Positions 1-47,518 of a stretch of 47,518 nucleotides of DNA are shown here, in pieces. The stretch comes from Actinomycetes bacterium (GTDB taxonomy: Bacteria; Actinomycetota; Acidimicrobiia; Acidimicrobiales; JAKAOS01). The notes beneath the pieces were generated by a model, which ran no database searches, was not told the DNA's origin, and worked only from the letters and a program-made list of their open reading frames with translations. Within the stretch, counting starts at the first letter, position 1. Every line of letters starts with the position of its first letter. The DNA lies in contig JAJYWE010000002.1 in NCBI GenBank assembly GCA_021791675.1, forward strand, positions 79,277 through 126,794, in the 5' to 3' direction. A program made the translations under genes and the position numbers.

Positions 1-47
1 ATCGCTTTCAGCGTCTCGCGCTCTGACTTCGTTGCGGGCTTGTTCAT
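1..47 (-). CDS. 5' fragment of an unidentified gene running off the left edge
   Basis: An ATG on the minus strand at 47 opens a frame of 15 complete codons that leaves the window. It begins MNKPATKSERETLKAI. The composition of the first 100 bases (about 53% GC) differs sharply from the rest of the window, so this may be the edge of a transferred or mobile segment. There is too little sequence to recognise a family, and no clear ribosome binding site is visible. It could also be non-coding. Confidence 0.25.
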   Translation of the reverse strand, partial: MNKPATKSERETLKA

Positions 48-58
48 AGTTTTGCGCC

Positions 59-78
59 GCAGAACTTACAGTTTCTGC
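59..78. promoter_or_regulatory. Inverted repeat, possible operator or element end
   Basis: The 8-bp arms GCAGAACT and AGTTCTGC (the second interrupted by one extra T) flank a short centre, 11 bases upstream of the ATG at 47. The dyad is conspicuous in the low-GC edge segment. It could be a repressor site for the truncated gene or part of a terminal repeat. No partner copy exists in the window. Confidence 0.25.
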
Positions 79-140
79 CGTCAAACTTCCAACGGAAGCG
101 GTGGAGGACCCGCGCGGAGGGGCGCGGCGGGGGCGGGCGC

Positions 141-1145
141 TCAGCCTTCCGGAGAACGGTCCGGTGGCGCTGGCGGGTCCGGTGACGCCGGGGGCCCCTC
201 CGGCGGTGGCTCGGACGACGGCAGGAGGAGGGCCAGCTGGCGGGACTGGGCGACCAGCCTCCCGGTCGAGTCGAAGAGCTCCCCGTCCTCCTCGAGCCAG
301 CCGTCGCGGAGAAGCCGGGTGGAGAAGCGACCGAGAACCCACCCCGGTGCCGGGTCCCCGCGCAGGTACACGGTGAGCGTCACCGTCGGGACCCACTCCG
401 CCGAGGTGATCTCGAGGACGGCTGGGGGGAACGCGTCGGCGAGGAGGGCGAGACCGATGCGGTCCGTTGCTCGGCCGTCTGCGAACCGGGCCCAGCCGGT
501 GAGAACGGGCACCCCGCTCGGCTGGCCCCGGAGCCAGCCGGTACCCGGCGCCACCCGCACCTCGACCCGCTCTCGCACAAGCGCCGGGCCGGGAACACCG
601 GGGAGCGAAGCCGGCACGGCCACGCAGTCCTTCGGACCCGGGAGGGACGGCGCGATCGGCTCGAGGACGCTGGGCGCTCGCTGTTTCTCGGGCTGGCCCG
701 GCTGTGCCGGCTCCCCTCCGTACCCGGACTGGCGCGATCGGCCCGGTGCTCCGGGCCGTCCAGACGCGCCGGGTTGTCCAGACGCGCCGGGTTGTCCAGG
801 CAGCCCAGGTCGACGAGGCGCGGCCGCAGCAGCGAACGTCGCGCTCACCCGGTAGCGCTCGACCCCACCCTGGCCAGCGCTGGCCTCGAGGAGCGCGATC
901 CGTCGACCCGTGCGCACAGGCCGGGTGTCGATCACCATCGGGCCGATCTCGGTGGGCCGGAGGTAGTGGATGGTCGTGGCGACGAGGTCGGGATGCGGGC
1001 TCTCGGCGGCAAGCGCGCGAAGGGTGAGGGCGGCGAGGTAACCCCCGTTCGGATGGTCGGCGATCGACCAGTCGGCGCGCACGTCGGCGAGCCAGCGATG
1101 CGCGAAGTCCGGGGCCGGACGAACCTCGAGGTCGTCTTCCGTCAC
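141..1145 (-). CDS. Acyl-CoA thioesterase-like double hot-dog protein with collagen-like insert
   Basis: A 334-residue protein that looks like a TesB/4HBT_3 type acyl-CoA thioesterase, which would hydrolyse acyl-CoA to free acid and CoA in the cytoplasm. The N-terminal half (about residues 1-95) has the hot-dog pattern with HPNGGYLAA and TTIHYLRP. The C-terminal half (about 190-315) has a second one with WVPTVTLTVYLRG. Between them lies about 45 residues of Gly-X-Y collagen-like sequence coded by an 18-bp repeat. The chosen start is the GTG at 1145, just before the conserved region, with GGGGGAG about 10 bases upstream. It lies 154 bp downstream of the KimA-like gene on the same strand. The family assignment is moderately sure; the substrate is unknown. 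Confidence 0.7.
   Translation of the reverse strand: MTEDDLEVRPAPDFAHRWLADVRADWSIADHPNGGYLAALTLRALAAESPHPDLVATTIHYLRPTEIGPMVIDTRPVRTGRRIALLEASAGQGGVERYRVSATFAAAAAPRRPGLPGQPGASGQPGASGRPGAPGRSRQSGYGGEPAQPGQPEKQRAPSVLEPIAPSLPGPKDCVAVPASLPGVPGPALVRERVEVRVAPGTGWLRGQPSGVPVLTGWARFADGRATDRIGLALLADAFPPAVLEITSAEWVPTVTLTVYLRGDPAPGWVLGRFSTRLLRDGWLEEDGELFDSTGRLVAQSRQLALLLPSSEPPPEGPPASPDPPAPPDRSPEG
758..793. repeat. 18-bp tandem repeat coding collagen-like triplets
   Basis: Two perfect copies of GTCCAGACGCGCCGGGTT stand head to tail, followed by a degenerate third (GTCCAGGCAGCCCAGGTC). On the minus strand they encode Gly-X-Y triplets of the GQPGAS kind inside the thioesterase-like gene, so expansion or contraction keeps frame. 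Confidence 0.85.
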
Positions 1146-1299
1146 GCGCGGCGCGCTCCCCCGCGCCCCGCCCCCCCGCCCCGCGGCCGTGCGCGTCCAG
1201 GCAACGTGCGCCTCTCCTGGCCCTTCGTCCCCCGGCGTGCGCTCGGGCTCGCCGAAGCGCTCGTCCGATCCAGCCCGGTCGGCTCCCAGCGAGCGCTGC

Positions 1300-3825
1300 T
1301 CACTCCGTCGGGTCGCTGCTCGGACGGGCGAGGAACTCGATGTAGGGGTCGCGCAGCGCGAGCGTGCCGTCGTACTCCCCGACCATCCCCTCGACCACGA
1401 CCTTGGCGGAGGGCTCGATCCCGTCGACCTGGCGGCGCCCGAACACGAGGGTGACGCCACCCGTGTCGTCCTCGAGCCGGGCGGTGAGGACCTGCATGCC
1501 GCCCTGCGGCTGGATCTCGACCGAGCGGATCTGGCCGGCGACCTTCGCCCGCTCCCGGTAGTGGAGGCCGGCGATGGGGGTCCGACCCGGGATCTGGGGC
1601 GGTGTCACCTCGCGGGCGGCACGGCCCTGGCCCGAGCGGCCCCGGCGGGCCGACTCGGCGGTGGTCGACGAGGGCTCCGCCCTGGCTGCCAGGGCAGAAG
1701 CGGGGAGCCTCCCGGCAACCATGCCCTCCGAGAGCTGGAAGGGCACGATGGTCGCGTTCACGTTGGGGATGTCCGAGAGGACGAGCGAGATCCGGTCCGC
1801 CGTCCGGTCGTGGAGGATGCGGCTCCAGAAGCCGCCGAAGTCCCGGCGCGGGAGGAGCACCGAGACCTCGGTCTCGCCGTCCAGGTAGCCCGAGAGCAGC
1901 TCGACGGTCGCTCGGCCGAGACGCCGGTCGGGACAGTCGAGGATCTCGAGGGGCAGGCCCGTCAGGCCGAGGGTGCGCCAGGCCTGCTCGAGCTCCCGTG
2001 CGCGCCGCGGGTCGATCCGGAAGTGCACCACGCGAAGCGTGTCCGGCAGGAGCGAACGCGCGTAGCGAATGGCCGACGCGGTGGCGAGGTCCAGCCGGTC
2101 CACGAGGAGGAGCACGACGTGGCGCGGAAGCACCGGGTCCTCACAGGCCCGTGCCACCCCACGCTCGAGGATCGCGGCCTCCCGGCGGTACCGCCGGTTG
2201 ATGCGAGTGAACCAGAACACGAGCAGGGGGAACGTGACGACCACCAGCCATGCCCCCTGGGTGAACTTCGTGACCACGAAGATCACGACGACGAGGCCCG
2301 ACAGCCCGGCTGCGAAGCCGTTCACCCACTGCTTGCGGGTCCAGCCGGCCTCCCGCACGCGCCGGTGGTAGCGGACCATCCCGGCGCCCGCCATCGTGAA
2401 GCCGGTGAAGACGCCGATCGCATAGAGCGCCACGAGGGAGTCCACGTTCGCGCCGCTCCCGACCAGGAGCGCGATGCCGACCACCGTGAGGACGATGATC
2501 CCGTTCGAGAACGCGAGCCGGTGCCCGCGTTTGGTCAGCCAGCGGGGCAGGAAGGAGTCCTGCGCCACGAAGCTCGTGAGGAAGGGAAACCCGTTGAAGC
2601 TCGTGTTGCCGCCGGTGTAGAGGACGAGGACGTTCGAGAGGATGACGAGGTAGTAGAAGAGGTGCCCGATCGGGCTGTGCCCGAAGACGTAGCTCGCCTC
2701 CTGCGCGACGACGGTGGGGCTGCCCGAGACATAGGGCACCGCGTGGGTGATGCGAGCGAGCAGCGCCACCCCCATCACGAGCGTGCCGAGCACGGTCGAC
2801 ATGATCACGAGGGTCCGCCGCGCGTTCACGCCCTCGGGCGGCCGGAATGCGCTCACGCCGTTCGAGATCGCCTCGAGGCCCGTGAGCGAGGAACCGCCGT
2901 TGGCGAAGGACTTGAGCATGATGAAGACCGACGCCCCCATCAGCAGGCCCACGTCAGGGGCGTGGCCGATCGGGACCGCCCCCACGACGCGGTAGGGGTG
3001 CGCGTGGAGCTGGCCGAGCGCAGCGCGGATCAGGCCGACCACGATCATGAGCCCCATCGCGAAGATGAAGAAGTACGTCGGGAAGGCGAAGATCTTGCTG
3101 GCCTCGCGGATCCCGCGGAGGTTCCCCCAGAGCATGAGCAGCACCACGACGACGCAGAGCTCGACGGCGTAGTGCTGGAGCGCCGGGATCGCCGAGGTCA
3201 CCGCGTCCGTGCCGGCCGCGACCTGCACGGCCACCGTGACCGTGTAGTCGATGATGAGGGCAGCTGCGGCAACCTGCGCGACCCGGGGCCCGAAGTTCTC
3301 CCGGGAGACCATGTAGGACCCGCCGACCTTCGTGTAGACCATCACCACCTCGCGGTACGAGAGGGTGACGAAGAACAACACGAGGATCACGGCGAGGGCG
3401 ACCGGGAGCAACAGGCTGAACGCCGCGACCCCGACCGCGGGAACCAGGATCCGCAACATCTCCTCGGGCCCGTATGCCGTCGAGGAGATGCAGTCGGGAG
3501 AGAGGACACCGAGCGCGGCCACCTTGCCGAGGCGCTGCTCTTGGAGGCTCTCCGACGTGAGCGGCGGGCCGAGGATCCGGTTCTTCAGGCGGTACCCCGC
3601 CGGCTCGGGCAGCTGGATCGGCGCAGTCGGCGGAAGGGGCACCGGCCCGGCGGCGGGGGCCACGACACCCGGCTCCGGGGGCTCCGAGGCAGGGGGCGGC
3701 GAGGCGGCGGCGGGGGGGCCGGCGGCGGGCGAGCCGGTAGGCGGGGTTGGCCCTTCGGCGGCGCGCTGCACGGCCCCCAGTAAAGCCGGTCTGGCCCAGC
3801 CGCACCCGGCGTCTGGGCCGAGCAT
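1300..3825 (-). CDS. KimA-like potassium/proton symporter fused to a C-terminal OB-fold domain
   Basis: An APC-superfamily permease of about 841 residues. Residues ~85-490 carry the KimA (YdaO) signature: LSPDCISSTAYGPEEML in helix 1, SYREVVMVYTKVGGSYMVSREN, and a second conserved Asp-Tyr in IIDYTVTVAVQVAAGTDAVT. KimA uses acidic residues at these places to bind K+. Residues ~500-690 form the cytosolic domain seen in KimA (RHVVLLLVDRLDLATASAIR). A disordered linker is followed by an OB-fold at ~753-841 (FGRRQVDGIEPSAKVVVEG), not part of KimA. The first ~90 residues are Pro/Ala-rich. ATG 3825 is the start with the clearest context, but starts nearer the conserved core are possible. It is divergent from ceoB by 60 bp, which matches mycobacteria, where a permease (Rv2690c) neighbours ceoB-ceoC and a separate OB-fold gene (Rv2694c). 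Function as K+ uptake is inferred from family. Confidence 0.85.
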   Translation of the reverse strand: MLGPDAGCGWARPALLGAVQRAAEGPTPPTGSPAAGPPAAASPPPASEPPEPGVVAPAAGPVPLPPTAPIQLPEPAGYRLKNRILGPPLTSESLQEQRLGKVAALGVLSPDCISSTAYGPEEMLRILVPAVGVAAFSLLLPVALAVILVLFFVTLSYREVVMVYTKVGGSYMVSRENFGPRVAQVAAAALIIDYTVTVAVQVAAGTDAVTSAIPALQHYAVELCVVVVLLMLWGNLRGIREASKIFAFPTYFFIFAMGLMIVVGLIRAALGQLHAHPYRVVGAVPIGHAPDVGLLMGASVFIMLKSFANGGSSLTGLEAISNGVSAFRPPEGVNARRTLVIMSTVLGTLVMGVALLARITHAVPYVSGSPTVVAQEASYVFGHSPIGHLFYYLVILSNVLVLYTGGNTSFNGFPFLTSFVAQDSFLPRWLTKRGHRLAFSNGIIVLTVVGIALLVGSGANVDSLVALYAIGVFTGFTMAGAGMVRYHRRVREAGWTRKQWVNGFAAGLSGLVVVIFVVTKFTQGAWLVVVTFPLLVFWFTRINRRYRREAAILERGVARACEDPVLPRHVVLLLVDRLDLATASAIRYARSLLPDTLRVVHFRIDPRRARELEQAWRTLGLTGLPLEILDCPDRRLGRATVELLSGYLDGETEVSVLLPRRDFGGFWSRILHDRTADRISLVLSDIPNVNATIVPFQLSEGMVAGRLPASALAARAEPSSTTAESARRGRSGQGRAAREVTPPQIPGRTPIAGLHYRERAKVAGQIRSVEIQPQGGMQVLTARLEDDTGGVTLVFGRRQVDGIEPSAKVVVEGMVGEYDGTLALRDPYIEFLARPSSDPTE

Positions 3826-3885
3826 CGCGGAGGGACCACCCGAGGCGCGCTTGTGCGGGACGGGGCCGGCGTGTTGCACTATGCC
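3826..3885. promoter_or_regulatory. Divergent promoter region between KimA-like gene and ceoB
   Basis: This 60-bp gap must carry promoters for both genes. On the minus strand CATAGT (3883-3878) is a possible -10 box. GCAC at 3876-3879 and GTGC at 3886-3889 form a small dyad over the ceoB start. The signals are weak. Confidence 0.35.
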
Positions 3886-4539
3886 GTGCACATCATCGTG
3901 GTCGGCTGCGGTCGGGTCGGCGCAGAGCTCGCGCGCACCCTCGTGGCCGCCTCCCACGACGTGACGGTGGTCGACAAGGACGAGCGAGCCTTCGAACGCC
4001 TCGCCGAGGGGTGGGGCGGGCGAACGGTACGGGGGTTCGGCTTCGACCGTGACACCCTCGAAGCGGCCGAGATCCGGAGCGCGTTCGCGCTCGCAGCCGT
4101 CACGAGCGGCGACAACTCCAACGTGCTCACCGCGAGGATTGCCCGGGAGACCTACGAGGTGCCTCAGGTGGTCGCCCGGATCTACGACCCGCGCCGCGCG
4201 GTGATCTACCAGCGGCTCGGGATCCCGACCGTGGCCACCGTGACCTGGACGGTCGGCCAGGCAATGCGCCGTCTCTTCCCCCACGAGGCCGTGACGGAGT
4301 GGACCGACGCGACCGGCGAGGTCGTCCTGGTCGAGCGCGCGCTCCCTGGGAGCTGGGTCGGACGCAGCCTCGACGCGCTCGAGCTGCTGGGCCGTACCCG
4401 GCTCGTCTCGGTCTCGCGGGCCGGACAGGCCAAGCTCGCACGCCCAGGTCTGATCGGGCAGGAGGGTGACATCCTCTACCTCGCGGTGCACAAGGAATCC
4501 CTCGACGACCTCGCGGCACAGCTCGGAGTGGGCCGATGA
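3886..4539 (+). CDS. ceoB: Potassium channel/transporter regulatory protein CeoB (TrkA, RCK domain)
   Basis: A 217-residue TrkA-type protein. The N-terminal Rossmann fold shows GCGRVGAELA (about residues 7-16) and an acidic residue after strand 2 (VVDKDE) for NAD binding. The later region IYDPRRAVIYQRLGIPTVATVTW is typical of CeoB, and the C-terminal RCK_C half spans about 135-215. GTG 3886 (MHIIVVG) is preferred over GTG 3853 because family members begin just there. The stop overlaps the start of ceoC by 4 bp (ATGA), so the two are translationally coupled. Such proteins gate K+ transporters in response to nucleotides. No TrkH/KtrB is present in the window, so the adjacent KimA-like permease is a candidate partner by context. 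Confidence 0.92.
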   Translation: MHIIVVGCGRVGAELARTLVAASHDVTVVDKDERAFERLAEGWGGRTVRGFGFDRDTLEAAEIRSAFALAAVTSGDNSNVLTARIARETYEVPQVVARIYDPRRAVIYQRLGIPTVATVTWTVGQAMRRLFPHEAVTEWTDATGEVVLVERALPGSWVGRSLDALELLGRTRLVSVSRAGQAKLARPGLIGQEGDILYLAVHKESLDDLAAQLGVGR

Positions 4540-5249
4540 GAGTTGTGGTCGCGGGCGGCGGCAACGTCGGGGTGTTCCTCGCGGAGGATCTCTCCTCCGC
4601 AGGACACGAGGTCCTCGTGATCGAACAGGACCGGGAGCTCGGCGCGCGGCTCTCGGCGCAGCTCTCGGGTGTCACGACCATCGTCGGGGACGCATGCGAG
4701 GTCCGGGTGCTCGACGCGGCGGGCGCCGCCAGCGCCGAGGTCGTCGTGGCGGCGACCGGTGACGACGAGGACAACCTGGTGATCTCGCTGCTGGCGAAGC
4801 AGGAGTTCGCCGTGCCACGGGTGGTCGCCCGAGTGAACCACCCGAAGAACCGGTGGATGTTCACGCAGTCCTGGGGTGTCGACGTGTCGGTCTCGACGCC
4901 CCACCTCCTCTCCGCGCTCGTCGAGGAGGCCGTCAGCGTCGGTGCCCTCGTCCGGCTCCTGCAGCTCGACGCGTCCGGAGCCCGCCTCGTCGAGGCAACC
5001 CTCGGGCCGACCTCACCCGGCGTCGGCCGGTGCGTCGCCGAGCTCGGCATGCCCCGCAACGCGTCGGTCGTCGCGATCGTGCGCCGTGGCCACGTCGTGG
5101 TGCCCCGGGGCGACTCCCGTCTCGACGCCGGCGACGAGGTGCTCGTCCTCGTCGCTCCCGACTCCGAGGATCGGGTGCGCTCCCTCCTGGTCGGCGAGCG
5201 ACCCGCCAGAGCGGGCTCGCCTACCGGGGCGCCAGAGCGAGAGCCCTGA
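4536..5249 (+). CDS. ceoC: Potassium channel/transporter regulatory protein CeoC (TrkA, RCK domain)
   Basis: A 237-residue second TrkA-family subunit, paralogous to ceoB. The Rossmann motif is GGGNVGVFLAEDL near residues 7-19. AATGDDEDNLVISLLAKQEF and VVARVNHPKNRWMF match the CeoC type, and SVEEAVSVGALVRLLQ-like sequence precedes the RCK_C region (about 135-225). It starts inside the ceoB stop codon (ATGA). The C-terminal tail after the RCK domain (about 15 residues) is not conserved-looking. It probably forms hetero-oligomers with CeoB to regulate potassium flux; this is inferred from gene pairing. Confidence 0.92.
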   Translation: MRVVVAGGGNVGVFLAEDLSSAGHEVLVIEQDRELGARLSAQLSGVTTIVGDACEVRVLDAAGAASAEVVVAATGDDEDNLVISLLAKQEFAVPRVVARVNHPKNRWMFTQSWGVDVSVSTPHLLSALVEEAVSVGALVRLLQLDASGARLVEATLGPTSPGVGRCVAELGMPRNASVVAIVRRGHVVVPRGDSRLDAGDEVLVLVAPDSEDRVRSLLVGERPARAGSPTGAPEREP

Positions 5250-5296
5250 CAGGCACCGTCGCGAGAGCGGCAGCGCCGAGTGCCCGACCGTAGCCC

Positions 5297-5767
5297 TCAG
5301 GCCCGATCCTCCCGAGGGCCGCAGAACATGACGAGTCGTACGGTCGTCCCCTTCGGCGTCCGCTCGAAGGCACACTCGTCGACCAGCGCGCGAATGATCG
5401 GGATGCCGAGCCCTCGTTCGAACCGCAAGCGCTCGCTGGTCGTCACCGGAGGGTGCTTGGGCACTTTGTCGACGTCGAAGCCCCCGCCCTCGTCGGCAAC
5501 GGAGACCACGAGCCGATCGGGCCCGTCCCACCAGGTCACCGTCACCACGGCGTCCCGACCCGCCGACCGATAGGACTCCATCGCATTCGTCGTGGCTTCC
5601 GAGACCGCGAGCTTCAGGTCGTCGACGCGCTCCTCGGCGAGCTCGCGCCTGCTCGCCGCCAGCGTCGCAACGAACAGACGGACGAGGCCGACGAACTCCG
5701 GGCGCGCCGGGACGGTCAGCTGGACCGGTGGTGCCTCCACCCCTGGAGCGTCGACGAGCACCCCCAT
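5297..5767 (-). CDS. RsbW-like anti-sigma factor serine kinase (HATPase_c)
   Basis: A 156-residue protein with a GHKL ATPase fold: ELAEERVDDLKLAVSEATTNAMES gives the N-box Asn (about residue 61), VADEGGGFDVD the G1 box, and RGLGIPIIRALVDE the G2 box. Proteins of this class bind a sigma factor and phosphorylate a STAS antagonist. It lies 22 bp downstream of the STAS gene on the same strand, a normal RsbV-RsbW pair. No sigma-B type gene follows directly; the nearest sigma factor is at 7374-8318, on the same strand but upstream and separated by other genes. The target is therefore unknown. Confidence 0.88.
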   Translation of the reverse strand: MGVLVDAPGVEAPPVQLTVPARPEFVGLVRLFVATLAASRRELAEERVDDLKLAVSEATTNAMESYRSAGRDAVVTVTWWDGPDRLVVSVADEGGGFDVDKVPKHPPVTTSERLRFERGLGIPIIRALVDECAFERTPKGTTVRLVMFCGPREDRA

Positions 5768-5789
5768 CGGCGTCAGGCGCGACGCCGCG

Positions 5790-6185
5790 TCACCGGCCGC
5801 CGGTGGCCCCGTCGAGGGGCTCCGCCTCGCCCGGGTCGGGCCGGCTCGTCGCAGCCTCGATCGCAGCCTCGACGGTGGCGCCCATCGGGAAGACCCGATC
5901 CAGGCGGGTGATCTCGAACACCTTGCGGATGCGCTCCTGGGCGCAGGCGACGGCGAGGTCGCCGTCGTGGCCCCTGGCTCGCTTCAGTGCGCCGACCAGG
6001 ACACCGAGGCCGGTCGAGTCGAGGAAGTCCACGCCTCGCAGGTCCACCACCAGCCTCGTCTGTCCCTCGGTGACCAGCTCGACCAACCGCTCCCGGAGCT
6101 GCGGCGCCGCGTAGGTGTCCACCTCGCCGGCAACCCGCACCACCGTCCAGCCCGCCTGCTCGGACACCTCGAGCCCTAGTTCCAC
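5790..6185 (-). CDS. STAS-domain anti-sigma factor antagonist (RsbV-like)
   Basis: A 131-residue protein. The STAS domain covers about residues 5-108, with the phosphoacceptor Ser in GVDFLDSTGLGVLVGALK (about residue 56). It would bind and inactivate the RsbW-like partner when unphosphorylated. GTG 6185 has AGGAGG about 10 bases upstream, which supports this start. The C-terminal 25 residues are a non-conserved Glu/Pro tail. It is the first gene of a two-gene operon with the RsbW-like kinase. Confidence 0.9.
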   Translation of the reverse strand: MELGLEVSEQAGWTVVRVAGEVDTYAAPQLRERLVELVTEGQTRLVVDLRGVDFLDSTGLGVLVGALKRARGHDGDLAVACAQERIRKVFEITRLDRVFPMGATVEAAIEAATSRPDPGEAEPLDGATGGR

Positions 6186-6208
6186 CGTCTCGGCCCTCCT
6201 CGACTCTC

Positions 6209-6214
6209 AACCTA
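6209..6214 (-). promoter_or_regulatory. Candidate -10 box (TAGGTT) for the STAS/RsbW operon
   Basis: TAGGTT on the minus strand lies 23 bases before the GTG at 6185. That leaves a short leader holding the AGGAGG ribosome binding site. No clear -35 element is seen. Confidence 0.4.
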
Positions 6215-6267
6215 CCCCCACGAGTCCCAGGGAAAACTCGCCCGGACCCCGCCGACCCCGACGCGCC

Positions 6268-6310
6268 GACCAGTTCGCCAGCCCGAGGGGGACCAGTTCG
6301 CCAGCCCGAG
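6268..6310. repeat. 20-bp direct repeat, two copies
   Basis: GACCAGTTCGCCAGCCCGAG occurs at 6268-6287 and again at 6291-6310, a 23-bp period, just upstream of the HAD gene promoter. It is non-coding on present evidence. It could be a regulator site for the HAD gene or a simple duplication. Confidence 0.8.
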
Positions 6311-6329
6311 CAGGACCAGCCACGCGGCC

Positions 6330-6335
6330 TATGCT
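6330..6335 (+). promoter_or_regulatory. -10 box (TATGCT) for the HAD gene, probably leaderless
   Basis: TATGCT ends 8 bases before the ATG at 6344, so transcription should begin at or next to the start codon. No ribosome binding site is present between them, as expected for a leaderless mRNA. Confidence 0.55.
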
Positions 6336-6343
6336 CAGCCGCG

Positions 6344-7171
6344 ATGGCCGCGGCGTTCTTCGACCTCGACAAGACGGTGATCGCCAAGGCCTCGACGCTC
6401 GCGTTCGGCCGCTCCCTCTACCGCGCCGGACTCATCTCCCGGCGGACCGTCCTGCGCGCGGCCTACGCCCAGGCGATCTACCTGCACCTCGGAGCCAGCG
6501 AGGAACGGCTGGCCAAGCTCCGCGAGTCCGCGCTCAAGCTCACCCGGGGATGGGAGCGGGACCGCGTGCGTGCCGTGGTGCAGGAGACCCTCCACGAGGT
6601 CGTTCGCCCGATCGTGTACGCGGAGGCTCTCCGCCTCATCACCGAGCACCGCGAAGCCGGGCGGCCGGTCGTGATCGTGTCCGCCTCCCCCGAGGAGATC
6701 GTCGAACCGCTCCGCCAGGAGTTCGGCGCCGACGACATCATCGCAACCCGACCGGTCGTGGACGCTGACGGCCGGTACACGGGCGAGATGGGCTTCTACG
6801 CCTACGGCACGTTCAAGGTCGAAGCGATGCAGGCATACGCCGCCGAACGGGGCATCGACCTCGCACAGTCCTACGCCTACAGCGACTCCTACACGGACGC
6901 GCCGATGCTCGAGGCCGTCGGTCACCCGGTCGCCGTGAACCCGGACCGGGTCCTGCTGCGCATGGCACGGGAGCACGACTGGCCGGTGCTCGAGTTCCAG
7001 AAGCCGGTGCGGGTACGGGAGCCGGGCTCGGGCCCGGACCACGGCCACGGGCCCGAGATCGCCGCCGCCGGGGCAGCAGCAGCCGGAGCGATGGTGGCAG
7101 TGCTCTCCTGGCAGCTCGGACGGCGGTCCCGCCGCCTGGTCAGCTCGCGCGGAGCTTCTGCGCCACGATGA
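6344..7171 (+). CDS. HAD-IB family phosphatase (SerB-like)
   Basis: A 275-residue haloacid dehalogenase superfamily hydrolase. Motif I is FFDLDKTVI (residues 5-13, nucleophile Asp7). Motif II is VVIVSASPEEIV. The third region is the AYSDSYTDAPMLEAVGHPVAVNPD block with the metal-binding acidic pair. HAD-IB members such as SerB and CicA dephosphorylate small metabolites; the substrate cannot be read from sequence. A hydrophobic Ala-rich stretch near the C-terminus (about residues 235-255) may be a membrane anchor. The last 32 bases overlap a convergent small gene (7140-7214). Confidence 0.85.
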   Translation: MAAAFFDLDKTVIAKASTLAFGRSLYRAGLISRRTVLRAAYAQAIYLHLGASEERLAKLRESALKLTRGWERDRVRAVVQETLHEVVRPIVYAEALRLITEHREAGRPVVIVSASPEEIVEPLRQEFGADDIIATRPVVDADGRYTGEMGFYAYGTFKVEAMQAYAAERGIDLAQSYAYSDSYTDAPMLEAVGHPVAVNPDRVLLRMAREHDWPVLEFQKPVRVREPGSGPDHGHGPEIAAAGAAAAGAMVAVLSWQLGRRSRRLVSSRGASAPR

Positions 7172-7214
7172 AGCCGAGCGAGACCAGGACCGCGATGACC
7201 AAGAGCTTCTTCAT
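7140..7214 (-). CDS. 24-residue membrane peptide, resembling the N-terminus of DLW-39 family proteins
   Basis: ATG 7214 opens a 24-codon frame starting MKKLLVIAVLVSLGFIVAQK and ending in a short basic tail. It forms one hydrophobic helix with a positive N-terminus. It resembles the first half of the small actinobacterial DLW-39 proteins but lacks their Asp-Leu-Trp end. TAGCGT lies exactly 6 bases before the ATG, the same leaderless arrangement seen for several sure genes here, which supports expression. It overlaps the 3' end of the HAD gene on the other strand. Function is unknown. Confidence 0.55.
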   Translation of the reverse strand: MKKLLVIAVLVSLGFIVAQKLRAS

Positions 7215-7220
7215 GGGGCC

Positions 7221-7226
7221 ACGCTA
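7221..7226 (-). promoter_or_regulatory. -10 box (TAGCGT) for the 24-residue peptide
   Basis: TAGCGT, then six bases (GGCCCC), then ATG on the minus strand. The spacing matches the leaderless promoters of nadE and ctaC in this window. Confidence 0.5.
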
Positions 7227-7254
7227 GCCGCGCCTCGTCGGTGGGTGGAGCAGC

Positions 7255-7260
7255 TACCGT
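7255..7260 (+). promoter_or_regulatory. Candidate -10 box (TACCGT) of selC
   Basis: TACCGT is followed by exactly seven bases and then G1 of the mature tRNA. Transcription from it would start at or within a base of tRNA position 1, leaving little or no 5' leader for RNase P. Confidence 0.45.
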
Positions 7261-7267
7261 CGTCGCC

Positions 7268-7363
7268 GGAGGTGTCCGGGCGCCTGGTGGGCCCCCCCGC
7301 CTTCAAAGCGGGTGGGACGGGTGAACCCCGTCCGGCGGGTTCGATTCCCGTCCACCTCCGCCA
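7268..7363 (+). tRNA. selC: tRNA-Sec (anticodon TCA)
   Basis: A 96-nt selenocysteine tRNA including an encoded 3' CCA. The acceptor stem GGAGGTG pairs with CACCTCC. The anticodon stem CCCGC/GCGGG closes the loop CTTCAAA with anticodon TCA. A long variable arm GGACGGG/CCCGTCC (7 bp) follows, then the T arm with loop TTCGATT. G is the discriminator. The eighth acceptor pair expected of tRNA-Sec would be T7275 with C7352 and is a mismatch. It implies UGA recoding by SelA/SelB elsewhere in the genome; none of those genes and no obvious selenoprotein is in this window. Confidence 0.96.
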
Positions 7364-7373
7364 ACGACCGGGA

Positions 7374-8318
7374 TCAGACCGTCAAGAGGTCTCTCGCGCC
7401 GGTGTCGCTCGAGGGATGGCGGAGCTTGGACATCGCTCGCGCCTCGATCTGGCGGATGCGCTCTCGTGTCAGGTTGAAGTGCTCACCGACCTCCTCGAGC
7501 GTGCGCGGCTCTCCACGGTCCAGCCCGAAGCGCAGGCGAAGGATCTCTCGCTCCCGCTCGTCGAGCGGGGCCAGGAGCCGGGCGATCTCGACGGGGAGGA
7601 GGGCGGTCGCCGCCACCTCGAACGGCGACTCCGCGGCGCGGTCCTCGACCACATCCCCGAGCTCCGCGTCGCCGTCCTCTCGCAGGGGTTCCGAGAGCGA
7701 CAGCGGCTCGGCCCGGAAGCGGAGTGCCTCGACGAGCTTGTCCTCGGGCATCTCGACCTCGGCCCCGAGCTCGGCGAGGGTCGCAGGACGGCCGAGCTTC
7801 AGCTCGAGGCGGGCCTGCGCCTTCTGGACGCGGGCGAGCGTGTCGCCCGCATGGACCGGGAGCCGGATCGTGCGTCCGGTGTTGGCGATACCGCGCGTGA
7901 TCGCCTGACGGATCCACCAGGTCGCATAGGTGGAGAACTTGAAGCCCTTCCGCCAGTCGAACTTCTCGACGGCATGCATGAGGCCGAGGTTCCCCTCCTG
8001 GATGAGGTCGAGCAGCGGGAGGCCCGATGCCTGGTACTTCTTCGCAATCGAGACGACGAGACGGAGGTTGGACTCCACGAAGGTCTGCTGCGCGGCCTCG
8101 CCTGCGGTAACCAACCGCCGGAGCTCACGGCGCCGGGGAGCCGAGACGCTGGAACCCTTGGTCTCGAGCTCGTTCCGCGCAGCCACACCGCCCTCGATCG
8201 CCTGAGCGAGGCGGACCTCGTCGTCCTTCGTGAGGAGCGGGTACTGGCCGATGTCCGTCAGGTAGAGACGGACGAGATCTTCCTCGTCCCGATCGACTCG
8301 CTCTTTCGGCAAGCTCAT
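7374..8318 (-). CDS. RNA polymerase sigma factor, sigma-70 family (group 1/2)
   Basis: A 314-residue sigma factor. Region 1.2 (DLVRLYLTDIGQYPLL) is at residues ~13-28. Region 2 (~88-155) includes VESNLRLVVSIAKKY and the -10 reading segment FSTYATWWIRQAI. Region 3 spans ~160-235, and region 4.2 has the helix-turn-helix RTLEEVGEHFNLTRERIRQIE near the end. There is no region 1.1, and the length fits a group 2 (HrdB/SigB-like) factor rather than a full housekeeping one. ATG 8318 is chosen because the conserved part begins close behind it and AGAAGAAGGG lies just upstream; 8363 is an alternative. The 141 bp upstream should hold its promoter, but no box is convincing. Its 3' end is 10 bp from the convergent selC gene. 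Confidence 0.93.
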   Translation of the reverse strand: MSLPKERVDRDEEDLVRLYLTDIGQYPLLTKDDEVRLAQAIEGGVAARNELETKGSSVSAPRRRELRRLVTAGEAAQQTFVESNLRLVVSIAKKYQASGLPLLDLIQEGNLGLMHAVEKFDWRKGFKFSTYATWWIRQAITRGIANTGRTIRLPVHAGDTLARVQKAQARLELKLGRPATLAELGAEVEMPEDKLVEALRFRAEPLSLSEPLREDGDAELGDVVEDRAAESPFEVAATALLPVEIARLLAPLDEREREILRLRFGLDRGEPRTLEEVGEHFNLTRERIRQIEARAMSKLRHPSSDTGARDLLTV

Positions 8319-8459
8319 GACCCTTCTTCTGGCGACAACACTCGTACCGACGGATTGTCCCACTGCGACCGAGCGCCTCCGGGTGCTAGGTCGGATCCTC
8401 CCCCCCGATCCGGGAAACCACCTCCCAGACCTCTCGTGGTGGTGAGCGTAACCGGCACG

Positions 8460-9077
8460 TCAAGGGCCGTCGGCCGGTGGCGGGGGGCCGGGCACCAGCC
8501 CGCCTGCGTCGACGAGACTCGTCTCCGCCCTGGCGACCAACCTCGCCGTCTCCCCGACCACGACTGCCGAGACGAGCAGCGACTGCAGCGCCCGCTCCCC
8601 GGCCTCCCAGTGGCGGAGCTCGTCGGTCTGCACGAGCTCCGTTGCGCGCAGCACCGGGCCATCCGCAACCGGTGAGGCACCTTCGAGCTGCTCCCCATAG
8701 GCACCGACCAAGCGGGGAACCACCACGCGGTAGGCGACGGCGAGGCGCCCGAGGCCCGCCTGCTCGTCCGAGAGCCCGGCCAGGAGTGCGGTGAGCGGAG
8801 CGACCAGCGCGCCCGCCGCCCCGGCCTCGGTCGGGGGAAGGAGCGCCAGCTGGGCGCCGAGGAGCTCCGCATGCCAGGCGTGGTGACGCGCGTGGACGTC
8901 GAGGAGGACCGCCAGTGCCGGCTCGACAGCCATCTGCGCGCCACGACCCAGCTCGGCGAAGAGCCAGCTCTCGGCGGCCGCCTGCAGGGCCACGCGGCGG
9001 CGGAGCTCGGAGCCGCTCCAGCGGCTCGCCACCGCCGGCCGAGATCCGAGGTGCAGGCCGGGGTGTCGGACGGACAT
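8460..9077 (-). CDS. Conserved-looking helical protein, possibly ferritin-like
   Basis: About 205 residues, predicted all-helical. Acid/histidine-rich segments are AAAESWLFAELG, DVHARHHAWHAELLGAQLAL and TDELRHWEAGERAL. The last contains an ExxH (ELRH), and the spacing of two such helices suggests a ferritin-like four-helix bundle, perhaps with a di-metal site. I do not recognise a family with certainty. The ATG at 9077 is 23 bp after the EamA stop, so it is probably the third gene of nadE-eamA-this; the frame also allows a GTG at 9116 overlapping eamA. No signal peptide or membrane segment is seen. Confidence 0.6.
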   Translation of the reverse strand: MSVRHPGLHLGSRPAVASRWSGSELRRRVALQAAAESWLFAELGRGAQMAVEPALAVLLDVHARHHAWHAELLGAQLALLPPTEAGAAGALVAPLTALLAGLSDEQAGLGRLAVAYRVVVPRLVGAYGEQLEGASPVADGPVLRATELVQTDELRHWEAGERALQSLLVSAVVVGETARLVARAETSLVDAGGLVPGPPPPADGP

Positions 9078-9100
9078 GCCAGAGCTTCGCGCGCCGCCCC

Positions 9101-10096
9101 TCACCCGGGCGAACACGGCCTCGCGCCGGCGCCCGTGCCGGAGCTGGTGCCGGGATCGGGCTCGGGAGGTCGCGCACGGTCGCTCCCGAGCTCGCTCAGC
9201 ACGATCGCGACGAGGATCACGCCGGCCCCGGCGAGACCGGTGGGCGAGAGCGTGTCACCGAGCACCAGCCCGACGAGCGCGGCCGTCACCGGCTCGGCGA
9301 GGAGCAGGATGGCCGTACGCGAGGGCTCGACCCGACGCTGCCCCCAGGTCTGGAGCCCGTACGCGACCATGGAGCCGAGCACCGCCGTGGCGCCGACCGC
9401 CACCAGAGCTCCCGCGCCGAAGGCGAAACCGCCGCTCCCGAGCGGATGGGTCCCGGACCCGAGCGAGGAGGCGACGCCAGGATCGAGCGCAGCGGCCCCG
9501 GCCACGAGCCAAGCCCCTCCCGCCACCACGGCGAGCTGCACGGCGGTGAGACGCAGCGGGTCGTGGCGAGGCGCCACGCGACCGAGGACCACGATGTTCG
9601 CAGCGAACGCGACGGCGCAGCCGACGGTCAGCCCATCGCCGAGCCCGAAGCCGGTCACACCTCCGGTGAGCAGCCAGAGCCCCACCGTGGCGAGCCCGGC
9701 GCCGAGCAGGCTGGCCGTGCTCGGTCGGCGACGGAGGACGAGTGCAGACAGGAGTGGCACGATCACGACGAGCAGGTTCGTCTCGAACGCCGAGACGGGC
9801 CCGGTCACGCTCGTGAGGCCCCAGGTCTGCAAGAGGTAGCCCGCCAGGAGGGCAAGGCCGGCTGCGACACCGTCGCGGAGCACGCCGGGTGAGGAGGGAC
9901 GCCGCAAGGCGAGCGGCGCGAGGAGGAGGGCGGCGAGGCTGAAGCGCACGGCGAGGAACGGCGCCGGCCCCACCCCCACGAGCGCACGCCGGGTGAGCGC
10001 GAAGGTCGTCCCGAAACAGACGCCCGCACCCGCGATCGCGAGCGCCCCCGTTCGACGCCGGGTGGGAAGTGGCGCGCCCGCTGGCGCCGGGGTCAC
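9101..10096 (-). CDS. EamA/DMT-superfamily permease
   Basis: A 331-residue membrane protein with two EamA repeats and about ten hydrophobic helices. The first repeat begins at residue ~16 (GALAIAGAGVCFGTTFALTRRAL), the second at ~155 (LTVGCAVAFAANIVVLG). Such proteins export or import small metabolites; the substrate is unknown. The GTG start overlaps the nadE stop by 4 bp (GTGA), so it is translated with nadE. The last 30 residues are a Pro/Gly-rich tail outside the membrane. Confidence 0.9.
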   Translation of the reverse strand: MTPAPAGAPLPTRRRTGALAIAGAGVCFGTTFALTRRALVGVGPAPFLAVRFSLAALLLAPLALRRPSSPGVLRDGVAAGLALLAGYLLQTWGLTSVTGPVSAFETNLLVVIVPLLSALVLRRRPSTASLLGAGLATVGLWLLTGGVTGFGLGDGLTVGCAVAFAANIVVLGRVAPRHDPLRLTAVQLAVVAGGAWLVAGAAALDPGVASSLGSGTHPLGSGGFAFGAGALVAVGATAVLGSMVAYGLQTWGQRRVEPSRTAILLLAEPVTAALVGLVLGDTLSPTGLAGAGVILVAIVLSELGSDRARPPEPDPGTSSGTGAGARPCSPG

Positions 10097-11805
10097 CGGA
10101 AGTGGTTGGTGATCGGGAGCCGGCGGTCCTTGCCGAACGCCTTGGCGGTCACCCGGACGCCGGGCGGTGACTGGCGCCGCTTGTACTCGGCGGCGTCCAC
10201 GAGCGCGGCGACCCGACGGACCAGCTCCGCCGGGTGGCCCGCCTCGACGAGCTCGGCGACGGTCCGATCCTGTTCCACATAGCCGGCGAGGAGCTCGTCG
10301 AGGATCTCGTAGGGCGGCAAGCTCTGGTCGTCGCGCTGGTCTGGGCGCAGCTCGGCGGACGGCGGCTTCTCCAGGATCTCCACCGGGATGGGCCCGTCGC
10401 CCTCGCCCCGCCGGTTTCGATGGCGACAGAGCTCGTAGACGAGGGTCTTCTCCACGTCCTTCAGCACGTCGAAGCCACCCGCGGTGTCGCCGTAGAGCGT
10501 CGAGTACCCGACCGCGAGCTCGCTCTTGTTCCCCGTGGTGAGGACCAGCCAGCCGAGCGCGTTGGAGAGCGCCATGAGGAGGACTCCCCGGATCCTGCTC
10601 TGGAGGTTCTCCTCGGCGAGCCCGGGCCAGCGACCACCGAAGTCGCCGGCCAACGCCTCGAGGAATGCGACATGGAGCGACTCGATGGGGACGACGCGAT
10701 GGTCGACGCCGAGACGCCGAGCCAGCTCGGCCGCGTCGTCGAGCGAGCCCTGGCTCGAGAAGCGCGAGGGCATCGCCACCGTGTGGACGGCGTCGGGCCC
10801 CAGCGCGTCCGCGGCCACCGTCGCGACCAGGGCGGAGTCGACACCTCCCGAGAGGCCGACCACCACCTCTCGGAAGCCGTTCTTGCGGACGTAGTCACCC
10901 GTGCCGAGGACGAGCGCCTCGTAGACCTCGGCAGCACCCTCGAGCGGCACCGGAGGGGTCGGCGCCGGTGCGCGAGGACCGACCCGGCGCGGGAGGCCCG
11001 ACCCGACCACGGGCAGGAGGGGAAGTGTCGCTCGACCGCGTGGGTCGAGGAGACGCTTGCGGAAGACCGGGCGCACCTCGAGGTCCACCAACAGGAGCGC
11101 CTCCTCGAACTGCGGCGCGGCTGCGACCATCCGGCCCGTCGCGTCGAAGACCATCGAGCCACCGTCGAAGACCAGCTCGTCCTGGCCTCCCACTGCGTTG
11201 CAGTAGGCGAGGCATGCGGACGCGTCGGCCGCCCGCGTCGCGAGCATGGCGGCACGCTCGGCTCGCCTCCCGGCGGCGAAGGGGGACGCGTTCGCGGACA
11301 GGACGAGCGCCGCACCCGCAGCGGCCTGCGTGGCGACCGGGCCGGCGGGTGCCCAGGCGTCCTCACAGATCGTGAGCCCGACGGGCACGCCCGCGATGTC
11401 GTACAGCGCCCGCGCTCCTCGTCCGGGCGCGAAGTAGCGCTGCTCGTCGAAGACGGAATAGTTCGGGAGGAGCTCCTTGTGGTACGTGCCGAGCCACTCG
11501 CCCCGGGCCGCGATCGCGAGCGCGTTGTGCAGGTCGCGACCGGCGTCGACGAAACCGAAGACCGCCGCGCACCGGCCAGTCTCGGCGGCAAGCTTCCGTG
11601 CCGTCTCCAGGTTCTCCTCCACGAAACCAGCCCGGAGGAGCAGGTCCTCCGGCGGGTACCCGGTCAGCGCGAGCTCGGGGAAGAGGGCGAGGTCGGCGTC
11701 CGCGGCGTCGGCGGACCGGACCATGTCGAGGATGCGCCCGGCGTTCCCCGCCAGGTCACCGACGACCGGGTCGATCTGGCAGAGGGCCAGACGGAGCCAG
11801 GACAC
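10093..11805 (-). CDS. nadE: Glutamine-dependent NAD+ synthetase
   Basis: A 570-residue two-domain enzyme that makes NAD+ from deamido-NAD+, ATP and glutamine. The N-terminal nitrilase-type glutaminase (residues ~1-265) shows the catalytic Glu in LFPELALTGYPPEDLLLR, Lys in YHKELLPNYSVFDEQRYF and Cys in LTICEDAW. The C-terminal synthetase (~285-570) has the pyrophosphate loop VGLSGGVDSALVATVAAD and STLYGDTAGGFDVLKDVEKT. The length is usual for the fused form. GTG 11805 is preceded by TAGGCT with a 6-base gap, a leaderless start. It heads an operon with eamA and the ferritin-like gene. Confidence 0.97.
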   Translation of the reverse strand: MSWLRLALCQIDPVVGDLAGNAGRILDMVRSADAADADLALFPELALTGYPPEDLLLRAGFVEENLETARKLAAETGRCAAVFGFVDAGRDLHNALAIAARGEWLGTYHKELLPNYSVFDEQRYFAPGRGARALYDIAGVPVGLTICEDAWAPAGPVATQAAAGAALVLSANASPFAAGRRAERAAMLATRAADASACLAYCNAVGGQDELVFDGGSMVFDATGRMVAAAPQFEEALLLVDLEVRPVFRKRLLDPRGRATLPLLPVVGSGLPRRVGPRAPAPTPPVPLEGAAEVYEALVLGTGDYVRKNGFREVVVGLSGGVDSALVATVAADALGPDAVHTVAMPSRFSSQGSLDDAAELARRLGVDHRVVPIESLHVAFLEALAGDFGGRWPGLAEENLQSRIRGVLLMALSNALGWLVLTTGNKSELAVGYSTLYGDTAGGFDVLKDVEKTLVYELCRHRNRRGEGDGPIPVEILEKPPSAELRPDQRDDQSLPPYEILDELLAGYVEQDRTVAELVEAGHPAELVRRVAALVDAAEYKRRQSPPGVRVTAKAFGKDRRLPITNHFR

Positions 11806-11811
11806 GACGGG

Positions 11812-11817
11812 AGCCTA
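11812..11817 (-). promoter_or_regulatory. -10 box (TAGGCT) of nadE, leaderless
   Basis: TAGGCT, six bases (CCCGTC), then the GTG of nadE on the minus strand. There is no room for a ribosome binding site. Confidence 0.55.
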
Positions 11818-12013
11818 GCTGGGAGCACCTCCCGCGAGCGGGGCGGTGGAGTCCCGCGATCGCCCGGACGGTCGACTGGGGGACACGCCGGGCCGGACGA
11901 GGATCTCGGGGAACGTGGCGGACCGGACCGGGCGATCGGGGAGGAGGAGGCACTGGGCCAGGGCGACCAGGTCGCCGACGAAGCGCGGCGCCCGCCCGAC
12001 CAGACTGGGAACG

Positions 12014-14959
12014 GTGGAACCCGTCGTGCCTGCGGACGCGCCCGCTGCCCCCAGCGCCGCGAGCCTCCCCCCACTGTTCGGCCCGCTCGCAGAGCGCGGA
12101 CCGGATCCCCCTGCGACGCTCCGCCGGTTGGCCGCCGTCGCAGAGGCCCAGCCACGGCTCGGTGCGCAGCTGGAGGAGCGCCCGGAGCTCGCGTGGACGC
12201 TCGTCGCCGTCTGCGCGACCAGCCCGGCCCTCGCGCGGACATGCCGCTCGGCCGAGCAGGCGCTCGACGTGCTCGGCGACCTCGAGACACGGCCGGAGCG
12301 GCCGCTCGGGCCTCGGCTCGATGCCGGCTCGCTCCTCCGCTGGAAAGAGCTCGAGCTCCTCCGCGTCGCCGCGCGCGACCTGTCCGGGCTCGACGGACTG
12401 GAAGAGGTCGGGGCGAAGCTGGCGACGCTCGCCTCCGACGTCCTCGGAGCTGCGCTCGAGCTCGCCGGGGTCGACGATCACGCCGTGGTCGGCATGGGCA
12501 AGCTCGGCGGCGAGGAGCTCAACTACGCGAGCGACATCGACCTCATGCTCGTCGCTCCCCGCGGCGGGGCCGACGAAGCGGGCATGCGTCGGGCGCTCGA
12601 CCTCGCCCGGACCTGCTTTCGCGTCGACCTCGCGCTCCGCCCGGAGGGACGGGCAGGGCCGCTCGTCCGCAGTGTCGCCGCCTACGTCTCCTACTGGCAA
12701 CGCTGGGCCCTGCCGTGGGAGTTCCAGGCGCTCCTGAAGGGCCGTCCCGTCGCCGGCGACCCGGAGCTCGGACACGCATTCGCGAGCGCGGCCGACGAAG
12801 CGCTCTGGGGAAGGACCTGGGGCGCGGACGAGCTCCGCCAGCTCCGCTCCCTGAAGGCCCGAACCGAGGAGTCCCTCGCGCGGCGAGGGCTCGAGGGGCG
12901 CGAAGTCAAGCGTGGCCGCGGTGGGATCCGCGACATCGAGTTCTCGGTGCAGCTGCTCCAGCTGGTCCACGGCCGCTACGACCCGGCACTGCGCTGCCGG
13001 GGGACCCTCGCTGCGCTGGCCGAGCTCGACCGCGCCGGTTACGTCGCGGCCGACGACGCAGCGGCACTCGTGTCCGACTATCGCTTCCTCCGGACCGTCG
13101 AGCACCGCCTGCAGCTGGAGGAGCTCGCACAGACCCACGTCGTCCCCGAGGACCCGGAGGCGCTCTCCCGCCTGGCACGCGGGCTTGCGGCGTTCGGTCG
13201 CCACGACGAGACCAGCCACCACGACGGCTCGCCCGATTCCCTCGCAGCGGGCCGCGATGGGGCCGCCGCCGACGGCAGATCGGGCGCAGCGGGGAGAGCC
13301 CAGGGACCGGCTGGCGAGTTCCTCGCGCTCCTCCGGTTCCACCAGCACCGCACCCGGGGGATCTACGAGCGGTTGTACTTCCGGCCGCTCCTGGACGCCT
13401 TCGCAGCCCTCGGCAAGGAGGGAACCTGGCCCCCGCGCATGACGGAGACGGTCGCGTCCGAGCGCCTCCGGGCCTTCGGCTTCGCCGACGCCGAGCGGAC
13501 GCGTGAGGCTCTGGCGGAGCTCACTCGCGGCCTCGGCCGGGTCTCGCGACTCATGGCGCAGCTGCTGCCGCTGCTCCTCGCCTGGCTCGCGGACAGCCCA
13601 GACCCTGACCTCGCGCTGCTCGGCCTGCGGAGGCTCGCGGCGAGCGCGCACCGTCGCGAGCGGCTCGTGACCACCTGCAGGGACTCTCCCCAGGCGGCCC
13701 GACGGCTCTGCCTACTGCTCGGCACCTCGCGTCTGCTCCTGGACGGGTTCGAGGCGGAGCCGGACCTGCTTGCGGCGCTCGGCGACGACGCCGCGCTCCG
13801 GCCGAGGACGCGAGCCGAGCTGCTCGAGGCCGCGCGCCACGCCGTCGCCGGTCGCTCGGCTGCCGACGCCGCCAGAGTGCTCCGCCGGCTCCACCAGCGC
13901 GCGCGGCTCCGGGTCGCGGCCGCCGGGGTTCTCGGGCTCGTCGACACCGCGGCCAGCGGGGCGGCCCTCGCCACGGCAGCCGAGGTGACCCTGCAGGTGG
14001 CAACCGAGGTCGTCTGCCCGGGCCTCGACCTCGGCATCGTGGCCATGGGCAGGTTCGGCGGCGCAGAGCTCTCCCTCGCGAGCGATGTCGACGTCCTCTT
14101 CGTCCACGCCGGGCGCGAGGAGCCAGGCAGCCCCGAGCCCACCAAGAGCCCCATGGGCGAAGACCGGGGCAGCGAGAAGAGTGGCCGCCGCGGCAGCGGA
14201 CTGGCCGCGACTTCGATAACGGACGCGGAGGAGGCTGCGGCGGCGCTCGTCCGCTTCTGCCGCGGCCCGAGCCCGGCCGAGGCGGTCCTCGACCTCGACC
14301 TCGACCTCCGCCCCGAGGGCCGCCAGGGGCCCCTCGCTCGCTCGCTCGCGGCGTTCGAGGAGTACTTCTCCCACTGGGCTGCGCCCTGGGAGCGCCAGGC
14401 CTACCTGCGCGCTCGGATGGTGGTGGGGAGCGACGAGCTCGCAGAGCGCTTCGCGGCGAGCGTCGAGCGGTTCGTGTTCGCCCACCCACTCTCGTCCGGT
14501 GAGATCCGCGAGATCCGCAGGCTCAAGGCCCGAATGGAACGAGAGCGCGTCCCGCGACGAGAGGACCCGGGGTTCCACCTGAAGCTCGGGCGCGGCTCGC
14601 TCTCCGACGTGGAGTGGACCGTGCAGCTCCTCCAGTTGGAGGAGGGGCTCCCCGGACCGGCGACGCTCGCTGCGCTCGCTGCGCTCGAGGAGCGTGGCGC
14701 GCTCGCGCGGGCCGAAGCCACGGCGCTCCGGGAGTCCTACCTCTTCTGCGAGGCGACACGAGATCGGCTCTTCCTGGTGCTCGGGGAGGACACCGACGCG
14801 CTGCCGAGCGCTCCCGAGCGCCTCGCGAGATTGGCGCGCAGTCTCGACCGCAGCGCTGCCGGGCTGCGCGAGGAGTACCGGCGGGTCACCCGAAGGGCGC
14901 GACGGGTCATGGAGGACCGCTTCTACGGGAGCGGGCCCGCGGGGCTCGTGCGATCGTGA
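12014..14959 (+). CDS. glnE: Bifunctional glutamine synthetase adenylyltransferase/adenylyl-removing enzyme
   Basis: About 981 residues. It attaches or removes AMP on glutamine synthetase in response to nitrogen status. The N-terminal nucleotidyltransferase shows GMGKLGGEELNYASDIDLML (residues ~160-180), the C-terminal one AMGRFGGAELSLASDVDVLF (~675-695); both keep the DxD metal-binding acids. Helical GlnE/GlnD-UR domains follow each. A ~35-residue Pro/Ser/Gly insert (bases ~14110-14215) sits right after the second DxD, and another low-complexity stretch lies near residues 395-430. GTG 12014 is my best start: the frame is open to 11846, but the sequence before 12014 is Arg/Gly-rich and does not look coding. 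It is divergent from nadE. Confidence 0.93.
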   Translation: MEPVVPADAPAAPSAASLPPLFGPLAERGPDPPATLRRLAAVAEAQPRLGAQLEERPELAWTLVAVCATSPALARTCRSAEQALDVLGDLETRPERPLGPRLDAGSLLRWKELELLRVAARDLSGLDGLEEVGAKLATLASDVLGAALELAGVDDHAVVGMGKLGGEELNYASDIDLMLVAPRGGADEAGMRRALDLARTCFRVDLALRPEGRAGPLVRSVAAYVSYWQRWALPWEFQALLKGRPVAGDPELGHAFASAADEALWGRTWGADELRQLRSLKARTEESLARRGLEGREVKRGRGGIRDIEFSVQLLQLVHGRYDPALRCRGTLAALAELDRAGYVAADDAAALVSDYRFLRTVEHRLQLEELAQTHVVPEDPEALSRLARGLAAFGRHDETSHHDGSPDSLAAGRDGAAADGRSGAAGRAQGPAGEFLALLRFHQHRTRGIYERLYFRPLLDAFAALGKEGTWPPRMTETVASERLRAFGFADAERTREALAELTRGLGRVSRLMAQLLPLLLAWLADSPDPDLALLGLRRLAASAHRRERLVTTCRDSPQAARRLCLLLGTSRLLLDGFEAEPDLLAALGDDAALRPRTRAELLEAARHAVAGRSAADAARVLRRLHQRARLRVAAAGVLGLVDTAASGAALATAAEVTLQVATEVVCPGLDLGIVAMGRFGGAELSLASDVDVLFVHAGREEPGSPEPTKSPMGEDRGSEKSGRRGSGLAATSITDAEEAAAALVRFCRGPSPAEAVLDLDLDLRPEGRQGPLARSLAAFEEYFSHWAAPWERQAYLRARMVVGSDELAERFAASVERFVFAHPLSSGEIREIRRLKARMERERVPRREDPGFHLKLGRGSLSDVEWTVQLLQLEEGLPGPATLAALAALEERGALARAEATALRESYLFCEATRDRLFLVLGEDTDALPSAPERLARLARSLDRSAAGLREEYRRVTRRARRVMEDRFYGSGPAGLVRS

Positions 14960-15067
14960 GCACGGGCGTTCGCGACATGCGCCTCGGGCCTCGGGCCAGG
15001 CGCCGTTGCCCTGCGGTGGCCTCCCGCGCTCGCGCCCGGCGGTGGCGTCGAGGGCGGCCGAGCGACC

Positions 15068-15073
15068 TACGCT
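15068..15073 (+). promoter_or_regulatory. Candidate -10 box (TACGCT) for the kdpD-C/kdpE operon
   Basis: TACGCT lies 18 bases before the leader ATG at 15091 and just upstream of its GGAGG, about 110 bp after glnE. It is a plausible promoter for the leader peptide, kinase and regulator. Confidence 0.4.
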
Positions 15074-15090
15074 CACGACCGGAGGCGAAC

Positions 15091-15120
15091 ATGCGACGTG
15101 CGTGCGGCGAGCGGGCGTGA
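15091..15120 (+). CDS. Nine-residue leader peptide overlapping the histidine kinase start
   Basis: ATG 15091 has a strong GGAGG with 5-base spacing and encodes MRRACGERA before TGA. That TGA overlaps the GTG start of the kinase (GTGA). The kinase itself has no good ribosome binding site, so its translation probably depends on ribosomes finishing this leader. It could instead mark a sequencing frameshift joining the leader to the kinase, but the 4-bp overlap matches the style of other gene pairs here. Confidence 0.5.
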   Translation: MRRACGERA

Positions 15121-16739
15121 ACCGCCGAGGCCGGCCCGGCCGCGAAGGGTCGAACGGGCTGGAACCGGGCGCGTCGGTCGATCCGGCTCCCGGGACGACC
15201 ACCCGACCCGGGCGCGAGCTGTGGCGTCGTCGGGCGGCGGGCACTGCAGCCACGCTCGCGAGCCTCGGCATCAGCGCCGCGGTGCTCGCGCCGTTCCGGC
15301 CGAGCCTGAGCGTCGCCACGACCGGCCTCGTCCTCGTCGTCCCCGTCGTCGTCGGCGTCGCGATCGGTGGGTTCTTCGTCGGCGTCGCCGCGGTCGCGCT
15401 CGGCTTCGTGCTCTGGGACTACCTGTTCATCCCCCCGTACCGCACGCTCGCCGTCACCCAGGCGCAGGACTGGGTGGCGCTCGCGGTCTACGCCGTTGTC
15501 ATGCTGGTCGTCGCTCGTGTGGTCGCGAACCTCGAGGCGGCACGGGCGCTCGCACGGGCGCGAGAGCGTTCGACCCGCCAGCTCTTCGAGCTCTCCGAGG
15601 TCCTGCTGCGCGACCGGCCGGTGGAGGAGCTCCTCCGGGGCCTCGCCTCGAGCGTCCGTGCGGTCTTCGGGGTGGAGGCGAGTGTCGTGGGTGAGCGGGA
15701 GAGCTCGCTCGGTGGCCCCACCGCCACCTCGCCCGAGCGACTCGATGCGGGCGACTCCCCCGGTCACCCCGACGCGGCCGGCCGGCCAGAGCGCAGGTCG
15801 AGTCCGACCCGCTCCGAGCTCGCCAGTGGTCGAGCGGTCGCCGTACGGGGAGTCGACGAGCGGGGGAGGGCGCTCCGGACGGTCCCGCTGGCGGTCGCGG
15901 GCCGCCCGGTCGCGCTCTTGGTCGTGGAGGGCCGCGCCCTGGACCGTGCGGAGGAAGAGCTGCTCGGCGTCTTCGCGAACCACACCGCCCTCGCGCTCGA
16001 GCGAGCGGAGCTCCGGGGCCAAGCGATGCGAACCGAGCTCCTGGAAGAGGTCGACCGTTGGCGCCAGACCCTGGTCTCGACGGTCTCCCACGACCTGCGG
16101 ACCCCCCTTGCGTCCATCAAGGCCGCCGTGTCGGGTCTGCGCGACCCTGCTCTCGGTCTCGAGCCGGCGGATCGGGCCGAGCTGCTCGAGACCGTCGAGC
16201 TGCAAGCCGACCGCCTGAGCCGAATGGTCGCGAGCCTCCTCGACCTCTCCCGGCTCGAGTCCGGGGCCCTCCGGCTCGATCGCCAGCCGCTCGTCGTGGA
16301 CGAGCTCGTCACCGAGGCAGTGGCGAGCCTGGGGACCGCGCTGCGACCGGACCGGGTGCGCTGCGCCCTTGCGGAGGATCTGCCCGCCATCGAGGGGGAC
16401 CACACCCTGCTCTGCGAGGTGCTGGCGAACCTCCTCGAGAACGCCGCACGCCACGGCCCGGAGGAGACGCCGATCGAGGTCCGCGCGCGCCCGGGTGGCG
16501 TCGGGGTGGAGATCACGGTGACAGACCGAGGCCCCGGCGTCGCCGCCGAGGATCGTGAGGGGATCTTCCGGGTGTTCGACCGGCGCGCCGGGGGCGGGCG
16601 CGCGGGACTCGGGCTCGCCATCGTCAAGGCCTTCGTGGACGCGCACGGCGGGACGCTCGGCGTCAGCTCCGGACCGGACGGCGGCGCGGCGTTCACCTTC
16701 TCGGTGCCCGCTTCGGAGCTACCGGTCGAGGCCGTCTGA
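15117..16739 (+). CDS. kdpD: Membrane sensor histidine kinase, KdpD C-terminal half
   Basis: A 540-residue kinase matching the second half of KdpD. A DUF4118-type four-helix membrane domain covers residues ~40-135 (FVLWDYLFIPPYRTLAVTQA), a GAF-like domain ~165-300, HisKA follows with phosphoacceptor His325 in TVSHDLRTPLASIKAA, and the ATPase has NLLENAARHG, DRGPGVAAEDREGIFRVFD and RAGLGLAIVKAF. The N-terminal KdpD/USP sensor region is missing and is coded separately at 22717-23922. The start is GTG 15117, overlapping the leader stop. kdpE follows 26 bp later. It would phosphorylate KdpE in response to K+ limitation, presumably together with the split sensor. Confidence 0.9.
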   Translation: MNRRGRPGREGSNGLEPGASVDPAPGTTTRPGRELWRRRAAGTAATLASLGISAAVLAPFRPSLSVATTGLVLVVPVVVGVAIGGFFVGVAAVALGFVLWDYLFIPPYRTLAVTQAQDWVALAVYAVVMLVVARVVANLEAARALARARERSTRQLFELSEVLLRDRPVEELLRGLASSVRAVFGVEASVVGERESSLGGPTATSPERLDAGDSPGHPDAAGRPERRSSPTRSELASGRAVAVRGVDERGRALRTVPLAVAGRPVALLVVEGRALDRAEEELLGVFANHTALALERAELRGQAMRTELLEEVDRWRQTLVSTVSHDLRTPLASIKAAVSGLRDPALGLEPADRAELLETVELQADRLSRMVASLLDLSRLESGALRLDRQPLVVDELVTEAVASLGTALRPDRVRCALAEDLPAIEGDHTLLCEVLANLLENAARHGPEETPIEVRARPGGVGVEITVTDRGPGVAAEDREGIFRVFDRRAGGGRAGLGLAIVKAFVDAHGGTLGVSSGPDGGAAFTFSVPASELPVEAV

Positions 16740-16765
16740 CCGATGCCGCATCGGAGGCGGGAACG

Positions 16766-17683
16766 TTGACGCGGGTCCTCGTCGTCGACGACGACGACGC
16801 GCTCCTGCGAGCGCTGCGCATCTCGCTCAGTGCGCGGGGCTACCGGGTCGAGACCGCCCGCTCGGGAGCAGAGGGCCTGCAGCGAGCGGCGGCGGCGCCG
16901 CCCGAGGTGGTCGTCCTCGACCTCGGCCTTCCCGACCTCGACGGCCTCGAGGTCTGCCGCCGCATCCGAGCGTGGAGCGACGTCCCGATCATCGTCCTCT
17001 CGGCCGCAGGGGCCGAAGCTCGCAAGGTCGCCGCCCTCGACGGGGGGGCGGACGACTACGTCACGAAGCCCTTCGGTCTGGCAGAGCTCGATGCGCGCCT
17101 TCGGGTCGCGATCCGCCACCGCCCGAGGGGGGCGGAGGGTGTCGAAACGGTCGTCCGGTCCGGGACCCTGGAAGTCGACCTCCCCGGCCGGGTCGCACGC
17201 ATCCAGGGACGCCCGGTCGACCTCACCGCCAGGGAGTTCGACCTGCTCGCCTACTTGGCGCGCCACGCCGGGAAGGTCTGCACGCACCGCATGATCCTCA
17301 CCGAGGTCTGGGGCCCGGCCTACGGGACCGAGGTTCACTACCTGCGGGTCTACGCCAATCGCCTCCGCAAGAAGCTCGGCGGCGATCCGTCGTTCTCGCT
17401 CCGCACCAACCCCGGCGTGGGCTATCAGCTCGTCGCCGAGTCCGATCCAGAGGCGCTCGAACCACCCGAGACGCCCGAACCGGCCGGAGCGTCCGGAGCG
17501 CGCGAACCGGCCGGAGCGCCCGAACCGCCCGAACCGGCCGAACGGCCCGAGGTGTCCCCCCGCCCCGGGGTCTCGACGGTGGCAGGGGTGTCGCCGGCGG
17601 TCGAGCTGCTGCCGTCACCGGCGCCGCCGCAGGCGGTCGAGCAACCGCCGGGCTCCGGTCCTGGCTCTCGCACCACCCGGTAG
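16766..17683 (+). CDS. kdpE: Response regulator KdpE with long low-complexity C-terminal tail
   Basis: A 305-residue OmpR-family regulator. The receiver domain has acidic residues 8-11, phosphoacceptor Asp52 in VVLDLGLPD and Lys101 in VTKPF. A winged-helix DNA-binding domain spans ~130-228 (LTAREFDLLAYLARHAG, EVHYLRVYANRLRKKLG, GVGYQLVAE). Normal KdpE ends near residue 230; here ~75 extra residues rich in Pro/Glu/Ala/Gly follow. TTG 16766 is the start, with GGAGG 8 bases upstream. The tail is antisense to the tail of the OB-fold gene at 17425-17985. The predicted target is the kdpFABC promoter. Confidence 0.93.
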   Translation: MTRVLVVDDDDALLRALRISLSARGYRVETARSGAEGLQRAAAAPPEVVVLDLGLPDLDGLEVCRRIRAWSDVPIIVLSAAGAEARKVAALDGGADDYVTKPFGLAELDARLRVAIRHRPRGAEGVETVVRSGTLEVDLPGRVARIQGRPVDLTAREFDLLAYLARHAGKVCTHRMILTEVWGPAYGTEVHYLRVYANRLRKKLGGDPSFSLRTNPGVGYQLVAESDPEALEPPETPEPAGASGAREPAGAPEPPEPAERPEVSPRPGVSTVAGVSPAVELLPSPAPPQAVEQPPGSGPGSRTTR

Positions 17684-17985
17684 GAAGGATTCCAGATCTC
17701 GGTCGAACCATCCGCGCCGTGTTGCGCGGTGCCCTCGAACACGAGGCGCGCACCGACCTCGAGCCCGTCGACGTGGCGCCTCCCGAGGAAGACCACCCAC
17801 GCTTCGCCCGTCCCGTCACCGACCAGCACCCGGGTCGCGACGTGCGGCCCGGTCTCGGTCACCTCGACTCGCAAGACCCCCGTCACGACCGCCACCCGGG
17901 TCCGTGGCCTCGCCGCGGCCAGCGACTCGACGAGCGGGAGCGCCCCTGGCCTGGAGGGGGAGCCGACGGCCGGGTCCGGGATCAC
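17425..17985 (-). CDS. OB-fold protein, last gene of the kdp operon
   Basis: A 186-residue protein. The OB-fold (about residues 25-100) contains VAVVTGVLRVEVTETGP, LVGDGTGEAWVVF and LGRRHVDGLEVGARLVFEG, and ends with WNPSYRVV. It is clearly related to the OB domain on the KimA-like transporter (FGRRQVDGIEPSAKVVVEG). About 85 Gly/Ser/Ala/Pro residues follow and overlap the kdpE tail on the other strand. GTG 17985 overlaps the kdpC stop (GTGA) and has GGGGAGG 9 bases upstream, so it belongs to the kdp operon. I know of no such subunit in standard Kdp systems. It may bind a nucleotide or RNA; this is inference. Confidence 0.8.
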   Translation of the reverse strand: MIPDPAVGSPSRPGALPLVESLAAARPRTRVAVVTGVLRVEVTETGPHVATRVLVGDGTGEAWVVFLGRRHVDGLEVGARLVFEGTAQHGADGSTEIWNPSYRVVREPGPEPGGCSTACGGAGDGSSSTAGDTPATVETPGRGDTSGRSAGSGGSGAPAGSRAPDAPAGSGVSGGSSASGSDSATS

Positions 17986-18530
17986 GATGCGGAACCTCCC
18001 CGGGCGAGGCGAGCAAGGGCCTCGTTGAGGGCGAGCACGTTGACGTAGGGAGCGCCGAGGAAGCCGAGCTGGCGGCCGTGGACCTCGGAGGTCACGAGGT
18101 TGCGGAGCCGACCCGGCGAGAGATGCCGGGCTCGGGCGACCATCGGGACCTGAGCGAGCGCGCTCGCGGGGCTGATGTCCGGGTCGAGACCACTCCCAGA
18201 GCTGGTCACGAGCTGTTCGGTGGGCTGCACCCCGAGCCGGTGCCACGCGGCGAGACGGGCGCCGACGTGGCGCTCGAGCACGGCCGAACGCGGGCCGAGG
18301 TTCGTCGGCCCGCTCGCCATCGGGTCGTAGGCGTCGGGCCGGCCGTGGAACCAATCCGGCCCGGACCAGGCTTGGCCGATCAGAGCGGAGCCGTTCACCC
18401 CGATCGAGCCGTTGGCCTGTGCCGGGAAGCCGACCTGGGCGATCCCCGTGATCGCGAGCGGGTAGGCCAGCCCGAGGAGCACGGCGAAGCTGATGGCGAC
18501 GATCACGGACCGACGCAGCTGGACGAGCAT
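17982..18530 (-). CDS. kdpC: Potassium-transporting ATPase subunit KdpC
   Basis: A 182-residue single-span subunit. The N-terminal helix is SVIVAISFAVLLGLAYPLAITG (residues ~8-29). The periplasmic part has the family patterns GSALIGQAW, YFHGRPDAYDP-like WFHGRPDAYDP, NLGPRS, VTSSGSGLDPDISPASA and GLQ-type LGFLGAPYVNVLALNEAL. ATG 18530 has AGGAGATCGAG just upstream. It lies 79 bp after kdpB, the only real gap in the operon, and that gap holds the kdpC ribosome binding site and GC-rich sequence. It stabilises the KdpFABC complex and boosts K+ affinity. Confidence 0.97.
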   Translation of the reverse strand: MLVQLRRSVIVAISFAVLLGLAYPLAITGIAQVGFPAQANGSIGVNGSALIGQAWSGPDWFHGRPDAYDPMASGPTNLGPRSAVLERHVGARLAAWHRLGVQPTEQLVTSSGSGLDPDISPASALAQVPMVARARHLSPGRLRNLVTSEVHGRQLGFLGAPYVNVLALNEALARLARGGSAS

Positions 18531-18609
18531 CTCGATCTCCTCTCGGGTCGGAGCGGGGGGCCGGCGGTCCCGGAGGGGTGGCCGAGCCCGACGCGCCGGG
18601 AAAAGCTGG

Positions 18610-20742
18610 TCAGTAGAGGTGGGTGGCGGTGAGGATGAGGTCGATCACCTTGATTCCGATGAACGGCAGCAGCACCCCGCCGACGCCGTAGATCCAGACG
18701 TTGCGCCGCAGGATCGACTGGGCGGAGCTCGGACGGAAGCGGACCCCTCGGAGCGCGAGCGGGATGAGCGCCACGATGATGAGCGCGTTGAAGATGACGG
18801 CGGAGAGCACCGCCGAGGCCGGGCTGTGCAGCCGCATCACGTTGAGCGCCTCGAGCTGCGGATAGGTCGCCGCGAAGAGCGCCGGGATGATCGCGAAGTA
18901 CTTGGCGATGTCGTTCGCGATGGAGAACGTGGTGAGGGCGCCTCGTGTGATGAGGAGCTGCTTCCCGATCTCGACGACGTCGATGAGCTTCGTGGGGTTC
19001 GAGTCGAGGTCGACCATGTTGCCGGCCTCCTTCGCGGCCGAGGTGCCGGTGTTCATCGCCACCCCGACGTCGGCCTGCGCGAGCGCCGGTGCGTCGTTCG
19101 TGCCGTCGCCGGTCATGGCGACGAGCTTCCCGCCGCTCTGCTCCGCCTTGATCAGCTCCATCTTCGCCTCCGGCGTCGCCTCGGCGAGGTAGTCGTCGAC
19201 CCCCGCCTCCGCAGCGATCGCCGCCGCCGTGAGGGGGTTGTCGCCGGTGATCATGACGGTGCGGATGCCGATCGCGCGCAGCTGCTCGAAGCGCTCCTTG
19301 ATCCCCTGCTTGACGACGTCCTTCAGCTCGACCACGCCGAGCACCTCACCGGAGTCGGCGACGACGAGCGGGGTCGAACCGGCCTTGGCAATGCGCTCGA
19401 CGATGCCCTCGAGCTCGGCCGGGATCGACCCGCCCTGCTCCCTCACCCATCGCCGCACCGCCTCCGCAGCTCCCTTGCGGATCTGGTGGCCGTCGAGGTC
19501 GAGACCCGACATGCGCGTCTGGGCCGAGAACGGGACGAACGTGTGGGCGCCGCCGAGCTCTCGCTCGCGGATCGCGAAGCGCTCCTTGGCGAGCACCACG
19601 ATGGACCGCCCCTCCGGCGTCTCGTCGGCGAGCGAGGCGAGCTGGGCCGCCGCGGCGACCTCCTCCTCCGAATGCCCACCGACGGGCAGGAACGCGGAGG
19701 CCATGCGGTTCCCGAGCGTGATGGTGCCCGTCTTGTCGAGCAGCAGCGTCGAGACGTCTCCGGCAGCCTCGACCGCCCGGCCGCTCATCGCCAGGACGTT
19801 CCGCTGCACCAGGCGGTCCATCCCCGCGATCCCGATGGCGGAGAGGAGCGCCCCGATGGTCGTCGGGATGAGGCAGACCAGCAGCCCGACCAGGGTCACC
19901 ACCGACACCTGCCCGTGGGCGTAGGAACCGAAGGGCTGGAGGACCACGACCACCGGGATGAAGATGACGGTGAGCGCCGCGAGGAGGATGTTGAGCGCGA
20001 TCTCGTTCGGGGTCTTCTGACGGTTCGCCCCCTCGACGAGGGCGATCATCCGGTCCATGAAGGTCTTGCCAGGCTCCGCGGTGATGCGCACCACGATCCG
20101 GTCCGAGAGCACCTTCGTCCCGCCCGTGACCGCCGAGCGGTCCCCACCCGACTCCCGGATCACTGGCGCGGACTCCCCGGTGATCGCCGACTCGTCCACC
20201 GACGCGACGCCCTCCACGATCTCGCCGTCCGAGGGGATCACGTCGCCGGCCTCGCAGACGACCAGGTCCCCCTTGGCGAGCGCCGCTGCGGGCACGACCT
20301 CCTCGCCGCCGGCGGCGCCGAGCCGGCGAGCGGCGGTCTCGGTCCGCATCCGCCGGAGCGTGTCCGCCTGGGCCTTGCCCCGGCCCTCGGCCATCGCTTC
20401 GGCGAAGTTGGCGAACACCACGGTGAGGAAGAGCCAGATCGTGATCCCCCAGGTGAAGATGGAGGGGTGGGCGATGGCCTCCACGAGGGTGACCACGCTC
20501 CCGACCAGGACCACGAACATCACCGGGTTGCGCACCTGGACCCGGGGGTCCAGCTTCGCGAACGAGCCGGCGATCGCGCTCCGGAGGATCTCCGGATCGA
20601 ACAGGCTGCGGCTCTGGGCAACCCCGCGGGCGCCGCGGCCCGCGGCGTGCTCCCCGGCCAGCGGGTTCTCTCCGGCGGCGGAACCGGCACCGGGACCGGG
20701 GCCTGTGGTTGCTGCCGACGTCTCGTCGACCTGCTCGCTCAT
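18610..20742 (-). CDS. kdpB: Potassium-transporting ATPase ATP-binding subunit KdpB
   Basis: A 710-residue P-type ATPase that energises K+ uptake. The phosphorylation motif [11 protein letters not shown] has Asp at about residue 336. TGES ([10 protein letters not shown]) in the actuator domain, [27 protein letters not shown] and [25 protein letters not shown] are all intact. The N-terminal ~45 residues are a Gly/Ala-rich tail not typical of KdpB. ATG 20742 overlaps the kdpA stop (ATGA). Confidence 0.98.
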
Positions 20743-22433
20743 CCGAACAACCTCCCGTGCGAGAGCTGCTCCACGATCGGGCCCAGGGAGAGGGCGGGGA
20801 AGAAGGTGAGCCCGCCCACGATCACGATGACCCCGATGACGAGCCCGACGAAGAGCGGTGTGTCCGTGCGGAACGTCCCGAGCGAAGCCGGCACGGCGCT
20901 CTTGGCCGCGAGCGTCCCGGCGAGCGCGAGGACGGGCACGATGACCGCGAAGCGGCCGACCAACATGTCGAGACCGCCCGTCACGTTGTAGAAGGCGGTA
21001 TTGCTGGCGAGCCCGCCGAAGGCCGAGCCGTTGTTGTTCCCCTGGGAGAGGAACGCATAGAAGATCTCGCCGAAACCCTGCGGGCCCTTGTTGAGGGTCG
21101 GCGCGGTCCCCGCGTGGATCGACACGGCGATGCCGGTGAGGACGAGGACGGCGAGGGGCATCGCGAGCACCGCGAGCGCTGCGAGCTTCACCTCCCGGGC
21201 CTGGATCTTCTTCCCCAGGTACTCCGGTGTCCGCCCGACCATGAGGCCCCCGATGAACACCGCGAGGATCGCCGAGGGGAGGATCGTGTAGAGGCCGCTC
21301 CCGACCCCGCCCGGCGTCACGTCGCCCTGGGCCATCCCGGCCATGAGCGCGAGACCCCCGAGCGGGTTCCAGGAGTCGTAGGCGGAGTCCGCCGAGCCGG
21401 TCGAGGTCTGGGTGGAGGCGATCCCGTAGAGCACCGAGGAGTCCACGCCGAAGCGGGTCTCGATCCCTTCGGTGTTGCCCTGTGGCTGGGCCGGGAGGCC
21501 CGCCGCGGCGACGGCCGGGTTCGGCTCCTTCTGCCCGACTACCCCGACGGCCAACCAGGCCCCGAAGAGGATGGTCATCACCGCGAGCACGGCGACGCCC
21601 TGGCGGACGCTCCCGACCATCTTGCCGAAGGTGTACGTGAGCGCGACCGGGATGCAGAGGATCAGCACGATGGAGAGGAAGTTGGTGAGCCCCGTCGGGT
21701 TCTCGAAGGGGTGCGCCCCGTTCGCACCGAAGAAGCCGCCGCCGTTCGTGCCGAGCTGCTTGATCACCTCCTGGGAGGCGACCGGACCGCGGGCGATCAC
21801 CTGGGTCACGCCGTTCAGCGCGTCGTGGACGTGGGCGGGGCCGGCAAGCGTCTGGACCGCCCCCTGGGAGACGAAGAGCACTGCGAACACCACCGAGATC
21901 GGAAGCAGGACGTAGAGGACGCTTCGCACCAGGTCGACCCAGAAGTTCCCGATCGTCCGCGCACTGCGACGGGCGAGGCCCCGGATGAGCGCGATCGCCA
22001 CCACCATCCCGACCGCGGGCGAGACGAAGTTCTGGACGGCGAGCGCCACCATCTGGGAGAAGTAGGACATCGTCGTCTCGCCCGCGTAGTTCTGCCAGTT
22101 CGTGTTCGTGACGAAGGAGACGGCGGTGTTCCACGCGAGCGCCGGGGTCACGGCCCCGAGGTGCTGCGGGTCCAGCGGCAGGAAGCGCTGGAGCCGGAGC
22201 AGCGCATAGGTGAGCAGGATCGAGACCCCGGAGAAGACCAGGAGCGAGAGGCTGTAGCGCTGCCAGCTCTGCTCCGCCTCGGGGTCGACCCCGGCGAGCC
22301 GGTAGATCGGTCGCTCGAGGAAGGCGAGCCAGCGAACCCGGCCCTCGTAGACCGCAACGAGGTAGGCCCCGAGATAGCGCCAGGAGAGAGCCAGGACGAC
22401 GACCAGGGCGACAAGGGTGAGCGCGAAGGCCAT
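20739..22433 (-). CDS. kdpA: Potassium-transporting ATPase potassium-binding subunit KdpA
   Basis: A 564-residue channel-like subunit with about ten membrane helices and four selectivity-filter repeats, for example [36 protein letters not shown] and [22 protein letters not shown] 22433 overlaps the kdpF stop (TGATG) and has GGAG about 8 bases upstream; an ATG at 22442 is also in frame. It selects and passes K+ within KdpFABC. Confidence 0.98.
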
Positions 22434-22522
22434 CAGAACCACTCCGGCTTGAACAGCGCCACGCCGACGTACGCGAAGAGCGCCACCGAGAGGGCGAGCA
22501 GGATGGCGTCGGTGACGCTCAT
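22433..22522 (-). CDS. kdpF: Potassium-transporting ATPase subunit KdpF
   Basis: A 29-residue single-helix peptide ([20 protein letters not shown]..., ending KPEWF), the usual size and ending of KdpF. It lies between kdpA and the 27-residue peptide gene, with stop/start overlaps (TGATG) on both sides. KdpF stabilises the Kdp complex in the membrane. Confidence 0.92.
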
Positions 22523-22605
22523 CACACGCGCTCCAGGGCGCGTGCGAGCCCGATCATGGCCGCGATGAACGCCACGGTCCCGAGCACTGCGAGGAGGTCT
22601 GCCAT
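22522..22605 (-). CDS. 27-residue membrane peptide upstream of kdpF
   Basis: ATG 22605 opens a frame beginning MADLLAVLGTVAFIAAMIGL and ending ARALERV. It is a single hydrophobic helix with a charged end. Its TGA overlaps the kdpF ATG (TGATG), so it is the first cistron of the kdp operon and translationally coupled. GGAAGG lies 8 bases before the ATG. It is similar in size to KdpF but different in sequence. A regulatory or accessory subunit role is inference from position. Confidence 0.65.
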   Translation of the reverse strand: MADLLAVLGTVAFIAAMIGLARALERV

Positions 22606-22627
22606 GCCTCCAGCCTTCCGGGGCGTC

Positions 22628-22677
22628 CGTCAACGGAACCTCAATCTCCGACCCCGGACCGTCAACATGGCGTCAAC
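22628..22677. promoter_or_regulatory. Phased GTTGACG repeats between kdp operon and kdpD-N: candidate KdpE operator
   Basis: On the minus strand GTTGACG occurs three times (22677-22671, 22666-22660, 22634-22628). Start-to-start distances are 11 and 32 bp, that is one and three helical turns. A near match, ATTGAGG, sits about 21 bp from the middle copy. Direct repeats at 11 bp are typical of OmpR-family regulator sites. The array lies directly in front of the kdp operon start and about 40-90 bp from the divergent sensor gene. TTGACG is also -35-like, so part of it may be the promoter itself. Confidence 0.55.
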
Positions 22678-22704
22678 GACCGAGCCGGTAGCGCCGTGAC
22701 GCCC

Positions 22705-22710
22705 TACGGT
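22705..22710 (+). promoter_or_regulatory. -10 box (TACGGT) of the KdpD N-terminal gene, leaderless
   Basis: TACGGT, six bases (CGAGCC), then GTG 22717. This spacing decides the start in favour of 22717 over the in-frame GTG at 22696, which lies upstream of the box. Confidence 0.55.
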
Positions 22711-22716
22711 CGAGCC

Positions 22717-23922
22717 GTGACGAGCCACGCCGAGGGTCCATCAGGCGAGGCCGGGCGAGACCCGGAGCACGTCGCGGGGGGCGAAGAGGACGCCACTGCC
22801 GTCGCACCAGCTGGCAGGTTTCGCCTGTACCTCGGGGCGAGTGCCGGGGTCGGGAAGACCTGCGCCATGCTCGACGAGGGCTGGCGGCGCAAGGAGCGTG
22901 GCACCGACGTCGTCGTGGGCTTCGTCGAGACCCACGGGCGGCCGCACACGGCTGCACTCCTCCGCAACTTGGAGGTCGTCCCACGAGTCCGCGTCGAGCA
23001 CCGGGGGGCGACCTTCGAGGAGATGGACCTCGCCGCCGTGCTGGCCCGGCGCCCCCAGGTGGCGCTGGTGGACGAGCTGGCGCACACGAACGTCCCGGGA
23101 TCGGGCCCCCACGAGAAACGCTACGAGGACGTGCTCGCCCTACTCGAGTCCGGGATCTCGGTGATCTCGACCGTGAACATCCAGCACCTCGAGAGCCTTG
23201 CCGACGCCGTGGAGCGGATGACCGGCGCGCAGGTACGAGAGCGCGTGCCCGACTGGGTCGTACACCGGGCGAACCAGATCGAGCTGGTGGACTCCTCCCC
23301 CGAGCAGCTCCGACGCCGAATGCTCCACGGGAACATCTACCCGCAGGACAAGATCCCCCAGGCCCTCGCCCACTTCTTCCGGACCGAGAACCTCGTCGCG
23401 CTACGCGAGCTGGCGCTGCGCTTCCTCGCGGACGAGACCGAGGAAGAGCTGCTCGACTACCTCCGCCGGCACCACGTCCGCCAGGTGTGGGAGACCGCGG
23501 AGCGGATCATGGTGGGGGTCACGGCCGCGGCCGGCACGGAGGCGGTGGTGCGCCGGGCGGCCCGGATGGCCGCGCGTTCGAAGGCCGAGCTCCACGTCGT
23601 CCACGTCGGCACGGGCGATGCTGGCTCGCCGGGCGCCGCCACCCAGCTCGAGCGCGTCCGCCAGCTCGCGGCGGAGGTCGGGGCAACCTTCCACGAGCTG
23701 GCAGCCGAGGACCCGGTCCAGGCACTGATCAGCTTCGCCCGCGACCACCAGATCACCCAGATCGTGCTCGGCGCGAGCCGGCGGAGCCGCTGGCGGGAGC
23801 TCACGAGCGGCTCGGTGATTCGCCACATCCTCCGGGCTGCGGCCGAGACGGGGATCGACGTCCACGTCATCGCCCGCTCGACGCTCCCGCTGGTCCCACC
23901 TGGAGCCGACGAGCGGCCCTGA
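22717..23922 (+). CDS. kdpD: KdpD N-terminal sensor (KdpD domain plus universal-stress domain), split from its kinase
   Basis: A 401-residue cytoplasmic protein equal to the first half of KdpD. The KdpD domain (residues ~35-245) has Walker A GASAGVGKTCAML, then VVVGFVETHGR, Walker B-like ALVDELAHTNVPGS and STVNIQHLESL. A UspA-like domain (~265-390) follows, with IVLGASRRSRW. The DUF4118 membrane, HisKA and ATPase parts are absent; they are coded at 15117-16739. The gene ends cleanly and is divergent from the kdp operon. In other bacteria this part senses ATP, K+ or c-di-AMP and controls the kinase. Here it must act in trans. Confidence 0.93.
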   Translation: MTSHAEGPSGEAGRDPEHVAGGEEDATAVAPAGRFRLYLGASAGVGKTCAMLDEGWRRKERGTDVVVGFVETHGRPHTAALLRNLEVVPRVRVEHRGATFEEMDLAAVLARRPQVALVDELAHTNVPGSGPHEKRYEDVLALLESGISVISTVNIQHLESLADAVERMTGAQVRERVPDWVVHRANQIELVDSSPEQLRRRMLHGNIYPQDKIPQALAHFFRTENLVALRELALRFLADETEEELLDYLRRHHVRQVWETAERIMVGVTAAAGTEAVVRRAARMAARSKAELHVVHVGTGDAGSPGAATQLERVRQLAAEVGATFHELAAEDPVQALISFARDHQITQIVLGASRRSRWRELTSGSVIRHILRAAAETGIDVHVIARSTLPLVPPGADERP

Positions 23923-23965
23923 CCAGGCCGACACCATCGCTGCGGGCGAGAGGACCTCGGCCCCG

Positions 23966-23982
23966 GACCCGCAGCCCGGGTC
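23966..23982. terminator. Hairpin between convergent kdpD-N and ctaF
   Basis: GACCCG pairs with CGGGTC around a 5-base loop, in the 69-bp gap between two convergent genes. No T-run follows, which is common in GC-rich actinobacteria. It may stop transcription from both sides. Confidence 0.35.
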
Positions 23983-23991
23983 GCAACCGCG

Positions 23992-24543
23992 CTAGACCGT
24001 GCCGCCTCGACGGCTCTCGACGATCACGCCGCCGAGAGCACCGATGATCAGGCTCCCCCCGATGATGGCGAGCCAGAAGGGGAACACGAAGCCGATCATC
24101 ATGAGCGCGGCACCGAAGCCGATGATCACCGGCCAGACGCTCGAGTCGGGGAAAGCACCGACGGTGCCGCTCCCCTCCACGATCCGAGCGTCGGACCGAT
24201 CCTCAGGCCGGAGCCCGCCCATGCGCCCCGCCCGGAACAAGAGGTACCCGCCCGGGAGCCCGCCGAAGACCACGCAGAAGAAGAGCAGGACCGTTCCCGT
24301 CGCCTGGTCGACGTCCGGGCCCGACCAGAGGAAGTAGCCCACCGTCACCACGAGGAAGAAAACCGCGATACCCAGCATGATGCGGTACTCCATGCGCATC
24401 GGGAGGACGCGCTTCCCACCTCGCCCGAGCGGTCCACGGACCAGCCCCGGCTCCGGCGGGAGGGGCTCGCTCGGCGCAGGCGGAGCGCCGACGGTCGTCG
24501 GCGCGCCCGGCTCACCGTGCCCAGCAGGAGGGGTCTCGCTCAT
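23992..24543 (-). CDS. ctaF: Cytochrome c oxidase subunit IV, actinobacterial type
   Basis: A 183-residue membrane protein with a Pro/Gly-rich N-terminus (~45 residues) and four hydrophobic helices. MRMEYRIMLGIAVFFLVVTVGYF and VWPVIIGFGAALMMIGFVFP are recognisable, and RPEDRSDARIVEG in the loop is typical of CtaF. It is the last gene of ctaC-ctaD-ctaF, overlapping ctaD by 4 bp (ATGA). It is a structural subunit of the aa3 oxidase. Confidence 0.9.
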   Translation of the reverse strand: MSETPPAGHGEPGAPTTVGAPPAPSEPLPPEPGLVRGPLGRGGKRVLPMRMEYRIMLGIAVFFLVVTVGYFLWSGPDVDQATGTVLLFFCVVFGGLPGGYLLFRAGRMGGLRPEDRSDARIVEGSGTVGAFPDSSVWPVIIGFGAALMMIGFVFPFWLAIIGGSLIIGALGGVIVESRRGGTV

Positions 24544-26222
24544 CGGGCCGGTGCACCGGCGGGCACGGCCGGCACCGCAGGCGGCCCGCTCGGGTGGTTC
24601 GCGTCCCAGACCGGGCGCTCAGAACGGATCTCCGGGAGTCCCTCCTCGAAGTTGTGATGCGCCGGCGGCGAGGACGCCCACCACTCGAGCGTCGCGCCGT
24701 CCCACGGGTTGGCGCCCGCAGGGACCGGTACCCGCCAGGAGACCCAGAGGTTCACGAGGAGGAAGACGAAGGAGAGGGCGATGATGACCGCGCCCACCGT
24801 CGCGATCTGGTTGAGGAAGGTGAAGCCCTGCCCGGCGAAGTAGACCGCGACCCGCCGCGGCATGCCCCGGAGCCCGAGCAGGTACATCGGGAGGTAGGTC
24901 ACCCAGGAACCGACGAAGAGTCCCCAGAAGTGCCACTTGGCGAGTCCCTCACGCATCATGCGCCCGGTGAACTTCGGGTACCAGTAGTAGAAGGCCGAGA
25001 AGCCCCCGAAGACTGCCGTGCCCACGAGCACTTCGTGGAAGTGCGCGACCACGAAGTAGGTGTTGTTGAGGTAGAAGTCGAGCGGTGGGGAGGCGAGGAT
25101 GATCCCGGTCACGCCGCCGAACAGGAAGAAGATGAGGAAACCGACGGCGAAGAGCATCGGGGAGGCGAAGTTGATCTTCCCCTTCCACATGGTGCCGATC
25201 CACCCGAAGTACTTGACCCCGGTGGGCACGGCGATCAGGTACGACATGGCCGAGAAGAACGGCAGCAGGACGGCTCCGGTGGCGAACATGTGGTGCGCCC
25301 ACACACCGGTCGAGAGCCCGGCGATGGCAAGGGTGGCAAAGACCATGCCCTTGTAGCCGAAGACGGGCTTCCGGGAGAAGACCGAGAAGACCTCGGTGAC
25401 CATCCCGAAGAAGGGCAGGGCGAGGATGTAGACCTCCGGGTGGCCCCAGAACCAGAACAGGTTCTGCCAGAGGATCGGGACGCCGCCTCCCGTCACCTCG
25501 AAGACGTGCGTGCCGAAGTGGCGGTCCGCGAAGAGCATCACCATCGCCCCGGTGAGCACCGGGAAGGCCACCAGGATCAGGATCGCCGTCACCGCCATGT
25601 TCCAGGTGAAGATCGGCATGCGCCACATGGTCATACCGGGGGCGCGGAGATAGAAGATGGTGGTCAGCAGGTTCACGCCGGTGAAGATGGCCGAGAAGCC
25701 GGTGAGCACCAGGCCCACGATCCAGAGATCGGCTCCCGCCCCGGGCGAGTACAGGCTGTTGGAGAGGGGGGCATAGGCCGTCCAGGCGAAGTCCGCGGCC
25801 CCCGAGCTCGTGAGCGCCCCCGAGAGCACGATCAGCGACCCGCCGAAGTAGAGCCAGTAGGAGAGCAGGTTGAGCCTGGGGAAGGCCATGTCCGGCGCCC
25901 CGATCTGGAGCGGCACGAAGATGTTGGCGAACCCGCCGAAGGCGACCGGTCCCGCGAAGAGGTACATCATGATCGTGCCGTGGATCGTGAAGGCCTCGTC
26001 GTAGGCCTGCTGGGAGAGGAAGGTGTTGGCGGGCTCGGCGAGCTGGATCCGGATCAGCTCCGCCAGGAGCCCCGAGAGGAAGAACAGCACGATGGACGTG
26101 TAGAGGTAGCTCTTCCCGATCACCTTGTGGTCGGTGGAGGTGAGCCACTTGTAGAAGCCCGAGACGCCTTGCGAGCCATGCGGCTCGGCGGCCGTGACCG
26201 GACGGTCGGCGAGGACGGTCAT
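24540..26222 (-). CDS. ctaD: Cytochrome c oxidase subunit I
   Basis: A 560-residue catalytic subunit of the aa3-type oxidase, which reduces O2 and pumps protons. It has 12 helices, with FWGHPEVYILALPFFGM (CuB His and the cross-linked Tyr), AHHMFATG (two further CuB histidines) and YFVVAHFHEVLVGTAVFG (haem ligands). ATG 26222 overlaps the ctaC stop (ATGA), which excludes longer starts in this open frame. The last ~60 residues are soluble and Pro-rich. Subunit III (ctaE) is not adjacent. Confidence 0.98.
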   Translation of the reverse strand: MTVLADRPVTAAEPHGSQGVSGFYKWLTSTDHKVIGKSYLYTSIVLFFLSGLLAELIRIQLAEPANTFLSQQAYDEAFTIHGTIMMYLFAGPVAFGGFANIFVPLQIGAPDMAFPRLNLLSYWLYFGGSLIVLSGALTSSGAADFAWTAYAPLSNSLYSPGAGADLWIVGLVLTGFSAIFTGVNLLTTIFYLRAPGMTMWRMPIFTWNMAVTAILILVAFPVLTGAMVMLFADRHFGTHVFEVTGGGVPILWQNLFWFWGHPEVYILALPFFGMVTEVFSVFSRKPVFGYKGMVFATLAIAGLSTGVWAHHMFATGAVLLPFFSAMSYLIAVPTGVKYFGWIGTMWKGKINFASPMLFAVGFLIFFLFGGVTGIILASPPLDFYLNNTYFVVAHFHEVLVGTAVFGGFSAFYYWYPKFTGRMMREGLAKWHFWGLFVGSWVTYLPMYLLGLRGMPRRVAVYFAGQGFTFLNQIATVGAVIIALSFVFLLVNLWVSWRVPVPAGANPWDGATLEWWASSPPAHHNFEEGLPEIRSERPVWDANHPSGPPAVPAVPAGAPAR

Positions 26223-27013
26223 GCTGCGTGTGCCTCCTGGGTCTGGAGCCATGAGGAGAACGTCGCCGGCGGGGCGACGCGGAGGGTGAAGAGCATCTCG
26301 GCGTGGTAGAGGCCGCAGTACACCGCGCAGTGCCCCTGGAAGACGCCCGTCCGCGACGGTGTGAAGTCGAAGCGGTTCACGATGCCGGGCTGCGCGTAGC
26401 GCCCGAAGAGGAAGGCCGGGACCATGAACTCGTGGACCACGTCGTTGCTGGTGAGGATGATCTCGGTGGTCTCGTTCTCCGGCAGCACGAGCTGCGGGTA
26501 CCCGCTCGTGGTCGTGTGGATGCTCACGTTGGTCCCGAGATAGTCGAAGATCCAGCCCCAGCGGTAGGCGATGACGTGGACCTTCAGTGCCGGGTGCGGG
26601 TCCATCGCATCCACCTCGTTCAAGGTGTGGAGCGTGAATCCGAAGATCCCGGCCACGATGAGGATGGGAACCGTCGTGTAGGCCACCTCCCAGCCGATGC
26701 GGCTGTGGGTCTGCTTCGGGACGGCACCGTCGTCGTTCTTGGGGGCGCGGTAGCGGAAGGACGCCCAGAGGATGAGGACGAGCACGAAGCCGCCCACGAT
26801 CAGGCCGGCGATCACCATGCCCGACCAGAGGTAGAAGATGTGACGGCCCTGGAGGTCTGCGGGGTTCTCCGCCTCGAAGGCCGGGTAGTTGCACCCTGCG
26901 AGCGCGATGCCTGCGAGCAGGAGCAGTGGCGCGACCCGGAGGCGGCGGAGCAGGTGGCGACGGCCGGCGTCAGCCCGGGCAGGGCCACCCTCGAGCTGGG
27001 GCTGGTCGATCAC
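26219..27013 (-). CDS. ctaC: Cytochrome c oxidase subunit II (lipoprotein)
   Basis: A 264-residue subunit II. A lipoprotein signal ends in LLAGIALAGC (Cys ~41), two membrane helices follow (~60-80 and ~105-130), and the periplasmic cupredoxin holds the CuA site GHCAVYCGLYHAEM with both cysteines, plus RWGWIFDY for electron entry. There is no haem c domain. GTG 27013 is preceded by TAGATT with a 6-base gap, a leaderless start heading the cta operon. It passes electrons from cytochrome c (or a bcc complex) to CtaD. Confidence 0.96.
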   Translation of the reverse strand: MIDQPQLEGGPARADAGRRHLLRRLRVAPLLLLAGIALAGCNYPAFEAENPADLQGRHIFYLWSGMVIAGLIVGGFVLVLILWASFRYRAPKNDDGAVPKQTHSRIGWEVAYTTVPILIVAGIFGFTLHTLNEVDAMDPHPALKVHVIAYRWGWIFDYLGTNVSIHTTTSGYPQLVLPENETTEIILTSNDVVHEFMVPAFLFGRYAQPGIVNRFDFTPSRTGVFQGHCAVYCGLYHAEMLFTLRVAPPATFSSWLQTQEAHAA

Positions 27014-27019
27014 GGCATG

Positions 27020-27025
27020 AATCTA
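27020..27025 (-). promoter_or_regulatory. -10 box (TAGATT) of the cta operon, leaderless
   Basis: TAGATT, six bases (CATGCC), then GTG 27013 on the minus strand, the best -10 match among the leaderless starts here. Confidence 0.6.
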
Positions 27026-27131
27026 GCGGCGGGTGCGCACCACGTCGAAGTCGGGTGGGCGAGCACGTCCCTGCGGGCGAGCGGAGCCGGGGCCGAGCCT
27101 CGACCGGCCGGCGCGGCTTCGACTTCGGGAC

Positions 27132-27815
27132 TCAGCTCGGTCGCCCACGGTGGGTCGACGCGCCGAGGCCCCGCCCGGCCAAGCGAGCGAGCGAAGGGAG
27201 GAGCCCTCCCGAGGCCGGGCGACTTCCTCCGGGGGCACCGACTCGCACAGCTCCCACTCCGGAGACGCCGGGTCCTGCGGGGACGCCAGGTACGCCGGCG
27301 TCGGCGAGCGGATCGTCGTGCGACGGCGCCATCCCACCCGCCACGACGGCGGCAGTTCCCGGCGCGCTGCCACCCGCTGCACCCACGCCTGGGACCACTG
27401 CCGACGTACTGCGACCCTGCGGCGCCGAGGCGGGCGCCGTCCGGGCAGCCACCGCCGCGTACCGGGTCCCCCGTGCGAGCTGAGCAATGCTCCCCGCCAC
27501 CAGCCAGAGGAGGGCTGCACTCAGCACGTCGAAGTGCGGCAGCTGGACCAGTGGCATCGCGACGAGGGCCACCACCACGGCCCAGTCGACGAGCCGGTGC
27601 GCAGCGGGGGACAGCAGGCGGAACGCCCCGAGGGGACCCCTCGTCGCGAGGGAGGAGAGGAGGAGGAGAGCTCCTGCCGCGACGAGCGAGGCCTCCGTCA
27701 GCCCCCCGAGGTGGAGACCAACACCCGCGACGAGTACCGCCACGACGTACTCGAGCGCCTGGTGGAGCCAGAACGGCAGCCGAGCCCGCTCGTGCGAACG
27801 GCCGCGACGACCCAC
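27132..27815 (-). CDS. Small multi-span membrane protein with low-complexity C-terminal half
   Basis: A 227-residue protein. Residues ~15-115 hold about four hydrophobic helices (WLHQALEYVVAVLVAGVGLH, ASLVAAGALLLLSSLA, LVDWAVVVALVAMPLVQLP). The second half is Ala/Gly/Pro/Ser-rich and probably disordered. I do not recognise a family. GTG 27815 is 33 bp after the tatA stop on the same strand, so it is probably co-transcribed with tatA. The downstream end faces ctaC with a gap of about 120 bp. Confidence 0.6.
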   Translation of the reverse strand: MGRRGRSHERARLPFWLHQALEYVVAVLVAGVGLHLGGLTEASLVAAGALLLLSSLATRGPLGAFRLLSPAAHRLVDWAVVVALVAMPLVQLPHFDVLSAALLWLVAGSIAQLARGTRYAAVAARTAPASAPQGRSTSAVVPGVGAAGGSAPGTAAVVAGGMAPSHDDPLADAGVPGVPAGPGVSGVGAVRVGAPGGSRPASGGLLPSLARLAGRGLGASTHRGRPS

Positions 27816-27848
27816 GCCGACGTCCGAACGCTCGGGGATCGGGGGTCG

Positions 27849-28079
27849 CTACTCGGGCGTACCGGGGCCGGACTGCTCGGGGACGGCCTTGGCCTGGCTC
27901 GCCTTCGCGTTCGCCTGGGCCTCGCCCTCCTCGATCCCCTTCTTGAACTCCCGCTGGGCGGAGCCGAGCGAGCGGGCGAGCTTCGGCAGCTGGTTGGCCC
28001 CGAAGAGCAACACGACGACGAGCAGGACGATGACGATGTCGCTCGGGCTGTCGAAGATGGCAAGTAGCGGTGCGTGCAC
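27849..28079 (-). CDS. tatA: Sec-independent protein translocase subunit TatA
   Basis: A 76-residue protein: one N-terminal helix (SPSDIVIVLLVVVLLFGANQ), the FGANQLPKLARSLGSAQREFKKG amphipathic segment typical of TatA/E, and a charged tail. It builds the pore of the twin-arginine translocon, which exports folded proteins. GTG 28079 has AAGGAG 6 bases upstream. tatB and tatC are not nearby. Confidence 0.93.
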   Translation of the reverse strand: MHAPLLAIFDSPSDIVIVLLVVVLLFGANQLPKLARSLGSAQREFKKGIEEGEAQANAKASQAKAVPEQSGPGTPE

Positions 28080-28290
28080 GAGGTTCTCCTTCCTCCGTAC
28101 TCCAGGCTAGGCCAGCCGGGGGCCGGCCGCAGCTCGCCCCGGTGGGGGCGCAGATCACGCGAGCACGTCCAGTCTTCGAGGCCGCGGCCGCCCCCGGATG
28201 GGGGACCGGCTGACGGAGCCGTCCGGCTCGGAACCCCCGGCGCCGGGTCGGCCCGCGCCGGCCCCCCGGGGAGAGCGAGGGAGCTGACGG

Positions 28291-28296
28291 TAGCGT
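28291..28296 (+). promoter_or_regulatory. -10 box (TAGCGT) for the DCC/FAD-oxidase operon, leaderless
   Basis: TAGCGT, seven bases (GGTCAGG), then GTG 28304. The in-frame GTG at 28295 falls inside the box, so 28304 is the likely start. Confidence 0.5.
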
Positions 28297-28303
28297 GGTC
28301 AGG

Positions 28304-28828
28304 GTGCCTGACGCCGACGCCCACCTGCCCGTCCTCGTCTACGACGGGGACTGCGGCCTCTGCCAGGCGGCGGTGCGCCTTCTGGAGCGGCGGGTACGCC
28401 CACCCGTTCGCAGCGTCGCCTGGCAGCGAAGCGATCTCGACGCGCTCGGGCTCGCGCCGGAGGAGGCGCAGCGGGCCGTCTGCCTGGTCGAGCCGTGGGG
28501 CGCGGTCCGCACCGGCGCGGGGGCCGTCGCCGCCGTGCTCTGCGCCGCGGGTGGCGCATGGGCGATCGCCGGCGGGGCGCTCGGCCTCCCCGGGCTCCGG
28601 CGCGCCGGTGAGGCCACCTACGAAGCCGTCGCGCGCCATCGCCACCGCTTCGCTCCGCTGCTGCGGTCGGCTCCCGCCTGCGCCACACCCGCCCCCGCTG
28701 CGGCACCCACCCGGACCGCGTCACCCACCCCGACTGCCGGGCCTGACCCCGGCGCGAGGCCCGGCGCCGCCACGGGGCCTGGTGCCGTCACGGGGTCTGG
28801 TGCCGTCACGGGGTCGGCCCGCGGATGA
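28304..28828 (+). CDS. DCC-family (DUF393) thiol oxidoreductase-like protein
   Basis: A 174-residue protein. Residues ~8-125 match the DCC family: VLVYDGDCGLCQAAVRLLERR carries the CxxC, and WQRSDLDALGL and GAGAVAAVLCAAGG follow. Members are thioredoxin-like small oxidoreductases of uncertain substrate. The last ~45 residues are Ala/Pro/Thr/Gly repeats, partly from an 18-bp tandem repeat, absent from normal members. Its stop overlaps the start of the FAD oxidase (ATGA), suggesting joint function. Confidence 0.85.
   Translation: MPDADAHLPVLVYDGDCGLCQAAVRLLERRVRPPVRSVAWQRSDLDALGLAPEEAQRAVCLVEPWGAVRTGAGAVAAVLCAAGGAWAIAGGALGLPGLRRAGEATYEAVARHRHRFAPLLRSAPACATPAPAAAPTRTASPTPTAGPDPGARPGAATGPGAVTGSGAVTGSARG
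28763..28816. repeat. 18-bp tandem repeat in the DCC gene tail
   Basis: Three units of the type GGTGCCGTCACGGGGTCT; the last two differ at one base and the first is degenerate. They encode Gly-Ala-Val-Thr-Gly-Ser repeats at the C-terminus of the DCC protein. Confidence 0.85.
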
Positions 28829-30276
28829 GCACACCGCCCCGTCGGAGCCGAGCACGCCAGGACGGGGAGGGCAAGGGGACGGCATCCCCGGCGATCCGGG
28901 CCCTCGCGGATGCCACACCCGTGCCCCTCTGGCTCGACCGGCCCACCGGCCCGGCGCCGGGGGGACGACTCGCGGGAACGACCCACGCGGACCTCGCGGT
29001 TGCGGGGGCTGGTTTTGCTGGGTTGTGGACGGCGCTCCTCGCGAAGGAGGCCGACCCCTCCCTCGACGTGGTCGTGCTCGAGGCGGACCTGCCGGGCACC
29101 GCGGCGTCGGGGCGCAACGGCGGCTTCGTGAGCTCGAGCCTCACCCACGGCGTGACGAACGGCGAGGCCCGCCTCCCGGGGGAGATCGCCCGCCTCGAGC
29201 AGCTCGGGCAGGAGAACTTCGAGGAGCTCGGCGCCACGATCGAGCGGTACGGCATCGACTGCCACTTCGAACGCAACGGCGAGCTCCAGGTCGCAACCGA
29301 GCGCTACCAGCTCGACGCGCTCGTGGAGACGCACGCGGCGCTCCGGCGGTACGGGGGGGTGGCCGACCTGCTCGACGGGGCTGCGACCCGAGCTGCCGTC
29401 GCCTCCCCCACCTACCTCGGGGGCCTCTGGGTACGGAGCGGCGCCGGGCTCGTCGATCCCGCGGCCCTCTCGGGCGGCCTCGTCGAGGCCTGCCTCCGGC
29501 ACGGGGTGCGCTTCTACACCCGCTCTCCGGTGCGGGCGATCGAGCGCTCCGGCACGGGTCTCGTCCTCCGCTCCCCCTACGGCCAGGTCCACGCCGGCAG
29601 GGCAGCGCTGGCCGTGAACGCCTTCCGCTCCCCCCTCCGGCGGACGCGCGCCTACGTCGTCCCGGTCTGGGACTACGTCCTCGCGACCGAGCCCCTCACC
29701 CCGGGACAGCTCGAGTCGCTCGCCTGGCGCGACCGCCAGGGCGTGAGCGACTCGGGGAACCAGTTCCACTACTACCGCCTCACCCCGGACAACCGCATCC
29801 TGTTCGGCGGCTACGACGCCGTCTACTACCCGGGTGGCGGGACACAGGGCGAGCTCGCCGACCGGCCCGAGACCTTCCTGCTGCTCGCCGAGCACTTCTT
29901 CGCGACGTTCCCACAGCTCGAGGGCGTCTCGTTCTCCCATGCCTGGGGCGGTGTCATCGATACGTGCTCGCGCTTCTTCGCCTTCTACGGCAGCGCGTAC
30001 GCCGGACGGCTCGCCTACGCCGCGGGCTACACCGGCCTCGGCGTCGGAGCCACCCGCTTCGCGGCGAAGGTCGTGCTCGAACTGCTCGCCGGACGCGGAG
30101 AGCTCCTCGACCTCGACCTGGTCCGCACCCGGCCGGTCCCCTTCCCGCCCGAACCGCTCCGCCGCCTCGTGGTCGACCTCACCCGGCGTTCGCTCGCCCG
30201 TGCCGACGCCCACCAGGGACGCCGAGATCCCTGGCTCCGACTCCTCGACCGGCTCGGCATCGGTTTCGACTCCTGA
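28825..30276 (+). CDS. FAD-dependent amine/amino-acid oxidase (DAO family)
   Basis: A 483-residue flavoprotein. The dinucleotide-binding motif DLAVAGAGFAGLWTALLA lies at residues ~56-73. GRNGGFVSSSLTHG resembles gamma-glutamylputrescine oxidase and other DadA-like enzymes. The C-terminal FAD motif AYAAGYTGLGVGATRF lies near residue 400. It would oxidise an amine or amino acid to imine with H2O2 release; the substrate is not evident. The first ~50 residues are a poorly conserved extension. The ATG overlaps the DCC gene stop. Confidence 0.88.
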   Translation: MSTPPRRSRARQDGEGKGTASPAIRALADATPVPLWLDRPTGPAPGGRLAGTTHADLAVAGAGFAGLWTALLAKEADPSLDVVVLEADLPGTAASGRNGGFVSSSLTHGVTNGEARLPGEIARLEQLGQENFEELGATIERYGIDCHFERNGELQVATERYQLDALVETHAALRRYGGVADLLDGAATRAAVASPTYLGGLWVRSGAGLVDPAALSGGLVEACLRHGVRFYTRSPVRAIERSGTGLVLRSPYGQVHAGRAALAVNAFRSPLRRTRAYVVPVWDYVLATEPLTPGQLESLAWRDRQGVSDSGNQFHYYRLTPDNRILFGGYDAVYYPGGGTQGELADRPETFLLLAEHFFATFPQLEGVSFSHAWGGVIDTCSRFFAFYGSAYAGRLAYAAGYTGLGVGATRFAAKVVLELLAGRGELLDLDLVRTRPVPFPPEPLRRLVVDLTRRSLARADAHQGRRDPWLRLLDRLGIGFDS

Positions 30277-30409
30277 TCCGCGTTCCGCCGGAGTGCCAGC
30301 GCCGTCCAACGGGGGGGCATGCGCGATGCGGCGTCGGGCCGAGCGCTGAGCCTCCGGGCCCTCGACCGGTGGGGCACGGGTTGGATCCCGGCGCGGGTGG
30401 GGCGGACGG

Positions 30410-31519
30410 TCAGCCAGCCCAGGGCCGCTCGCCCTCCCAACGGTCCCGGTGGAGCGCGTCGCGCAGCGGGCGCCTCGCCCGCCACCCGTGGCGCTCGAGG
30501 TCAGGCACCGTGGCGAGCGAGCGCACCGGGCCCAGGCAGAGCCAGGCGACCGGCCGGAGCCGGACCGGGAGACCGACCAGATCTGCCAGGAACGCCTCCC
30601 GGTAGAACGAGACCCAGCCGACCCCCCAGCCCTCCGCGGTCGCCGCGAGCCAGAGGTTCTCGATCGCGAGACAGACCGAGTACAGGCCAGCGTCCGCGAT
30701 CGCGTGACGGCCGAGCACGGCCGGCGCACCCCGCTCGGGGTCGTACGTGACCACGACACCGCAGGAGGCCTCGAGGATCCCTTCGATCTTGATCCCAGCG
30801 AAACGACCTCGCGCACCCTCTTCCAGCGAGTGCGCGAACACCGCTCGCTCGTTGTGGACGTGCTCGCGGAACGCCTCGCGCAGGCGCCGGTCCTCGACCA
30901 CGACGAAGTCCCAGGGCTGGCTGAGACCGACGCTCGGGGCACCGTGTGCGGCCGCGAGGACCCGGCCGAGCACCGCGTCGTCGAGGGGGGCCCCGCTGAA
31001 CTCACCCCGCACGTCACGGCGACGACGGAGGACCTCGTAGAGCGGCGCAAGCGGGGGTGGGGGCGCGTGCCAGGCGAGCAGGATCTCCTCCTCCGGCTGC
31101 CCGGGCATGCGCTGGCGAGCCCCCGTCGGGGCGAAACCGGCCGTGCGGTAGAGCGAGAGCGCCGCCTCGTTCGCCGGCGACACCCAGAGCTGCACGAGGG
31201 GCGCGCCCCAGCCGGCCGCGACGGCGAGCGCCTCGTCGAGCAACCGCCGCCCGATACCGGCTCGCCGCGCCGCGGGAGCCACCCAGAGCCCGAAGAGCGC
31301 AACCGAGCCGTCGCCAGCCTGGCTGGAGCCGACGAGCCCGATCGGATCGGCCCCCGACCAGGCAACGACGTAGGTGTGGCGCGCGCACTCCGTCCGCCAG
31401 GTCGGCTCGTCCTGCTCGCCACCGTCGGCTGCCGGCTGCGCCGCCGCCGAGCGCAACGCGGCGACAGCAGCCCAGTCGTCCGCTCCGGCGCGGCGGATCT
31501 CCACCGAGGAAGGGTGCAT
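30410..31519 (-). CDS. bluB: GNAT acetyltransferase fused to 5,6-dimethylbenzimidazole synthase (BluB)
   Basis: A 369-residue two-domain protein. Residues ~1-150 are a GNAT N-acetyltransferase with the acetyl-CoA loop LWVAPAARRAGIGRRLLDEAL. Residues ~158-369 are BluB: RRRRDVRGEFSGAPLDDAVL, AAHGAPSVGLSQPWDFVVVE, FAGIKIEGILEASCGVVVTY, VLGRHAIADAGLYSVCLAIE and GWGVGWVSFY. BluB cleaves reduced FMN with O2 to give the lower ligand of vitamin B12. ATG 31519 begins right at the GNAT domain. No stop or linker gene start separates the parts. No other cobalamin gene is in the window. The acetyl acceptor is unknown. Confidence 0.9.
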   Translation of the reverse strand: MHPSSVEIRRAGADDWAAVAALRSAAAQPAADGGEQDEPTWRTECARHTYVVAWSGADPIGLVGSSQAGDGSVALFGLWVAPAARRAGIGRRLLDEALAVAAGWGAPLVQLWVSPANEAALSLYRTAGFAPTGARQRMPGQPEEEILLAWHAPPPPLAPLYEVLRRRRDVRGEFSGAPLDDAVLGRVLAAAHGAPSVGLSQPWDFVVVEDRRLREAFREHVHNERAVFAHSLEEGARGRFAGIKIEGILEASCGVVVTYDPERGAPAVLGRHAIADAGLYSVCLAIENLWLAATAEGWGVGWVSFYREAFLADLVGLPVRLRPVAWLCLGPVRSLATVPDLERHGWRARRPLRDALHRDRWEGERPWAG

Positions 31520-31602
31520 CCCACCAGCGTCGCCCGGGAGCCGAGGGCCGGCAAGCCGGCCAGGACCGCGGCCGCACTCCCGAGACGGACGGGGGCACTC
31601 GG

Positions 31603-31628
31603 TACGCTCGTCGGCGAGGACGAGGAGG
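31603..31628 (+). promoter_or_regulatory. Promoter and ribosome binding site of the short-chain dehydrogenase
   Basis: TACGCT at 31603-31608 is a likely -10 box. GAGGAGG at 31622-31628 lies 6 bases before ATG 31635. This is a normal leadered start, unlike many neighbours. Confidence 0.5.
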
Positions 31629-31634
31629 TCAGCG

Positions 31635-32696
31635 ATGACGAAGTGGACGGCGAGGGACATGCCGGACCTCTCGGGACGGTGGGCGGTCGTCACGGGGGGA
31701 AACAGTGGGCTCGGCTACGAGACCGCGCTCGAACTCGCCTGCCATGGTGCGTCCGTGATCCTCGCTGCGCGCAGCCCCGAGCGAGGCGAGGCCGCGGCGG
31801 AGCGCATCCGGGCCGCAGGCGGCACGGCGTGCGAGCTCCGACAGCTCGACCTGGCTTCGCTCGCCTCCATCGAGACCTTCAGCGAGTCCGTCCTGGCCGA
31901 CCGACAGCCGATCGACATCCTCGTCAACAACGCCGGAATCATGGCGGTCCCACGAGCACTGACCGCCGACGGGTTCGAGTCGCAGTTCGGGACGAACTTT
32001 CTCGGCCACTTCGCCCTGACGGCGCGGCTTTGGCCGGCGCTCGTCGCCGCCCCCGCAGCGCGGGTGGTGACCGTCTCGAGCGGCGTCGCACTCGTGGGCC
32101 GGATCGATCTCGACGACCTGAACGGCGAGCGTCGGTACGGGCGCTGGCGAGCCTACGCACAGTCCAAGCTCGCCGACCTGTTGTTCGCGCTCGAGCTGGA
32201 CCGGAGGGTGCGCCGCCATGGCCTCCCCGTCGTGAGCGTTGCCGCGCACCCGGGCTTCGCAGCCACCAACCTCCAGGCCAAGGCCGCCGGGAACCACGCT
32301 GGTACGACCACGGAGGCCGCGGGTCCGGCGGCCGGGAACCCACCATCCGGGGAGACGGCAACGCCCGGGCCCGCACCGGGGCGGAACAACTCGCCCCTCG
32401 GCACCGTGCTGGCGGTGCTCCACGGGCTCGAAGCCGGCGTCATCGCGACGGGCACCCGTCTGACGGCGCAGCCGGCATGGCAGGGCGCGCTCCCGCTGCT
32501 CTTCGCGGCGACCGACCCGGCGGTGGTTGGTGGGAGCTACCTCGGCCCCGATGGTCCGCTCGGCCAGCGTGGCTTCCCGAAGGTGGTCTCCCCGCCGCCA
32601 CAGGCCCGTGACGCCGCGACCGCGAGCCGCCTCTGGGCTGCGGCGGAGGAGCTGACCGGGGTCACCTTCCCACTCCCCGCCACGGTCCCCAGCTGA
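31635..32696 (+). CDS. Short-chain dehydrogenase/reductase (retinol-dehydrogenase-like)
   Basis: A 353-residue SDR. The cofactor motif is TGGNSGLGYETA (residues ~20-31), AARSPERG gives NADP preference, NNAGIMAVPRALTADGFESQFGTNFLGHF follows, and the catalytic Ser (VSSGVAL) and YAQSK are present. It reduces or oxidises a lipophilic alcohol/ketone; the substrate is unknown. A ~40-residue Ala/Gly/Pro/Thr insert (bases ~32280-32390) interrupts the C-terminal substrate region. ATG 31635 is set by GAGGAGG upstream. Confidence 0.9.
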   Translation: MTKWTARDMPDLSGRWAVVTGGNSGLGYETALELACHGASVILAARSPERGEAAAERIRAAGGTACELRQLDLASLASIETFSESVLADRQPIDILVNNAGIMAVPRALTADGFESQFGTNFLGHFALTARLWPALVAAPAARVVTVSSGVALVGRIDLDDLNGERRYGRWRAYAQSKLADLLFALELDRRVRRHGLPVVSVAAHPGFAATNLQAKAAGNHAGTTTEAAGPAAGNPPSGETATPGPAPGRNNSPLGTVLAVLHGLEAGVIATGTRLTAQPAWQGALPLLFAATDPAVVGGSYLGPDGPLGQRGFPKVVSPPPQARDAATASRLWAAAEELTGVTFPLPATVPS

Positions 32697-32729
32697 CGCC
32701 CCCGGGGCTCGGCTGTGGCCGGCGGCCCG

Positions 32730-33023
32730 TCAGCCGGCTGCGAACGCCCGAGCGATGCTCTGCTCGGTCGACTCGTAGGCCGAGCCTGCCTGGTTCATGA
32801 GCTGGGCGATCCCCTGGAGCGCCTGGTTGAGCCCCCGCGCGTCGCGCTGCCACTGCGCCCAGAGCGCCTCGAAGCGCGCCTGTGCGACGCCGGCCCAGTC
32901 CGAGCCGAGCGGCGCCACTTGCCCGGCGAGCTGGCCAAGGGTCCCGTCGATGCTCGAGGTCCCCGCCAAGAGCTGAGCGGAGATCTGGTGGAGCTGGTCC
33001 GGGGTGACGCGAATGCCGGTCAT
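32730..33023 (-). CDS. WXG100 family protein (Esx-like)
   Basis: A 97-residue helical hairpin protein with the central turn DWAGVAQARFEALWAQWQ; the WXG is Trp-Ala-Gly. The C-terminal YESTEQSIARAF resembles the YxxxD/E-type secretion signal of Esx proteins. ATG 33023 has AGAGGAGA 5 bases upstream. It is divergent from eccC by 190 bp and is probably a substrate of that secretion ATPase. Only one WXG100 gene is present rather than the usual pair. Confidence 0.9.
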   Translation of the reverse strand: MTGIRVTPDQLHQISAQLLAGTSSIDGTLGQLAGQVAPLGSDWAGVAQARFEALWAQWQRDARGLNQALQGIAQLMNQAGSAYESTEQSIARAFAAG

Positions 33024-33099
33024 GGTTCTCCTCTCGCACCGGTCGTGCGGCAAGCCCGACCGAATGGGCTGGTGCCCCTGCCATCGGCTGGGGTCGATC

Positions 33100-33110
33100 G
33101 GTACGGTACC
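33100..33110. promoter_or_regulatory. Palindrome holding opposed -10 boxes between WXG100 and eccC genes
   Basis: GGTACGGTACC reads the same on both strands apart from its centre. It contains TACGGT on the plus strand and TACCGT on the minus strand, both TANNNT-type -10 hexamers pointing at the two divergent genes. It would leave 5' leaders of roughly 75-100 nt. Confidence 0.4.
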
Positions 33111-33213
33111 CACGCGGGGAAGGGGCCGGAAGAGGCATCGAGGACCTCGAGTGCGCCCGAGCCCGCTCCCATCGCAGCCTCGTCACGAGCTCGAGACACC
33201 CGCCGGAGCGCCG

Positions 33214-36200
33214 ATGTCCCCATCACAACCGATCCCCACGACCCCAACCCCGCCGGGCGTCGTCACCAGCCCTGGCGACCGGGCGGGCGGTGCCGTCTCG
33301 CTCCATCGCCCCGCCCGCAGCCTCCCGCCGGCTCCGCCCGTCGACCCGGTCGTCGTCCTCGCCCCTCCGGTTCGCCCGGAGCGTCAGGCCGGCGGGCTCG
33401 CAGCGTTGCTCGGGGCGCTCGCCGGGGGCATGGGAACCGTGCTCTTCGCCCTCCTGGACGGGGGAACCCGCTTCCTCGTGATCGCGCTGAGCCTGGCGGC
33501 ACTGGCCATCGCCGTGACCGGGGGTGCGCAGCTGTCCCGCCGGCGTGCCGAGCGCCGGAGCGCGGCTCGCGTGGCCGGTCGCTACCGGGCGTACCTCGAG
33601 CACACCGAGCGCCACCTCATCCGGGTCGCGACACTGCAGCGTGCAGCGCTCACGCACTGCCATCCGGGCCCGGAAGGCCTCTGGGGCATCGTGACGACCC
33701 GTCGCCGGCTCTGGGAGCGCCACCCCGAGGACCCGGACTTCGGCGAGGTCCGGGTCGGGACCGGCACCGTCCCACTCGCTGCTCCGGTCCGGATCGACCT
33801 CGGGTCGGACCCGGTGGCGGATCACGACCCAGTGCTGCGGGAAGAGGCCCTGGCGCTCGTCGCCCGGCACCGCGGGCTGGCGGGCGCCCCCGTGACGATC
33901 TCCCTGGCCGAGCCCGGGCCGACGGCGTTGGTCGGGGAGCAGGCTGCGACGCGGGCCTTGGCCGCAGCGATCGTGCTCGAGCTCGCGGCGCTGCACGCCC
34001 CGCAGCATCTCCGCATCACCGTGACCAGTGCGGAGACCGGCGGGGCGGGGTGGGAGTGGGTCGGGAGACTCCCCCACGCCGGGGTGGCTTCGTTCGACCG
34101 TCCGGAGAGCGCCGACCCGTTCCTCTCTCCGGCCTCCCTCGCGGACCTGCTCGACCGGGAAGAGGCGCTCGGGGCCCCACCCGGCGCGATGGGCGCCCCT
34201 GCCCCGGCCCCGGCCCCAGGGAACACGACCGCGCTCCACGTGGCGGTGGTCGACGGGTACGACCCCGACGGCCCGGGGTGGTCCGGGGGGCCCCTGGCGC
34301 GCCGCCTGGGAGTCGACGCCCCAGCCGGGGTCGCGCTCCTCGTGCTGGTCGGGGACGTGCTCCAGACGCCGCCGAGCACCCGCCGCCGTATCGTCGTCCG
34401 TCCGTCGGGCCAGCTCGACATCGAGCGGTGCGGACCGGGGGCGACGGAGCACCCCGTCGTCACCGCCGGTGGAGGCGTCGACGAAGCGGTCAGCTCCGGG
34501 AGCGGCACCTGTGCGGCACCTGCCATGGCCGGCGCCGCCGCAGCAGGGACCCCCGAGCCCGCAAGGGAGAACGACGCGACCGAGCACGGACCCGTCCCGG
34601 AGCCGATCGGAGCCCCGAGGGGGGACGCCGCACCGCCAGAGCTCTGCACCGCACTCGCAGCGGCGCTCGCAGACCTCCCGAACGGCACACCGGCACCCGC
34701 CCGGGCGCCCGCGTCGCTCCTCGAGCTGCTCGATGCGGACCATCGCCCGGGGCCGCTCCCTCGCCTCGTGGCGCCGCTCGGCACGAACGGGAACGGCTCC
34801 GTCGTGGCGCTCGATCTCCGGGAGGCGGCCGAGGGGGGCCTCGGACCGCATGGACTGGTCGTCGGTGCTACCGGTTCCGGCAAGAGCGAGCTCCTCCGCA
34901 CCATCGTGACCGGCCTCGTGCTCGGGGAAGACCCGGAGTCGCTCGCCGTCGTGCTCGTGGACTACAAGGGCGGAGCGGCGCTCGCGGGCCTCGCGGAGCT
35001 GCCGCACGTCGCCGGCGTCGTCACGAACCTCGAGGCCGAGCCCGGCGCCATCCGACGCTTCGGCGACTCGCTCCTCGCCGAGCTCGTCCATCGCCAGCGG
35101 GTGCTCGCAGGCGCGGGCGCGCTCGAGAGCGTCCGTGCGTACCAGCGCCGGCGCAACGAGCGGCTGGACCTCGAGCTCCCACCGCTCCCCTCCCTCCTCG
35201 TCCTCGTGGACGAGTTCGGCGAGCTGCTCGCTGCCGAGCCGGACCTGCTCGACGTCTTCGTCTCGATCGGCCGGACCGGGCGGAGCCTCGGCGTGCACCT
35301 CCTGCTCGCGACGCAGCGGCTCGAGGAGGGCCGGCTCCGCGGGCTGGAGAGCCACCTCCGCTTCCGGGTGTGCCTACGGACCTTCAGCCCCGGCGAGTCG
35401 ATCGCGACGCTCGGGAGCCGCGTGGCCTTCGACCTCCCCCCGGCGCCGGGTGCCGGCTATCTGGCGGGCGACGGGAGGCTCACCCGTTTCCAGGCGGTTC
35501 GCGTGGGGAGCCATCCGGACCAGCTCGCCGAGGTCGTCGCCCGCCGGCGCATGGAGCTCGGGGCGGGGCGCCGAGCTCGCCGGGTGTGGCAGCCCCCGCT
35601 TCCCGAGCAGTGCAGCCTCGCAGCGCTCGAGCCACCCCGGACGGGCTCGGATCCTGTCGGTGCACCCGGAGACACCCTCCGGCAGCGAAGCGGGGTGGCA
35701 CCGCTCGACCTCGCCCAGCCGGGTGGACCGGGGTGGCTCCAGGCTCCCCTGGGTCTCGTCGACCGCCCGCGGAGCCAAGCCCAGGACGCTTGGGTGCTCG
35801 ACCTCGGGGGCGCAGGCGGTCACCTCGCCGTCGTAGGGGGCCCGCGCTCGGGCAAGTCGACGACGCTGGCCAGCACGATCGTCGCGCTCGCGGGCCGTCA
35901 TTCCCCGGAGGACCTCCACGTCTACGTCGTCGACTTCGGCGGCGGGACGCTCCGCGCGCTCGACGTGCTCCCCCACGTCGGCGCCGTTCTCGGCCCGCAC
36001 CAGCGCGAGGAGGTCCTCCGGCTCTTCCACGAGGTCGAGCGCATTCGAGAGGCTCGGGCCCGTGAGCTGCGCCGTCTCGGGCTGGCTGGCCCCGCTGAAT
36101 GGCACGGCGCCCGTCGCTCGGGCCGCCTCGAAGACGACCGCTACGGTGAGGTGCTGCTCGCGATCGACAACCTCGCAACCTTGCTCGCCGCGTTCCCTGA

Positions 36201-37566
36201 GCTCGAGACGCCACTCGGCGGGCTCGCGGCCGATGGGCTCGGGTACGGGATCCACCTGCTCTGCACGGCTCCGCGATGGGCAGACGTCCGACCCTCCCTC
36301 CGGGACCACCTCGGTAGCCGCATCGAACTGCACCTCCAGAACCCGCTGGACTCCGAGATCGATCGTGGCATCGCCCGCCAGGTCGCGCCGGGCATCCCCG
36401 GTCGGGGGGTGGTCCCGCCGGGCGAGCTCGTCCAGATCGCGCTCGGTCGACCCGAGGACCTCGACCTCCCGCCGCACGAGTCCGGGCCAGGAACGCCACG
36501 GCCGGCGGGGGCCAGCGCGAGCGTGCGGCGCGGCGCGCCACGGCTCACGATCCTGCCCGAGGAGCTCCCCCTCGACAGGCTCCGCCACCTCGCGGGCGTC
36601 TCCGAGACGAGCCACACCCGGCCCCAGAGGCTCTTGGCGCCGTTGCTCGGCGTCGACGAGGTCGGCGGGGGGGCTTGCCGCCTGGAACTGCCGCGACGAG
36701 CGCCGCACGCGCTGGTCCTCGGCGAACCGGAGAGCGGAAAGACCAACGCGCTCGCCCTGCTCGCCGCGGGCATCCTCGCCGAGGACCCGGGTGCCGCGAT
36801 CGCGCTCGTGGACAGCAGGGAACACCTCGCCTCCACCCTCGGCGCAGCCTGCGCCGCGCTGCTACCCGGTCGGGCAGGCGCGCTCGGCGAGGACCGGTCG
36901 GCGGGGCAACCAGCTCCGACGCTCGGCCCACCACCTGCGACCGACGTCCGGGGAGTGCGTGGCAACTCCAACGACCCCGGCGGGGCTTCCGGCACGGGCG
37001 GCAATTCCGGATCCGGCGGTGCCTGGCTGCCAGGGGCCATCCACCGAGCGAGCGAGCCTGGGGCTGTCGCCGCCCTGGTGCGCGCGCTCGCGACCGAGCT
37101 GAGCAACCGGAACGGCGAGCTGAGCAACCGGAATGACGCCAGCGCGCGGCCCGGGCTCGACGCTCGTGGGACGGCCCCTCCGGCCCGCATCGTGCTCGTG
37201 GTCGACGACTACGAGCTCCTCGGCGCGAACGGCGCAAGCCTGCTCGGCCCACTGGTCGAGTTCTTCGCCACGGCGAACAGCGTCGGGTTCCACCTCGTGC
37301 TCGGGCGCGCACTGGCCGGCTGGGCCCGCGCTGCCTACGATCCCGTTCTCCAGCGACTTCGCGAGCTCGAGGCACCAGTCCTCCTGCTCTCGGGAGCGCC
37401 GAACGAAGGTCCTGTGGTCGGCGACTACCGCGCAGAGCCGCTCCCGCCCGGGCGGGCAATGCTCTTCGAGCGTCGGCGGCGGCACCTCGTCCAACTCGGG
37501 CTCTGCCCGGCGGGGGGCAAAGCCGGCACCGGCGATGCAGGACAGCGCAGCGGACAGCGCGTCTGA
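33214..37566 (+). CDS. eccC: Type VII secretion ATPase EccC (fused EccCa-EccCb)
   Basis: A 1450-residue FtsK/SpoIIIE-type ATPase that drives ESX secretion. After a Pro-rich start, two membrane helices lie at ~65-110. Three ATPase domains follow: Walker A GATGSGKS at ~550 with Walker B LLVLVDEFGELL, GGPRSGKS at ~874 with AIDNLATLLA (no catalytic Glu), and GEPESGKT at ~1169 with LVVDDYELLG. As in known EccC, only the first seems fully catalytic. Low-complexity inserts occur at ~425-470 and ~1245-1270. ATG 33214 has GGAG 5 bases upstream; the open frame extends back to 33004, but that part overlaps the WXG100 gene start. eccB, eccD, eccE and mycosin are not in the window. Confidence 0.93.
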   Translation: MSPSQPIPTTPTPPGVVTSPGDRAGGAVSLHRPARSLPPAPPVDPVVVLAPPVRPERQAGGLAALLGALAGGMGTVLFALLDGGTRFLVIALSLAALAIAVTGGAQLSRRRAERRSAARVAGRYRAYLEHTERHLIRVATLQRAALTHCHPGPEGLWGIVTTRRRLWERHPEDPDFGEVRVGTGTVPLAAPVRIDLGSDPVADHDPVLREEALALVARHRGLAGAPVTISLAEPGPTALVGEQAATRALAAAIVLELAALHAPQHLRITVTSAETGGAGWEWVGRLPHAGVASFDRPESADPFLSPASLADLLDREEALGAPPGAMGAPAPAPAPGNTTALHVAVVDGYDPDGPGWSGGPLARRLGVDAPAGVALLVLVGDVLQTPPSTRRRIVVRPSGQLDIERCGPGATEHPVVTAGGGVDEAVSSGSGTCAAPAMAGAAAAGTPEPARENDATEHGPVPEPIGAPRGDAAPPELCTALAAALADLPNGTPAPARAPASLLELLDADHRPGPLPRLVAPLGTNGNGSVVALDLREAAEGGLGPHGLVVGATGSGKSELLRTIVTGLVLGEDPESLAVVLVDYKGGAALAGLAELPHVAGVVTNLEAEPGAIRRFGDSLLAELVHRQRVLAGAGALESVRAYQRRRNERLDLELPPLPSLLVLVDEFGELLAAEPDLLDVFVSIGRTGRSLGVHLLLATQRLEEGRLRGLESHLRFRVCLRTFSPGESIATLGSRVAFDLPPAPGAGYLAGDGRLTRFQAVRVGSHPDQLAEVVARRRMELGAGRRARRVWQPPLPEQCSLAALEPPRTGSDPVGAPGDTLRQRSGVAPLDLAQPGGPGWLQAPLGLVDRPRSQAQDAWVLDLGGAGGHLAVVGGPRSGKSTTLASTIVALAGRHSPEDLHVYVVDFGGGTLRALDVLPHVGAVLGPHQREEVLRLFHEVERIREARARELRRLGLAGPAEWHGARRSGRLEDDRYGEVLLAIDNLATLLAAFPELETPLGGLAADGLGYGIHLLCTAPRWADVRPSLRDHLGSRIELHLQNPLDSEIDRGIARQVAPGIPGRGVVPPGELVQIALGRPEDLDLPPHESGPGTPRPAGASASVRRGAPRLTILPEELPLDRLRHLAGVSETSHTRPQRLLAPLLGVDEVGGGACRLELPRRAPHALVLGEPESGKTNALALLAAGILAEDPGAAIALVDSREHLASTLGAACAALLPGRAGALGEDRSAGQPAPTLGPPPATDVRGVRGNSNDPGGASGTGGNSGSGGAWLPGAIHRASEPGAVAALVRALATELSNRNGELSNRNDASARPGLDARGTAPPARIVLVVDDYELLGANGASLLGPLVEFFATANSVGFHLVLGRALAGWARAAYDPVLQRLRELEAPVLLLSGAPNEGPVVGDYRAEPLPPGRAMLFERRRRHLVQLGLCPAGGKAGTGDAGQRSGQRV
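37096..37133. repeat. 21-bp period direct repeat inside eccC
   Basis: GAGCTGAGCAACCGGAA occurs at 37096-37112 and 37117-37133. It encodes Glu-Leu-Ser-Asn-Arg-Asn twice, an in-frame seven-residue duplication in the third ATPase domain before its Walker B strand. Confidence 0.85.
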
Positions 37567-37568
37567 GA

Positions 37569-37609
37569 CCGGCTCGATCCCCGGAGGCCCCCCAGCCCGC
37601 GCGAGCCGG
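37569..37609. terminator. Inverted repeat between convergent eccC and prepilin peptidase genes
   Basis: CCGGCTCG (37569-37576) can pair with CGAGCCGG (37602-37609) around a 25-base GC-rich loop, within the 97-bp convergent gap. No T-run. It is a weak candidate for a bidirectional terminator. Confidence 0.3.
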
Positions 37610-37663
37610 CCGCTAGCCGAGAGGTCACGCAACCACCACGATTCCGACCCCGGGCCGGTCAGG

Positions 37664-38347
37664 TCAGGCGACCAGCATCGGCACGAGCGCGAGGCCGGCC
37701 ACCGCCCCGAGGACCAGTGCGGGGCCGAAAGGGAATCGGGCGCGACGACCCTGGCGAAGCAGCACCGGGAGGCCGAGGAGCGCACCGAGGAGGAAGGCAA
37801 GGGCGAGGCCGGTCACGAGCACGCGCAGGCCACTCCACCCGAGGAGCACGCCGAGGAGGGCGGCCAGGCGGACGTCACCCATGCCCATGCTCCGAGGCGA
37901 CACCATGTGCAAGAGCCCGAAGCCGGCCCAGCATCCGAGCCCACCCAGCGCCGCATCGCGAACCGCGAGACCGTCACCGTGGACCAGGCCGAAGATGCCG
38001 AGCCCGAGACCTGCGACGAGGAGGCCGGCGTAGACGAGCCGGCGAGGGAGCTGTCCGATCGCGACGTCCACGATCGCCGCCGCGCCAGCCAGGACGAGCG
38101 CCACCACGTCCACGAGCACGACGAGGTCGAGGCCGAGCCGCGCCCCGACCAGGGCACCGGCCACGACACCGAGCGCGGCGAGCGGCCAGGCCAACCTGGC
38201 GCCGGCCTCTCGGCCCCAGCCGAAGGCCCACGAGCCGGTCCTGCCGTCTGCCACCCTCGAGGCGATGTCACGCGCCGTGACCGGCGCGATCGCGAGCCCG
38301 GTTGCTCCCCCGACGGCAGCGCAGACCGCGGCGGCAACGGGGTCCAC
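37664..38347 (-). CDS. tadV: Prepilin peptidase (A24 family, TadV/CpaA-like)
   Basis: A 227-residue membrane protease with about seven helices. The two catalytic aspartates are visible: one in VDVAIGQLPRRLVYAG, the other in the GMGDVRLAALLG motif. It cleaves the leader of Flp pilin and pseudopilins. GTG 38347 is preceded by TAGGCT with an 8-base gap, inside the end of the upstream gene, so it can be transcribed alone without a leader. It lies on the opposite strand from the Tad operon it should serve. Confidence 0.9.
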   Translation of the reverse strand: MDPVAAAVCAAVGGATGLAIAPVTARDIASRVADGRTGSWAFGWGREAGARLAWPLAALGVVAGALVGARLGLDLVVLVDVVALVLAGAAAIVDVAIGQLPRRLVYAGLLVAGLGLGIFGLVHGDGLAVRDAALGGLGCWAGFGLLHMVSPRSMGMGDVRLAALLGVLLGWSGLRVLVTGLALAFLLGALLGLPVLLRQGRRARFPFGPALVLGAVAGLALVPMLVA

Positions 38348-38355
38348 GAACGGCG

Positions 38356-38361
38356 AGCCTA
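38356..38361 (-). promoter_or_regulatory. -10 box (TAGGCT) of the prepilin peptidase
   Basis: The box overlaps the TAG stop codon of the upstream gene (38359-38361) and ends 8 bases before GTG 38347, which suggests an internal leaderless promoter. Confidence 0.45.
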
Positions 38362-39303
38362 GGCCCGGGGCCGGGAGGAGCCGAGCGGCCGAGTCGGGCG
38401 CTCGGGCCTGCGGGATCGATGTGCATCGGCCGGCGCTCCTGGCACCCCTGGCGGTGCAGCGACGGGCTCCGGCGGCTCCACTCGGGCCACCACCTCCCTC
38501 GGGTCCGCTCGCGGCTCCCGGACCAACAGCGTCCGGCTCCCTCGCCAGGGCATCGCCGCCACCGCAGCCGGGGCGAAGCCGAAGGAGGCGTAGTACTCCA
38601 CGAGCGCCGGTTGGTCGGCCTCGAGCACCAGGGCCCGCCCGTCGGAGTCGGCGACGGCACAGACCGCGGCCAGGAGCGGCCGGGCGCTGCCGGGCGGTGC
38701 GTCCCGGGGCCTCGCGACGTCGTGGACGTAGCGCTCGCCCGACCGGACCCCCCGGCCGAGGGCCCGCTCCGCCCGCCAGACCCGCACTGGCCTCCACGCC
38801 ATCGCGACGGGGACGACCAGCGCCACCGCGATCGCCGCGAGCCAGCCGGAGAGCCAGCCGACCACGAGCACCAGGGCGACACCCGCTATCCCGACGACGG
38901 CGAGGATCCCCGCAGCGAGCTCGAGCGCGACCCGCCAGCTCCCCCCCGCTCCGGAGGGTTGCTGCTCCTCGAGCGCCGGGTCGACGATGACGACGGATCG
39001 CCCGGCGGGATCCGTCCAGCCGCGCCCGGCCGCGAGCGACTCCCGGACGACACGGCGCAGCACCCACCGCCGGAGCGGTCTGAGCGGGAACAGGTACCGC
39101 AGCGAGGGAGCGTCGCCCAGGCGATCCACGATCGTGGCCGCGAGCAGCGCCTCTTCGGGACGGTCGGGTCGCCGGCACCGGGGCCCGTCGCTGCAGTCAG
39201 TGCAACCCCCGTCCCCATCCCCTGCCGACGGGGCCTCGGCGAGGCGGGGCGTCGGGGCCGAGCCGGCTGCGTCTGACACCTCTTGGACCCGGCGGCCGAG
39301 CAC
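38359..39303 (-). CDS. Membrane protein with a GNAT-like C-terminal domain
   Basis: 314 residues. An N-terminal soluble part (~1-115) is followed by two hydrophobic helices (VALELAAGILAVVGIAGVAL and LSGWLAAIAVALVVPVAMAW, ~125-175). A domain at ~190-275 looks like GNAT: RPLLAAVCAVADSDGRALVLE and LVEYYASFGFAPAAVAAMP, the usual end of an acetyltransferase fold. The classic acetyl-CoA loop is not clear. The tail is Pro/Arg-rich. GTG 39303 follows TAGGGT by 6 bases. It stands 11 bp before the prepilin peptidase, so a role in the pilus locus is possible but unproven. Confidence 0.65.
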   Translation of the reverse strand: MLGRRVQEVSDAAGSAPTPRLAEAPSAGDGDGGCTDCSDGPRCRRPDRPEEALLAATIVDRLGDAPSLRYLFPLRPLRRWVLRRVVRESLAAGRGWTDPAGRSVVIVDPALEEQQPSGAGGSWRVALELAAGILAVVGIAGVALVLVVGWLSGWLAAIAVALVVPVAMAWRPVRVWRAERALGRGVRSGERYVHDVARPRDAPPGSARPLLAAVCAVADSDGRALVLEADQPALVEYYASFGFAPAAVAAMPWRGSRTLLVREPRADPREVVARVEPPEPVAAPPGVPGAPADAHRSRRPERPTRPLGSSRPRA

Positions 39304-39618
39304 CTCAGCACCCTATCGCCGGCACCCTACGGCTGGTCGCCGCAGGAGCGCCCGCCACCGGCGCGCTCGAGCCCGGCGGCACCGAAGACCGGGCGGGACG
39401 GCCGCGAGCCGTCGCCGGGGCACGCCACTACCAGCGCCCAGACCGCTCCGCTCGAAGATCACCGCACTGGCACTGCCGAGCCTCCAGTCCTACTGCTACG
39501 ATGACGCAGTCTTCAGTCTCACCACACCTCGGTTGGCGCTCGCGCAGCGCGTCGACCGGGTCCGACCAGCGACGACTCAGATGCCACGGCGAGCGAGCGA
39601 CCAGCAGGAAAGCGACCA
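39304..39618. other. 315-bp divergent intergenic region upstream of the Tad operon
   Basis: The left end holds TAGGGT (39315-39310), a leaderless -10 box for the GNAT-like gene. For the plus strand TACGAT near 39497 is the best -10 candidate, which would give a leader of over 100 nt. AGGAAAG lies a few bases before the GTG at 39619. I see no convincing gene, tRNA or riboswitch here. Confidence 0.4.
39310..39315 (-). promoter_or_regulatory. -10 box (TAGGGT) of the GNAT-like membrane protein gene
   Basis: TAGGGT, six bases (GCTGAG), then GTG 39303 on the minus strand. Same leaderless spacing as nadE and ctaC. Confidence 0.5.
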
Positions 39619-40323
39619 GTGACCTCGTCCGTGACGAGACCGCCGAGCATGCGCCCCCCTCGGTCGGAGGTGGGGAGCGCAGTGCGCGTCGACACGCGAC
39701 CCCCCCGGAGACGGCGGCCACTGCTGGCAGTCGTCGCGACGCTCGTCGTCATCGGCTTCGGCCTCGCAGGGGCAGAGCTCTACCTTGCTGGCACGCAGCG
39801 GGTCTCGGCGCTCGTCGTGCGATCCGCCGTCCCTGAAGGATCCCCACTCGTCGCCTCCGATCTCGGGGTCGTGCAGCTGGTGCCCGGTCCGGGAGTCGGC
39901 TGGGTGGCCGCCACCGAGGAGGCACGAGTCGTCGGGCGCGTCGCCAGCGTCCCGCTCCTGGCTGGCCAGCTACTCACCCCGGCGAGCATCGCAACGGGCC
40001 CGAACCTCCCGCGGGGTGATGCGACGGTAGGGGTCACCGTCGGGGCCAACCAGGCGCCGGTCGCACAGCTCGAGCCGGGTGCGGAAGTCGAGGTCGTCGC
40101 GACCGGAGGGCAGGGTACGGCTGCGCCGCGGGCCGGAGCCAGCCTGGCAGCCGGCGTTCTCGTCACCGTGGCGGACGTGGGGACGTCCGGCTCGAGCGGC
40201 TCCGGAGCGGCCGTTTCCATCGCCGTGCCGAGCGCTGACGCCGCAGCAGTCGCCGCAGCCGCAGCCACCGGGAACGTGAGCCTGGTCGTGCTACGGGCAC
40301 CAGCGGGCAGCTCGACGGGATGA
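39619..40323 (+). CDS. SAF-domain pilus assembly protein (CpaB/RcpC-like)
   Basis: A 234-residue protein with one N-terminal membrane helix (LLAVVATLVVIGFGLAGAELYL, ~33-54). A SAF domain follows (~60-120): VSALVVRSAVPEGSPLVASDL is the typical start. CpaB proteins are periplasmic Tad assembly factors. The C-terminal part is Gly/Ser/Ala-rich. GTG 39619 is preceded by AGGAAAG. It is the first gene of the Tad operon, overlapping tadZ by 4 bp (ATGA). Confidence 0.85.
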   Translation: MTSSVTRPPSMRPPRSEVGSAVRVDTRPPRRRRPLLAVVATLVVIGFGLAGAELYLAGTQRVSALVVRSAVPEGSPLVASDLGVVQLVPGPGVGWVAATEEARVVGRVASVPLLAGQLLTPASIATGPNLPRGDATVGVTVGANQAPVAQLEPGAEVEVVATGGQGTAAPRAGASLAAGVLVTVADVGTSGSSGSGAAVSIAVPSADAAAVAAAAATGNVSLVVLRAPAGSSTG

Positions 40324-41330
40324 GCGTCGTCCTCGTCGGATCGGCGAAGGGCTCCCCGGGCGTGACGACGCTCACGATGTTGCTCGCGCGCTCGTGGCCA
40401 ACCGCCGCTCCGGCCCCGGTGGTCGTCGAGGCGGACCCGGCGGGCGGCGACCTCGCAGGGCGGCTCGGCCTCCCGGGGCACCCGGACCTCACGAACCTCG
40501 CCGCGGAGGCCCGACACGATCCCCTCGGCGTCGGGATCGAGCCGTACCTGCAGCAGGTCCCAGCAGCTGACGGAACGCTCGACGGGCTCGCCCTCCTGGC
40601 CGGAGTCGGGAGCGCCGTACAGGGCCGAGCGCTCGACCCGCTCTGGCCCACGATCGCGGCGAGCATCGCCCGGCTCGACCGCCCGGTGCTCGTCGACCTC
40701 GGGCGAGTCGCCCCTGACGACGCCCACCTCGCGAGCCTCGCCGAGCGTGCGGACCTCTTTCTCCTGGTCCTCCGTCCCGAGGTCGCTGGCGTGGCCCGTG
40801 CGGTCGACCTGTCGACCACGCTCGCAGACCGCCGGCCAGAGCCCGCGCTCGTGCTCGTCGGCGAGGACCCCTACGACGCCCGCGAGGTCGCGGAAACGAC
40901 CGGCATCCCCGTGCTCGGTGTCGTGCCCGACGACCCCCAGGTCGCCCGGGCCCTGCTCGCCGGGCACGGGTGGGGGCCGGGGACCCGCCGGTTCCGCCGG
41001 GCGCTCGGCCAGCTCTCGCAGGCGGTTGCGAGCTCGGTCGCCCGCGGCGGGGATCCGTGCCGGTCGGCCGGGAGCGAACCCCTCCACCCCGACCCGGGGT
41101 CGGACGAGATGGCCGGTCAGGGGCCACCGGGTCCCCCCGTCGGCGAAGCAGGGCCCGGACTTCGGCTGGCTGGCCCGAGCCCTGCACCGACGAGCGCCGA
41201 GAGCCCGGCTCCTCCCGCAAGCACGCGGGTCCCCGGCGGGAACGCCCAGCAGCGGTCGCCGGACGTCCAGAGCAGCGCAGACCGGAGCCGTTCGGGTGCG
41301 CGAGGGGTCGACCTGGGGGTACGCCGATGA
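40320..41330 (+). CDS. tadZ: TadZ/CpaE-like MinD-family ATPase
   Basis: 336 residues. The deviant Walker A is GSAKGSPGVTTLTMLLARSW near the N-terminus, VVVEADPAGGDLAGRLGL is the acidic switch region, and RPVLVDLGRV and ADLFLLVLRPE follow. Such proteins place the Tad machinery at its cell site. The Lys of the classic KGG motif is in a variant context, so ATP hydrolysis may be weak. The last ~90 residues are disordered. ATG 40320 and the stop both overlap neighbours by 4 bp. Confidence 0.85.
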   Translation: MSVVLVGSAKGSPGVTTLTMLLARSWPTAAPAPVVVEADPAGGDLAGRLGLPGHPDLTNLAAEARHDPLGVGIEPYLQQVPAADGTLDGLALLAGVGSAVQGRALDPLWPTIAASIARLDRPVLVDLGRVAPDDAHLASLAERADLFLLVLRPEVAGVARAVDLSTTLADRRPEPALVLVGEDPYDAREVAETTGIPVLGVVPDDPQVARALLAGHGWGPGTRRFRRALGQLSQAVASSVARGGDPCRSAGSEPLHPDPGSDEMAGQGPPGPPVGEAGPGLRLAGPSPAPTSAESPAPPASTRVPGGNAQQRSPDVQSSADRSRSGARGVDLGVRR

Positions 41331-42658
41331 CCGGAGGGCTCGTCGCGGAGATCCGCTCCCGTGTCGCCGACCAACTGGCCGAGGCGGCACCCCCTGGCAT
41401 TCACGACGGTGACCGCCGGGCGCTGGCGGAGGAGCTGACCTGGCAGGCGCTGGCCGAGGAGGCGGAGCGCGCGTTGGCTGCTGGCCGGAGCCCCCTCACG
41501 CCGGAGGAGGAGCGGGAGGTCGCCACCGCCGTCGCGGCGCACCTCTGGGGTCTCGGGGGCCTGCAAGCACTCGTCGACGACCCCGCAGTCGAGAACATCG
41601 ACTGCTACGGCTGCGACACCGTCTGGGTGAGCTACGCCGATGGCACGAAAGCCCGGGCCGACCCCGTCGCCGGCTCCGACGAGGAGCTGATCGAGGTCGT
41701 CCGGGCGGCGGCGGCACGGCTCGGACAGCACGAGCGCCGCTTCGACGGGGCGTGGCCCGAGCTCGACCTCCGCCTGCCGGACGGCAGCCGGCTCTCCGCG
41801 GTCATGGCCGTCACCGAGCGACCGGTCGTGGACATTCGTCGGCACCGCCACGCCGATCGCAGCCTCGAGGAGCTGGTCGAGCTGGAGATGCTGGACTCCG
41901 AGCTCGCCGCCTTCCTCACCTCGAGCGTCCGGGCGCGGAAGAACATCCTCGTCTCCGGTGCCATGAACGCGGGCAAGACGACACTGCTCCGGGCACTTGC
42001 TGCCGCGATACCGCCCCACGAGCGCATCGTCACGATCGAGCAGGCGTTCGAGCTCGGCCTCGATCGCCAGGTCGATCGCCACCCGGACTGCGTCGCCATG
42101 GAAGCTCGCCCGGCCAACGTGGAAGGGGTCGGCGAGATCTCGATGGCCCGCCTCGTTCGTCGGAGCCTGCGGATGAACGCCAGCCGGGTGATCGTCGGGG
42201 AGGTCCTCGGCGACGAGGTGCTCCCGATGCTCAACGCGATGAGCCAGGGGCGATCCGGCTCGATGGCGACGATCCATGCCGACTCCTCCGCGGCGGTGTT
42301 CCGCCGGCTCAGCTCGTACGCGCTGCAGGCCCCGGAGCGGCTCTCCGTCGATGCGACCAACCAGCTCGTCGCAGGAGCGATCCACCTCGTCGTCCACGTG
42401 GGGACGCGCCTGACACCGCTGGCCTCGACGGCCAGGTCGACACCAGGTCGCCCGGAGGCGGTCCGCATCGAACGATTCGTGACCTCGGTGCGCGAGGTGA
42501 CCGATGCCGAGGGCAGCATGGTGCTCTCCAACGAGATCTGGCGTCCCGGCCCGGACGGACGGGCGGTCCCAGGTGCGCCCATCCGCACCGAGTTGCTGGC
42601 AGATCTGGCCGAAGTGGGCTACGAACCCCCCCTCAGCAGGATGCGGGGGAACTGGTGA
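41327..42658 (+). CDS. tadA: Tad pilus secretion ATPase TadA (CpaF)
   Basis: A 443-residue hexameric ATPase that powers Flp pilus assembly. An N-terminal helical domain (~1-100) contains LVDDPAVENIDCYGCDTVWV. Walker A GAMNAGKTTLLRALA lies at ~210-224. The Asp box is in IVTIEQAFELGL, and Walker B is in RVIVGEVLGDEVLPMLNAM. SGSMATIHADSSAAVFRRL completes the VirB11/TadA core. The start is fixed by overlap with the tadZ stop (ATGA) and the end overlaps tadB (GTGA). Confidence 0.96.
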   Translation: MTGGLVAEIRSRVADQLAEAAPPGIHDGDRRALAEELTWQALAEEAERALAAGRSPLTPEEEREVATAVAAHLWGLGGLQALVDDPAVENIDCYGCDTVWVSYADGTKARADPVAGSDEELIEVVRAAAARLGQHERRFDGAWPELDLRLPDGSRLSAVMAVTERPVVDIRRHRHADRSLEELVELEMLDSELAAFLTSSVRARKNILVSGAMNAGKTTLLRALAAAIPPHERIVTIEQAFELGLDRQVDRHPDCVAMEARPANVEGVGEISMARLVRRSLRMNASRVIVGEVLGDEVLPMLNAMSQGRSGSMATIHADSSAAVFRRLSSYALQAPERLSVDATNQLVAGAIHLVVHVGTRLTPLASTARSTPGRPEAVRIERFVTSVREVTDAEGSMVLSNEIWRPGPDGRAVPGAPIRTELLADLAEVGYEPPLSRMRGNW

Positions 42659-43482
42659 GCGGCGCCCTGCTCGAGGCGCTGCTCGGCCTGCTCGTCGGAG
42701 CCGGGCTGGTCGTGACCGTGGGGGCGCTGCGCGGGTTCGAGCCCCACGGCCTGAGCCGGCAGCCGAGCAGGCAGCGTCCCTGGCGCCGTTGGGGGATCGC
42801 AGCCCTCGTCGGGCTCCTCGCCGGCCTCGTGACCGGATGGCCGGTTGCGGCGCTGTTCGGCGTCGTCGGTGTGGCCTGGCTCCCGCAGCTGTTCGGCAGA
42901 CCGCAGGGGCATGCGAGCGCGGAACGCCTCGAGGCGGTGGCCACCTGGACCGAGATGCTGCGGGACACGATGGCGGGGGCCGCTGGGCTCAACCAGGCAC
43001 TGATCGCGACCGCGCCCCTGGCGCCGACGGCCCTGCGGGCCCCGCTCGAGACCCTCGCCACCAGGCTCGAGGCTGGTGTCCCGACCGGTCGCGCACTGAG
43101 GGCGCTCGCGAGCGAGCTCGCCGACCCCGCCGTGGATGTCGTCGTCGCTGCGCTGGTGCTGGCCACGGAGCAGCGCGCAGGCCGGCTCGGCGAGCTGCTC
43201 TCGGCTCTCGCCGAGACCACGCGCCGAGAGGTCGCCATGAGGCTCCGCGTCGAAGCACGTCGCGCCAGCTCGTTCTCCTCCATGCGCATCGTCGCGGGCT
43301 TCTCACTCGCCTTCGCCTGCGGCCTGCTGCTCTTCGCTCGGTCGTTCCTCGCGCCCTACGGGAGCGCCCTCGGTCAGCTCGCCCTGCTCGTCGTCGGTGC
43401 CATCTTCGGCCTCGGGCTGTGGCTCATGGCACGCCTGGTCCGCCCACCCGCTGGTGAGCGCTTCCTTGCGAGGGCAGAGTGA
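42655..43482 (+). CDS. tadB: Tad inner-membrane platform protein TadB
   Basis: 275 residues with two N-terminal and two C-terminal hydrophobic helices around a cytoplasmic GspF-like (T2SSF) helical domain (~95-205), seen in EMLRDTMAGAAGLNQALIATA and ALVLATEQRAGRLGELLSALAE. It forms the platform with TadC. GTG 42655 overlaps the tadA stop. Confidence 0.92.
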   Translation: MSGALLEALLGLLVGAGLVVTVGALRGFEPHGLSRQPSRQRPWRRWGIAALVGLLAGLVTGWPVAALFGVVGVAWLPQLFGRPQGHASAERLEAVATWTEMLRDTMAGAAGLNQALIATAPLAPTALRAPLETLATRLEAGVPTGRALRALASELADPAVDVVVAALVLATEQRAGRLGELLSALAETTRREVAMRLRVEARRASSFSSMRIVAGFSLAFACGLLLFARSFLAPYGSALGQLALLVVGAIFGLGLWLMARLVRPPAGERFLARAE

Positions 43483-44384
43483 TCGCCCTCGCGCTCTGCG
43501 GCATGGGCGTTGCAGCCGGGCTCGTGCTGGCCTACCTCGCGCTCAGCCCGGCACGGCCATCGTTGGAGGCCGAGCTCGCTCGCCTTGCCCGGAGCGCGCC
43601 CGCTCCAGCGGCACCGCCAGCATCGCGCGATCGCTACGCGCGGCTCCGGCGCAGCCTCGGGAGTGCGCTCGCGGAGCCCCTCGGCGCAGCTGGGCTGGTC
43701 CCGGCGGGACTCGACGCCGACCTCCAGATCCTCGAGCAGGACCGGGCGGACTGGGCCGCCCAGGTCGGGGTGGCGGCAGCCGGTCTCGGGGCCACCGTCG
43801 TCGTGCTCCTCGCACTCTTCGCCGTCGTGGTCGGCTTCGTCGTGCCGATCTTCCTCGTGCTCGCGACGCTCGTCGTCGTCGCCGGGCTCTCCTGGCTGGT
43901 GCCGACCGTCTCGGCCCGAGCCGCCGCGCGGGGGCGACGGGAGCACTTCCGCGCTGTCCTCGCGACCTGGCTCGAGCTCGTCACGCTGAGCCAGGCTGCC
44001 GGGACGGGTCTCGAGGGCGCCATGGATGCAGCGTGCTCCCTCGCGGACGACTGGGCGCTCCGGCGCCTCGGCAGGGCGCTCGCCAACGCTCGCCATCTCG
44101 GTCTCGCCCCCTGGGAGGGGCTCCGCCAGCTCGGAGCCGAGCTCGGCGTGGACGAGCTCGGCCAGATCGCGGCGATGCTCACGCTCGCGGGCTCGGAGGG
44201 TGCCCGCGTGCGGGCCTCGCTCGCCGCCGGTGCCGCGTCACTCCGAGGGCGCCAGCTCGCGACGACCGAAGCGGAGGCGAACCGCGTCAGCGAGCGCCTG
44301 TTCCTCCCCGCGACCGTCATCATGATCGCGTTCCTCCTGTTCCTCACGTTCCCGGCCTTCGAGCGGATCCTCGCGTCGCTCTGA
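43479..44384 (+). CDS. tadC: Tad inner-membrane platform protein TadC
   Basis: A 301-residue T2SSF protein: N-terminal helix (LALCGMGVAAGLVLAYLAL), two central helices (~90-140), the GspF-like domain (WLELVTLSQAAGTGLEGAMD, LGVDELGQIAAMLTLAGSEG) and a C-terminal helix (ATVIMIAFLLFLTFPAF). GTG 43479 overlaps the tadB stop (GTGA). It is a paralogue of TadB and its partner. Confidence 0.92.
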   Translation: MIALALCGMGVAAGLVLAYLALSPARPSLEAELARLARSAPAPAAPPASRDRYARLRRSLGSALAEPLGAAGLVPAGLDADLQILEQDRADWAAQVGVAAAGLGATVVVLLALFAVVVGFVVPIFLVLATLVVVAGLSWLVPTVSARAAARGRREHFRAVLATWLELVTLSQAAGTGLEGAMDAACSLADDWALRRLGRALANARHLGLAPWEGLRQLGAELGVDELGQIAAMLTLAGSEGARVRASLAAGAASLRGRQLATTEAEANRVSERLFLPATVIMIAFLLFLTFPAFERILASL

Positions 44385-44418
44385 GGGCGCAGCGGACACT
44401 GACCGCGTCCCCGAACAC

Positions 44419-44434
44419 GGCCGGCCAACCGGCC
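44419..44434 (+). other. Hairpin between tadC and the pilin gene
   Basis: GGCCGG and CCGGCC form a perfect 6-bp stem with a CCAA loop in the 73-bp gap before the pilin gene, the only real gap in the first half of the operon. It may cause partial termination or protect a pilin transcript from decay, allowing pilin to be made in excess. Confidence 0.4.
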
Positions 44435-44457
44435 CGAGACCAGAAAGGACCACCGCA

Positions 44458-44685
44458 ATGCCGATCGAGATGATCACCTTCTACTGGGGTTGGGCTCGTG
44501 CCCGGTGGGAGCTGGCAGGCCAGGACGAAGCAGGCGGCGTCGCTGAGCGGATGGTGCTCATCGGCATCTTCGTCGCCCTGGCACTCGCCGCGGGCATGGG
44601 CATCTACATCGCCGTGAGCGGGAAGGCGAAGACGACCATCGGCCAGATCAACTCCTCGAACCCGAGCTCGAACCCGATCGGGTGA
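44458..44685 (+). CDS. Flp-like pilin (major pilus subunit candidate)
   Basis: A 75-residue protein with a ~28-residue polar leader, then GGVAERMVLIGIFVALALAA and one long hydrophobic helix, and a short polar tail. The position between tadC and tadE and the size fit Flp. The glutamate comes three residues after the double Gly rather than at the standard +5, and the leader is unusually long. AAAGGA lies 8 bases before ATG 44458. Its stop overlaps the tadE start (GTGA). Confidence 0.75.
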   Translation: MPIEMITFYWGWARARWELAGQDEAGGVAERMVLIGIFVALALAAGMGIYIAVSGKAKTTIGQINSSNPSSNPIG

Positions 44686-45188
44686 GTGCTCGGCCGGGGC
44701 AGGCGCCGGCATCGGGAGCCCTTGCTGTGCCGGCAGCGGCGCCGAGCGCGCCCGTCGCGGGGAAGGAGGCGGCACGGCACGGCGACACACGGCGCGCCGC
44801 TCGTCGAGCACGGGTCGTCACGCCCGGAGAGGACGGCGTCGCGGAGTTCGTCATCGTGGTGCCCGTGTTCCTCACGCTCATCTTCCTCGCCGTGCAGTTC
44901 GCGCTGTGGGGCTTGGCTGCGCACGCTGTCGAGGCCGCGGCGGCCCAGGGTGGCGAAGCGGCGAGGCTCTACGGGAGCTCGCCTGGAGCCGGGGCAACCG
45001 AGGCACGCCAGCTCCTCGGGGGCCTCGGCGGGGGCCTCGTGCGCAACGTCGCAGTGACGGAGACCGCGACGGCGGGCGACGTGACGGTACGGGTGACCGG
45101 GGACGCCCTCACCATCCTCCCGGTGGTCACCCTGTCGGTCTCGGGCACCAGCACGGGCCCCGTCGAGACCTACGAGCGGGGTGCGTGA
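44682..45188 (+). CDS. tadE: TadE-like pseudopilin
   Basis: A 168-residue protein. After a ~48-residue Ala/Pro/Arg-rich leader comes the pilin-like segment DGVAEFVIVVPVFLTLIFLAVQFALW, typical of TadE. A periplasmic domain (~75-165) contains EAAAAQGGEAARLYG. It would be cleaved by the prepilin peptidase and act as a minor pilin. GTG 44682 overlaps the pilin stop. Confidence 0.88.
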   Translation: MSARPGQAPASGALAVPAAAPSAPVAGKEAARHGDTRRAARRARVVTPGEDGVAEFVIVVPVFLTLIFLAVQFALWGLAAHAVEAAAAQGGEAARLYGSSPGAGATEARQLLGGLGGGLVRNVAVTETATAGDVTVRVTGDALTILPVVTLSVSGTSTGPVETYERGA

Positions 45189-45802
45189 ACGCCCGCCGGA
45201 GTCCCTCGCCGGCAAGGGCCGTGGCGGGCGACTCGCCACCCTCGGCCGCGAACGGCGCGTGTCGGGAGCTGATGCCTCGGGGCGCGTCCTGCGGCTACCC
45301 CTCGTTCCCTGGCGGGGGCGACACGGCCCGCACCCGCTCGTGGGGGAGGTGCGCGCCGGCGCGGCGAGATCCGTTCTGCCCCGAGCCCAGCGAAACAGGC
45401 TCTGCCGCCGCAGAACTGGTGATCCTCACCCCCCTCCTGGTCCTCCTGATCACGGTCATGGTCGCGTTCGGTGAGTTGCAGCTCGCCAAGGAGCGACTGG
45501 CGACCGCGGCCCAGAGCGCCGTCCAAGCTGCAGTGCTGGCACCCAGCACGGCCAGCGGAACCGCCGCCGCCCAGACTGCCGCCTCCGCTGATCTGGCCGG
45601 TAGGACGGCGACCTGTACGGACCTCGCCACCGACGTCCGCTACGAACTCGGTGGGCCCGGAACCGGAGGTCGAGTGGGCGTGACCGTGCGGTGTCGGGCG
45701 AGCCTGGCGGGGATCTTCCTCCCGGGCCTGCCGGGCAGCGTCGTGCTCAGTGCGTCGGCAACGGGTCCCCTCGACCCCTTCCGCAACCCCGTCACGCCGT
45801 GA
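45185..45802 (+). CDS. TadE/TadF-like pseudopilin with long leader
   Basis: 205 residues. The TadE motif GSAAAELVILTPLLVLLITV begins near residue 76, with Glu at the usual +5. About 75 residues rich in Arg, Pro and Gly precede it, longer than a normal leader. The C-terminal domain includes RLATAAQSAVQAAVLAPS and VRCRASL. GTG 45185 overlaps the tadE stop (GTGA); internal starts such as the ATG near 45271 would shorten the leader. Confidence 0.82.
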   Translation: MNARRSPSPARAVAGDSPPSAANGACRELMPRGASCGYPSFPGGGDTARTRSWGRCAPARRDPFCPEPSETGSAAAELVILTPLLVLLITVMVAFGELQLAKERLATAAQSAVQAAVLAPSTASGTAAAQTAASADLAGRTATCTDLATDVRYELGGPGTGGRVGVTVRCRASLAGIFLPGLPGSVVLSASATGPLDPFRNPVTP

Positions 45803-45828
45803 GACGATCGCCGACGAGGAGAGACGGA

Positions 45829-46290
45829 ATGGATGACGCACGACTGGGCGCCGGCGGGCGGGAGCGACACCCGGTGGGTCCACCACCGATCGACGAACGC
45901 GGCGAGCTGACGCCGTTCCTGGTCGTCTTCACGGTCGCGCTCCTCGCGCTCTTCGGCGTGGTGGTCGACGGCGGAGAGGCGATCTCCGCGAAGATCTCGG
46001 CGGAGAGCCTCGCAGAACAAGCGGCCCGCGCCGGTGCGGCGCAGCTCGGACAGGCGCTCCGGCTCGGCACGATCGACCCCGCACCGGGCCCGGCAGCCAC
46101 GGCGGTCGCTGTGACGGTCGCAGACGCCGGCCCCGCCTATCGCGCCTCGACTCGCGTCTCCGGGACCGCCGTCGCGGTCACCGTCCGGGAACGAGTGCGC
46201 ACCAGTTTCCTCGGACTGCTCGGCGTCCCGGGCTTCACGATCCAGGCGACGGCGACCGCGACCCCCGTCGACGGGGTCGGCGGTGGGTGA
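45829..46290 (+). CDS. TadG-like pilus-locus protein
   Basis: 153 residues. A leader ending RGELTPFLVVFTVALLALFGVVVDGG gives the membrane helix (~27-48). The next part, ISAESLAEQAARAGAAQLG, and a beta-rich end are like small actinobacterial TadG/Flp-locus proteins (Rv3654c/Rv3655c type). AGGAG lies 7 bases before ATG 45829. The C-terminus overlaps the LysM gene start. Confidence 0.78.
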   Translation: MDDARLGAGGRERHPVGPPPIDERGELTPFLVVFTVALLALFGVVVDGGEAISAKISAESLAEQAARAGAAQLGQALRLGTIDPAPGPAATAVAVTVADAGPAYRASTRVSGTAVAVTVRERVRTSFLGLLGVPGFTIQATATATPVDGVGGG

Positions 46291-47518
46291 GGACGTGGCG
46301 GTGCGCGGCAGGCCGCGGGGAGAGCCGGGTGTGCAACGGCGCGGTCCCGTTGGCCGACGGGCGCTCCTTGCCGGCTTCGGGCTCGTCACCGTCCTCGTGG
46401 GCGTGCCGGCCGGCCTCATCCTGCTCGTCGGCAATCCCCTCCCCACGGCGCTCCCGACCACCGAGTCCCTCCACCTCGCCCTGGCATCGGGGAATGTCCA
46501 ACCCCAGACCTGGCTCAAGGTGCTCGCGCTCGCCGGCTGGCTCGTCTGGGCTCGTCTGGTCTGGGTCTCCGCCGCCGAAGTGGCCGCAGCTGCGAGCGCG
46601 TGGCGGAGCCGCGTCCCGTACCGCCCCCGGCGACCACGGTCACCGATGGCGCAGCTCGTCGGCATGTGCATGGCTGCTACGGCAATCAGCCAGGCGACCC
46701 ACCTCCCGCTCGCGCAGGCGATCTCCCGGCCTGCAGCCACCTCGGCGCCCCTCGCGCGCCCGGTCGGGGGCGCTCGACCGCCGGTGACGCCCCTCCAGCC
46801 CCCGCCGGCGTCGACGAGCCCGGTGACGCCCGGGATGGTGCAGGAGCAGCCGGCCGCCGGGGCGCGGAGTGCGGCCCCGCGAGCCGGCATACCTCCCACG
46901 CACTACGTGATCGAGCCGCGAGACACACTCTGGGGGATCGCCGCCAAGCGGCTGGGCGACCCACTCCGCTGGCGAGAGATCTGGACGCTGAACGAGGGGC
47001 GCGACATGGGAGACGGGCTCCGCCTCGACGACCCCTCTTTCATCGAACCCGGGTGGGTGCTGCTCCTCCCTGCGGCCGGGCCGAGCGAGCGGGAGAGCCC
47101 TCCGGCGGGCATCGCTCGGTCGGGTGCCGGTACCACCAGCGCGAGCTCCGCAGTGGGCCGACAACCTGGACGAGACCACGCCCGAACGGTGCCGGACCGG
47201 CTCGGTACGCCCGGGCGGCTCGATGCGTCGGGGCAGGTACCCCTCGCTGGCCAGGGAGCAGGTCCCCGCCAGCCATTGCTTCCCCGACGGTCCGCGGACC
47301 CTGACCAGCCATCGGTTGCTGGACAGCCATCGGTTGCTGGACAGCCATCGGTTGCTGGACACGGGGGAGTGGATCGGTCCGGCGCCAGCCGGGCTGGCTC
47401 ACGCGGGCCGACCACGGAGCCGTCGCAGGAGGGGCGCGACCACGCCAACGACGTCTCGGCGCCTCTGGCAGCTCTCGGTAGTGCCGGGCTCCTGGCGGCC
47501 GGGCTGCTCCTCGAGGTG
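46283..47518 (+). CDS. Membrane protein with LysM domain, 3' end outside the window
   Basis: At least 412 residues, open to the right edge. Helices lie at ~27-48 and ~77-95, with a third hydrophobic stretch near 125-145. A Pro-rich linker follows, then a LysM domain (~206-262: HYVIEPRDTLWGIAAKRLGD, then WREIWTLNEG and IEPGWVLLLP) for peptidoglycan binding. A disordered region follows with a threefold PSVAGQ repeat, and a new hydrophobic segment begins at the edge (LGSAGLLAAGLLLEV). Actinobacterial Tad loci often end in LysM proteins that continue into a BTAD regulator domain; that part is not visible. The start is GTG 46283 (overlapping tadG by 8 bp) or GTG 46295. Confidence 0.82.
   Translation, partial: MGEDVAVRGRPRGEPGVQRRGPVGRRALLAGFGLVTVLVGVPAGLILLVGNPLPTALPTTESLHLALASGNVQPQTWLKVLALAGWLVWARLVWVSAAEVAAAASAWRSRVPYRPRRPRSPMAQLVGMCMAATAISQATHLPLAQAISRPAATSAPLARPVGGARPPVTPLQPPPASTSPVTPGMVQEQPAAGARSAAPRAGIPPTHYVIEPRDTLWGIAAKRLGDPLRWREIWTLNEGRDMGDGLRLDDPSFIEPGWVLLLPAAGPSERESPPAGIARSGAGTTSASSAVGRQPGRDHARTVPDRLGTPGRLDASGQVPLAGQGAGPRQPLLPRRSADPDQPSVAGQPSVAGQPSVAGHGGVDRSGASRAGSRGPTTEPSQEGRDHANDVSAPLAALGSAGLLAAGLLLEV
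47306..47359. repeat. 18-bp tandem repeat, three perfect copies
   Basis: CAGCCATCGGTTGCTGGA repeated three times without a break in the LysM gene, coding three copies of a Gln-Pro-Ser-Val-Ala-Gly unit. Perfect identity suggests recent slippage. Confidence 0.95.

Follow-up and report, generated by a model that had tools for sequence, protein, structure and literature searches.

An OB-fold domain family, which we name K-OB, is functionally tied to K+ import, as seen in gene fusion, in gene neighbourhood and in co-occurrence across genomes. One member lies in the stretch of 47,518 nucleotides analysed here (the window), where a gene on the minus strand encodes what is, judged by its sequence, a KimA-type K+/H+ symporter followed by a disordered linker and then by an OB fold; that the protein transports K+ is inferred. 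The reading we prefer, to which a probability of about one half is given, is that K-OB is a cytosolic accessory part of actinobacterial K+ uptake and the contact through which CeoB/CeoC act on a KimA-like permease. None of KimA, OB folds, CeoBC and Kdp is new, but a search of the literature, mostly outside subscription journals, turned up neither the fusion nor the Kdp-associated OB gene nor the co-occurrence of K-OB with CeoC.

The KimA-OB fusion gene

The coordinates of the fusion gene in the first-pass annotation were correct: translation of 1300..3825 (minus strand) gives a protein of 841 aa, with no internal stop among its 841 codons. The N-terminal ~75 residues are Pro/Ala-rich and of low complexity, which means that translation may in fact begin further in. 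Residues 79-681 (1783..3591, minus strand), comprising a 12-TM LeuT-fold part and a PPAT-like cytosolic domain, were matched by phmmer at E 1e-102 to nearly the whole length of Bacillus subtilis KimA (6s3k, residues 4-588). The residues of the K+ and H+ sites, the roles of which have been described in B. subtilis (PMC6994465), are all identical, with D36, Y43, D117, T121, T230, E233 and Y377 corresponding to D111, Y118, D193, T197, T315, E318 and Y468 in the window protein. B. subtilis KimA is controlled by c-di-AMP (PMC10284832), and Y118, N237 and R337, which matter for this control (PMC6994465, PMC10284832), are identical in the alignment. Within the c-di-AMP pocket R337, H579 and L461 are kept, S582 is replaced by T, and N580, Q581, P479, V457 and V506 are changed.

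Unlike the usual KimA architecture, the chain runs on in frame beyond the cytosolic domain; an end at that point is an architectural norm and not a defining feature of KimA, and the extension makes the gene a variant. About 30-45 disordered residues separate the cytosolic domain from the OB fold. In the window protein this linker covers residues ~716-745 (1591..1680, minus strand), with AlphaFold2 pLDDT below 50 at residues 656-679 of the model, which are 716-739 of KimA-OB. The K-OB domain follows at residues 746-835 (1321..1590, minus strand), on the evidence of PF01336, the AlphaFold2 models and the family alignment A1. The PF01336 match (residues 761-830, E 8e-6) scores 26.1 bits in the whole chain and 27.8 bits with the tail alone, against a curated cut-off of 27. 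The model of the tail has a mean pLDDT of 88.9 and strands arranged as in an OB barrel, and prediction of nearly the full chain (residues 61-841, pLDDT 84.6), which had been suggested as a check, returned a confident OB fold after a disordered linker. The first-pass claim of a KimA-type transporter fused in frame to an OB domain is thus borne out by the uninterrupted frame, the KimA match and the modelled OB fold of the tail, and the frameshift or stop between permease and OB that would have refuted it is absent from the window and from the other fusions.

Comparison of the window with L033, its nearest relative, puts dN/dS (NG86) at ~0.22 across the TM part together with the cytosolic domain, at ~0.34 in the OB and at ~0.82 in the linker. 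Purifying selection acts on the OB and more strongly on the transporter; the linker is nearly neutral. Elsewhere in the window, 144-1157 (minus strand) encodes a protein resembling acyl-CoA thioesterases, the two hot-dog domains of which are separated by a short collagen-like repeat.

K-OB as a distinct OB family

The K-OB profile was built from 30 OB sequences (alignment A1), in which an R, a D, a second R, a G and a P are invariant. The family signature is F-x-G-R-R-x-[IV]-x-G-[IL], with the longer form G-R-R-x-[IV]-x-G-[IL]-x-x-G, also seen as GRRxIPGIxTG; the window motif GRRQVDGIEPS fits, with S for G at the last position. Foldseek grouped the model of the tail with the OB folds of AspRS, LysRS, RPA, DnaE and RecG. 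A single-sequence search of the OB against the PDB gave no credible match, and the profile reached RecG at no better than E 0.012. In the phylum sample, family members scored E 9e-15 or better and RecG E 2e-13 or worse. K-OB is a distinct, RecG-like OB family. That it might be a piece of RecG was ruled out, the RecG matches being separable by E-value and by neighbourhood.

Distribution and origin of the fusion

The OB was present in 25 of 41 genomes in a first survey, and K-OB in 71 of 148 genomes of the order, about 45 of the 71 having it in frames of at least 740 aa. Fifty-four stop-free KimA-OB fusions were found in KimA segments, taken from the window and from independent assemblies, with one cut by a contig edge; the genomes bearing fusions include Streptomyces sp. 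ICBB 8177 and Streptantibioticus. A frameshift or assembly artefact is ruled out by the stop-free frame, by so many uninterrupted fusions in independent assemblies and by the purifying selection on the OB, and the clustering of the fused state on the permease tree likewise leaves next to no room for a fusion by chance.

In a FastTree phylogeny of 109 permeases the fused copies cluster and the fused state needs three changes. The simplest history is one gain and two losses, and a single origin with later fission and loss appears probable from this tree. In the fission clade (L055, L057 and L060) the OB reads as an overlapping separate gene, three Streptomyces loci (L039-L041) have a close KimA with neither the OB nor ceoBC nearby, and mycobacterial-type permeases are all unfused and fall in other KimA subclades. 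Both K-OB and CeoC are missing from the two genomes sampled in the family to which the window belongs, and plasmid-borne relatives, among the matches listed, matched in KimA only, the OB not being covered. At 5985-10748 of locus L048, two KimA-OB fusions stand in tandem beside ceoB-ceoC.

K+-uptake genes around K-OB

A K+-uptake gene, counted as CeoB/C, a KimA-like permease or KdpABC, was found by script within 5 kb of K-OB in 44/44 loci (40/40 from the phylum sample and 4/4 further loci of the order), and ceoB/C within the same distance in 38 of the 44; none of 11 RecG control loci, fetched in the same way, had a K+-uptake gene within 5 kb. The profile seeds were relatives of a K+-linked gene; the test is not circular, because the profile used the OB sequence only and ignored neighbours. 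The search with the C-terminal OB that the first-pass annotation had proposed, with fusions and neighbours tabulated, thus gave 54 fusions and a K+-uptake gene at all 44 loci. Of the physical link between OB and transporter that it had inferred, a functional link stands, on fusion, neighbourhood and co-occurrence, but a physical one has not been shown.

Several arrangements recur. The permease may be divergent from ceoB-ceoC, which is followed by the OB gene; a KimA-OB fusion may be divergent from ceoB-ceoC; KimA may have an adjacent or overlapping OB gene; KimA-OB may lie beside kdp genes; or kdpABC may be followed by the OB gene. The second and the last are both found in the window. Divergent from KimA-OB lies a ceoB-like TrkA/RCK gene (3853..4539, plus strand; TrkA_N E 5.5e-26), the true start of which is probably near 3886, overlapped by a ceoC-like TrkA/RCK gene (4536..5249, plus strand; TrkA_N E 2.7e-27, TrkA_C 9.9e-15). 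A c-di-AMP riboswitch is located upstream in some Firmicutes; no Rfam match to one was obtained near KimA-OB. The only Rfam match in the window is a selenocysteine tRNA at 7268-7359 (plus strand; RF01852, 68 bits), and the genome may therefore make selenoproteins.

Searching the genome with its own OB revealed a second, stand-alone K-OB gene, unnoticed in the first-pass annotation, at 17425..17985 (minus strand; 186 aa with a low-complexity tail; K-OB profile E 4e-26). Its GTG start overlaps the stop of kdpC as GTGA. On the same strand lie kdpC (17982..18530; PF02669 E 3e-54), kdpB (18610..20742; E1-E2 ATPase and hydrolase domains) and kdpA (20739..22433; PF03814 E 1.5e-224). Domain searches placed a KdpD kinase part (DUF4118-GAF-HisKA-HATPase) at 15282..16739, the KdpE response regulator at 16766..17683 and a separate KdpD sensor part (KdpD and Usp domains) at 22867..23922, all on the plus strand. 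KdpD is thus split: kdpABC-OB lies between the sensor part and the kinase part, which are ~6 kb from each other. At its 3' end the KdpE gene runs into the K-OB gene on the other strand, where the low-complexity tail is encoded. The OB directly follows kdpC in the window and in L068, L136-L140, L143 and L144; in L136 the OB gene overlaps kdpC by GTGA on one side and is separated from kdpD by one base on the other. In L107, L141 and L142 it lies just upstream of kdpA (divergently in L142). As K-OB is tied to CeoB/CeoC and Kdp too, it is not specific to KimA.

Co-occurrence with CeoC and TrkH

Across the 148 genomes of the order, with CeoC counted as present at E 1e-50 or better, 68 had both K-OB and CeoC, three K-OB only, two CeoC only and 75 neither (Fisher p 9e-36, kinship of genomes ignored). 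Such p-values overstate independence, as the genomes are related. CeoC accompanies K-OB in every sampled genome tabulated for ten families of mixed state (f1, f7, f9, f14, f16, f30, f31, f32, f40 and f86, the family codes being read by eye), and shared ancestry alone cannot explain a pairing that holds within families. The genomes with K-OB but without CeoC are G035 and G226, which belong to the same genus and have the fused KimA-OB, and G216, which has the Kdp form; no CeoC-like gene was found in them beyond E about 1e-6. The two with CeoC and no detected K-OB (G233 and G267) are fragmented assemblies. TrkH was found in 8 of 71 K-OB genomes, compared with 56 of the 77 others, and was not found in G000; the nominal p of 9e-15 should not be taken at face value because the contrast runs largely between families.

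The mycobacterial counterpart Rv2694c

In the f66 genomes (L115-L118) the gene order is permease, ceoB-ceoC, an MFS gene (in L117), DUF3159, K-OB, in some cases a hydrolase, DUF3710 and dUTPase; apart from the MFS gene, we take this to be the Rv2690c-Rv2697c order of Mycobacterium tuberculosis. The K-OB gene of L117, which encodes 123 aa, stood in for Rv2694c, and the DUF3159 match at this locus is 2.8e-70. At 4645-7949 of L117, K-OB lies in a row with DUF3159, DUF3710 and dUTPase, which makes DUF3159 a further candidate partner. A phosphopeptide of Rv2694c, RIPGIDTGR with phospho-Thr, has been reported (PMC4322841) and fits the K-OB signature (compare RRIPGIDSG and RHIPGIETG). Short of a full-length alignment, the relation of the OB to Rv2694c-like proteins proposed in the first-pass annotation is supported by this peptide and by the mycobacterial-type order of the f66 loci. 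The further proposal of a separate OB gene near the permease and ceoB-ceoC holds in these stand-in loci, but the mycobacterial permease belongs to a different KimA subclade, in which no fused OB was found. Phosphorylation of the K-OB loop may be inferred as a further possible input, since the phospho-Thr lies in the loop after the conserved GRR. Literature on Rv2694c was limited to expression, the phosphoproteome and an implausible automated 'ArtP' label, with no function found, and literature on OB folds with K+ transporters, or on DUF3159, held nothing relevant.

Discussion

We propose that the KimA part would import K+ with protons (its K+ transport being inferred) and that the OB would regulate the transporter in cis, held on a flexible linker below the KimA dimer; elsewhere a small K-OB protein would act in trans alongside permease-CeoB-CeoC or KdpABC. 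In genomes that mostly lack the TrkH channel, CeoB/CeoC, which are soluble RCK proteins, would act on the KimA-like permease via K-OB, and KimA(-OB) would supply the membrane component of 'Trk' (CeoBC) in actinobacteria. We consider regulation via CeoB/CeoC the most likely for three reasons: CeoC alone among the partners is nearly always there, K-OB genomes are mostly without TrkH, and the fused OB lies in the cytosol, as do the RCK proteins encoded divergently from it. Direct contact between K-OB and CeoBC, for which there are neither binding data nor a model of the complex, is inferred, as are the direction of control and any small ligand. Contact with CeoBC cannot be the only function of K-OB, since three genomes keep K-OB without CeoC, two of them with the fusion; KdpABC-OB would need a contact other than KimA, and the Streptomyces loci with a close KimA but neither OB nor nearby ceoBC also speak against this mechanism. 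The wider proposal, that KimA-like permease, K-OB and CeoB/CeoC form one K+ machine replacing TrkH-TrkA in Actinomycetota, with K-OB a portable part that also serves KdpFABC, is tentative and falls somewhat short of an even chance.

K-OB could instead be the receptor for a nucleotide or for a cyclic dinucleotide such as c-di-AMP and relay that signal to the transporter, in the way that RCK_C, USP and the cytosolic domain of KimA do in Firmicutes. We regard this as unlikely, though it should not be dismissed: the genome encodes a DAC domain protein, K-OB and DAC are positively associated (p 2e-4, with independence again overstated among related genomes), conserved K-OB arginines could hold phosphates, and the docking residues of KimA for c-di-AMP are largely changed (P479, N580, Q581 and V457), leaving room for another sensor. 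To our knowledge there is no OB-fold c-di-AMP receptor; another nucleotide is not excluded by this. The control of KimA by c-di-AMP (PMC10284832) favours such a ligand, as does its binding to KdpD (PMC8214093). However, 12 of the 71 K-OB genomes have no detected DAC domain, and in two families, f21 (G022, G216, G248, G276) and f23 (G024, G217, G249, G277), all eight sampled genomes are without one, seven of them having long KimA-OB frames. As these families keep K-OB without a detected diadenylate cyclase domain, c-di-AMP is not a universal ligand of K-OB, and the idea that it binds the domain, which the first-pass annotation had put forward for testing, is weakened; K+ control in f21 and f23 may do without c-di-AMP.

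An ionic-strength sensor, mildly basic and binding RNA or anionic lipid at low salt to release it as K+ rises, would suit one module serving three unrelated K+ importers, K+ itself being all that KimA, CeoBC and Kdp have in common. Nucleic-acid-binding OB domains share this fold and fused copies carry a mean net charge of +3, yet individual values range from -2 to +7, there is no known binding to nucleic acid or lipid, and the near-perfect co-occurrence with CeoC would be left unexplained, which makes this reading doubtful. We give little credence to a module for assembly or stability only, for example an aid to dimerisation, with no regulatory role. It would be in keeping with the flexible, fast-evolving linker and with the Streptomyces transporters that lack the OB, but KimA assembly by itself hardly accounts for the retention of K-OB as a translationally coupled gene of its own next to unrelated transporters.

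The literature on constitutive K+ uptake in M. tuberculosis describes two soluble TrkA-type proteins, CeoB and CeoC, and named no membrane partner in what was searched. The fusion, the neighbourhoods, the K-OB/CeoC co-occurrence and the scarcity of TrkH single out the KimA-like permease as a candidate membrane part and K-OB as a candidate coupling part of this system; were the proposed single K+ machine real, Rv2690c and Rv2694c would be the missing membrane and coupling parts of a mycobacterial 'Trk' described as CeoB/CeoC alone. An orphan OB family of no known function thereby gains a function class, one OB module is common to a symporter, an RCK system and a P-type ATPase, and a shared, unstudied control part of K+ uptake is pointed to, relatives of the tuberculosis bacterium included.

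Set against known systems, the window protein aligns throughout its TM part and cytosolic domain with B. subtilis KimA (YdaO; a K+/H+ symporter of the KUP superfamily; 6s3k, 8b70), but adds the linker and OB and has not kept most of the cytosolic-domain c-di-AMP pocket. The wedge OB fold of RecG (PF01336, tRNA_anti-codon) is the closest sequence family and shares the fold of K-OB, which differs in having no helicase domains in the chain, a signature of its own and a neighbourhood of K+ transport instead of DNA repair. Compared with the kdpFABC-kdpDE operon, kdpABC of the window is standard, with kdpE and a split kdpD, whilst a K-OB gene is added directly after kdpC. In the Rv2690c-ceoB-ceoC-Rv2693c-Rv2694c region of M. 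tuberculosis, as in the window, a KimA-like permease is divergent from ceoBC and a K-OB with the same motif is present; there, however, the OB is a separate gene and the permease belongs to another KimA subclade.
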